The translations under genes and the position numbers were made by a program. Below, piece by piece: positions 1-64,000 of a DNA stretch of 64,000 nucleotides. The notes under the pieces are model-generated. The model was given only the letters and a program-made list of their open reading frames with translations. It did not search any database and had not been told where the DNA came from. Position 1 is the stretch's first letter, and each line of letters begins with the position of its first letter. The DNA comes from Apostichopus japonicus (lineage: Eukaryota > Echinodermata > Holothuroidea > Aspidochirotida > Stichopodidae): NCBI RefSeq assembly GCF_037975245.1, contig NC_092567.1, positions 26,833,544-26,897,543 on the forward strand, written 5' to 3'.

Positions 1-239
1 AGCAAACCGCCCATGCATGTGTTACATTGTTGTTGACGTATGTTTGCCACTGGCTTAAACATAAAGTTACGTATAGTGGTTATGTAGTAAAATAGCCCCT
101 TACATATCTTCAATATGTAATAACATACTCCCTACAATACTATGATTACGTAATAATGTATCATTCACCTTTCATATAAAGGACCTTACCTATCTTGAGA
201 ATGTAACACTGTACCATCACCGTCCACATCATGATTATG

Positions 240-1294
240 TAATACTATACTCCCAGCATATATTATTATTATGTAATAATATACTCCAAGCACATATTAT
301 TATTATGTAATACTATACTCCAAGCATATATTATTAGTATGTAATAATATACTCCAAGCACATATTATTATTATGTAATAATATACTCCAAGCACATATT
401 ATTATTATGTAATACTATACTCCAAGCATATATTATTAGTATGTAATAATATACTCCAAGCACATATTATTATTATGTAATAATATACTCCAAGCACATA
501 TTATTATTATGTAATAATATACTCCAAGCACATATTATTATGTAATAATATACTCAAAGCACATATTATTAGTATGTAATAATATACTCCAAGCACATAT
601 TATTATTATTATATAATATACTCCAAGCACATATTATTATTATGTAATAATATACTCCCAGCACATATTAATATTATTATTATGTAATAATATACTCCAA
701 GCACATATTATTATGTAATAATATACTCAAAGCACATATTATTAGTATGTAATAATATACTCCAAGCACATATTATTATTATTATATAATAATATACTCC
801 AAGCACATATTATTATTATTATGTAATAATATACTCCCAGCACATATTATTATTATTATGTCATAATATACTTCAAGCACATATTATGATTATGTAATAA
901 TATACTCCAAGCACATATTATTATTATTATTATTATTATTATATAATATACTCCAAGCACATATTATTATTATGTAATAATATACTTCCAGCACATATTA
1001 TTATTATTATTATTATGTAATAATATACTCCAAGCACATATATTATTATGTAATAATATACTCAAAGCACATATTATTAGTATGTAATAATATACTCCAA
1101 GCACATATTATTATTATTATTATTATATAATAATATACTCCAAGCACATATTATTATTATTATGTAATAATATACTCCCAGCACATATAATTATTATTAT
1201 GTAATAATATACTCCAAGCACATATTATGATTATGTAATAATATACTCCAAGCACATATTATGATTATTATTATTATTATTATTATTATTATGT

Positions 1295-1300
<6 letters not shown>
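240..1300. repeat. AT-rich minisatellite with variable TTA tracts
   Basis: About 30 irregular tandem copies of a ~33-40 bp unit: a core ATACTCCAAGCACAT joined to ATTATTATGTAATAAT. Unit length varies because the internal TTA/ATT run expands and contracts. Variants (CTCCCAGC, CTCAAAGC, CTTCAAGC) recur in the same order in places, for example around 540-780 and 1030-1130, which suggests block duplications of several units. I see no coding potential. Confidence 0.92.

Positions 1301-1346
<46 letters not shown>
1297..1346. repeat. (AT)n microsatellite
   Basis: A nearly perfect AT dinucleotide run ends the minisatellite block. Confidence 0.95.
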
Positions 1347-1348
<2 letters not shown>

Positions 1349-1649
1349 TTCACTTGACATATGTAGCTCATAACGTATCCTGATTAATTAATAACATACA
1401 GCATTACTAACAATAGTCTACAGGGTAACCGGGAACAGAAATAGGGCATAAATTAACAATAAAAATAAACACAAAATATGAAACACTGTGTACCTTGGTA
1501 TCCCCCGAACGGAACTATACTCTTAGCGTATGTAATTGGCTTCCATGGGTTTCTGTGTATAACACATAACTGTCTTCAACAGTTGTTTCGGCGTAGTTCA
1601 TGCGAATAATTAAATTACTTGTAAATTAATTTAAATGAGAAACTAAGAT
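1347..1649. other. 3' flank of the tetraspanin gene
   Basis: No gene is seen. In minus-strand orientation this directly follows the tetraspanin stop codon, so it should contain the 3' UTR. I could not place a convincing AATAAA signal. Confidence 0.4.
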
Positions 1650-7090
<5,441 letters not shown>

Positions 7091-7396
7091 TTTGAAAATT
7101 GTTTCGGTTCACGAAGGAAAGTTAACAAAAATTTGAAAAAAATCTGCAGGAAAATTAAAAAAAACAGTCAGAAGCCAACAATCACATGTTAAGAGGAGGC
7201 TTCCATCAACCATAAAACAATGTTTGTTATTAGTTTACCTCACGGACGTTCAATTTAACAGTTCTACTACTTTCAGTTAGGCCTAGATTTGTACAAGGTT
7301 CTTCGATTTCTAATATCTGCACTTTGAGTGTTATGCAAACACTATGAATATGAAAACATATGAATATTCATTAAGCTATCTCTCCCAACAGCCAGT

Positions 7397-7600
7397 TGGG
7401 GACAGTTTTCTAATGCTAATACCGCTCTAAACTGTCCTACCATATCATGCTTCAATGCACTCGTATTGACAGTATGAACAGTTACTAACCTTTACCTGAT
7501 AGAAATATGATATTCATACTGTTCATACTGACAAAACAAGTGCTTTGAAGCGGGACATGAAAGTACAGCATAGAATAATTGTCCCAACTGGGTGCTCTCA
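7397..7600. mobile_element. short MITE-like element, copy 1
   Basis: About 200 bp containing TTCATACTGTTCATACTGAC and a partly complementary left half with TGACAGTATGAACAG, so it can fold on itself. A diverged relative lies at 32,325-32,515. It has no coding capacity. The family is not recognised. Confidence 0.55.
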
Positions 7601-8044
7601 AGGCAGTTATAGAATGAATGCACGATCAAATACATGGTTTATACTTGATAATACCGAACTGTTTACAGTTGTTTGTTAACAATCAAACCGCGAGCTTGTC
7701 TATAAATCACCATGATAAACGGTAACGTAATAAAAGTACACTAGTAATGCAATTAATCGTTATCATACCTAACATAGTTCCATATGCTAAAATATAAGCA
7801 TAGGCGTCTAGACTCTGATTGGACGTTTCTATATTTATATTAGCAATGGACGATTTCCGTTGCTATGGTCTGATGATCTGAGTGTGCGCCCAACCATTAT
7901 AAATTATGTCCATATGCGTTACCTTGTGCACATGTGAAACATGCATATAAAATAGCTTATATATAACAAAGAAACAAGTTACCACACAAATTAAGTGTAA
8001 AATAAAATCTACTCGTATGCAGTTAAGGATGGTACAAAATTCCG

Positions 8045-8156
8045 ATATGATGACGTCACAAACATCTTTTAAACTTTGACATATAATTTAAAATGAACAT
8101 AAAATGACGTCACAGACATATTTTACACTTTGAGATATAATTTAAATGAACATAGG
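8045..8156. promoter_or_regulatory. tandem 54-bp duplication with two CRE-type TGACGTCA sites
   Basis: Two imperfect copies of a ~54 bp unit, each with the palindrome TGACGTCA (8051-8058 and 8105-8112), followed by ACA-ACATNTTTTA and a CTTTGA motif. TGACGTCA is the known CREB/ATF site. The pair lies about 0.5 kb inside intron 1 of the tetraspanin gene as modelled. A regulatory role is inference only. Confidence 0.35.
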
Positions 8157-8616
8157 GTATACGCGAAGGAACACAGAGGACGAATATAGCCGTACACTGC
8201 ATGTTCAACTGATTATTGCATTCTTACAACATGTAAATGCAGATCAGCTATTTTAAAAGGAAATTTACATATCTGAAATGTGAAAATGTCTCTGATAACA
8301 AACCTGCACCTTAGTGGGAAAATAATTCCAACTATACTATGTAATGGGAGTAAACAGGTTCAAATTATATTACAATATATAACACCATTATGCTCAAACC
8401 CATTAACTGGCTTATCTCATTAACTAATAATCACAGATATATTTCAAAATCTTTTTGGAAAAATGGAGGAAAAAAAAGCACTTTAAAATCCTTTCTTCAA
8501 TCTATAAAATCTAAACAAATTTAGCTTAATATATGCTTTTCTTTTCTTCTTCGTCTTAAAGATTTGTACTTTATCCAATGATTGTCTATAAGTTGATACA
8601 GAAGTGAGATACTTAC

Positions 8617-8700
8617 CAAACTAGATCCGTGGAGTACCTGAGCAAGCAATGAGATTATCTCCCAGAAATTGTTCGTTAGTCCAATGAAATCTCCCTAAAA
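8617..8700 (-). other. probable 5' UTR exon of the tetraspanin gene
   Basis: In minus orientation a good donor (TTTG|GTAAGTATC) ends at 8617, upstream of the acceptor at 7143. No reading frame is needed. The upstream limit of the exon is not visible; 8700 is arbitrary. Confidence 0.4.
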
Positions 8701-9510
8701 GGGCTAGAATACTAAGTGACCTTTGGTCTCTATCCGCAAACAATACCAACTGGCCGGTCGAACAGCTGAAAGCTTAAGATATCTTAAAATGACCCAATGT
8801 GTGTGTGTGAAGAGTCATCCTTCGAAGCAAACAGATTTGGGTGATAAAAGAAGAGTTGTTGTCCATCGAAAATGATGTAGTATTTGGTTACTTTTCAATG
8901 ATTTGCACGTTTGGTAGACTGGCAGAAAAGGGTTGGGCATTGCTAAAGAGACATATGAAGAAGTATATAGGAAATGTAAAGTCCTTTAAATTTGGTGAAT
9001 TTAGAAAATTTATACAAACACATAGTTCAAACCAAGAATCGTTTATTGCTGTTGAAATGATTAGTAGACCTATTATACTATGTACGTGATGTTCAGCTTG
9101 TATGTCCATCATATCATCTTGTTTAACGTTACAGACTTGTCAACCTTTCCAATGTTAATTCGTTTAGGGTAGAGTAAGAAATTAACTTTTGATCATCATT
9201 TTCACAAACAAAACCTGTTTGATTTGATATCAAGTGAAATACTTCAAGTTTATATTTATAAATCACGCAAGAACGTGTGAAATCAAGGGAAACCTATGAT
9301 GATTTTTATAAAAGTGAGAAGTCAGTGCTTGTGGATAATTTATAAAGTGTCCGAAGATAGTTTTATAATAGATAGCATTGGTACCAGTGTATACAAGGGT
9401 ATCATTTTGAGTACCGACGTAAGCCAGCACTAAAGTAAAATGAATTTCTAAGAATGTATAAGGGGGAGTAAAACTTTATGCAACCAATTCGGGTACACGA
9501 ACAGACTCAT
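8701..9510. other. intergenic, nothing recognised
   Basis: An 82-codon plus-strand open frame at 8841-9089 has no recognisable motif and no splice context, so I do not call it a gene. Confidence 0.4.
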
Positions 9511-9517
9511 AAAAACT

Positions 9518-9578
9518 AATATATATGATATATATATATATATATATATATACTGTCGACCTAAGGTATGATCCATAG

Positions 9579-9609
<31 letters not shown>
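9518..9609. repeat. two (TA)n runs around a short spacer
   Basis: Runs of TA flank a ~36 bp spacer containing GTCGACC. Confidence 0.85.
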
Positions 9610-9614
<5 letters not shown>

Positions 9615-9672
9615 TTCAATATATGCTGTTGTTACATACATACATGTATGTATTATACCTATGGTCTTGATA

Positions 9673-9905
9673 GTTTATTTCAGTTAGTTTAGTAGAAAAA
9701 AAAAGCATCAGGACGGACACTCAAGTCCCCATCAAGGACCCTACAGAGAGAGAGAAAAAACTGAAGACACAAACACTCAGACCCGATTACAATGCTTAAA
9801 GTACTTGTCCAAAGCATTTTTAAACCCATTCAAACTCATTGCAAGTGCAACATTCTCAGGCAAACCGTTCCACTCATTCACATTGTTGGAGGCCTTTAGC
9901 TAATG
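9673..9905 (-). mobile_element. 3' end of a CR1/Jockey-type LINE (tail copy A)
   Basis: In minus orientation it encodes NVNEWNGLPENV...LNGFKNALDKYFKHCNRV and a stop. A short 3' UTR follows (GGGTCCTTGATGGGGACTT...) ending in a CTAAAC-like tail. The same C-terminus and 3' UTR are at 44,560-44,772 on the other strand, so they are two copies of one family. 5'-truncated. Confidence 0.75.
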
Positions 9906-10914
9906 TCTTCAAGTTTGGGGGTGAAGGGGTGGGGGTAGTACCCGTTTTTTTCCCTACGTCCTCTTTGCCTTAGGTGCTTATGACATTACGTGTGAAGCAG
10001 CCACGTATAATCAAAGTTATACCGAATAAATGGTTTTATACAAAAGTGAAGCATAACCCAAGATTTCCCACCCCCCCCCCCACCACCTCTTCGCACCCAT
10101 CTGCTGGAGCCCATCACATCATTTCGACATTTAATACCATGGAGTTACATGTTCCCCATTAAGTATTAGAATATTCACAAATGTGACAAAAGCTACCATA
10201 ATCGAGGTTCGTGTGATCATAGGAATGTGGGGGGGGGGGCTGGATGAACAAATGCATATTTAGTTCAACAATTACATACAACCGTTTCCTACAAAGCCCC
10301 CCCCCCCTTCCTACACCAACCTTCCCTCCACTTTTGCTCCGCTCAGTAACACAGGTGAAATTATCTGATTCGCCAAGGACTGCACATAAGTTTCATTATA
10401 TGCGCACAAGCTCTCTACATAGGGAAGGCTGCAACAACATACAACCTTAATTTGAAAAGTTCTGTGTTAGCTACACAATTCCGTGTAGTATATTGTTGTA
10501 CTGTACTATTGTAATTAACTGCTTGCGGAGGCGAAATATTACCTTTGAACATCATGCAAGCGTTCAAAGGAATTAATTAGCTATGCTTTGTTAATTATCA
10601 ACGCTTTGTTTGAATTAGTTGGTGTTGTTGTTGAGACAAGGACTTCGGAAAGGCTAAGTTTGTTGACTTTGGTTGTTTGAACTTTGATGAGTGTTTTCTT
10701 TAAATGAAGGATAAAGACTTATCATAGAAACAAAACCAGTGACGTCAGAGGTGTGCGTTGTACTTTACGTGCATGTATTCTACACGAGTTGAGTAGCAAC
10801 ATATTTTGTGTATCGTTAATCGTTTCGTCTCCACGGTACGAGAAACCGGAACTACATCAGGAAATCCAACGTGACCTTCATGTGACCTTCATTCATGGTC
10901 TAGCTTCCAGTGTA
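9906..10914. other. intergenic with homopolymer C/G tracts
   Basis: Several C10-12 or G9-10 runs (about 10,070, 10,230 and 10,297). No gene is supported. A CRE-like TGACGTCA is at 10,740-10,747. Confidence 0.4.
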
Positions 10915-11810
10915 TGGCGGGCCATCAGTCTCAAATCGTGGGAGATCGACTTATACCGATTTAAATCGACATATACCAATTTCCTTCGACTTATACCAGT
11001 TTCCAGCAGCTTCAATTGACTTCTACCGAATTAAATTGACATAAATCATTTTAGTTCTACATATCTATGGAGGGCCATCAGTCTCAAGTCGTGGGAGATC
11101 GACTTATACCGATTTAAATCGACATATAGCAATTTCCTTCGACTTATACCAGTTTCCAGCAGCTTGAATCAACATATACCAGTTTAAGTCTACATATCAT
11201 CGATTTAAATCGACATATACCAGTTTAATTCGAATTATACCAGTTTAAATCGACATATACCAATTTAAATCGATGATATGTAAAATAAATCGATGATATG
11301 TCAATTTAAATCGACATCTACCAATTTAAATCGATGATATGTCGAATTAAATCGGTAGAAGTCAATTTCCGTGGACTTATACCAGTTTCTATCAACACAA
11401 ATTGACATATACCTATTTAAATCGCCACATCTTCGATTTAGCTCATTAACATATTCCAAATCCCGATTTCGGTGATGATTGACATGTGGAGATACATCAC
11501 GTGTAGTCGCCTGACAAGGCGGGCGAATAATTAAAAATAAACACGAGCACAGTGGAATGCATGATTTAAACTGGTATAAGTAGAATTAAATTGGTATATG
11601 TCGATTTAAATTGACATATACCGATTTAATTCGACATATCATCGATTTAAACTGGTATATGTCGATTTAAATTGACATATACCGATTTATTTTACTTATC
11701 GATTTAAATTGGTATATGTCGATTTAATTCGATGATATGTCGAATTAAACTGGTATATGTCGATTTAAATCGACATATACCAATTTAATTCGACTTATCA
11801 TCAGGTCATC
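10915..11810. repeat. array of self-complementary ~20-bp modules (TTTAAATCGACATATACC type)
   Basis: About 900 bp built from modules such as TCGACATATACCAATTTAAA. The first half (to about 11,260) is mostly in one orientation and 11,570-11,800 mostly in the reverse complement (GGTATATGTCGATTTAAA); a mixed stretch with GATGATATGTC lies between. It also contains a ~148-bp direct duplication starting GGGCCATCAGTCTCAA (about 10,920 and 11,068). Not a known family to me. Confidence 0.85.
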
Positions 11811-12085
11811 AAAGAATGACAACTGGAATTAAAACTAACTGGTTATTGTGTTCCAATAATTTTGAGGCACATTGCAGAATGGTGAAGAATGGTGTCACCT
11901 CTACATACATACATTGCGATTTAATTCAATCAACCGCTACATCACATGTCCTTATATTTTCTATGTTCAATTCTCGCCCTTTGTCTGTTCAGACTTCCAG
12001 AGATCGGAGAAGGATAAAGAGGAAAGAAGTTGGTTCCACCCGGCCACTCTTTCGTGCTGTACAATATGTATGTGTTCTTATTACT

Positions 12086-12192
12086 GTGTAAAAGTAAGAG
12101 GGCCCGACGTTTCGATCCTACCAGGATCTTCTTTAGATCCTCTGAAGAAGATCCTGCTAGGATCGAAACACCAGGCCCTCTTACTTTTACAC
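12086..12192. mobile_element. palindromic pair of Penelope-like terminal motifs (hammerhead-like)
   Basis: Two ~51-nt arms, about 88% complementary, around a 4-nt loop. The right arm contains CTGAAGA, a GATCC/GGATC hairpin and GAAAC in the order of a hammerhead ribozyme core (CUGANGA, stem II, GAAA). The left arm carries the inverted motif with a G-to-A change in CTGA. Hammerhead motifs are established in the terminal repeats of Penelope-like retroelements; assigning this sequence to them is inference. Confidence 0.5.
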
Positions 12193-13332
12193 ATTCTCTT
12201 ACACAGGCTCTTTAGTAAATAACCAGTTTGCTTTACAGTTTTGTTTTATTTTAACCTTATTACTGTATCAGCCTCGGAAACCATTAAATACAGGTATGCG
12301 AGAAGTGGTGGAACTTTAACTTAGCTGTCTGTGGAGGGCGGTGTTCCATTATACAGAATAGGGCAAAGAAGGACAAACAAATGATCGTAACGGTAAAACA
12401 CGCTAGATTTAAATACACGAATTTGTAGAAAAATATATCGAAATAGTTTAACAATCATCATGGACAGAATATTTACAACATCATAAAAAAAACTCTAAAC
12501 AACAATTGAAAAAGAAAGAAACTTGGGAAAACTATACCAATATGATTAATATTTTATATTGAGCTCAGTCGTAGTAAACCGCATCGAAAAGTCACCCCTT
12601 TGCACCATTTCCACGGCACATACCATTTGTCAATAGTGGTGTTGAATGAATAATCGACATTCATCTTCTGAAATTTGAACTGATAAACCCTTCCAGCAAT
12701 CAGATAGTAAAATAGTCAACAAGTCTGGTGTGAAATAGAAAGAATACTGTTGATCTAACAAGGCTCTTGAGGGTTTACCACATCTACAAAATAAACAACC
12801 ATTTACTTTAACCTTTCCTTCACTTTGGTCTTTCTTTCACTTTGAAGTGTAAACATTTTAATTAATAAATTTGTGACCTTTTAGATAAGTCAAGATCTTT
12901 TCAATGTAGCACTCTCAGATATGTTAAAGGTCATATGTAGCTGTATTGTTTAAATAAGCTGTCACATATTTAATTTACAATAGCGCCACCAATCACCAGT
13001 CTTTAGTTTACGCAACTCTTGCATCGAATCTGTTGGTGTTGTCAACAGTACGGTAGTGTTAATTTGGTAAAAACAGTACAAACTACACCAAATATATATA
13101 TATATACAATTATGCTTCACATCGGGTGGAGACCATGGATGAGTTTTACATCAATTTAGTGCAGAAGGTTTACCCACAAGTTGGAAGGCAGTGGATGAGA
13201 AAAGTGGTTTTCTACCAGGCAAAAGATAAACAAAACGTATTTACTTTATAATAAGTGGGCTACCCACTGCAGGACCGCAACCTCTCTGATGGAAGGTGGG
13301 ACCAGTGGAGTCGTTTTCACTTATGCAACATA
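12193..13332. other. intergenic, nothing recognised
   Basis: No open frame with recognisable motifs. A short TA run lies at about 13,092-13,107. Confidence 0.4.
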
Positions 13333-13604
13333 TGGAGCATTGGTACACTACACTCGTTCAATGCGGCTATGGTTATTATCAAGCAATCTACGGTGATATA
13401 ACAGTGGAGAATTGGTACGCTCGTTCAATGCTGAATGAGCGGCTATGGTTATTATCAAGCATTCTACGGTGACATTACCTTGGAGTATTGATACACTTGT
13501 TCAATGTGGCTATGGTTATTATCAAGCATTCTAAAGTGATATTACCTTGGAGCATTGGTACGCTCGTTCAATGCGGCTATGGTTATTATCAAGCATTCTA
13601 CGGT

Positions 13605-15758
13605 ACTATCAGTACTATCAGCACCGGTTAAGGTCAAGCGTCTTAAAACAACTCCAAAATGCTATGATGTAAGCAGACTTCACAATTCACTGATTGCAGA
13701 GGAGTTCAGAGCAAAAATAGGAGGTGCCTTTGAACCTCTACTACATCTAGAGGACACAGATGTTGAGACCTTGTGGGAAAAGTTCAAAAACACCACAAAC
13801 AAAGTCACGGAAGAAACAGTAGGTTTCCAGCGGAAGAAACTGGTGAAAGGCCTGCCAGAAGAAGTCAGAAAAATGTGCCATCTCCGCAGGAAAGCTAGAG
13901 TTGAGATGCTCAACAACCCTACAGCAGCCAATAAGAACAACTGCAAGACGTTTAACAAAAAGGTGAAATATGAGGTAAAACAGTGGAAAAGGAAACTCAT
14001 AGAAAATGAGGTTTCTGAAATGGAACAAGCCTATAGTATGAACAACAGCTCTGACCTCTTCAAAAAAGTGAGGAAGCTTGCTGGGGAGAAAACAACAACC
14101 CAGGCTGTAGCCAAAGACAATCAAGGCATTCTAAGGACAGCTCCAGACGAAGTGATAAAGTGCTGGGAAGATCATTTCAACAAACATCTAAACACAGAAT
14201 TCCCCAGAGATGATGATATCCTTAAAACCATCCCGGAGCCTGTCAACCGTAATACCACAAGCTTACCTTTAACCCTAGAGAAGTAGAAGAGGCTGTCAAA
14301 AAGCTGAAAAACAATAAAGCCTGTGGCTGTGACAGGATATCAGCTGAAGTATTAAAAGAAGGAGGACCACTGATGAATCGGATGCTCCTCAAAATCATCA
14401 ACAAAGCTTGGTCAGATAGGGAGGTCCCAGAAGACTGGAGCAGAGGTCTGGTAGCTCCTGTCTATAAGAAAGGTGACAAGCTTGATCCTGCCAATTACAG
14501 AGCCATTACTCTTCTGTCCATCCCTGGAAAAGTCTTCTGCAGGATGCTGCTTACTAGAATCCAAGATACTGTAGAAAACCACCTCAGTGAGGAGCAGTGC
14601 GGATTCAGAGCCTCCAGAGGAACAACAGATGCCATCTTCACAGTCCGCCAGATCTTTGAAAAAGCCAAAGAGAGGAAAATACCGCTTCACTGGAACTTTG
14701 TGGACTTCAAAGCAGCCTTCGACACTATTTGGAGGGAGGCTCTCTGGAAATGCCTGCGCTCAATTGGAGTAGATCCAAAGCTAGTAGACCTCATAGCAAG
14801 GATGTATGAGAAAACAAAGTGCTCTGTAATGGTGAATGGAAAGATCACTGAGTGGTTTGAGGTTCAAGTTGGTGTCAGACAAGGCTGCCTACTATCTCCC
14901 TGTCTCTTCAACATCTACCTGGAGTTTGTCATGAAAGAGATACAAAATCTTGACTCAGGTCTGAAGAAGGGCAACATGTGTATAAACAACATCCGTTATG
15001 CTGATGACACCACTCTCATAGAAATGGACCTTGACAGCCTACAGGAGGCCACCAACAAACTTCAAGAAGCATGCACAAGATGGGGAATGAAAATCAACCC
15101 AACAAAGTGTAAAATAATGTCTGAAGACACCAAAGATGTTCTCCTTAACCAAGTACCTGTTCAGAAAGTTGACAACTTTGTCTTCCTGGGCAGCAATGTC
15201 CCCTCAATGGAAGAAGACGTCAAACGCCGCATAAGGTTGGCTTCCTGGGCTTTTGGAAGACTGAAAAATACCATCTGGTCAAACCATGACATCACCAGAT
15301 CCCTGAAAGTAAGGATTTACCAGGCCCTCATTCTGCCAATAGCAACTTACAGCTCTGAATCCTGGGCACTCCGTGAAAAAGATCGTCATCGACTTGATGT
15401 CTTTGAAATGAGATGTCTCAGAGCAATACTGGGTGTCTCCATCCTAGATAAAGTGAGGAACAACACCATCAGACAAAGGCTGAATGTAACTACCATCAAT
15501 GATGCAATCTGCAAGAGACGCCTGAAATGGGCCGGCCATGTCTTTAGGATGCCGGAGCATCGGCTTCCATATCAAGCATTCAAGAATGACTTCAGCAAGC
15601 CAAGACCTCCAGGACGACCACCTTCTAGATGGAAGGACCTAATCCAGAAAGACCTAGGTATGACAACCCAAGCTGTTGAAAGTTGCGCAGCAGACAGACC
15701 AAATTGGAGGAGGATTACTCGCCAGAGGGCAAAGGGACACAGCGTCCTACGCACCTAA
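13605..15758 (+). pseudogene. RTE-type reverse transcriptase, one frameshift
   Basis: The first frame (to 14,286) is the basic, helical linker between endonuclease and RT. The second frame is already open from about 14,268 (FNPREVEEAVKKLKNNK) and runs to TAA at 15,756-15,758, so a single-base shift near 14,262-14,275 splits one ORF. RT motifs: PVYKKGDKLDPANYRAITLL; the first catalytic Asp in FVDFKAAFDTI; VRQGCLLSPCLFNIYLE; IRYADDTTLI with YADD at 14,997-15,008. The C-terminal block RRLKWAGHVFRMPEHRLP is common in RTE elements. Apart from the frameshift and missing 5' end the copy is well preserved, suggesting a fairly recent insertion. Confidence 0.9.
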
Positions 15759-15769
15759 GTCAGTCAGTC
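13605..15769 (+). mobile_element. 5'-truncated RTE-type LINE inserted in the 67-bp satellite
   Basis: Satellite sequence stops after ATTCTACGGT (13,595-13,604) and resumes with the same ten bases (15,770-15,779), a target-site duplication. The element ends just after its stop codon in GTCAGTCAGTC, a very short 3' end with a simple repeat, typical of RTE-clade elements. The endonuclease part is absent, as expected from 5' truncation on insertion. Confidence 0.88.
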
Positions 15770-18700
15770 ATTCTACGGTGACATTACCTTGGAGCATTGG
15801 TACGCATGTTCAATGCGGCTATGGTTATTATCAAGCATTCTAAAGTGACATTTCCTTGGAGCATTGGTACGCTCGTTCAATGCGGCTATGGTTATTATCA
15901 AGCATTCTAAAGTGACATTTCCTTGGAGCATTGGTACGCTCGTTCAATGCGGCTATGGTTATTATCAAGCATTCTAAAGTGACATTACCTTGGAGCATTG
16001 GTACGCTCGTTCAATGCGGCTATGGTTATTATCAAGCATTCTACGGTGACATTACCTTGGAGCATTGGTACGCTCGTTCAATGCGGCCATGGTTATTATC
16101 AAGCATTCTAAAGTGACATTTCCTTGGAGCATTGGTACGCTCGTTCAATGCGGCTATGGTTATTATCAAGCATTCTAAAGTGACATTACCTTGGAGCATT
16201 GGTACGCTCGTTCAATGCGGCTATGGTTATTATCAAGCATTCTAAAGTGACATTAACTTGGAGCATTGGTAAGCTCGCTCAATGCGGCTATGGTTATTAT
16301 CAAGCATTCTAAAGTGACATTACCTTGGAGCATTGGTACGCTCGTTCAATGCGGCTATGGTTATTATCAAGCATTCTACGGTGACATTACCTTGGAGCAT
16401 TGGTACGCTCGTTCAATGCGGCTATGGTTATTATCAAGCATTCTACGGTGACATTAACTTGGAGCATTGGTAAGCTCGCTCAATGCGGCTATGGTTATTA
16501 TCAAGCATTGTAAAGTGACATTACCTTGGAGCATTGGTACGCTCGTTCAATGCGGCTATGGTTATTATCAAGCATTCTACGGTGACATTACCTTGGAGCA
16601 TTGGTACGCTCGTTCAATGCGGCTATGGTTATTATCAAGCATTCTACGGTGACATTACCTTGGAGCATTGGTACGCTCGTTCAATGTGGCTATGGTTATT
16701 ATCAAGCATTCTAAGGTGACATTACCTTGGAGCATTGGTACGCTCGTTCAATGCGGCTTTGGTTATTATCAAGCATTCTACGGTGACATTACCCTGGAGC
16801 ATTGGTACGCTCGTTCAATGCGGCTATGGTTATTATCAAGCATTCTACGGTGACATTACCTTGGAGCATTGGTACGCTCGTTCAATGCGGCTATGGTTAT
16901 TATCAAGCATTCTACGGTGACATTACCTTGGAGCATTGGTACGCTCGTTCAATGCGGCTATGATTATTATCAAGCATTCTACGGTGACATTACCTTGGAG
17001 CATTGGTACGCTCGTTCAATGTGGCCATGGTTATTATCAAGCATTCTAAGGTGACATTACCTTGGAGCATTGGTACGCTCGTTCAATGCGGCCATGGTTA
17101 TTATCAAGCATTCTAAGGTGACATTACCTTGGAGCATTGGTACGCTCGTTCAATGCGGCCATGGTTATTATCAAGCATTCTAAAGTGACATTACCTTGGA
17201 GCATTGGTACGCATGTTCAATGTGGCTATGGTTATTATCAAGCATTCTAAAGTGACATTACCTTGGAGCATTGGTACGCTCGTTCAATGCGGCCATGGTT
17301 ATTATCAAGCATTCTAAAGTGACATTACCTTGGAGCATTGGTACGCATGTTCAATGTGGCTATGGTTATTATCAAGCATTCTACGGTGACATTACCTCGG
17401 AGCATTGGAACGCTCGTTCAATGCGGCCATGGTTATTATCAAGCATTCTAAAGTGACATTACCTTGGAGCATTGGTACTCTCGCTCAATGCGGCTATGGT
17501 TATTATCAAGCATTCTAAAGTGACATTACCTTGGAGCATTGGTACGCATGTTCAATGCGGCCATGGTTATTATCAAGCATTCTAAGATGACATTACCTTG
17601 GAGCATTGGTAAGCTCGTTCAATGCGGCTATGGTTATTATCAAGCATTCTACGGTGATATTACCTTGGAGCATTGGTACTCTCGCTCAATGCGGCTATGG
17701 TTATTATCAAGCATTCTACGGTGACATTACCTTGGAGCATTGGTACGCTCGTTCAATGCGGCTATGGTTATTATCAAGCATTCTACGGTGACATTACCTT
17801 GGAGCATTGGTACGCTCGTTCAATGCGGCTATGGTTATTATCAAGCATTCTAAAGTGACATTTCCTTGGAGCATTGGTACGCTCGTTCAATGCGGCTATG
17901 GTTATTATCAAGCATTCTAAAGTGACATTACCTTGGAGCATTGGTACGCTCGTTCAATGCGGCCATGGTTATTATCAAGCATTCTACGGTGACATTACCT
18001 TGGAGCATTGGTATGCTCGTTCAATGCGGCCATGGTTATTATCAAGCATTCTAAAGTGACATTTCCTTGGAGCATTGGTACGCTCGTTCAATGCGGCTAT
18101 GGTTATTATCAAGCATTCTAAAGTGACATTACCTTGGAGCATTGGTACGCTCGTTCAATGCGGCTATGGTTATTATCAAGCATTCTAAAGTGACATTAAC
18201 TTGGAGCATTGGTAAGCTCGCTCAATGCGGCTATGGTTATTATCAAGCATTCTACAGTGACATTACCTTGGAGCATTGGTACGCTCGTTCAATGCGGCTA
18301 TGGTTATTATCAAGCATTCTACGGTGACATTACCTTGGAGCATTGGTACGCTCGTTCAATGCGGCTATGGTTATTATCAAGCATTCTACGGTGACATTAA
18401 CTTGGAGCATTGGTAAGCTCGCTCAATGCGGCTATGGTTATTATCAAGCATTCTAAAGTGACATTACCTTGGAGCATTGGTACGCTCGTTCAATGCGGCT
18501 ATGGTTATTATCAAGCATTCTACGGTGACATTACCTTGGAGCATTGGTACGCTCGTTCAATGCGGCTATGGTTATTATCAAGCATTCTAAAGTGACATTA
18601 CCTTGGAGCATTGGTACGCTCGTTCAATGCGGCTATGGTTATTATCAAGCATTCTAAAGTGACATTAACTTGGAGCATTGGTAAGCTCGCTCAATGCGGC

Positions 18701-21700
18701 TATGGTTATTATCAAGCATTCTACAGTGACATTACCTTGGAGCATTGGTACGCTCGTTCAATGCGGCTATGGTTATTATCAAGCATTCTACGGTGACATT
18801 ACCTTGGAGCATTGGTACGCTCGTTCAATGCGGCTATGGTTATTATCAAGCATTCTACGGTGACATTAACTTGGAGCATTGGTAAGCTCGCTCAATGCGG
18901 CTATGGTTATTATCAAGCATTCTAAAGTGACATTACCTTGGAGCATTGGTACGCTCGTTCAATGCGGCTATGGTTATTATCAAGCATTCTACGGTGACAT
19001 TACCTTGGAGCATTGGTACGCTCGTTCAATGCGGCTTTGGTTATTATCAAGCATTCTACGGTGACATTACCCTGGAGCATTGGTACGCTCGTTCAATGCG
19101 GCTATGGTTATTATCAAGCATTCTACGGTGACATTACCTTGGAGCATTGGTACGCTCGTTCAATGCGGCTATGGTTATTATCAAGCATTCTACGGTGACA
19201 TTACCTTGGAGCATTGGTACGCTCGTTCAATGCGGCTATGGTTATTATCAAGCATTCTACGGTGACATTACCTTGGAGCATTGGTACGCTCGTTCAATGT
19301 GGCCATGGTTATTATCAAGCATTCTAAGGTGACATTACCTTGGAGCATTGGTACGCTCGTTCAATGCGGCCATGGTTATTATCAAGCATTCTAAGGTGAC
19401 ATTACCTTGGAGCATTGGTACGCTCGTTCAATGCGGCCATGGTTATTATCAAGCATTCTAAAGTGACATTACCTTGGAGCATTGGTACGCATGTTCAATG
19501 TGGCTATGGTTATTATCAAGCATTCTAAAGTGACATTACCTTGGAGCATTGGTACGCTCGTTCAATGCGGCCATGGTTATTATCAAGCATTCTAAAGTGA
19601 CATTACCTTGGAGCATTGGTACGCATGTTCAATGTGGCTATGGTTATTATCAAGCATTCTACGGTGACATTACCTCGGAGCATTGGTACGCTCGTTCAAT
19701 GCGGCCATGGTTATTATCAAGCATTCTAAAGTGACATTACCTTGGAGCATTGGTACTCTCGCTCAATGCGGCTATGGTTATTATCAAGCATTCTAAAGTG
19801 ACATTACCTTGGAGCATTGGTACGCATGTTCAATGCGGCTATGGTTATTATCAAGCATTCTAAGATGACATTACCTTGGAGCATTGGTAAGCTCGTTCAA
19901 TGCGGCTATGGTTATTATCAAGCATTCTACGGTGACATTACCTTGGAGCATTGGTACTCTCGCTCAATGCGGCTATGGTTATTATCAAGCATTCTACGGT
20001 GACATTACCTTGGAGCATTGGTACGCTCGTTCAATGTGGCTATGGTTATTATCAAGCATTCTAAGGTGACATTACCTTGGAGCATTGGTAAGCTCGTTCA
20101 ATGCGGCTATGGTTATTATCAAGCATTCTAAAGTGACATTACCTTGGAGCATTGGTAAGCTCGTTCAATGCGGCTATGGTTATTATCAAGCATTCTAAAG
20201 TGACATTACCTTGGAGCATTGGTACTCTCGCTCAATGCGGCTATGGTTATTATCAAGCATTCTACGGTGACATTACCTTGGAGCATTGGTACTCTCGCTC
20301 AATGCGGCTATGGTTATTATCAAGCATTCTACGGTGACATTACCTTGGAGCATTGGTACGCTCGTTCAATGCGGCTATGGTTATAATCAAGCATTCTACG
20401 GTGACATTACCTTGGAGCATTGGTAAGCTCGTTCAATGCGGCTATGGTTATTATCAAGCATTCTAAAGTGACATTACCTTGGAGCATTGGTAAGCTCGTT
20501 CAATGCGGCTATGGCTATTATCAAGCATTCTACGGTGACATTACCTTGGAGCATTGGTAAGCTCGTTCAATGCGGCTATGGTTATTATCAAGCATTCTAA
20601 GGTGACATTACCTTGGAGCATTGGTAAGCTCGTTCAATGCGGCTATGGTTATTATCAAGCATTCTAAAGTGACATTACCTTGGAGCATTGGTAAGCTCGT
20701 TCAATGCGGCTATGGTTATTATCAAGCATTCTAAAGTGACATTACCCTGGAGCATTGGTACTCTCGCTCAATGCGGCTATGGTTATTATCAAGCATTCTA
20801 AGGTGACATTACCTTGGAGCATTGGTACGCATGTTCAATGCGGCTATGTTTATTATCAAGCATTCTAAAGTGACATTACCTTGGAGCATTGGTACTCTCG
20901 CTCAATGCGGCTATGGTTATTATCAAGCATTCTTAAGTGACATTACCTTGGAGCATTGGTACGCTCGTTCAATGCGGCTATGGTTATTATCAAGCATTCT
21001 ACGGTGACATTACCTTGGAGCATTGGTACGCTCGTTCAATGCGGCTTTGGTTATTATCAAGCATTCTACGGTGACATTACCTTGGAGCATTGGTACGCTC
21101 GTTCAATGCGGCTATGGTTATTATCAAGCATTCTAAAGTGACATTACCTTGGAGCATTGGTACGCTCGTTCAATGCGGCTATGGTTATTATCAAGCATTC
21201 TAAAGTGACATTACCTTGGAGCATTGGTACGCTCGCTCAATGCGGCTATGGTTATTATCAAGCATTCTACGGTGACATTACCTTGGAGCATTGGTACGCT
21301 CGTTCAATGCGGCTATGGTTATTATCAAGCATTCTACGGTGACATTAACTTGGAGCATTGGTAAGCTCGCTCAATGCGGCTATGGTTATTATCAAGCATT
21401 CTAAAGTGACATTACCTTGGAGCATTGGTACGCTCGTTCAATGCGGCTATGGTTATTATCAAGCATTCTACGGTGACATTACCTTGGAGCATTGGTACGC
21501 TCGTTCAATGCGGCTTTGGTTATTATCAAGCATTCTACGGTGACATTACCCTGGAGCATTGGTACGCTCGTTCAATGCGGCTATGGTTATTATCAAGCAT
21601 TCTACGGTGACATTACCTTGGAGCATTGGTACGCTCGTTCAATGCGGCTATGGTTATTATCAAGCATTCTACGGTGACATTACCTTGGAGCATTGGTACG

Positions 21701-24490
21701 CTCGTTCAATGCGGCTATGGTTATTATCAAGCATTCTACGGTGACATTACCTTGGAGCATTGGTACGCTCGTTCAATGCGGCCATGGTTATTATCAAGCA
21801 TTCTAAGGTGACATTACCTTGGAGCATTGGTACGCTCGTTCAATGCGGCCATGGTTATTATCAAGCATTCTAAGGTGACATTACCTTGGAGCATTGGTAC
21901 GCTCGTTCAATGCGGCCATGGTTATTATCAAGCATTCTAAAGTGACATTACCTTGGAGCATTGGTACGCATGTTCAATGTGGCTATGGTTATTATCAAGC
22001 ATTCTAAAGTGACATTACCTTGGAGCATTGGTACGCTCGTTCAATGCGGCCATGGTTATTATCAAGCATTCTAAAGTGACATTACCTTGGAGCATTGGTA
22101 CGCATGTTCAATGTGGCTATGGTTATTATCAAGCATTCTACGGTGACATTACCTCGGAGCATTGGTACGCTCGTTCAATGCGGCCATGGTTATTATCAAG
22201 CATTCTAAAGTGACATTACCTTGGAGCATTGGTACTCTCGCTCAATGCGGCTATGGTTATTATCAAGCATTCTAAAGTGACATTACCTTGGAGCATTGGT
22301 ACTCTCGCTCAATGCGGCCATGGTTATTATCAAGCATTCTAAAGTGACATTACCTTGGAGCATTGGTACGCATGTTCAATGCGGCCATGGTTATTATCAA
22401 GCATTCTAAGATGACATTACCTTGGAGCATTGGTAAGCTCGTTCAATGCGGCTATGGTTATTATCAAGCATTCTACGGTGACATTACCTTGGAGCATTGG
22501 TACTCTCGCTCAATGCGGCTATGGTTATTATCAAGCATTCTACGGTGACATTACCTTGGAGCATTGGTACGCTCGTTCAATGCGGCTATGGTTATTATCA
22601 AGCATTCTACGGTGACATTACCTTGGAGCATTGGTACGCTCGTTCAATGCGGCTATGGTTATTATCAAGCATTCTAAAGTGACATTACCTTGGAGCATTG
22701 GTAAGCTCGTTCAATGCGGCTATGGTTATTATCAAGCATTCTAAAGTGACATTACCTTGGAGCATTGGTAAGCTCGTTCAATGCGGCTATGGCTATTATC
22801 AAGCATTCTAAAGTGACATTACCTTGGAGCATTGGTAAGCTCGTTCAATGCGGCTATGGCTATTATCAAGCATTCTACGGTGACATTACCTTGGAGCATT
22901 GGTAAGCTCGTTCAATGCGGCTATGGTTATTATCAAGCATTCTAAGGTGACATTACCTTGGAGCATTGGTAAGCTCGTTCAATGCGGCTATGGTTATTAT
23001 CAAGCATTCTAAAGTGACATTACCTTGGAGCATTGGTAAGCTCGTTCAATGCGGCTATGGTTATTATCAAGCATTCTAAAGTGACATTACCTTGGAGCAT
23101 TGGTACTCTCGCTCAATGCGGCTATGGTTATTATCAAGCATTCTACGGTGACATTACCTTGGAGCATTGGTACTCTCGCTCAATGCGGCTATGGTTATTA
23201 TCAAGCATTCTACGGTGACATTACCTTGGAGCATTGGTACGCTCGTTCAATGCGGCTATGGTTATTATCAAGCATTCTACGGTGACATTACCTTGGAGCA
23301 TTGGTAAGCTCGTTCAATGCGGCTATGGTTATTATCAAGCATTCTAAAGTGACATTACCTTGGAGCATTGGTAAGCTCGTTCAATGCGGCTATGGCTATT
23401 ATCAAGCATTCTACGGTGACATTACCTTGGAGCATTGGTAAGCTCGTTCAATGCGGCTATGGTTATTATCAAGCATTCTAAGGTGACATTACCTTGGAGC
23501 ATTGGTAAGCTCGTTCAATGCGGCTATGGTTATTATCAAGCATTCTAAAGTGACATTACCCTGGAGCATTGGTACTCTCGCTCAATGCGGCTATGGTTAT
23601 TATCAAGCATTCTAAAGTGACATTACCTTGGAGCATTGGTACTCTCGCTCAATGCGGCTATGTTTATTATCAAGCATTCTAAGGTGACATTACCTTGGAG
23701 CATTGGTACGCATGTTCAATGCGGCTATGTTTATTATCAAGCATTCTAAAGTGACATTACCTTGGAGCATTGGTACTCTCGCTCAATGCGGCTATGGTTA
23801 TTATCAAGCATTCTTAAGTGACATTACCTTGGAGCATTGGTACGCTCGTTCAATGCGGCTATGGTTATTATCAAGCATTCTACGGTGACATTACCTTGGA
23901 GCATTGGTACGCTCGTTCAATGCGGCTTTGGTTATTATCAAGCATTCTACGGTGACATTACCTTGGAGCATTGGTACGCTCGTTCAATGCGGCTATGGTT
24001 ATTATCAAGCATTCTAAGGTGACATTACCTTGGAGCATTGGTACGCTCGTTCAATGCGGCTATGGTTATTATCAAGCATTCTACGGTGACATTACCTTGG
24101 AGCATTGGTACGCTCGTTCAATGCGGCTTTGGTTATTATCAAGCATTCTACGGTGACATTACCTCGGAGCATTGGTACGCTCGTTCAATGTGGCTATGGT
24201 TATTATCAAGCATTCTAAGGTGACATTACCTTGGAGCATTGGTACGCTCGTTCAATGCTGCTATGGTTATTATCAAGCATTCTAAAGTGACATTACCTTG
24301 GAGCATTGGTACGCTCGTTCAATGCGGCTATGGTTATTATCAAGCATTCTACGGTGACATTACCTTGGAGCATTGGTACGCTCGTTCAATGCGGCTTTGG
24401 TTATTATCAAGCATTCTACGGTGACATTACCTTGGAGCATTGGTACGCTCGTTCAATGCGGCTATGGTTATTATCAAGCATTCTACGGTA

Positions 24491-24689
24491 ATATTACATT
24501 TTGACCTCTCTTGCCATTACGTGAAAGTTAAGTATTACTGCAATCACTAATCATGTCTTAAAACTTGAGACTTTTTTGATCTCTCCTATTCCGATTCTGT
24601 GGAGGTGCCACCTTTTAGTAGCTTGACAGACAGACAGACAGATAGATAGACGGACAGACAGATATACAGATAGATAGTTAGATAGATAT
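24491..24689. repeat. unique spacer, then GACA/GATA microsatellite
   Basis: About 130 bp unlike the satellite, then GACAGACAGACAGATAGATA-type repeats from about 24,626. This simple repeat borders the LINE that follows. Confidence 0.7.
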
Positions 24690-26700
24690 ATAAATTTGTC
24701 TAGTATTGCTAGTATTGGAAACTCTGATCATTCCACGGTACTTCTTATCCCTGTTTACAAACAAAGAACTATTAAAGTATGGTCTCAAGAGACAACTGAT
24801 GAGCTGCAAGACTGTTTTGCTGACACGGATTGGGATCTGTTTAAAGAGGATAATGACCTGCATTCATTCACTGATACTGCTTACATTAACTTCTGTCATG
24901 ACGTCTGCATACCTACTAAGACTGTTACGCAATATCCAAACAACAAGCCGTGGTGTGACAAGGTGATCAAAGCCAAACTTAAGGCCAAGGATGAAGCGTA
25001 TCGGACCAAAACCACCGATCCGGATCTTTACCACCGAGCAAAGTCTGACCTCCGGAAAGCCATTAAGAAAGCTAAGAGAGCCCAGAAGGATCGCATTGAG
25101 CAAAAGTTTCAGACCGCGAACTCGAGAGAGGTATGGGCCAACATCGAGGCAATTACTCAATATAAAGGGGTAAAGAGGTCAGTAAACACTGATGATGCAG
25201 CATTGCCAGATAAGCTCAACGAGTTTTACGCACGTTTCGACAGAGGAAATAGTAACCAGCCGATCCCAGTGAACAACGGACATGCTACTGCGCCATTCAA
25301 TAGTGACATAACTTTGGTAAACTATAAATTTAAGCGGCTAAATGAACGTAAAGCTGCTGGACCTGACGGTATCACCCCCAAGCTGCTAAAGATGTGTGCC
25401 GAGCAACTCGCTGAAGTTTATACGAACATCTTTAATTGGTCACTTAGCTTATGTGAGGTTCCTAGGTCATTCAAAGATGCAATAATAGTTCCAGAAAAGA
25501 AGAGAAACGTATCATGTTTAATTTTAGTTGAACATTTTAAATTATTGGAACACCTCAACTTCCCTGCGTCTATTTGTGATTGGATTTTAGATTTCCTTCT
25601 ATGTCGCAAACAAACTGTTAGAGTAGGCAACATTCATTCAGCATCTATTGTTTTAAACACTGGTACTCCTCAGGGTTGTCTTTTATCACCGCTATTGTAC
25701 TCTCTGTTAACGTACGATTGCAGAGCCGCCGATCAGAACTCACGAATCATCAAATTTGCAGACGACACTACAGTGACTGGTTTGATTATCAACGAAGATG
25801 AAAGTGGCTACCTTGACGAAGTGGATCTCTTGGCGAAATGGTGCACCAATAACAACCTGATTCTGAATGTGAACAAAACTAAGGAATTAATTGTGGACTC
25901 TAGACGAAACAAAAAAAAAGGACCCTATTTTGATAAATGGATCTGTTGTGGAACAGATAAATGCATTTAAGTTGCTAGGCACGTTTATTATGGAAAACTT
26001 ATCATGGAACACAAATACTGGTGAGATACTGAAAAAGGGACAACAGAGACTATTCTTTTTGCGAGCCCTAAAATCGTATGGTGTCAGTCAGAATATTTTA
26101 ATTAATTTTTACCGTGCTATTATTGAAAGTATTTGAACTTTAAACATTTTAGTCTGGTTTGGTCGCGCAAGTCAGAATGATCTTAGGAAACTAGAATCTG
26201 TCATAAGAAACGTGGAGCGCCTCATTGGCACAGGCCTACCATCCCTTCACTCACTCTACCAGGAGCGAACATTAAAATGTGTTGAAAATATATTGAATGA
26301 TGATTACCACCCAGCAACTGATTATTTCAAGTTCCTGCCTTCAGGCAAAAGAATGCATACTTTTAAGGGTTCTAAAAGATTTACTGACAGTTTTTATCCT
26401 TCTGCTGTGAAGATATTCAATGCACACCAGAACCGTTAAACAATTTTATACTTTGTAGACTTTATATTGGATATGAGGGCATTTATATATTTTTGTACGC
26501 TTTAATATTTTGTAGGTACATTTTATATTTTGTTCATCTTTATATTTTATAGGAACGTTTTCATATCTATGTATATTATTATACGTCTTATATGTTGTTT
26601 ACAATTTTTAATGTTTTGAGCTCTTGTTATCAACCAACTTCCATTGTATTTTTATATGATTGGCTAAATAAATATCTATCTATCATCTATCTATCCTCTA
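24690..26700 (+). mobile_element. decayed CR1/L2/Rex1-like LINE
   Basis: An RT-bearing stretch (24,696-26,439) followed by ~220 bp of 3' UTR and a terminal ATCT repeat (26,667-26,697), a common 3' end for L2/CR1-like elements. 5'-truncated: the endonuclease is missing. Confidence 0.8.
24696..26439 (+). pseudogene. LINE reverse transcriptase, internally deleted and frameshifted
   Basis: Recognisable blocks: NERKAAGPDGITPKLLKMCA, LNTGTPQGCLLSPLLYSL, IIKFADDTTVTGL with FADD at 25,754-25,765, LAKWCTNNNLILNVNKTKE, then in another frame INGSVVEQINAFKLLGTFI, and finally LPSGKRMHTFKGSKRFTDSF. Compared with the family, roughly 70-80 residues are missing near 25,490-25,530, including the first catalytic Asp. 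A frameshift follows in the A-run near 25,909-25,920 and a stop lies near 26,134-26,136. It cannot encode an active enzyme. Confidence 0.88.
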
Positions 26701-26939
26701 CCCCCCCCACCCCCTCCCCAACCCCCATTGAACCTCTTAGTCAAAATTGCAAGAACCCTTATTACAACCTCTTCTACTTTCCTTTCCTGTTTTTTTACAG
26801 AGACTTACTTGTTAATCAGAATCTCTGTAAATTGTTTGGGAAATCATGCTTCTATTGCATTTTTTCATTTAAATGAACTGTATGTGAAAATGTGTGTTTA
26901 GATGAACTGTAAATGAACAGTATTTTACTAGTTAAAGCC

Positions 26940-27067
26940 TCAAGTCCATGGAATCCAGTTTCCACCATGCAGCATTGGGTTGGAATTAGGATCTCTTGGC
27001 TTCCTTGCAGATGGTATCATAGTGGAATTGTAAAACCGCAGTCGGTCCATTAGTTCTGACAATATGT
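26940..27067 (-). CDS. arylsulfatase exon 10 (C-terminus, stop)
   Basis: Phase 1 start, 41 residues and TGA at 26,940-26,942. It encodes [20 protein letters not shown] and ends GGNWIPWT; the RL-x-x-Y/F and W-x-PW elements are characteristic of the end of ARSB-like proteins. Acceptor TTCGTCAACAG. Confidence 0.92.
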
Positions 27068-30000
27068 CTGTTGACGAATTAAATATAAATGTATGAAAGA
27101 AAGTGATTTCTTAAGAACAGGCTCTAAAATACACTTTCAGAAACTTAATCCAAAGTCTGACAAAGAATTCATGAAGCTAATAAACTTCAACTTTGCAGAT
27201 ACATAGTTAATATAAGTTTTCTTAATGCAAACAAACCAAAAAATGTTATTTAGTTTATAAATATCTTACAAGCATGCAATATCTAATATGAAACACATAA
27301 CGTTAAAAACAACCAGAACGCCAGTTGGTTTTGTGGTTCCTTTGCTGACTTTCTGACAAATGTAGAGCAGTTGAGTTAAATTTGAAATAACTATCTGACT
27401 AATGTAGAGCAGTTGAGTTAAATTTGTCCAAGAATGAAGTGAAAACCAGAAAAGATCAGAGATTCCCAGCTCTTACTTGTAGCACTCCCTTGTGGGCATC
27501 GACCATTCCATCTACAGTATCGAACGTTTATTCCAAAATGTTTCAATATCCAGAAAGAACAGTCTTCTTATTTGAAATATACTCAAATATATGTATGAAT
27601 AAATGGACATTTTCTTTTACCAATTTTGAGCTACCAATCTTGTAACCATCCCTTTAATAATTGTTATTAATGAATGACGCACTCCTGACATTGTATATAC
27701 ACTGTGAAATATTTTCACAACTTACTGCCAAAGCAAATGTCATCTACTATAAATCATAGAGAAAATGCCCAATTTTGAGACCTCTTGAGCCAATTTTTCC
27801 ACAATTTGAGATAACCTGTTGATCCCTTGAAGCCCAGAGGGTGAAAACTGATAAGTAACCATAAAAGTACTGATTACTGTATGTATTGAGACTTACAGAG
27901 CCCTTCACTAAACTAAACTGAATTTGACCAAACCATGTTCATCAAAAGAACATAATCATAGCACTTGAGAATGCACATGTTAATTGGAACTTTAATTTTG
28001 GAGTTTAAAAGGTTTTCAGACTTTGACCTCCGGCTGATCTCACTTGACCTTTGACATCTACAAATTTCAATATGATTCTTGCACTCACCAAGCTGGATCT
28101 ACATACTAAGTATGAAGTTCAAGAAAGATGTACCAATTGTGTTTCATGTTTACAAGATTTTTTTGACTTAAATGTTGACTGCAAATGACCTTTGACCTCC
28201 ACCAGTTTCAACAAAGATGTAGTTTTAAAGTCATCATATTTACAAAGTTTTCAGACTTTGACCTCTGTTGACTACAAATGACCACCTAACTTCACAGAAA
28301 AGAACAGGGTTCTTTTACCCAGGTCAACAGATCCATATACCTAGTATGAACTTAATCCACCATGAACTTCCTTTAGTTACGTTGTTTACAAGCAAGTGTC
28401 ACATACGCACACACACGCCCACACACACGCACGCACCATCACATAGATTCCTTCAACCTGCAGTAAGGAATGATAAACTAACATCTTTGTACAAACTCAG
28501 TCATCAAAAGAAAATAAATAAAAAGTCTGACAACAACATTATTGAGGGTCAATATTAACTTCTGCACTGGTTTCTCTTCTCAGACTCAATTCATAAAACT
28601 TACCTGGATACATATCTGCAAGGTTGTAGAATTCACATGGATCATTAGGGATGTGGTACAAACAGGGTTTCTTAGCAGGGTCACAGTTGGTGCTAGCATT
28701 AGCCGGAATCGGTGGGCAGTATACAACACTTGCCTTTGGCAATTTCTCATGTTCTGTTTGGACAGAATGGAGATAATCATATAACACATAGGGTGTATGA
28801 CACTTAGAAAACTTTATGCACAACTGGACAAACTTACGATAGAATTAAATATCTTTCTCCCTTCCCTTCCCTTCCCTTCCCTTCCCTTCCCTTCCCTTCC
28901 CTTCCCTTCCCTTCCCTTCCCTTCCCTTCCCTTCCCTTCCCTTCCCTTCCCTTCCCTTCCCTTCCCTTCCCTTCCCTTCCCTTCCCTCCCCCTCCCCTCC
29001 CTTCCCTTCCCTTCCCTTCCCCTCCCTTCAATTTTAGTAACATTTTCACACAAATTGTCGATACATTTCTTGAAGCATGATATGATAGCGTAAGATAACT
29101 CTACTTACCATTATTTTCACCCTCTGGAGGATACCAGCCGGACCATTGACCATCATAAACATTACCAGTGATGACCTTGTAATCACCGCTTCTGAGAGCT
29201 CCATAGCTACCAACTGGATCGATGTTTAGTAGTATCTCCCTGCGAGGAGACGGACTATCACTGAAAGACGCAATAAGAGACCAACAATCGTGTTCAACAC
29301 TTAAATCATACACTTGCGAAACAATTAATGGGTGATAAGTATGCTTTATCCTTGCATCAGAAAAGAAGGCAGTTTTAGTCTTTATTCACAGATGTGAGGG
29401 GGAAAGGGGCTGAAGCTGGTCAGAGGATGGAGATATGGGAGAGGGGGGAAGGTTATATAATCTGCCCTGTTTCAGAAATTCTTTGAATGTAATTATTATA
29501 TCCTCATTTGTACATTGAGAACAGGAAAAAATGTTTGGATTTTTGTTAATCCTAAATAAACTGACAAAATTTAAGAATTAGATTTATTTCAATTCAAACA
29601 GATACAAGATTAAAAGTTGACCAAACCAAATAATTTTCCAATGGTAAGGTGATTGGAGGCAGAAATATAAATTCTGTTCTGCTTCAAAAATAATTTTATA
29701 ATTTAAATAAAAGTGGAACTGGATATCCTAGCCTCACTTTTACATTGGGACCACCATGAAATATTTCCAATATTGGTATTTTTAGAGAACTGGCAATAGA
29801 CATCACATGTGACGCACAATTGGGTGTCGTCGGCATACATCATATACTGAAACCATGACGGACAATTATATCCTCAATGGGTGCCGTGTACAAACTAAAT
29901 AATTCTGGTCCCAACACTGAACCCTGGCGGACACAACAATCTAAAGGTTTAACATCCGACATGACCGACCCAACTGTCAAACCTCAAATATGAACTAAAC

Positions 30001-33000
30001 CACTTATGTACCACACCATCAATACCAAACCTCGAACACAACCAGCAGGTTCTCAGAGAGATTCCTCAACACATGGACTAGTTTCTTGAAAGGATTATCC
30101 TAGGATTATCCTAGGATTATCCTAGGATAGTCCTAGGATTATCCTAGGATTACCCTAGGCCCCATGTAACATACTTTGATATTGTATCCCAGATATCGAA
30201 CCCATCGTAAGTATCTTCGCTGATGTTGCCACCGGCTAATTTCAGGATCGTTGGGTAGAAATCAGTCACGTGGAGGAGTTTATCAGAAATCCGACCCTTC
30301 TTGTTAATGAGTGGGCTGTGTACAAATGACGTTCCCCTAACTCCTCCTTCCCAGAGGGTGTGCTTCACACCCCTCAATGGGAAGTTGTTGGCATAGTTAC
30401 CATCAAAGCCATGAGCTGGACCTCCATTGTCGGTTGTAAATATTATTATGGTGTTATCATACAGGCCAGCTTCCTTCAGGTAAGCAGTTACATTACCCAC
30501 AGAGTCATCTAAAGCAGCTACCATGCCTGGAGATAAACAAGAATATAACGCAGAATGCAGAATGTGACGCAGTTATAAGGTATCCATGGAATACTTTCCT
30601 TATTATCTGCTATTATCTGCTTATTATATGCTGTTACCTCCGACCATATGGTAGCCTAACACAATGGGAAAATCTTGCCTAACCATTGGTTTGCAAAAAA
30701 ACAAAAATCACACTGCGTAGGATTGGGTAATAAATAAGTATCGCTTCGGGCGGGTACCCGGATACCCCATGCAAACACTATTTGAAAACAGTTCACAATA
30801 ACATGGTTATATGCTAAACTAATAAAGCTTTGGTTGACACAATCCGATTGAGCACCAAAATGTTTTGTTTTGTATTATTTGTGTACATTTTCAATTTTGA
30901 TTGAAAATTTGAAAGGACTTTCAAGTTTTTTGCAAACTTAAGCTTAAAGAGGCAACAACATGAATAAAGCAATTAATATTCAAATAAACTGTAAAAATTC
31001 TTCCTACCAGCAAATTTTCTACGCTTTTCAAAGCTGATGTGAGGAAATCGATCGATATATTCTTGTGGGGCTTGTAGAAGGTCATCTTTGTTGGCACTGT
31101 GTACGGCTTGGTGGGCCAGGTAGAGAAAGAGGGGCTGTCAAGAATAAATCAGAGAGGACTTGTTTGAGCAGCATGGCCTGAGGAATACTGGGGGAGCACA
31201 GGAGAGAGTAGTAGAAGGCAGAATGGGTGAAATTAGGATGGATGAAGGTGGTGTCCCTAATGGAAGGCAGATTGGGTAAAATTAGGATGGATGAAGGTGG
31301 TGTCCCTCATGGAAGGCAGAATGGGTGAAATTAGGATGGACGAAGGTGGTGTCCCTCATGGAAGGCAGAATGGGCGAAATTAGGATGGACGAAGGTGGTG
31401 TACCTCATGGAAGGCAGAATGGGCGAAATTAGGATGGACAAAGGTGGTGTACCTCATGGAAGGAAGAATGGGTGAAATTAGGATGGACGAAGGTGGTGTC
31501 CCTCATTGAAAGCAGAATAGGCTAAATTAGGATGAAGGTATAAAATAATATTCAGAAGGATGATTTGAAAAGAAATAATATTGCTAACAATCTTTGATAG
31601 CAATTTAAGAAAATGTCTTTGTAAGGAATGTTTTAAGGTTTTGCCTCTCCTACTGCTGACCAGTCTATAATATATTTAAGAGGAATTTCTCTGAAAGTAG
31701 TACCCTTTTCAGTTCAAAGAATCTTGGTTCATTTTTTCAATAAACATATACGGTAGGTACAATGCAATAGTGCATATTATCCATTACAATGTACATGTGC
31801 CAATATATGCATGTTATAGATTTTAGACATTTTCAAAGCAATTAATGGCCTGCCCTAAAAAATAACTCACCTTGCTAGGGTCATGACCTTTGATGATTTC
31901 TCCTGCTTTTGCTGTAAATATCTCTGTTGAGTATTGGCCAAACACTGGCTTGTATACATTCCCATCTTGGTGAAAGTCAAACCCTGTGAAATTTTGCTTT
32001 AATAAACAGCAGATATCATGAATATGCAACAGCAATTGCCACATTGTTGTAAATAATAACATTAATATGTAAACCAAACTAAACTGTCAGACATATACTA
32101 AGCCAATGATAATGCTAATGAATAACCAATACAATTACACAATACAACTACATCATGAATATGCAACAGCAATTGCCACATTGTTGTAAATAATAACATT
32201 AATACGTAAACCAAACTAAACTGTCAGACGTATACTAAGCCAATGATAATGCTCATGAATAACCAATTACACAATATAACTACATCATGAATATGCAACA
32301 TTTTATCGGCATGTCTTCTAGGTAGTTTTGACAATTTCCTAATGTTCATACCACTCTATACTGTATTCTCGTATCGTGCTTCAGAGCACTTGAACTGACA
32401 GTAAAAACAGTTCCTGACCTTTATCGAATAGAAACAAGAATGTTCATACTGCTCATACTGTCAGTACACCTTCCTTGAAGCATTAAAGTACAGTATGAAA
32501 GCAATAATCAACACTAGGTTTTATTTCATAAGCAATTGCTGTAAGCATGGATTAAAATATCATCATTCCTGACCATAACAAAGTCAATATCATTTATCAT
32601 CTTATGAACATGTAACAGCTCACCTCATGAATATGCAATAGCTTATCTCATAATTGATATGGTTGAAGAAGTCACCTTTACCACAGTAGTATCCATAGTA
32701 AGAATCAGGGCCGTCTTAAGAGATCACCGGGCCCTGGGCCCGGTAATGGAGCGGGGCCCCTCAATCAAGTGAGTTCGAAAAGATTTGCGTGAAAAATTGA
32801 CATCCTTGACAAGCGCTCACACATAGACATGCCTGCATTTACCAACCCTCCCTATGTCGCGCATAAAGCATACAACTTTAGCTGAATAACATACGTGATA
32901 TATCTAAAAGCTGAAATACATTATAGAAGAGTAATCTTCCAGTTGCCCTCCATCCCTTCCCTAACAATACTGGACTCACCATTTGTAACACCCTTGTGTT

Positions 33001-36000
33001 GAGTCTTTCAACTGAAAGGAGTGTAGGCGGTTTTACACTATCTAACGCAACGTAGTCGCCAAGCGCATGAAGTATTTTTAAGGGAGGGCGCGAGGAACAT
33101 GAACTTATAGCATGCTCCTCATGGTGAAACATAATTGCACCTATTAGGTGAATTGAGTGTACTGTTAATGGTAGGAGAGACTAGCGTAGGTTCTTATGAC
33201 CAACTAGACCGGTTTCTGCTCTCAAACTTTATAGGAGGAGCTTCATCAGTAGTAGCCTTTGAATATTTTATATTCGGCCTGGGCGTCTCGTTTTCAAAAT
33301 GCATCTATTTTCTGTGCACAAGTTTTTATGGACTCATAGTGCAGCAATAAGAGCATCTAAAAGAGCTTCGTGTGAACCTTGAGAGTCAGCTGATTCTTCG
33401 TTAGTACGAAACCTTAAGTTAACAAGTAAATCTTTGAGATTTTGGGCCCTTTTGTAGGCTCGAATCGGTTCTTTTGGAAACAGTTTGGATAATTCCGCGT
33501 GTTGCGAGATTAAGTGCCAATGTTTCAAAAGTGCTTTTTTTTTCAAATGCGTGATTTTGATATGGGGTGTATAGGTGAGCTTGAACACAAGTGGTGGTTC
33601 CTTTTGTTTAGGTTCGGTAGTGAGGTATTGCCCACGGTTTCAAATTTTATGCCTTTCGTGGCTGAGGCAATATCCTCTTTCTTATTGTTACGGAGTAACA
33701 GTTTCTCTGTGTAAGCCTTCGGGGGATTGTATATTCCAGGGTTGCCAACTCAGATTGGAATATTTAATGTCAAACTCTCAAGTGTTTCACCAACTCTCGC
33801 CACAAGTTGTCAAGTATCGAATTCAATCAGGCATAATGGCCTATTCAAAAAGTTTTCCTCCCATATTAAGACATGGGGTTACTATGATTGCGGGGCCCCT
33901 GACATCACGGGCCCTGGGCCAGGGCCCAGTGGGCCCATGCGTTAAGATGGCCCTGGTAAGAATCAAAGCCTCTTTGTGTTCCAATGTAAACCTCATTATA
34001 GAATATATAACAGCTCACCTCATGAATATGAATAAGCTTACCTCATAATTGATATGGTTGAATTAGTCACCTTTTCCACAGTAGTATCTATAGTAAGAAT
34101 CTAAGCCTCTTTGTGTTCCAATGTAAACCTCATTATAGAATATGTAACAGCTCACCTCAATATGTAACAGCTCACCTCATGAATATGCAATAGCTCACTG
34201 CATAATTGATATGGTTAAAGTAGTCACCCTTACCACAGTAGTATCCATAGTAAGAATCAAAGCCTCTTTGTGTCGCAATGTAAGCTTTATTATAGAATAT
34301 GTAACAGCTCACCTCATGTATATGCAATATCTCACCTTATGAATATGCAATAGCTCACCTCATAATTGATATGGTTGAAGTAGTCACCTTTACCACAGTA
34401 GTATCCATAGTAAGAATTAAAGCCTCTTTGTGTTCCAATGTAAACCTCATTATAGAATATGTAACAGCGCACCTCATGAATATGCAATAGCTCACCTCAT
34501 AATTGATATGGCTGAAGTAGTCAGCCTTACCACAGTAGTATCCATAGTAAGAATTAAAGCCTCTTTGTGTTCCAATGTAAGCCTCATTATAGAATATGTA
34601 ACAGCTTACCTCATGAATATGCAATAGCTCACCTCATAATTGATATGGTTGAAGTAGTCGGCATTACCACAGTAGTATCCTTAGTAAGAATTAAAGCCTC
34701 TTTGTGTCGGAATGTAAACCTCATTATAGAATATGTAACAGCTCACCTCATGAATATGCAATAGCTCACCTCATAATTGATATGGTTAAAGTAGTCACCT
34801 TTACCACAGTAGTATCCTTAGTAAGAATTAAAGCCTCTTTGTGTTGGAATGTAAACCTCATTATAGAATATGTAACAGCTCACCTCATGAATATGCAATA
34901 GCTCACCTCATATTTGATATGGTTAAAGTAGTCACCCTTACCACAGTTGTATCCATAGTAAGATTCAAAGCCTCTTTGTGTTCCAATGTAAACCTCATTA
35001 TAGAATATGTAACAGCTCACCTCATGAATATGCAATAGCTCACCTCATAATTGATATGGTTGAAGTAGTCACCTTTACCACAGTAGTATCCATAGTAAGA
35101 ATTAAAGCCTCTTTGTGTCGGAATGTAAACCTCATTATAGAATATGTAACAGCTCACCTCATGAATATGCAATAGCTCACCTCATATTTGATATGGTTAA
35201 AGTAGTCACCCTTACCACAGTTGTATCCATAGTAAGATTCAAAGCCTCTTTGTGTTCCAATGTAAACCTCATTATAGAATATGTAACAGCTCACCTCATG
35301 AATATGCAATAGCTCACCTCATAATTGATATGGTTGAAGTAGTCACCTTTACCACAGTAGTATCCATAGTAAGAATTAAAGCCTCTTTGTGTCGGAATGT
35401 AAGCTTTATTATAGAATATGTAACAGCTCACCTCATGAATATGCAATAGCTCACCTCATAATTGATATGGTTGAAGTAGTCACCTTTACCACAGTAGTAT
35501 CCATAGTAAGAATTAAAGCCTCTTTGTGTCGGAATGTAAACCTCATTATAGAATATGTAACAGCTCACCTCATGAATATGCAATAGCTCACCTCATAATT
35601 GATATGGTTGAAGTAGTCACCTTTACCACAGTAGTATCCTTAGTAAGAATTAAAGCCTCTTTGTGTCGGAATGTAAGCTTTATTATAGAATATGTAACAG
35701 CTCACCTCATGAATATGCAATAGCTCACCTCATAATTGATATGGTTGAAGTAGTCACCTTTACCACAGTAGTATCCATAGTAAGAATTAAAGCCTCTTTG
35801 TGTCGGAATGTAAACCTCATTATAGAATATGTAACAGCTCACCTCATGAATATGCAATAGCTCACCTCATAATTGATATGGTTGAAGTAGTCACCTTTAC
35901 CACAGTAGTATCCATAGTAAGAATTAAAGCCTCTTTGTGTCGGAATGTAAACCTCATTATTGAATATGTAACAGCTCACCTCATGAATATGCAATAGCTC

Positions 36001-39000
36001 ACCTCATAATTGATATGGTTGAAGTAGTCACCTTTACCACAGTAGTATCCATAGTAAGAATCAAAGCCTCTTTGTGTCGGAATGTAAGCTTTATTATAGA
36101 ATCCAAGATGCCACTGATGATGTAAAGAAGAAAAAAGCCCCCCAAAAAATAATAAACAAAAGTGGGAAAATTTTTCGAAATTTTTTAAACCCAAACAAAA
36201 CAGTAGTAAAGGGGTCAATTTATGCAAGAGAATCCACTAAAATAAACTACAAAGAAATCCTAAAAAGAGGTTCTCAGTATTGGCTCTGAATTTTTAACAT
36301 TTACAATATAAATGAAAACTTTATATGAGAGAAATTCTGACTCAAATTACTCCATAACTTTGAAGAGGATTCAATTAGCCAATTAAATGATTCCACAAGG
36401 GAAACAATTAAAATGTTGTCATGAAACCTTTATCTTGTTTCAACATGAATGTGGTCATTTAACTCAATCTGTCTAATTTCTGACATATTTAAGGCAATAT
36501 TGATGACTTTTTGTGAGAGAGAAAATAAATGTCTGCAAAACAAGAAAGAAACAATTTCTAAATGATATTAAAAAGAATAAACTGGATGATTTCATGCATT
36601 TCATTTCTCAATTCAGAAAAAGTGAGATTAATACTGCCTACTAAACATGACCTGCTTGTGTACCATACATATTTCTCAATCTAGATAAAGTGAGATTAAT
36701 ACTGCCTACTACACATGACCTGCTTGTTAGTGTACCATACATATTTCTCAATTCAGAAAAAGTGAGAATAATACTGACTACTAGACTTGACCTGCTTGTT
36801 AGTGTACAATACATATTTCTCAATTCAGAAAAAGTGAGATGAATACTGCCTACTAGACTTGAGCTGCTTGTTAGTGTACCATACATATTTCTCAATCTAG
36901 ATAAAGTGAGATTAATACTGCCTACTACACAAGACCTGCTTGTTAGTGTACCATACATATTTCTGAATCTAGATAGAGTGAGATTAATACTGCCTACTAG
37001 GCTTGAGCTGCTTGTTAGTGTACCATACATATTTCTCAATCTAGATAAAGTGAGATTAATACTGACTACTAGACTTGACCTGCTTGTTAGTGTACAATAC
37101 ATATTTCTCAATCCAGATAAAGTGAGATTAATACTGCCTACTACACATGACCTGCTTGTTAGTGTACCATACATATTTCTCAATTCAGAAAAAGTGAGAT
37201 TAATACTGCCTACTACACATGACCTGCTTGTTAGTGTACCATACATATTTCTCAATCTAGATAAAGTGAGATTAATACTGCCTACTAGGCTTGAGCTGCT
37301 TGTTAGTGTACCATACATATTTCTCAATTCAGAAAAAGTGAGATTAATATTGCCTACTAGACTTGAGCTGCTTGTTAGTGTACCATACATATTTCTCAAT
37401 CTAGATAAAGTGAGATTAATACTGCCTACTACACATGACCTGCTTGTTAGTGTACAATACATATTTCTCAATTCAGAAAAAGTGAGATTAATACTGCCTA
37501 CTACACAAGACCTGCTTGTTAGTGTACCATACATATTTCTCAATCTAGATAAAGTGAGATTAATACTGCCTACTAGGCTTGAGCTGCTTGTTAGTGTACC
37601 ATACATATTTCTCAATTCAGAAAAAGTGAGATTAATACTGCCTACTAGACTTGAGCTGCTTGTTAGTGTACCATACATATTTCTCAATCTAGATAAAGTG
37701 AGATTAATACTGCCTACTACACATGACCTGCTTGTTAGTGTACAATACATATTTCTCAATTCAGAAAAAGTGAGATTAATACTGCCTACTACACAAGACC
37801 TGCTTGTTAGTGTACCATACATATTTCTCAATCTAGATAAAGTGAGATTAATACTGCCTACTAGGCTTGAGCTGCTTGTTAGTGTACCATACATATTTCT
37901 CAATTCAGAAAAAGTGAGATTAATACTGCCTACTAGACTTGAGCTGCTTGTTAGTGTACCATACATATTTCTCAATCTAGATAAAGTGAGATTAATACTG
38001 CCTACTACACATGACCTGCTTGTTAGTGTACCATACATATTTCTCAATTCAGAAAAAGTGAGATTAATACTGCCTACTAGGCTTGCGCTGCTTTTTAGTG
38101 TACCATACATATTTCTCAATCTAGATAAAGTGAGATTAATACTGCCTACTAGGCTTGAGCTGCTTGTTAGTGTACCATACATATTTCTCAATCTAGATAA
38201 AGTGAGATTAATACTGCCTACTAGACTTGACCTGCTTGTTAGTGTACCATACATATTTCTCAATCTAGATAAAGTGAGATTAATACTGCCTACTACACAT
38301 GACCTGCTTGTTAGTGTACCATACATATTTCTCAATTCAGAAAAAGTGAGATTAATACTGCCTACTAGGCTTGAGCTGCTTGTTAGTGTACCATACATAT
38401 TTCTCAATCTTGATAAAGTGAGATTAATACTGCCTACTACACATGACCTGCTTGTTAGTGTACCATACATATTTCTCAATCTAGATAAAGTGAGATTAAT
38501 ACTGCCTACTACACATGACTTGCTTGTTAGTGTACCATACATATTTCTCAGTTCAGAAAAAGTGAGATTAATACTGCCTACTACACATGACCTGCTTGTT
38601 AGTGTACCATACATATTTCTCAATCTAGATAAAGTGAGATTAATACTGCCTACTAGGCTTGAGCTGCTTGTTAGTGTACCATACATATTTCTCAATCTAG
38701 ATAAAGTGAGATTAATACTGCCTACTAGGCTTGAGCTGCTTGTTAGTGTACCATACATATTTCTCAATCTTGATAAAGTGAGATTAATACTGCCTACTAA
38801 ACATGACCTGCTTGTGTACCATACATATTTCTCAATCTAGATAAAGTGAGATTAATACTGCCTACTAGGCTTGAGCTGCTTGTTAGTGTACCATACATAT
38901 TTCTCAATCTTGATAAAGTGAGATTAATACTGCCTACTACACATGACTTGCTTGTTAGTGTACCATACATATTTCTCAATTCAGAAAAAGTGAGATTAAT

Positions 39001-41998
39001 ACTGCCTACTAGGCTTGAGCTGCTTGTTAGTGTACCATACATATTTCTCAATCTTGATAAAGTGAGATTAATACTGCCTACTACACATGACTTGCTTGTT
39101 AGTGTACCATACATATTTCTGGTTTCAGTTGTTTTCCGCATACGTTACTTTCCGCTGATTACTTTCCGCTGAAAAAATTCTTCTGCGGAAAACACCGATT
39201 TTTCACTTGCCTGTACACTATATTTTTCCGCAATTTTGAGATACCAAATTCAGGCAGGATGATTAAAATAACATGAGAAAGTATCAAAGAACGTCGATCA
39301 AGGATGGTTAGACTGAGTTCATGTCAGAATAGTTAAGCTGCTTATAATTTAGAGGAGGCTTGGGGTGTTCGTAATTACGAATTATTAAAGAAGCATATAA
39401 TACTGGGCAAAGGGACGCCCGCGTTATGAAGGATTGAGTATCTAATTAAGTATTAAATATTCGGCCCGCGTAATGATGGTTTAACAAAAAAGGTGTAAAA
39501 GGCGGTATCTTTGATTTTCGCTGGAAATAAAATGGCTGTATAAGTAAGCCTTACAGCCTAAGCTACAAGTACAACCTTAGCTACTGTATCCTAAATCTAG
39601 TCTCGAAGCTACATTTTATCCTGTTACAGTCAAATCCTATCTTATCCATCTTCCTAAATCCCTCCATGTGCCTAATAATTTCAGTAAGTCATTCTGTTCC
39701 TCCCAAAAAGAAACGGTACTTTCCGTTGAAAAAAACGTTGTTTTCCGCTGACAAATTTGTTTGCGGAAAACAACGTTTTGTTTCAGCGGAAAGTAACGTG
39801 TGCGGAAAACAACGGTACCCCATATTTCTCAGTTCAGAAAAAGTGAGATTAATACTGCCTACTACACATGACCTGCTTGTTAGTGTACCATACATATTTC
39901 TCAATCTAGATAAAGTGAGATTAATACTGCCTACTACACATGACTTGCTTGTTAGTGTACCATACATATTTCTCAATCTAGATAAAGTGAGATTAATACT
40001 GCCTACTACACATGACTTGCTTGTTAGTGTACCATACATATTTCTCAGTTCAGAAAAAGTGAGATTAATACTGCCTACTACACATGACCTGCTTGTTAGT
40101 GTACCATACATATTTCTCAATCTAGATAAAGTGAGATTAATACTGCCTACTACACATGACTTGCTTGTTAGTGTACCATACATATTTCTCAATTCAGAAA
40201 AAGTGAGATTAATACTGCCCATTACACAAGACCTGCTTGTTAGTGTACCATACATATTTCTCAATCTTGATCAAGTGAGATTTGGTTGCTTTTTTACCCT
40301 TTGTTCAAAACAAAGTCTCTGTTTGTTCTTGCTGAGCATTTATTGAGAAGCCCTGGCATAAGATGTTACATGAGTAGTCACATCAATTCAGCCTGTTTTC
40401 AGCAAAATTTCATGCATCTTCTAAATCTATTACAATAAGTAAATTAACAGCAGAAAGCAGGCAGGATGGTTATAAAAAAATTTGAAAGGAGCAAAGGAAG
40501 TGTTGCAGTTTAAGTATGGAAATGCTGAAGCAGAAACTGTTTAACCTCATAACAGGCATGTAGAATGACAAACAATGATACCTTGCCAACTGCATGGGTC
40601 GTGTAACCTAATTGTCTCAATTTTTCTGGTAACATGGTGAAGTTCAGAGGAACCCCATAGGGTCTCGATGCACCTATTGTGAGTGTCTGCATACCTGTCA
40701 ACAGGGTTATCAAAAAGCAACATGATATTAAAAGTGCACCCCCTTCTTCCAGATATAATACCTTTCCGACTGCATGTGTCTTGTAACCCAACTGTCTTAG
40801 TTTTTCTGGTAACATGGTGAAGTTGAGGGGTACTCCATAGGGGTGAGTTGCAATGATGACACCAGTCTGCAAACCTGTCGACAGGATTTATCAAAATACA
40901 AGGGCAGGTTCACCATGTTAAGATTACTTGATCCTATAATTTCCCAATGGCATCTCTTAAGCCAGTTGTCTCAACTTTACAGTTAGCATGGAGAAATGAG
41001 TAACATTGTATCAGTCTACACCTCTGTCACCAGGCAAGGTGTATCACCAATTTATTATGCAGCAAACACAGTGTTCTTTCATCACCAATTTGCAATTATC
41101 GTTATACCTTTCCGACTGCATGCGTCTTGTAACCCAATTGTCTTAGTTTCACTGGTAACATGGTGGAGTTGAGCGGGACTCCATACGGCTCAGTTGCTTC
41201 GATGGTATCGGTCTGCATACCTGTCAATAGCGTATTTTAAATGTAAATATCGCTCCTGACTTTGAAAACTTGGCAAGTTTGGGGGAATGTGACCATGACA
41301 ATGCCCTCTTGACCAATGATTTAAATCAGAAACAAATTTTGACCTGCAATATCATTTAAATGTTCAAGTATGGAATCACCAAACAAAAGCCATTTCACCT
41401 TTAAACTGAGGCTCTAAAAGATATGTAACAAACAAGAACTAGATAGAAGGATACCTCTATACACAATTAAAAGAAGTCCCCACTAAAACCTGTACCTGTA
41501 TGTATGGCATATCTACCAGTGAGCAGAGCACTTCGAGTTGGTGTGCAAATTGGTAACACATAATAGTTGAACAAAATCACACCATCAAGGGCAAGCTTGT
41601 CCATATTTGGTGTCAATATTTGAGGAGAGCCATGAAAGCTTACATCATTCCAACCCTGAAAAATAAAGAAAAACAAAATAATTTTCATGAATAAATGTCT
41701 AAGAACTTTCTAACACACCAGACAAACATTGTACATTCATCCATGAACAAACTATGCAGGTGTACAAATTGAGGCTCTGTGACATTAATATCCACGGCCC
41801 TAACCTGGATATAGGGGCTCCAGTGAACGGATGCTATAGAGTGGCAAGCTTACCTTGGCATATGTACCAAGTTTCTGAACTTACCAAATCATCGGCTACA
41901 ATCACAACCACGTGAGGCTGACTGAAGGCCACAACACCAGAAACCACTGACAGAAAAAACACCACAGAAAAATGGACGAGTTGAACAGAGGTCACCAT
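26940..41998 (-). CDS. arylsulfatase B-like sulfatase (whole gene, 10 coding exons, 3 alternative exon-3 copies)
   Basis: A secreted or lysosomal sulfate-ester hydrolase of the formylglycine sulfatase family, closest in pattern to the ARSB/ARSI/ARSJ group. Using one copy of exon 3, the ten exons join to 510 residues (human ARSB is 533). A signal peptide lies at about 1-25. Active-site residues by family knowledge: D36-D37 (VADDLGWND), C75 in CTPTR (converted to formylglycine by SUMF1-type enzymes) with R79, K129 in VGK, H131 in WHLG, H220, D283-N284 in TDNGG, and K305 in RGVK. Glycosylation sequons occur in exons 3, 5, 7, 9 and 10. All junctions keep frame: phases 0,1,0,0,0,1,2,1,1. The substrate cannot be told from sequence; ARSB acts on N-acetylgalactosamine 4-sulfate. 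The introns carry many tandem arrays and transposons. Confidence 0.95.
27068..27979. other. arylsulfatase intron 9, no other feature
   Basis: A ~50-bp direct duplication (CTGACNAATGTAGAGCAGTT) lies at about 27,351-27,425. Otherwise nothing recognised. Confidence 0.4.
27980..28265. repeat. dispersed-repeat-like segment with TGACCTTTGACCTCC motifs
   Basis: The phrases CAGACTTTGACCTC and GACCTTTGAC recur several times at irregular spacing, in the manner of an old dispersed repeat. Family not recognised. Confidence 0.35.
28604..28753 (-). CDS. arylsulfatase exon 9
   Basis: Phase 1 to 1, 49 residues plus a split Glu. It contains [20 protein letters not shown], equivalent to the L-F-x-x-x-x-DPxE-x-x-NL segment near the sulfatase C-terminus. 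Cysteines are plentiful. Acceptor CAAACAG, donor CCAG|GTAAG. Confidence 0.94.
28852..29029. repeat. (CCTTC)n pentanucleotide repeat in intron 8
   Basis: About 34 copies of TTCCC with a few CCCC variants near 28,985-29,025. It gives long lysine/glycine/arginine-like or serine/leucine/proline frames that are not genes. Confidence 0.97.
29109..29260 (-). CDS. arylsulfatase exon 8
   Basis: Phase 2 to 1, 50 residues. It has [12 protein letters not shown], matching the family S-P-R-x-E-x-L-x-N-I-D element, then [17 protein letters not shown]. Acceptor GCGTCTTTCAG, donor AATG|GTAAGT. Confidence 0.95.
29770..30065 (-). pseudogene. degraded LINE reverse-transcriptase fragment in intron 7
   Basis: In minus orientation the frames give [17 protein letters not shown], then [20 protein letters not shown], then [13 protein letters not shown], in correct RT order but with frameshifts and stops between them. 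The pattern is that of CR1/L2/Rex-type elements. Confidence 0.75.
30094..30160. repeat. 11-bp tandem repeat (CCTAGGATTAT)
   Basis: Six near-identical copies lie within 15-80 nt of the exon 7 donor. Each unit contains the palindrome CCTAGG. Confidence 0.93.
30175..30526 (-). CDS. arylsulfatase exon 7 (D-N metal ligands, Lys)
   Basis: Phase 1 to 2, 116 residues. [13 protein letters not shown] opens it. Then [14 protein letters not shown] carries the Asp-Asn metal/formylglycine ligands, and [17 protein letters not shown] carries the active-site Lys. GFDIWDTIS closes the catalytic domain. Acceptor TTTATCTCCAG, donor TCAAA|GTATGT. Confidence 0.97.
31008..31134 (-). CDS. arylsulfatase exon 6
   Basis: Phase 0 to 1, 42 residues. 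[13 protein letters not shown] contains the conserved sulfate-binding His, followed by APQEYIDRF and KRRKFAG. Acceptor TTATTCTTGACAG, donor GCTG|GTAGG. Confidence 0.95.
31213..31535. repeat. 49-bp minisatellite in intron 5
   Basis: About 6.5 copies of GGAAGGCAGAATGGGTGAAA-TTAGGATGGACGAAGG-TGGTGTCCCTCAT, with single-base variants shared between neighbours (GTACCTCAT, GGGCGAAA). Confidence 0.95.
31871..31996 (-). CDS. arylsulfatase exon 5
   Basis: 42 codons, phase 0 to 0. It begins [17 protein letters not shown], then [23 protein letters not shown]-x-x-FT is a strong family marker. Two acceptors are possible: AAAG before CAAAAT at 31,996, which keeps frame with exon 4, and CACAG before GGTTTG, which would shift frame unless a tiny exon lies between. 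I chose the first. Donor AAG|GTGAGT. Confidence 0.88.
32010..32300. repeat. 137-bp tandem duplication in intron 4
   Basis: Two near-identical copies (start near 32,017 and 32,154, including CAACAGCAATTGCCACATTG) and a partial third near 32,286. The TCATGAATATGCAA motif is shared with the exon-4-derived array, but the rest is intronic and different. Confidence 0.85.
32325..32515. mobile_element. short MITE-like element, copy 2
   Basis: Diverged relative of 7,397-7,600. It shares TTCATACTGCTCATACTGTC and AAAGTACAGTATGA, and the left half is partly complementary to the right. Confidence 0.5.
32698..33963. mobile_element. hAT-like element with 8-bp target duplication
   Basis: The element is 32,706-33,955 (1,250 bp) and is flanked by GTAAGAAT at 32,698-32,705 and 33,956-33,963. 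The ends are inverted: CAGGGCCGTCTTAA at left and the complement of CAGGGCCATCTTAA at right, continuing imperfectly through GGGCCCTGGGCC-rich sequence. An 8-bp duplication and CAGGG ends are hallmarks of hAT transposons. No transposase is visible, so it is non-autonomous. Confidence 0.88.
33334..33588 (-). pseudogene. Penelope-like or related retroelement fragment inside the hAT-like element
   Basis: An 84-codon frame with [18 protein letters not shown] and [17 protein letters not shown]. The pattern (HW...L...FP..P..AY+R..NL+D.LV) is what I know from the region following the RT in Penelope-like elements. No RT core or complete GIY-YIG domain is seen. The fragment is broken and was probably carried inside the element. 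Confidence 0.5.
36003..36113 (-). CDS. arylsulfatase exon 4 (WHLG; parent of the 137-bp array)
   Basis: 37 codons, phase 0 to 0. It starts [20 protein letters not shown] with the active-site His and ends DYFNHINYE. It is matched to exon 3 by the VGK|WHLG junction. The acceptor is strong (CTTTTTTCTTCTTTACATCATCAG in two pyrimidine blocks), donor GAG|GTGAGC. A second GAG|GTGAGC lies 23 nt into the intron and would shift frame. Confidence 0.96.
36114..36612. other. arylsulfatase intron 3, exon-proximal part
   Basis: A/T-rich, with the branch and pyrimidine region of exon 4. Nothing else recognised. Confidence 0.5.
36613..40279. repeat. 72-bp minisatellite in intron 3 (~41 copies), open on both strands
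   Basis: Monomer: TTTCTCAATCTAGATAAAGT, GAGATTAATACTGCCTACTA, CACATGACCTGCTTGTTAGT, GTACCATACATA. Two main left variants (CAATCTAGATAAAG and CAATTCAGAAAAAG) alternate with three middle variants (ACACATGACCTG, GGCTTGAGCTG, GACTTGACCTG), forming a 4-monomer (288-bp) higher-order unit around 37,380-38,030. Since 72 is a multiple of 3, long frames exist on both strands (about 644 codons plus, 708 codons minus). They are explained by the repeat. Interrupted at 39,121-39,820. Confidence 0.96.
39112..39829. mobile_element. 700-bp MITE with TTCCGC-rich inverted ends in the 72-bp array
   Basis: The insert is 39,121-39,820, flanked by CATATTTCT on both sides (9 bp, or 8 bp by a stricter reading). The ends are inverted: left GTTGTTTTCCGCATACGTTA, right the complement of GTTGTTTTCCGCACACGTTA, continuing through ACTTTCCGCTGA. 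The interior is unique with no ORF. The duplication length fits hAT (8) or Mutator-like (9) elements. Confidence 0.82.
40582..40694 (-). CDS. arylsulfatase exon 3c (alternative copy)
   Basis: 113 bp, phase 1 to 0, 37 residues after the split Gly. It begins [16 protein letters not shown] and ends [14 protein letters not shown]. Acceptor AACCCTGTTGACAG, donor AAG|GTATCA. It is the copy nearest exon 4. Only 67 nt separate its start from the end of copy 3b. Confidence 0.93.
40762..40874 (-). CDS. arylsulfatase exon 3b (alternative copy)
   Basis: 113 bp, phase 1 to 0. It begins [16 protein letters not shown] and ends [14 protein letters not shown]. Acceptor AAATCCTGTCGACAG, donor AAG|GTATTA. Similar to 3c over the second half, different over residues 1-10 of the exon. 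Confidence 0.93.
41108..41220 (-). CDS. arylsulfatase exon 3a (alternative copy)
   Basis: 113 bp, phase 1 to 0. It begins [16 protein letters not shown] and ends [14 protein letters not shown], with NST in place of NFT and V for E before KLRQ. Acceptor CTATTGACAG, donor AAG|GTATAA. It is 233 nt from copy 3b. Confidence 0.93.
41496..41655 (-). CDS. arylsulfatase exon 2 (catalytic Cys)
   Basis: Phase 0 to 1, 53 residues and the first base of a Gly. [10 protein letters not shown], then [12 protein letters not shown], then [18 protein letters not shown]. The Cys of C-x-P-x-R is the residue converted to formylglycine; the fourth position is Thr rather than the common Ser, which occurs in other sulfatases. 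Acceptor TTTATTTTCAG, donor ACAG|GTACAG. Confidence 0.96.
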
Positions 41999-42017
41999 CT
42001 TGCTTCCAATATATCCG
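41885..42017 (-). CDS. arylsulfatase exon 1 (5' UTR tail, signal peptide, DD metal ligands)
   Basis: Start codon at 41,996-41,998. The coding part (41,885-41,998) is 38 codons: [10 protein letters not shown], a hydrophobic signal core ([15 protein letters not shown]), then [12 protein letters not shown] with the two Asp metal ligands. Donor TTG|GTAAGT. An acceptor (TGTTCTTTCATACAG) at 42,018 implies an upstream non-coding exon that I could not place. Confidence 0.93.
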
Positions 42018-43362
42018 CTGTATGAAAGAACACAGAACAATAACATCATGAAGGTGATACAAAGGAAATAAGGTAACTCATTAGAACTATGATACTTTTA
42101 CGACGTTGAGTCCTCATGGAAGACTCTAGCTTGTGTAAGGTTCTGAGAATAGTTCTTGTCATCCGTTTTGCTGCCGCATTCTTGCACTTTTATTGGATAG
42201 TAGATTAAACTGCAGAATGAAAGATACCATCACCCCTATAAATGATATGGTAGACCACAGCAATGTGAGACTGAGTTGTGTTAGCCACTGACTACCTATA
42301 TGAGCTCTCTCTGGAGTCGCTAATACTTACTAACCCTGAACATCTGATTCATTTAACAACATTCTCACCTCACTAGTGACTAATCTGCATACATGCAGCT
42401 AGAATGATCTCTGCATACAATAGCACATGACTTGAGATAACCAATCAAGCATACTGTACGTCTCATTCATCTTGGTAGCAATTCAGTTCAATTCAAATTG
42501 ATTTCCTAACATGTACACAGCAATGAATCAATACAGATGTCTGGTACCCAAACATAACTCAAGTACACATATGATGGATACTGTATATACTACAGAAAAC
42601 AAAGGTTGTTTAGCAAATTAGTGACCACAGTAAAATGTAAAATTCCTGATTACAAGGAACGAGACAACTTTTTTGGGACAAATCACAAATTGCCATTGAT
42701 TCTTCATTTGAAATAACAGGGCACACAGTAAGTTTTCAGCTTCAAAATGGCACCAAGGCAATCTTCGAACATTTAAAGGCCAGAAGACATTTTGCCAAAA
42801 GCACTTGTGAAAGTACTCACAGACGACATAAACCAGGAACGATTCCCGAGTTTGTTTGTCAATACATGTATACATGTATACTACTACTACTTTATAGTAG
42901 TTTTCTACAGTATAGGCAACAACCTTGCTTTTACCCCAACAAATAATATTTTTGAAAGTAAGTTAACTTTTTATATCTACTTGGTATTTCTTGGATTTTT
43001 GTTTTCTTCAATATTTGAAAGTATTTCTTGGTTTTTTTTTTCTTCAATATTTTTAAGTATTTCTTGGTATATTTCTACAACAATCCATTTGGTTTCAAAT
43101 GACTTTATCAGACATGAAACTGGTTACATTGTAATATGACAAAACAATTACAACCATTATCCTGATATTGAAATACTTTTGAGCACTAGCAGGTAAGTGT
43201 AGATCTATGCCATAAACTCCATAAAGATGTTCAACTTAATGTATTTTGGAATATTTTGAGCCAAAAATTTCATTAAAGGCCAATACTGGCTACATATTGG
43301 CCATGACAGTGTAACATGTTAGAGGGGCAAACTGGTCTGATCGTGGACGAACAAGCTGTCAT
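42018..43362. other. 5' side of the arylsulfatase gene, no exon placed
   Basis: It should hold the 5' UTR exon and promoter of the sulfatase. A small tandem repeat (AAGTATTTCTTGG, T-rich, CTTCAATATTT; about 2.5 copies) lies at 42,985-43,075. No coding region is supported. Confidence 0.4.
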
Positions 43363-44284
43363 CAGACCTGTCAACCTGCTTGACCCCAAAATAGGGAGAA
43401 TAACATATTTCAGGGCCAAAAAATAGGGTGAATGAGGTGAAAATAGGGAGGTTGGTAATTTTCAACTGAAATGATATAAATACAGGTACTCCTAAATAAG
43501 TAGTCTACATTACCGCTCACGTATAACTGGATATGTGAACGCGCACAGGATCGTACAAAGACGTATCAACAAGTACAATCGCGTATAAAATTGTTGACAA
43601 ACAAATTGCCGGGTAGACGCCGCGTAGACACCTAGTATTATCCCTGAGTGAGTTTATACGCAGGAAATGCTATTGTGCTCAATGAATAGGGATTAAAGTC
43701 GCCGAAAGAATTAGTGAGATGTTTGAAACAGCCGTTTCTTAAATCGTAGTTTAAGACGTGATATTCACCTAGCAGTGAAGAGGACACAGGTAAATTGTTT
43801 GCCGGCATAGAACTTAACTGTTTTTCGTCGTATACAAATAGCCTACATGCGAACTGCACACATTCGGTAGGCCGCGCCACGTATACAAACAAGTTACAAC
43901 TTGTGTATATTAAACTGAGTACACCATGGCATATGCACAGTGCACGCCGTACTACTGTACTGTATTCAGGACTCGACCAAGGCCAACGTACAAAAACGAC
44001 CTTGGGCGAAGTCTGAGAACTGACAAAGCAGCCTGCTATATTGGTCGAGAGTCCCGCACAGCACTGTGTCAGTCGTAACGTGTTTGTAAACAATCAATCT
44101 ATTTTTAGATTACACTTATTTCGCGAATAAGCATAGGACTAACTGTTGACTATTTTTAGAAATGTCGCAAGTGATGAAACATTAAAAAACCGGGAGAAAA
44201 GAATATGAAACCGGGAGGCCGGGAGATTCGGGTAAAACCGGGAGTCTCTTGGTAAAACCGGGATAGTTGATGGGTCTGTGTCAT
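43357..44284. mobile_element. non-autonomous DNA transposon, CCGGGAG/GGGAG-type ends
   Basis: The insert 43,363-44,278 starts CAGACCTGTCAACC and ends with the complement of CAGACCCATCAACT, inside GGGAG-rich subterminal sequence (AAAATAGGGAG at left, AAACCGGGAG at right). TGTCAT lies directly on both sides (43,357-43,362 and 44,279-44,284). No transposase frame. Family uncertain. Confidence 0.65.
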
Positions 44285-44772
44285 TGTTACAATACAGTTA
44301 CACTACAGGTTAGGGCTACTAGGATGATTAGTTCCTTAAAGAGTGTTCCTTATTATATGCGGTTACAACTGTTGAATCTCACCACACTGGAGCTTAGGAG
44401 GTTATGTAGGGACTTGATTCAGGTTTTCAAGATTGTGTATGGTTTTGACAATTTATCCTTTACCGACTTTTTCATGTTTGCTAACAGTAGTTGTACCAGA
44501 GGTCATTGTCTTAAACTCCAAAAGTCACATAGTAGGATTAATATTCAGCATAACTTCTAATAGGGTTGTGAATGAGTGGAATGGTTTGCCTGAGAAAGTT
44601 TGCAAGTAGTGTCAATGGGTTTAAGAATGCTTTGGACAAGCACTTTAAGCATTGTAATCGGGTCTGAGTGTTTGTGTTTTCAGTTTTTATTCCTCTCTCT
44701 ATAGGGTCCTTGATGCGGACTTAGGTGTCCCTCCCTGATCCTTTTTTTCTAATAAACTAAACTAAACTAATA
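44285..44772 (+). mobile_element. 3' end of a CR1/Jockey-type LINE (tail copy B)
   Basis: Encodes VRATRMISSLKSVPYYMRLQ and TTLELRRLCRDLIQVFKIV, then FTDFFMF and, after a frameshift, VVNEWNGLPEKV. The 3' UTR is shared with 9,673-9,905, ending in CTAAACTAAAC repeats. 5'-truncated and decayed. Confidence 0.8.
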
Positions 44773-45520
44773 CAGGTATTATTTAGGCCTAGCCTAAAGT
44801 AAGGCCTAACTGTTAGGTCTACACCTTATGCATATACATTTATGATATTAATTCCACTGGGCACACAAAATTGACGTATATTATTACGACCACACCGGAC
44901 GTAGTGGTAGACCTTGCCTACAGCGAGTATAGTGCATAAGCTAGTATTAAAATAAGGCCTAGGCCTTTAGACCAGTCTAGCCTAGGCGTATTTCAGTCAT
45001 TGTTAGTCTTACTACTCTTAGCCTGGTCCACATGCATCAATATTGACTAACGTTAGGCCTACAGCAGTTTGCGGCATGATTATAAGTAATCTATTAATGC
45101 TGACTGTTACTTCTTTACACACATTTGTAGTATCCCTAGCCTACAGTAGGCCTACCTGTCCAAGACGTACGTGTATTTTCGACACGTAAAATCAACAATT
45201 TCTGGAAAATGATGTGATTCGCAGCCTCTTTCAAAGATTTCAATAAGACAATTATTTAACAATGGGCATGGTTAAAGTCGCCAAACACTACAGTTTTTTG
45301 TGCATATACAAACGAGTCATGCATGGACTTTTCGCCAGGGTCAGGTGTAGCCAGGCAACTGCACTTTATTGACGTTTAGTGTAGCGTATACATATACTTC
45401 ATGGTTATAGTGTTGAAGGAAACTCATGATGCTTACGTCATACACCGAAGCAATACAGTCTGGGAATTTCCCTCATGATATGATCGTTTTAATGGTTCCG
45501 ATCATAGAAATTGATTAGGA
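44773..45520. other. intergenic, nothing recognised
   Basis: TAGGCCTA-rich sequence at 44,785-45,160, probably old repeat remnants. No gene. Confidence 0.35.
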
Positions 45521-45824
45521 TCAATTTCCAAGGGCGTAGGAACCGGGGGGCTGGGGGCGCCAGCCCCCCCAGTGAAAAATTTGGAGGGGCGGAAGTATCA
45601 TTCCGCCCCCCCGGTTCGCAAGCCAGAAAACCCCTTTTTCATTTTCAAATGAGAAAAACAATCTCATTTGAAGCACCAAATTGCATCTAAGGCCAGGTGA
45701 AAATACAAAATTAAGTCTAAAAAATTGGAGTGGGTGTTGAAGTTACACCCCTCCCCCAGGCCGGCCATCAGTCTTCAGCCCCCCCCCCCACTAAAAAGTA
45801 CCTTCCTACGCCACTGTCAATTTC
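45521..45824. mobile_element. 288-bp hAT-type MITE with 8-bp target duplication
   Basis: The insert 45,529-45,816 starts CAAGGGCGTAGGAACC and ends with the complement of CAGTGGCGTAGGAAGG. Both sides carry TCAATTTC (45,521-45,528 and 45,817-45,824). The interior has G/C homopolymers and an internal hairpin around AATGAGAAA/CTCATTTGAA. Confidence 0.88.
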
Positions 45825-45849
45825 TATGGTTCCGATACAGTGGTCAGTC

Positions 45850-46620
45850 ACTTCAGTAGTCAGTCTGTGATCAGAGAGTCCCAACATGGCTTTTGTCCAA
45901 AAAAAATTCCTGTCTCACTAATATTCTTTAGATTATGGAAGATGTAACAAGCTCACTAAACCAGCAGAAGTCCGTAGATGTTGTGTTCCTGGATATCCAG
46001 AACGTATTTGATAAAGTTCCCCACCATCATCTTTTACTTAGGCTGAATGGTATGGGTGTCAATGGGAACTTACTATCTTGGGTCGAGAATTGGCTTGGTA
46101 TTAGGAAACAGAGGGTGGTTATTTAGGGCTGTGCTTTATCTTGACAGGACGTTACTAGTGGGGTTCCACAATTGGGTTTGTTTTGGGTCCCTTGTTGTTT
46201 GTTGCCTATATAAATGACAGTGACGGAGATATTTTTGTGTACAGCCAAGAAGTTTGCTGATGACACCAGTCTGTCTTCTGAGGATTCTTCCGAAAGCGAT
46301 TCTGAGAAATTTTAAATGGATTTGGATGAGGTTTTTACCTGGTCTCAGGGATGGCAAATGCAGGCTGGTGATGCATATCGGTAGTAGTAACCAAAAGTAA
46401 ACGGTACCTACAGTCCTTCACTCTTACTAGTGATGAGTTGCAGGAGGTGATTGTTGAAAGAGACCTATAGGTATAGGCAGTTATATAGGTCTAGGCAGTT
46501 AACATATCTTCGAATGTTAGAATACGTTGTTTGATACAGAAATCGTTAATCCCGTATACAATAGTCCATGGATGTACTTATAAGCTTTGGTTGGTACCAT
46601 TATTTGATAGGGGTCACGTA
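45850..46620 (+). pseudogene. decayed CR1/Jockey-type reverse transcriptase
   Basis: In order but in several frames: RESQHGFCPKK, SVDVVFLDIQNVFDKVPHHH, LLSWVENWLGIRKQRVVI, DVTSGVPQ, KKFADDTSLSS, RLVMHIGSSNQK, DELQEVIVERDL, NVRIRCLIQKS. Internal stops and frameshifts at about 46,124, 46,140 and 46,312. The first catalytic Asp (FLDI) and FADD are visible. Confidence 0.82.
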
Positions 46621-48130
46621 ATTTGGCTTTAAATTAAAAACAAAACTGAAAACATATCTATAACGAAAATAACTGCTTGTACGGCAAATGACATATAAGG
46701 AACACATTTAATTTCTAGGTCTTCCGTAATATATTTCTCATTTGACTACTCAGAAATGTATATTACATGCCAAATTAACTCATGCCGAGTAGAATCCTTG
46801 TGACGAATCTTACGCGGTACGAAGTCACACGATCAGGAATCCTTTCGCGGACACATGTCATACTGTAGGTTTGTTTTTGTAACCTCCATGTTTCATTCAC
46901 TAGAGAAAGCGACTGGAAAAGAAGACTATATGGTAACTGAATGTTTAAGAACATCAATGTTGTTTTAGTTTGTTTCTTCTTTCCGCAATCATTTTTCGTA
47001 ACACATTATTTAGTACCAGTTTGTAAGCGTATTGAATATAAATAAATTAATGTTAGGGTTAAAATTAAAGTTCATTAAATTTGAAGATTTTTCCCCATTG
47101 TGTGAGCAATGGGTGAGAATGGGGGAGGGGTGCGAATAGAATTAAAACAAACTATAATTAAGTGAAAGAATCTATTTAGCATATCATTACCACGATTGCA
47201 CAGATACATGTTGGGATAGTGCAAAATGAAAGACAAATCACGGTGATGATAAAGAAGATGAGCACCACATTTTCTGCTCCAACACTTGATGGAGGAGGTG
47301 CATTTTAGACAAAATTTGCAGTCACCCTAGTAGTTTTGAAAACAGCTGTGACACAGCATATGGCTTAATTTGTTCATTTTCAGCAAATTTAACATCATAA
47401 AACGAGTGCCTTCCTTGGACATTCAAATATCATACATTTTTGACTAAAATCCTTTATGCAGAGTAATAAATAATCTGAAAAACAATTCAGATATGTATGA
47501 GCCAAGTTTGATTCCCTGTGAGGACATTTCAATCTTTTTCAAATGAACTATATACGGGTACCGTAGCTCCGTTTGTCCATAACATATTAATGTAAGCGAT
47601 GTATTTGAATATGATTTTAGCTGAAATGTATGCGAATTGGGACCTGCGGAAATTTGTCTTCGTGCCGCGGAGGTTTGTAAACCCTAAATATGCCACCATC
47701 GAATTCTTGTAGCAAAAAAGGAAAGTAAAAAATAAATATTTGAATACAAATGGTGAGTTTTTATGAAGCGCCATCTTGTCTTTATGTAGACGTCACTGTA
47801 TGCTTATTTCGTAACAATACAATGCCATACATCCAGTTATACTGACAACGACAGTGTCAGTCCCGAATGTTATATGTAAAGAAGGCTAGGGAAGGTAATA
47901 TACCGTACTTCCTCTTTAAAGTGTGGTAGAGTCACAGCATTGTCTTTGTAGTGTACAGATAATGCACTAACCCATATGCATTATTTAAATATTTTCACTA
48001 TTGCCATACGCGAGCCTTAGGCATTCTTTTTTAAGTTGTTACTATACTAGCCGAAAGTTATGATTAAATTGTGCATTTGAACCATAGAGCAGAATATAAG
48101 AACTATAGGGAGGATTGCCCAAAATAACTT
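46621..48130. other. intergenic, no gene called
   Basis: A hydrophobic minus-strand segment at about 47,185-47,305 (ENVVLIFFIITVICLSFC) is discussed under rejected items. No other feature. Confidence 0.4.
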
Positions 48131-48137
48131 TGCCAGC

Positions 48138-48197
48138 ATGGAGACCCCGCCGCCCCGCCGCCTCCGCCGCCCCCGCCGCCCCGCCGCCCCCGCCGCC
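48138..48197. promoter_or_regulatory. GCC-repeat, CpG-rich tract
   Basis: About 60 bp of CCGCC/CCCCGCC units in an otherwise AT-rich neighbourhood, about 110 bp upstream of a possible THAP-type first exon. It could be a GC-rich promoter element; also simply a microsatellite. Confidence 0.4.
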
Positions 48198-48304
48198 ATT
48201 ACCAAACCGGGCAAGTTGTGAGCGTCGTCTGCCCACTGTTTACGTTCAACACACAGTAATGTTACTAACAACTGACCAAACTGTCGTTAGTTGTTCGCAG
48301 AAAA

Positions 48305-48378
48305 ATGCCCGAATCCTGCATTGCATTCGGTTGCACCAACCGGGGAAGGAAAGTCAGTGGTATTTGCTTTAATATATA
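48305..48378 (+). CDS. possible first exon of a THAP-domain gene (partial)
   Basis: Encodes MPESCIAFGCTNRGRKVSGI-CFNIY. Starting Met-Pro-x-Ser-Cys with C-x4-C-x-N-R and then S-G-I-x-F fits the first 20-25 residues of the zinc-binding THAP domain. A donor-like ATA|GTAAGG follows at 48,379; without splicing the frame stops at 48,377-48,379. The rest of the domain (FP, W, AVPTIF) is not visible before the telomeric block. It could be a gene start or a transposon-derived scrap. Confidence 0.45.
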
Positions 48379-48700
48379 GTAAGGATATTAGCAGAATGTC
48401 ATATCTATGAAGTATCGTAAAGTTTGGAAATAATTGTAATTCATTTTTATGTCTTTCTTAAGATTTTAGTAAAAAGTATCCTTCTTTGTGGCGAAGTATA
48501 TGAATGTGATATCCCGGTGGCTGTACTTCGATGTTTCATCAATCTGCTGGTAGCGTTATCTCCTATACAACCCCCCCCCCCCCCCTTCCCAAAGAAAATA
48601 CCAGTTTCTTTTTTACCCTCTCATGTTTTGAAATTAAAAAATAAACGAACGCCACTGGCGACGATTATCAGTTTTTTCTCACAAGTTATGCACTTTTCAG

Positions 48701-51403
48701 AGTTAGGGTTAGGGTTATGGTTATGGTTAGGGTTAGGGGTAGGGGTTAGGGGGTAGGGGTTAGGGGGTAGGGGTAGGGGGTAGGGTTAGGGGGGTTAGGG
48801 TTAGGGTTAGGGTTAGTATGGTTAGGGTTAGGGTTAGTATGGTTAGGGTTAGGGTTAGTATGGTTAGGGTTAGTATGGTTAGGGTTAGTATGGTTAGGGT
48901 TAGTATGGTTAGGGTTAGTATGGTTAGGGTTAGTATGGTTAGGGTTAGTATGGTTAGGGTTAGTATGGTTAGGGTTAGGGGGTTAGGGTTAGGGTTAGGG
49001 GTTAGGGTTAGTAGGGTTAGTAGGGTTAGGGTTAGGGTTAGGGGTTAGGGTTAGGGTTAGGGTTAGGGTTAGGGTTAGGGTTAGGGTTAGGGTTAGGGTT
49101 AGGGTTAGGGTTAGGGTTAGGGTTAGGGTTAGGGGTTAGGGTTAGGGTTAGTAGGGTTAGGGTTAGGGTTAGGGTTAGTAGGGTTAGGGTTAGGGTTAGG
49201 GTTAGTAGGGTTAGGGTTAGGGTTAGGGTTAGTAGGGTTAGGGTTAGGGTTAGGGTTAGTAGGGTTAGGGTTAGGGTTAGGGTTAGTAGGGTTAGGGTTA
49301 GGGTTAGGGTTAGGGTTAGGGTTAGGGTTAGGGTTAGGGTTAGGGTTAGTAGGGTTAGGGTTAGGGTTAGGGTTAGGGTTAGGGTTAGGGTTAGGGTTAG
49401 GGTTAGTAGGGTTAGGGTTAGGGTTAGGGTTAGGGTTAGGGTTAGGGTTAGGGTTAGGGTTAGGGTTAGGGTTAGTAGGGTTAGGGTTAGGGTTAGGGTT
49501 AGTAGGGTTAGGGTTAGGGTTAGGGTTAGTAGGGTTAGGGTTAGTAGGGTTAGGGTTAGGGTTAGGGTTAGGGTTAGTAGGGTTAGGGTTAGGGTTAGGG
49601 TTAGGGTTAGGGTTAGGGTTAGTAGGGTTAGGGTTAGTAGGGTTAGGGTTAGTAGGGTTAGGGTTAGGGTTAGGGTTAGGGTTAGTAGGGTTAGGGTTAG
49701 GGTTAGGGTTAGGGTTAGGGTTAGGGTTAGGGTTAGGGTTAGGGTTAGGGTTAGGGTTAGGGTTAGGGTTAGGGTTAGGGTTAGGGTTAGGGTTAGGGTT
49801 AGGGTTAGGGTTAGGGTTAGGGTTAGGGTTAGGGTTAGGGTTAGGGTTAGGGTTAGGGTTAGGGTTAGGGTTAGGGTTAGGGTTAGGGTTAGGGTTAGGG
49901 TTAGGGTTAGGGTTAGGGTTAGGGTTAGGGTTAGGGTTAGGGTTAGGGTTAGGGTTAGGGTTAGGGTTAGGGTTAGGGTTAGGGTTAGGGTTAGGGTTAG
50001 GGTTAGGGTTAGGGTTAGGGTTAGGGTTAGGGTTAGGGTTAGGGTTAGGGTTAGGGTTAGGGTTAGGGTTAGGGTTAGGGTTAGGGTTAGGGTTAGGGTT
50101 AGGGTTAGGGTTAGGGTTAGGGTTAGGGTTAGGGTTAGGGTTAGGGTTAGGGTTAGGGTTAGGGTTAGGGTTAGGGTTAGGGTTAGGGTTAGGGTTAGGG
50201 TTAGGGTTAGGGTTAGGGTTAGGGTTAGGGTTAGGGTTAGGGTTAGGGTTAGGGTTAGGGTTAGGGTTAGGGTTAGGGTTAGGGTTAGGGTTAGGGTTAG
50301 GGTTAGGGTTAGGGTTAGGGTTAGGGTTAGGGTTAGGGTTAGGGTTAGGGTTAGGGTTAGGGTTAGGGTTAGGGTTAGGGTTAGGGTTAGGGTTAGGGTT
50401 AGGGTTAGGGTTAGGGTTAGGGTTAGGGTTAGGGTTAGGGTTAGGGTTAGGGTTAGGGTTAGGGTTAGGGTTAGGGTTAGGGTTAGGGTTAGGGTTAGGG
50501 TTAGGGTTAGGGTTAGGGTTAGGGTTAGGGTTAGGGTTAGGGTTAGGGTTAGGGTTAGGGTTAGGGTTAGGGTTAGGGTTAGGGTTAGGGTTAGGGTTAG
50601 GGTTAGGGTTAGGGTTAGGGTTAGGGTTAGGGTTAGGGTTAGGGTTAGGGTTAGGGTTAGGGTTAGGGTTAGGGTTAGGGTTAGGGTTAGGGTTAGGGTT
50701 AGGGTTAGGGTTAGGGTTAGGGTTAGGGTTAGGGTTAGGGTTAGGGTTAGGGTTAGGGTTAGGGTTAGGGTTAGGGTTAGGGTTAGGGTTAGGGTTAGGG
50801 TTAGGGTTAGGGTTAGGGTTAGGGTTAGGGTTAGGGTTAGGGTTAGGGTTAGGGTTAGGGTTAGGGTTAGGGTTAGGGTTAGGGTTAGGGTTAGGGTTAG
50901 GGTTAGGGTTAGGGTTAGGGTTAGGGTTAGGGTTAGGGTTAGGGTTAGGGTTAGGGTTAGGGTTAGGGTTAGGGTTAGGGTTAGGGTTAGGGTTAGGGTT
51001 AGGGTTAGGGTTAGGGTTAGGGTTAGGGTTAGGGTTAGGGTTAGGGTTAGGGTTAGGGTTAGGGTTAGGGTTAGGGTTAGGGTTAGGGTTAGGGTTAGGG
51101 TTAGGGTTAGGGTTAGGGTTAGGGTTAGGGTTAGGGTTAGGGTTAGGGTTAGGGTTAGGGTTAGGGTTAGGGTTAGGGTTAGGGTTAGGGTTAGGGTTAG
51201 GGTTAGGGTTAGGGTTAGGGTTAGGGTTAGGGTTAGGGTTAGGGTTAGGGTTAGGGTTAGGGTTAGGGTTAGGGTTAGGGTTAGGGTTAGGGTTAGGGTT
51301 AGGGTTAGGGTTAGGGTTAGGGTTAGGGTTAGGGTTAGGGTTAGGGTTAGGGTTAGGGTTAGGGTTAGGGTTAGGGTTAGGGGTTAGGGTTAGGGTTAGG
51401 GTT
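48701..51403 (+). repeat. interstitial or terminal telomeric repeat block (TTAGGG)n
   Basis: 2.7 kb. 48,701-48,990 is degenerate (GGGGTTAGGG variants, and a 15-bp TTAGGGTTAGTATGG sub-array at 48,810-48,970). 48,990-49,690 mixes TTAGGG with TTAGTAGGG. About 49,691-51,380 is essentially pure TTAGGG (about 280 copies). The G-rich strand runs left to right, so a chromosome end would lie to the right, yet satellite continues there. Confidence 0.98.
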
Positions 51404-51409
51404 CAGACC

Positions 51410-51660
51410 AATGCCCACTTGGGACGTCAGAATGCCCACTCGGGACGTGAAAATGCCCAGTCGGGACGTGAAAATGCCCAGTCGGGACGTGAAAAAATTT
51501 CTAAGTACAAAATGCCCTATCGGGACGTGAAAATGCCCTATCGGGACGTGAGAATGCCCTATCGGGACGTGAGAATGCCCTGTCGGGACGTGAAAGTGCC
51601 CAATCGGGACGTGAAAGTGCCCAATCGGGACGTGAAGAAAATGGACAGTCGGGACGTGAC
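51410..51660. repeat. ~21-bp tandem repeat (CGGGACGTGAAAATGCCCAGT)
   Basis: About 11 copies of CGGGACGTGAAAATGCCC with variable CAGT/TAT/CAAT ends and one ~20-bp interruption near 51,490-51,510. It lies between the telomeric block and the large satellite. Confidence 0.93.
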
Positions 51661-51950
51661 AAAATATTATACAAAAAATACTTCCCCGGGGGTGGGGGTG
51701 TTGTAATTCATACTTTTAGATACCCCTGCACCCCTTCGACAAATTGGCGTCATTTTGGTAAAAATTTGAGGGGGGTGAATTTTTGGGGTGGGGGACCCCA
51801 CCCCCAGTGCAAAACTTGGGGGGGCATCTTCAAACTTTTTTTACCCTTCCGTTACATCCTATTGATGACGTCATAAAAATTTCAGCTCATTTGCATATTC
51901 GGTTAATTAATTAAAATTCATTAACCGATCTGCCTAACACTAAATTACTC
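51661..51950. other. spacer between 21-bp repeat and satellite
   Basis: G-rich runs (GGGGGTGGGGGTG, GGGGTGGGGGACCCC). Nothing else recognised. Confidence 0.4.
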
Positions 51951-52992
51951 TATATACGGGAAAATACCTACTTTTATACTTTGGAGCGTTACCATGGTTA
52001 CTGGGTCAGTCCGATTTCCCCCATCTTTTCAGGGTACCACCGCTAGGGTGTCACCTGTCCGAAATAGGATGAAACTTGTAGGTGCGTCTCTTTCCCGGGG
52101 TGGTAGGGGGGTAATTTTGAAAAAAAGTCTAAAACGGTCATAATAATTAGTATTACTACGTACGGGAAAATCCCGACCCTTCTACTTTGGAGCGTTACCA
52201 TGGTTACTGTGGTGGTCCGATTACGGCCATCCTTTCAGGGTACCACCGCTAGGGTGTCCCCTTTCCAAAATAGGATTAAACTTGTAGGTGCTTCTCATTC
52301 CTGGGTGATAGGGGGTCATTTTGAAAAAAAATCTGAAAAGGCATAATAATTTGCTATATACGTTTTTGAAAATCCCGACCCTTCTACTTTGGAGCGTTAC
52401 CATGGTTACTGTGGTGGTCCGACTACGGCCATCCTTTCAGGGTACCACCGCTAGGGTGTCCCCTTTCCAAAATAGGATTAAACGTGTAGGTGCTTCTCAT
52501 TCCTGGGTGATAGGGGGTCATTTTGAAACAAAATCTGAAAAGGCATAATAATTTGCTATATACGTTTTTGAAAATCCCGACCCTTCTACTTTGGAGCGTT
52601 ACCATGGTTACTGTGGTGGTCCGACTACGGCCATCTTTTCGGGGTACCACCGCTAGGGTGTCCCCTTGCCGAAATAGGATGAAACTTGTAGGTGCGCGTC
52701 TCTTCTCCGGGGTGGTGGGGGGTCATTTTGGAAAAAAAATCCGAAGAGGTCATAATAATTAGTGTTACTTAGTGTTACTATGTACGGGAAAATCCCGTCC
52801 CTTCTACTCTTGAGCGTTACCATGGTTACTGGGGTGGTCCGATTACGGCCCTCTTTTGAGGGTACCACCGCTAGGGTGTCCCCTTTCCAAAATATGATGA
52901 AACTTGTAGGTTTGTCACTTATCCGGGGTGGTAGGGGGTCATTTTGAGGAAAAGTACAAACAGTCAGCAAAAAACTCTCGGTAGCGTGCGCC
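51950..52992. repeat. ~202-bp satellite monomers
   Basis: About five monomers with landmarks TACGGGAAAATCCCGACCCT, GAGCGTTACCATGGTTACTG, GGGTACCACCGCTAGGGTGT, TCCGGGGTGGTAGGGGGTCA and CATAATAATTAGTGTTACTA. The two monomers around 52,340-52,560 are nearly identical. Confidence 0.92.
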
Positions 52993-55900
52993 ATGGGACG
53001 CCCGGAAGGTATTAAATTCCCCCACCACTCCCCACGCCTACGAACCGCCAAAATAATCTCAGATTCATCATCAGCACCCCAAGAAGCACCAGAACAGGTG
53101 TATTTCGTTCTTTTTTGGAGACACCCACTTGGGGTCGTGCCCCCCTCCCAATGGTTTTTGGCCCCCCATGCCCCCACACAACACCCACTTCCAAAATTAA
53201 CTTCAGATTCGTGATCAGCGTGTCGAGAACAATCAGAAAAGATACACACTGCCCGTCTTTGCGACAAAAATTATTTTCACCCAAAAAAACCATAAGGGGT
53301 ACCCCTTACGGTTTTTACCGAAATTGCCCCAAAATGGATTTGGTCAAAATGACGTCACAGGGGGTAATCGATGCCCAGGAGTCCAAATCTGCAACTCCCA
53401 GGTCCATACCTGCTTCCGTTCGGGAGATATAGGGTCCCAGAGGACCCGATAGAAATACGTGTTCTTCATACGAGCAAAAGTTGGAAAACCCCCTCTTGTC
53501 AACCCCCCCTCCTGTCCTCTCTGAAGTACCCATCGAAATGAAATTTTGACGTGTAGTAGAAGACACCCTCGTCATTGTCATACATCAATTTCGTGTAATT
53601 ATATGACCGGAAAAGGCTCTTTGTATATATGATTTCTATCTGCGCCAAAAATAGGTGTTTTTGTCTTGAAAAGTTAAAAAAAATACCTATTTTCGGTACC
53701 CCTTCCTTTCCACCGAGGGTATGTGACGGGGCTGAATTTTGGTTATGTGGGAGAAGAGAGTCGTAGCTACGTGTAGACAACTCATACGGTAGCATTAATT
53801 TTCGGGAAGGGGGTATAGTCTATACGTTTTTGAGGTCCCCCCCAAAGTAGGTGTTTTTCACCGGTAGTAGTTATAAACGTTTTTTCGAAATCCCGACATT
53901 TATACTTTTGAGCGTTACCATGGTTATGGGAATCAGTCCGATTTCCCCCATATTTTCAGGTTATCACCGCTAGGGTTTCCCCTTTCCAAAATAAAATAAA
54001 CTTGTAGGTGCGTCCCTCCTCCGGGGTGGTGGGGGGGTCATTTTGGAAAAAATCCGAAAAAGTCAAAATAATCAGTGTTACTATGTACGGGAAAATCACG
54101 ACCCTTCTACTTTCGAGCGTTACCATGGTTACTGGGGTGGTCCGATTTTGACCATCTTTTCGGGGTACCACCGCTAGGGTGTCCCCTTCCCACATTTGAA
54201 TAAAACTTGTGAGTGGGTCTCTTCTCCGGGTGATAGGGGGGTCAGTTTGGAAAAAATCCGAATAGGTCATAATAATTAGTGTTACTATGTACGGGAAAAT
54301 CCCGACTCTTCTACTCTGGAGCGTTACCATGGTTACTGGGGTGGTCCGATTACGGCCATCTTTTCGGGGTACCACCGCTAGGGTGTCCCCTTTCTAAAAT
54401 AGGATGAAACCTGTAGGTGGGTCTCTTCTCCGGGGTGGTAGGGGGGTCAGTTTGAAAAAAATCCGAAAAAGTCATAATAATTAGTGTTACTATGTACGGG
54501 AAAATCACGACCCTTCTACTTTGGAGCGTTACCATGGTTACTGGAGTGGTCCGATTACGGCCATCTTTTAAGGGTACCACCGCTAGGGTGTCCCCTTTCC
54601 AAAATTAGAATAAAACTTTTAGGTTTGTCACTTCTCCGGGGTGGTAGGGGGTCATTTTGAGGAAAAGTACAAACAGTCAGCAAAAAACTCTCGGTAGCGT
54701 GCGCCATGGGACGCCCGGAAGGTATTAAATTCCCCCACCACTCCCCACGCCTACGAACCGCCAAAATAATCTCAGATTCATCATCAGCACCCCAAGAAGG
54801 ACCAGAACAGGTGTATTTCGTTCTTTTTTGGAGACACCCACTTGGGGTCGTGCCCCCCTCCCAATGGTTTTTGGCCCCCCATGCCCCCACACAACACCCA
54901 CTTCCAAAATTAACTTCAGATTCGTGATCAGCGTGTCGAGAACAATCAGAAAAGATACACACTGCCCGTCTTTGCGACAAAAATTATTTTCACCCAAAAA
55001 AACCATAAGGGGTACCCCTTACGGTTTTTACCGAAATTGCCCCAAAATGGATTTGGTCAAAATGACGTCACAGGGGGTAATCGATGCCCAGGAGTCCAAA
55101 TCTGCAACTCCCAGGTCCATACCTGCTTCCGTTCGGGAGATATAGGGTCCCAGAGGACCCGATAGAAATACGTGTTCTTCATACGAGCAAAAGTTGGAAA
55201 ACCCCCTCTTGTCAACCCCCCCTCCTGTCCTCTCTGAAGTACCCATCGAAATGAAATTTTGACGTGTAGTAGAAGACACCCTCGTCATTGTCATACATCA
55301 ATTTCGTGTAATTATATGACCGGAAAAGGCTCTTTGTATATATGATTTCTATCTGCGCCAAAAATAGGTGTTTTTGTCTTGAAAAGTTAAAAAAAATACC
55401 TATTTTCGGTACCCCTTCCTTTCCACCGAGGGTATGTGACGGGGCTGAATTTTGGTTATGTGGGAGAAGAGAGTCGTAGCTACGTGTAGACAACTCATAC
55501 GGTAGCATTAATTTTCGGGAAGGGGGTATAGTCTATACGTTTTTGAGGTCCCCCCCAAAGTAGGTGTTTTTCACCGGTAGTAGTTATAAACGTTTTTTCG
55601 AAATCCCGACATTTATACTTTTGAGCGTTACCATGGTTATGGGAATCAGTCCGATTTCCCCCATATTTTCAGGTTATCACCGCTAGGGTTTCCCCTTTCC
55701 AAAATAAAATAAACTTGTAGGTGCGTCCCTCCTCCGGGGTGGTGGGGGGGTCATTTTGGAAAAAATCCGAAAAAGTCAAAATAATCAGTGTTACTATGTA
55801 CGGGAAAATCACGACCCTTCTACTTTCGAGCGTTACCATGGTTACTGGGGTGGTCCGATTTTGACCATCTTTTCGGGGTACCACCGCTAGGGTGTCCCCT

Positions 55901-58131
55901 TCCCACATTTGAATAAAACTTGTGAGTGGGTCTCTTCTCCGGGTGATAGGGGGGTCAGTTTGGAAAAAATCCGAATAGGTCATAATAATTAGTGTTACTA
56001 TGTACGGGAAAATCCCGACTCTTCTACTCTGGAGCGTTACCATGGTTACTGGGGTGGTCCGATTACGGCCATCTTTTCGGGGTACCACCGCTAGGGTGTC
56101 CCCTTTCTAAAATAGGATGAAACCTGTAGGTGGGTCTCTTCTCCGGGGTGGTAGGGGGGTCAGTTTGAAAAAAATCCGAAAAAGTCATAATAATTAGTGT
56201 TACTATGTACGGGAAAATCACGACCCTTCTACTTTGGAGCGTTACCATGGTTACTGGAGTGGTCCGATTACGGCCATCTTTTAAGGGTACCACCGCTAGG
56301 GTGTCCCCTTTCCAAAATTAGAATAAAACTTTTAGGTTTGTCACTTCTCCGGGGTGGTAGGGGGTCATTTTGAGGAAAAGTACAAACAGTCAGCAAAAAA
56401 CTCTCGGTAGCGTGCGCCATGGGACGCCCGGAAGGTATTAAATTCCCCCACCACTCCCCACGCCTACGAACCGCCAAAATAATCTCAGATTCATCATCAG
56501 CACCCCAAGAAGGACCAGAACAGGTGTATTTCGTTCTTTTTTGGAGACACCCACTTGGGGTCGTGCCCCCCTCCCAATGGTTTTTGGCCCCCCATGCCCC
56601 CACACAACACCCACTTCCAAAATTAACTTCAGATTCGTGATCAGCGTGTCGAGAACAATCAGAAAAGATACACACTGCCCGTCTTTGCGACAAAAATTAT
56701 TTTCACCCAAAAAAACCATAAGGGGTACCCCTTACGGTTTTTACCGAAATTGCCCCAAAATGGATTTGGTCAAAATGACGTCACAGGGGGTAATCGATGC
56801 CCAGGAGTCCAAATCTGCAACTCCCAGGTCCATACCTGCTTCCGTTCGGGAGATATAGGGTCCCAGAGGACTCGATAGAAATACGTGTTCTTCATACGTG
56901 CAAAAGTTGGAAAACCCCCTCTTGTCAACCCCCCTCCTGTCCTCTCTGAAGTACCCATCGAAATGAAATTTTGACGTGTAGTAGAAGACACCCTCGTCAT
57001 TGTCATACATCAATTTCGTGTAATTATATGACCGGAAAAGGCTCTTTGTATATATGATTTCTATCTGCGCCAAAAATAGGTGTTTTTGTCTTGAAAAGTT
57101 AAAAAAAATACCTATTTTCGGTACCCCTTCCTTTCCACCGAGGGTATGTGACGGGGCTGAATTTTGGTTATGTGGGAGAAGAGAGCCGTAGCTACGTGTA
57201 GACAACTCATACGGTAGCATTAATTTTCGGGAAGGGGGTATAGTCTATACGTTTTTGAGGTCCCCCCCAAAGTAGGTGTTTTTCACCGGTAGTAGTTATA
57301 AACGTTTTTTCGAAATCCCGACATTTATATTTTTGAGCGTTACCATGGTTATGGGAATCAGTCCGATTTCCCCCATATTTTCAGGTTATCACCGCTAGGG
57401 TTTCCCCTTTCCAAAATAAAATAAACTTGTAGGTGCGTCCCTCCTCCGGGGTGGTGGGGGGGGTCATTTTGGAAAAAATCCGAAAAAGTCAAAATAATCA
57501 GTGTTACTATGTACGGGAAAATCACGACCCTTCTACTTTCGAGCGTTACCATGGTTACTGGGGTGGTCCGATTTTGACCATCTTTTCGGGGTACCACCGC
57601 TAGGGTGTCCCCTTCCCACATTTGCATAAAACTTGTGAGTGGGTCTCTTCTCCGGGTGATAGGGGGGTCAGTTTGGAAAAACTCCGAATAGGTCATAATA
57701 ATTAGTGTTACTATGTACGGGAAAATCCCGACTCTTCTACTCTGGAGCGTTACCATGGTTACTGGGGTGGTCCGATTACGGCCATCTTTTCGGGGTACCA
57801 CCGCTAGGGTGTCCCCTTTCTAAAATAGGATGAAACCTGTAGGTGGGTCTCTTCTCCGGGGTGGTAGGGGGGTCAGTTTGAAAAAAATCCGAAAAAGTCA
57901 TAATAATTAGTGTTACTATGTACGGGAAAATCACGACCCTTCTACTTTGGAGCGTTACCATGGTTACTGGAGTGGTCCGATTACGGCCATCTTTTAAGGG
58001 TACCACCGCTAGGGTGTCCCCTTTCCAAAATTAGAATAAAACTTTTAGGTTTGTCACTTCTCCGGGGTGGTAGGGGGTCATTTTGAGGAAAAGTACAAAC
58101 AGTCAGCAAAAAACTCTCGGTAGCGTGCGCC
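52993..58131. repeat. higher-order satellite, three type-A units of 1,713 bp
   Basis: Units start (arbitrarily at GGGACGCCCGGAAGG) at 52,993, 54,706 and 56,419. Each has a ~900-bp non-monomeric part (with GAATTTTGGTTATGTGGGAG) followed by four 202-bp-type monomers. The first two units look almost identical. Frames of 73-159 codons repeat with the unit and are not taken as genes. Confidence 0.95.
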
Positions 58132-61100
58132 ATGGGACGCCCGGAAGGTATTAAATTCCCCCACCACTCCCCACGCCTACGAACCGCCAAAATAATCTCA
58201 GATTCATCATCAGCACCCCAAGAAGCACCAGAACAGGTGTATTTCGTTCTTTTTTGGAGACACCCACTTGGGGTCGTGCCCCCCTCCCAATGGTTTTTGG
58301 CCCCCCATGCCCCCACACAACACCCACTTCCAAAATTAACTTCAGATTCGTGATCAGCGTGTCGAGAACAATCAGAAAAGATACACACTGCCCGTCTTTG
58401 CGACAAAAATTATTTTCACCCAAAAAAACCATAAGGGGTACCCCTTACGGTTTTTACCGAAATTGCCCCAAAATGGATTTGGTCAAAATGACGTCACAGG
58501 GGGTAATCGATGCCCAGGAGTCCAAATCTGCAACTCCCAGGTCCATACCTGCTTCCGTTCGGGAGATATAGGGTCCCAGAGGACCCGATAGAAATACGTG
58601 TTCTTCATACGTGCAAAAGTTGGAAAACCCCCTCTTGTCAACCCCCCCTCCTGTCCTCTCTGAAGTACCCATCGAAATGAAATTTTGACGTGTAGTAGAA
58701 GACACCCTCGTCATTGTCATACATCAATTTCGTGTAATTATATGACCGGAAAAGGCTCTTTGTATATATGATTTCTATCTGCGCCAAAAATAGGTGTTTT
58801 TGTCTTGAAAAGTTAAAAAAAGTACCTCTTTTCGGTACCCCTTCCTTTCCACCGAGGGTATGTGACGGGGCTGAATTTGGCTATGTGGGAGACAAGAGTC
58901 GTAGCTACGTGTAGACAACTCATACGGTAGCATTAATTTTCGGGAAGGGGGTATAGTCTATACGTTTTTGAGGTTCTCCCCCAAAGTAGGTGTTTTTTCA
59001 CCGGTAGTAGTTATAAACGTTTTTTCGAAATCCCGACATTTATACTTTTGAGCGTTACCATGGTTATGGGAATCAGTCCGATTTCCCCCATATTTTCAGG
59101 TTGTCACCGCTAGTGTGTCCCCTTCCCACATTTGAATAAAACTTGTAGGTGGGTCTCTTCTCCGGGGTGGTAGGGGGGTCATTTTGGAAAAAAACCGAAA
59201 AGGCCATAATAATTAGTGTTACTATGTACGGGAAAATCCCGACTCTTCTACTCTGGAGCGTTACCATGGTTACTGGGGTGGTCCGATTACGGCCATCTTT
59301 TCGGGGTACCACCGCTAGGGTGTCCCCTTTCTAAAATAGGATGAAACCTGTAGGTGGGTCTCTTCTCCGGGGTGGTAGGGGGGTCAGTTTGAAAAAAATC
59401 CGAAAAAGTCATAATAATTAGTGTTACTATGTACGGGAAAATCACGACCCTTCTACTTTGGAGCGTTACCATGGTTACTGGAGTGGTCCGATTACGGCCA
59501 TCTTTTAAGGGTACCACCGCTAGGGTGTCCCCTTTCCAAAATTAGAATAAAACTTTTAGGTTTGTCACTTCTCCGGGGTGGTAGGGGGTCATTTTGAGGA
59601 AAAGTACAAACAGTCAGCAAAAAACTCTCGGTAGCGTGCGCCATGGGACGCCCGGAAGGTATTAAATTCCCCCACCACTCCCCACGCCTACGAACCGCCA
59701 AAATAATCTCAGATTCATCATCAGCACCCCAAGAAGCACCAGAACAGGTGTATTTCGTTCTTTTTTGGAGACACCCACTTGGGGTCGTGCCCCCCTCCCA
59801 ATGGTTTTTGGCCCCCCATGCCCCCACACAACACCCACTTCCAAAATTAACTTCAGATTCGTGATCAGCGTGTCGAGAACAATCAGAAAAGATACACACT
59901 GCCCGTCTTTGCGACAAAAATTATTTTCACCCAAAAAAACCATAAGGGGTACCCCTTACGGTTTTTACCGAAATTGCCCCAAAATGGATTTGGTCAAAAT
60001 GACGTCACAGGGGGTAATCGATGCCCAGGAGTCCAAATCTGCAACTCCCAGGTCCATACCTGCTTCCGTTCGGGAGATATAGGGTCCCAGAGGACCCGAT
60101 AGAAATACGTGTTCTTCATACGTGCAAAAGTTGGAAAACCCCCTCTTGTCAACCCCCCCTCCTGTCCTCTCTGAAGTACCCATCGAAATGAAATTTTGAC
60201 GTGTAGTAGAAGACACCCTCGTCATTGTCATACATCAATTTCGTGTAATTATATGACCGGAAAAGGCTCTTTGTATATATGATTTCTATCTGCGCCAAAA
60301 ATAGGTGTTTTTGTCTTGAAAAGTTAAAAAAAGTACCTCTTTTCGGTACCCCTTCCTTTCCACCGAGGGTATGTGACGGGGCTGAATTTGGCTATGTGGG
60401 AGACAAGAGTCGTAGCTACGTGTAGACAACTCATACGGTAGCATTAATTTTCGGGAAGGGGGTATAGTCTATACGTTTTTGAGGTTCTCCCCCAAAGTAG
60501 GTGTTTTTCACCGGTAGTAGTTATAAACGTTTTTTCGAAATCCCGACATTTATACTTTTGAGCGTTACCATGGTTATGGGAATCAGTCCGATTTCCCCCA
60601 TATTTTCAGGTTGTCACCGCTAGTGTGTCCCCTTCCCACATTTGAATAAAACTTGTAGGTGGGTCTCTTCTCCGGGGTGGTAGGGGGGTCATTTTGGAAA
60701 AAAACCGAAAAGGCCATAATAATTAGTGTTACTATGTACGGGAAAATCCCGACTCTTCTACTCTGGAGCGTTACCATGGTTACTGGGGTGGTCCGATTAC
60801 GGCCATCTTTTCGGGGTACCACCGCTAGGGTGTCCCCTTTCTAAAATAGGATGAAACCTGTAGGTGGGTCTCTTCTCCGGGGTGGTAGGGGGGTCAGTTT
60901 GAAAAAAATCCGAAAAAGTCATAATAATTAGTGTTACTATGTACGGGAAAATCACGACCCTTCTACTTTGGAGCGTTACCATGGTTACTGGAGTGGTCCG
61001 ATTACGGCCATCTTTTAAGGGTACCACCGCTAGGGTGTCCCCTTTCCAAAATTAGAATAAAACTTTTAGGTTTGTCACTTCTCCGGGGTGGTAGGGGGGT

Positions 61101-62663
61101 CATTTTGAGGAAAAGTACAAACAGTCAGCAAAAAACTCTCGGTAGCGTGCGCCATGGGACGCCCGGAAGGTATTAAATTCCCCCACCACTCCCCACGCCT
61201 ACGAACCGCCAAAATAATCTCAGATTCATCATCAGCACCCCAAGAAGCACCAGAACAGGTGTATTTCGTTCTTTTTTGGAGACACCCACTTGGGGTCGTG
61301 CCCCCCTCCCAATGGTTTTTGGCCCCCCATGCCCCCACACAACACCCAATTCCAAAATTAACTTCAGATTCGTGATCAGCGTGTCGAGAACAATCAGAAA
61401 AGATACACACTGCCCGTCTTTGCGACAAAAATTATTTTCACCCAAAAAAACCATAAGGGGTACCCCTTACGGTTTTTACCGAAATTTCCCCAAAATGGAT
61501 TTGATCAAAATGACGTCACAGGGGGTAATCGATGCCCAGGAGTCCAAATCTGCAACTCCCAGGTCCATACCTGCTTCCGTTCGGGAGATATAGGGTCCCA
61601 GAGGACCCGATAGAAATACGTGTTCTTCATACGTGCAAAAGTTGGAAAACCCCCTCTTGTCAACCCCCCCTCCTGTCCTCTCTGAAGTACCCATCGAAAT
61701 GAAATTTTGACGTGTAGTAGAAGACACCCTCGTCATTGTCATACATCAATTTCGTGTAATTATATGACCGGAAAAGGCTCTTTGTATATATGATTTCTAT
61801 CTGCGCCAAAAATAGGTGTTTTTGTCTTGAAAAGTTAAAAAAAGTACCTCTTTTCGGTACCCCTTCCTTTCCACCGAGGGTATGTGACGGAGCTGAATTT
61901 GGCTATGTGGGAGACAAGAGTCGTAGCTACGTGTAGACAACTCATACGGTAGCATTAATTTTCGGGAAGGGGGTATAGTCTATACGTTTTTGAGGTTCTC
62001 CCCCAAAGTAGGTGTTTTTCACCGGTAGTAGTTATAAACGTTTTTTCGAAATCCCGACATTTATACTTTTGAGCGTTACCATGGTTATGGGAATCAGTCC
62101 GATTTCCCCCATATTTTCAGGTTGTCACCGCTAGTGTGTCTCCTTCCCACATTTGAATAAAACTTGTAGGTGGGTCTCTTCTCCGGGGTGGTAGGGGGGT
62201 CATTTTGGAAAAAAACCGAAAAGGCCATAATAATTAGTGTTACTATGTACGGGAAAATCCCGACTCTTCTACTCTGGAGCGTTACCATGGTTACTGGGGT
62301 GGTCCGATTACGGCCATCTTTTCGGGGTACCACCGCTAGGGTGTCCCCTTTCTAAAATAGGATGAAACCTGTAGGTGGGTCTCTTCTCCGGGGTGGTAGG
62401 GGGGTCAGTTTGAAAAAAATCCGAAAAAGTCATAATAATTAGTGTTACTATGTACGGGAAAATCACGACCCTTCTACTTTGGAGCGTTACCATGGTTACT
62501 GGAGTGGTCCGATTACGGCCATCTTTTAAGGGTACCACCGCTAGGGTGTCCCCTTTCCAAAATTAGAATAAAACTTTTAGGTTTGTCACTTCTCCGGGGT
62601 GGTAGGGGGTCATTTTGAGGAAAAGTACAAACAGTCAGCAAAAAACTCTCGGTAGCGTGCGCC
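58132..62663. repeat. higher-order satellite, three type-B units of 1,511/1,511/1,510 bp
   Basis: Starts at 58,132, 59,643 and 61,154. These are shorter than type A by 202 bp, one monomer. They share their own markers: GAATTTGGCTATGTGGGAGA, GGTTCTCCCCCAAAG and GTCACCGCTAGTGTGTC. Confidence 0.95.
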
Positions 62664-64000
62664 ATGGGACGCCCGGAAGGTATTAAATTCCCCCACCACT
62701 CCCCACGCCTACGAACCGCCAAAATAATCTCAGATTCATCATCAGCACCCCAAGAAGCACCAGAACAGGTGTATTTCGTTCTTTTTTGGAGACACCCACT
62801 TGGGGTCGTGCCCCCCTCCCAATGGTTTTTGGCCACCCATGCCCCCACACAACGCCTAATTCCAAAATTAACTTCAAAATCGTGTTCAGCGTGTCGAGAA
62901 CAACCAGAAAAGATACACACTGCCCGTCTTTGCGACAAAAATTATTTTCACCCTTACGGTTTTTACCGAAATTGCCCCAAAATGGATTTGGTCAAAATGA
63001 CGTCACAGGGGGTAATCGATGCCCAGGAGTCCAAATCTGCAACTCCCAGGTCCATACCTGCTTCCGTTCGGGAGATATAGGGTCCCAGAGGACCCGATAG
63101 AAATACGTGTTCTTCATACGTGCAAAAGTTGGAAAACCCCCTCTTTTCAACCCCCCCTCCTGTCCTCTCTGAAGTACCCATCGAAATGAAATTTTGACGT
63201 GTAGTAGAAGACACCCTCGTCATTGTCATACATCAATTTCGTGTAATTATATGACCGGAAAAGGCTCTTTGTATATATGATTTCTATCTGCGCCAAAAAT
63301 AGGTGTTTTTGTCTTGAAAAGTTAAAAAAAAAACCTATTTTCGGTACCCCTTCCTTTCCACCGAGGGTATGTGACGGGGCTGAATTTTGGTTATGTGGGA
63401 GAAGAGAGTCGTAGCTACGTGTAGACAACTCATACGGTAGCATTAATTTTCGGGAAGGGGGTATAGTCTATACGTTTTTGAGGTCCCCCCCCAAAGTAGG
63501 TGTTTTTCACCGGTAGTAGTTATAAACGTTTTTTCGAAATCCCGACATTTATACTTTTGAGCGTTACCATGGTTATTGGAATCAGTCCGATTTCCCCCAT
63601 ATTTTCAGGTTATCACCGCTAGGGTTTCCCCTTTCCAAAATAAAATAAACTTGTAGGTGCGTCCCTCCTCCGGGGTGGTGGGGGGGTCATTTTGGAAAAA
63701 ATCCGAAAAAGTCAAAATAATCAGTGTTACTATGTACGGGAAAATCACGACCCTTCTACTTTCGAGCGTTACCATGGTTACTGGGGTGGTCCGATTTTGA
63801 CCATCTTTTCGGGGTACCACCGCTAGGGTGTCCCCTTCCCACATTTGAATAAAACTTGTGAGTGGGTCTCTTCTCCGGGTGATAGGGGGGTCATTTTGGA
63901 AAAAATCCGAATAGGTCATAATAATTAGTGTTACTATGTACGGGAAAATCCCGACTCTTCTACTCTGGAGCGTTACCATGGTTACTGGGGTGGTCCGATT
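62664..64000. repeat. higher-order satellite, type-A unit again (cut by window end)
   Basis: Starts at 62,664 and returns to type-A markers (GAATTTTGGTTATGTGGGAG). Its left part has private changes: a 24-bp deletion at about 62,953 and altered sequence at 62,832-62,905. The array continues past the window. Confidence 0.92.

Follow-up and report, generated by a model that had tools for sequence, protein, structure and literature searches.

The best solved relative, by sequence, of the sea cucumber gene analysed here is human ARSB (N-acetylgalactosamine-4-sulfatase, PDB 1fsu; E 9.2e-118), which has a single version, LQHQIIWPCQPSC, of a loop that the gene carries in three. S1_19B (exo-4S-kappa-carrageenan sulfatase, PDB 6prm/6psm) is likewise an S1 sulfatase (E 1e-52 to the gene), but is bacterial; its F103 is part of an aromatic shelf positioning the sugar in the -1 subsite (PMC6923384). 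For the arrangement of the exons, the closest described systems are the human mutually exclusive exon clusters, for which PMC5740500 reports, as found here, equal length and frame, similar sequence and no stops. In 377 (60%) of these clusters, exon lengths that are no multiple of three make joint inclusion break the frame (PMC5740500).

Within the same genome, a paralog at C7:24079369-24089402 has an identical exon split, including the VGK|WHLG junction, and its exon 3 is also 113 nt long and leads from phase 1 to 0. It differs in having one exon 3 (24 kb examined) with an ARSB-like loop, LQHETIHPAAPYG. Apart from the gene itself, it was the only locus detected with such a split; genome-wide, a profile search gave 106 PF00884 matches, counted per exon.

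Structure of the sulfatase gene

As judged from its sequence, the gene is an intact ARSB-like sulfatase of the S1 family. It lies on the minus strand of the window (the whole 64-kb stretch of DNA that was analysed) and comprises 10 coding exons for 510 aa, with one exon 3 copy per isoform. The active-site motifs CTPTR (the formylglycine motif, C-x-P-x-R), VADDL, VGKWH, HQAVH and TTDNGG aligned to 1fsu, and the alignment revealed the catalytic Asp, Lys, His and Asn residues all to be present. Table 3 of PMC7404199 gives ten ARSB residues; as read from the alignment, each is matched by an identical residue in the gene (FGly91 as Cys), and ARSB Lys145 corresponds to the Lys that ends every copy of exon 3. 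The features are as follows.

41885..41998, minus strand: exon 1; hydrophobic N-terminus and sulfatase domain start; donor GTAAGT; ends IVADDL
41496..41655, minus strand: exon 2; formylglycine motif CTPTR; AG/GT; leaves phase 1; aligns with human ARSB
41108..41220, minus strand: exon 3a; 113 nt; phase 1 to 0; ends VGK; loop QTDTIEATE, net charge -3
40940..41023, minus strand: decayed fourth exon 3 copy (pseudo-exon); 84 nt; acceptor AG kept; in-frame stops; donor GT lost
40762..40874, minus strand: exon 3b; 113 nt; phase 1 to 0; ends VGK; loop QTGVIIATH, net charge 0 (His uncounted)
40695..40761, minus strand: 3b-3c intron; 67 nt; yTnAy-type A at nt 34 and nt 52 from the donor
40582..40694, minus strand: exon 3c; 113 nt; phase 1 to 0; ends VGK; loop QTLTIGASR, net charge +1
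36003..36113, minus strand: exon 4; WH right after VGK; AG/GT; phase 0 to 0
31871..31996, minus strand: exon 5; AAAG acceptor, set 13 nt upstream by paralog comparison
31008..31134, minus strand: exon 6
30175..30526, minus strand: exon 7; Pfam Sulfatase match
29109..29260, minus strand: exon 8
28604..28753, minus strand: exon 9
26940..27067, minus strand: exon 10, with the stop codon

A phase mismatch between exons 4 and 5 had suggested an additional small exon there; this was ruled out, as the acceptor 13 nt upstream restores the phase. The intron after exon 4 holds a 137-bp tandem array built from exon-4 sequence, and a 72-bp tandem array is also found within introns of the gene. The 137-bp units were rejected as alternative exons: stops occur in 5 of 16 exon-4 motif matches (exon 4 itself counted), one of these five arising by running into an insert, and later units are, by eye, without the exon 4 acceptor sequence.

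Three copies of exon 3 and their reading frame

The initial annotation had described three intact copies of exon 3, and their coordinates, length of 113 nt, AG/GT sites, phase, freedom from stops, VGK end and quoted peptides all proved correct. A repeat-family search placed 3a, 3b and 3c in one family, 3a being 82% and 3c 75% identical to 3b (138 nt). By blastn, identity was 84% between 3a and 3b (113 nt), 77% between 3a and 3c (114 aligned columns) and 85% between 3b and 3c (final 81 nt); E values in the 64-kb window ranged from 3e-31 to 9e-19, so this similarity is not due to chance. Synonymous sites differ between copies at 29-70% and nonsynonymous sites at 11-14%. The copies are neighbouring internal exons of equal length and frame and similar sequence, with intact GT-AG sites and no stops.

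No further exon 3 copies were detected in the window by blastn at E < 0.001. The next-best match, of 16 nt at 46273-46258 (E 0.005), was rejected as a copy, having by eye no exon-like context. The decayed copy, located between 3a and 3b at 41023-40940, is weak by plain blastn (E 0.018), and its assignment is based on gapped alignments against shuffles, repeat family D4, its position in the array and the kept acceptor; its gapped score against 3b was 20.5, that of the 46273-46258 match 17.0. With stops and no intact pair of splice sites, it was left out of the cluster.

All 8 combinations of copies were translated. The frame was kept in the three single-copy ones only (510 aa each), while the other five (none, any two or all three copies) ran into a stop at codon 98, 136 or 155. 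The claim that two copies together break the frame therefore holds for every pair: as in 60% of the human clusters, joint inclusion breaks the frame because 113 nt is not divisible by three, and it is in this way barred from productive mRNA. The spacing of 3b and 3c, put forward as a further obstacle, was confirmed at 67 nt, but this is only borderline as a splicing limit and concerns one of the three pairs; the intron has two yTnAy-type branch-point candidates, at nt 34 and nt 52 counted from its donor.

The donors of all three copies have no G at +5, which is present in 7 of the 8 other donors of the gene and in the paralog exon 3 donor (GTACGA). The pyrimidine fraction of the acceptors was 0.50, 0.56 and 0.61 in the copies and 0.61-0.89 in the 8 others, the value of 3c equalling those of exons 5 and 10. 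Docking/selector RNA pairing was not found among the introns: the lowest z of 10 intron pairs was -1.51 (40 shuffles each), and for the best three-way docking scores, 6 of 30 shuffles in one case and 25 of 30 in the other did as well.

At the level of sequence, mutual exclusivity, as initially proposed, is supported by the frame logic, the equal length, the weak donors and selection on 3b and 3c (see below). It is likely that 3a, 3b and 3c are mutually exclusive exons, in a cluster of three members held to single use by the reading frame.

Selection on the copies and alternative explanations

Codon maximum likelihood analysis of codons 11-37 gave an omega of 0.09 with and 0.04 without the paralog. 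For these codons, the 3b branch rejected omega = 1 (p 0.0013; 0.017), as did the 3c branch (p 9e-4; 3e-8). On the short 3a branch, neutrality was unrejected (p 0.44, 0.66; omega 0.23-0.33), and 3a may therefore be weakly constrained or fading. Purifying selection in codons 11-37 is shown for 3b and 3c. In a neutral simulation (no indels, 5000 runs per copy), the chance of remaining open with AG and GT was 0.17 for 3a, 0.11 for 3b and 0.012 for 3c; the decayed copy, with its stops and lost donor, is the contrasting case. The copies had been said to differ mostly in the first ten residues, and amino-acid change is indeed concentrated in the first ten codons; the 10/27 codon split was chosen post hoc, and when any 10-codon window was allowed, clustering had p 0.07 (variable columns) and 0.012 (weighted changes). 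Positive selection in codons 1-10 is unsupported, omega = 1 being unrejected (p 0.12, 0.32).

That only 3b and 3c are real alternatives, with 3a fading toward the state of the decayed fourth copy, is rather unlikely, although, of the three variable residues in codons 11-37, two set 3a apart from the other copies, its branch omega is indistinguishable from 1 and the adjoining dead copy shows that decay occurs at the locus. However, 3a is open with intact splice sites, one of the two residues that set it apart is the central position of an N-x-T sequon shared by every copy (NST/NFT/NFT, by eye), and the neutrality test has little power because the 3a branch is short. Dosage control, with a single constitutive copy and the remaining ones acting as cryptic or poison exons that destroy the mRNA when included, would fit both the weak donors and the early stop at codon 136 or 155 with two or three copies; as it needs no protein-level constraint, whereas 3b and 3c are both constrained in codons 11-37, we regard it as quite improbable. 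The tandem arrays in the introns, and a window end that is also the contig end, could point to a recent neutral tandem duplication, or to misassembly of this repeat-rich region. This explanation is hardly credible, since the synonymous divergence is too great for an assembly duplicate or recent copy, and the introns flanking the copies have diverged as well (10-18 of 30 bases identical).

The substrate loop and its possible meaning

For the three-member cluster, a scheme can be proposed in which repeated tandem duplication of exon 3 left three surviving copies and a decayed one. Splicing factors would choose among the weak sites, nonsense-mediated decay would remove double-copy or skipped products, and crowding in the 67-nt intron may be a further block to joint use of 3b and 3c. 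Substrate recognition would be adjusted by the loops, whose acidic, neutral or basic net charges (-3, 0 and +1) all come from the first ten codons, with the catalytic lysine at the exon end constant.

The suggested location of the loop beside the substrate pocket gains outside support from S1_19B: the alignment puts F103 (counted from C77), a substrate-contacting residue of that enzyme, in this loop, within an insertion that follows residue 6 and precedes residue 7 of the exon 3 peptide. The S1_19B loop is nine residues longer, so there is no residue-by-residue equivalence. Compared with ARSB, His111 is replaced by Thr in the copies, and Cys117 and Cys121 are absent (residues counted by hand). 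Of 20 loci examined, all 9 with a complete ARSB-type loop have the loop His; with Thr in its place in the three copies, the substrate may differ from GalNAc-4-sulfate.

Because a working mRNA holds just one version of exon 3, one gene could make three enzymes, and the isoforms may, as the initial annotation suggested, be sulfatases with different substrate preference. Splicing might pick an acidic, neutral or basic substrate loop beside the constant catalytic lysine by tissue or stage, giving enzymes tuned to differently sulfated glycans, possibly the animal's own body-wall glycans versus dietary algal ones.

A full-text literature search, judged by title and abstract start and with most subscription papers outside its reach, turned up no paper on mutually exclusive exon use in a sulfatase or a related enzyme. 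The human clusters are validated by junction reads; the present, proposed one is read from sequence and lies within a sulfatase catalytic domain. If the proposal is true, three natural loops on an otherwise identical scaffold offer a ready test of the determinants of sulfatase specificity. The range of sulfatases is usually seen as widened through gene number; here, one gene seems to achieve this by choosing among exons that build part of the catalytic pocket.

Gene structure and reading frame of the exon 3 copies

Ten coding exons of the ARSB-like sulfatase gene were reconstructed on the minus strand, from E1 at 41998 to E10 at 26940, with every intron being GT-AG. The start of E5 was placed by comparison with the paralog, a second locus with the same exon split on contig C7, an earlier start giving a phase mismatch. 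Human arylsulfatase B (ARSB) was the best solved relative of the gene (E = 9.2e-118, query four residues short), and our own count on the alignment equated the K of VGK with ARSB Lys145, which Table 3 of PMC7404199 lists as one of ten active-site residues. The exon 3 region comprises:

41220-41108, minus: exon 3 copy 3a
41023-40940, minus: decayed exon 3 copy between 3a and 3b, aligning to exon 3
40874-40762, minus: exon 3 copy 3b
40694-40582, minus: exon 3 copy 3c

The initial annotation of three equal-length, intact copies was confirmed (113 nt each, phase 1 to 0, AG/GT flanks, open, final residues VGK), any one of them yielding a protein of 510 aa. Its statement that two copies together break the frame also held: upon translation of the eight exon 3 combinations, codon 510 was reached by the three single-copy forms only, and zero, any two or all three copies led to a stop at codon 98, 136 or 155. 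Enzyme production therefore requires a transcript with exactly one copy. The further suggestion that the 67-nt intron between 3b and 3c approaches the splicing limit applies in part. In this intron, yTnAy-type A's follow the donor at 34 and 52 nt. Measured against the <50 bp stated for potential steric interference in a passage of a human survey (PMC5740500), crowding between 3b and 3c is possible, not certain, but it has no bearing on 3a with 3b or 3a with 3c; a passage of PMC6071210 has a too-short intron accounting for two-member clusters only. From the sequence, the copies are best read as a mutually exclusive cluster of three. A literature search for sulfatases with mutually exclusive exons, judged on titles and abstract openings, gave nothing relevant.

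Selection, decay and splice sites

Synonymous differences per site (Nei-Gojobori) were 0.29 (3a/3b), 0.70 (3a/3c) and 0.62 (3b/3c), and nonsynonymous ones 0.12, 0.11 and 0.14, with only 2, 3 and 1 nonsynonymous changes, respectively, in codons 11-37. A codon model of the copies and the paralog, whose branch of 8.6 substitutions per codon is near saturation, gave omega values of 0.48 for codons 1-10 and 0.09 for codons 11-37 (LRT p = 1.1e-5), and 0.66 and 0.04 without the paralog (p = 2.9e-7), both p values being post hoc since the codon 10/11 split came from the initial annotation. The proposed concentration of differences in the first ten residues was reflected by the higher omega, but weakened when any 10-codon window was allowed in a column permutation (p = 0.07 for variable residues, 0.012 for weighted changes). 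As omega = 1 was not rejected in codons 1-10 (p = 0.12; 0.32), the faster change in this stretch could reflect either diversification or relaxed constraint.

Copy by copy, dN/dS revealed constraint in codons 11-37 for 3b (neutrality rejected at p = 0.0013 with and 0.017 without the paralog) and 3c (9e-4 and 3e-8), but neutrality was not rejected for 3a (0.44 and 0.66). In a neutral simulation without indels, the probability of remaining open with AG and GT was 0.17 (3a), 0.11 (3b) and 0.012 (3c), giving a joint survival of ~2e-4 if independent. We conclude that a protein-coding role is well supported for 3b and 3c and likely for 3a. The decayed copy shows an unused exon 3 at this locus: the acceptor AG is retained, the length is 84 nt, stops occur in the exon frame and the donor is gone. 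Its gapped local scores against 3a, 3b and 3c were 21.5, 20.0 and 23.5 vs shuffle maxima of 15.0, 14.5 and 17.5 (500 mononucleotide shuffles each); plain blastn support was weaker (E = 0.018).

The donors of 3a (GTATAA), 3b (GTATTA) and 3c (GTATCA) all lack G at +5, which is present in seven of the eight other donors (exception, E2) and, unlike in the copies, in the paralog's single exon 3 (GTACGA). Acceptor pyrimidine fractions were 0.50, 0.56 and 0.61, respectively, and 0.61-0.89 in the remaining eight acceptors, 3c being level with the two lowest, E5 and E10. Such weak sites would fit regulated exons. Intron-intron RNA pairing in the gene gave no signal above chance.

Relatives and genomic surroundings

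A whole-genome search (671.6 Mb, 35 contigs) with exon 3+4 matched at least 42 places, where 20 were this gene with its exon-4 array and two the paralog locus (C7:24.08 Mb). Another 16 continue across VGK|W without an intron, and four were weak (E 0.05 or worse), their alignments stopping just past VGK|W. The paralog shares the split at VGK|W and has one exon 3, no second being seen in the 24 kb examined; the duplications therefore probably postdate the gene/paralog split, although copies could have been lost from the paralog instead.

The gene lies in the terminal 64 kb of C7, where a telomere-like GTTAGG-type array (48702-51403) is followed by large tandem units up to the contig end; 48702-64000 is probably subtelomere, with the gene ~22 kb inside. 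Neighbouring repeats are:

36603-40282: 72-bp minisatellite, occupying the greater part of the intron downstream of 3c
34012-36102: 137-bp tandem array (TRF), units holding the 3' part of exon 4 and its donor
32720-33960: insert within the exon-4 array, its ends GGGCCC-rich and roughly inverted, ORF 33337-33639 (by eye)
15769-24497: 67-bp satellite, ~130 copies, flanked by ORFs 13540-15755 and 24678-25967

The exon-4 array has 16 motif matches counting exon 4 itself, 5 containing stops; many units hold, by eye, a GAG|GTGAGC donor copy, which could compete with the real exon 4 donor. A ~0.7-kb insert with 38-nt inverted repeats (39121-39158/39783-39820, 89%) splits the minisatellite and is like a small DNA transposon. 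The 32720-33960 insert looks like a mobile element, and the satellite-flanking ORFs, by eye, like retroelement reverse transcriptase pieces. A CCG-containing membrane segment in minus-strand ORF 6483-6971 resembles a tetraspanin exon.

Contig C35 is the mitochondrial genome (16,099 bases), reading COX1-R-ND4L-COX2-K-ATP6-COX3-ND3-ND4-H-S-ND5-ND6(minus)-CYTB-F-12S-E-T-P-Q-N-L-A-W-C-V-M-D-Y-G-L-ND1-I-ND2-16S from open frames and ARAGORN tRNAs, with protein and rRNA names assigned by us; we take this order to be that of sea urchins and sea cucumbers. Broken COX1 matches, in several pieces, also occur at C29:14745-31219 (L066, L067, L068), either mitochondrial DNA inserted in the nuclear genome or a rearranged fragment of the mitochondrial genome.

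The variable loop and the substrate pocket

The first ten residues carry a net charge of -3 (3a), 0 (3b) and +1 (3c), His not counted. Comparison with 20 of 64 loci (L003 and L061 being one place) revealed a complete ARSB-type loop in nine, in all of which a Gln or Met is followed by His (GLQH, GLMH, GTQH), as in human ARSB. L047 was gapped there, L038 lacked coverage, L005 gave no match, and the last eight were other sulfatase types without this loop or aligned elsewhere only. All three copies have Thr in place of this His, so the His-to-Thr change probably predates the triplication. Positions differing among the copies also differ, by eye, among the nine loci, and an N-x-T sequon downstream of the loop is present in all three. 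Different substrate preferences of the three isoforms are plausible. The anticipated proximity of the loop to the pocket was corroborated by S1_19B, a bacterial exo-4S-kappa-carrageenan sulfatase, whose F103, which PMC6923384 assigns to the aromatic shelf of the -1 subsite, falls within the aligned loop; counted from C77 in the printed alignment, it lies in an insertion that separates residues 6 and 7 of the peptide encoded by exon 3.
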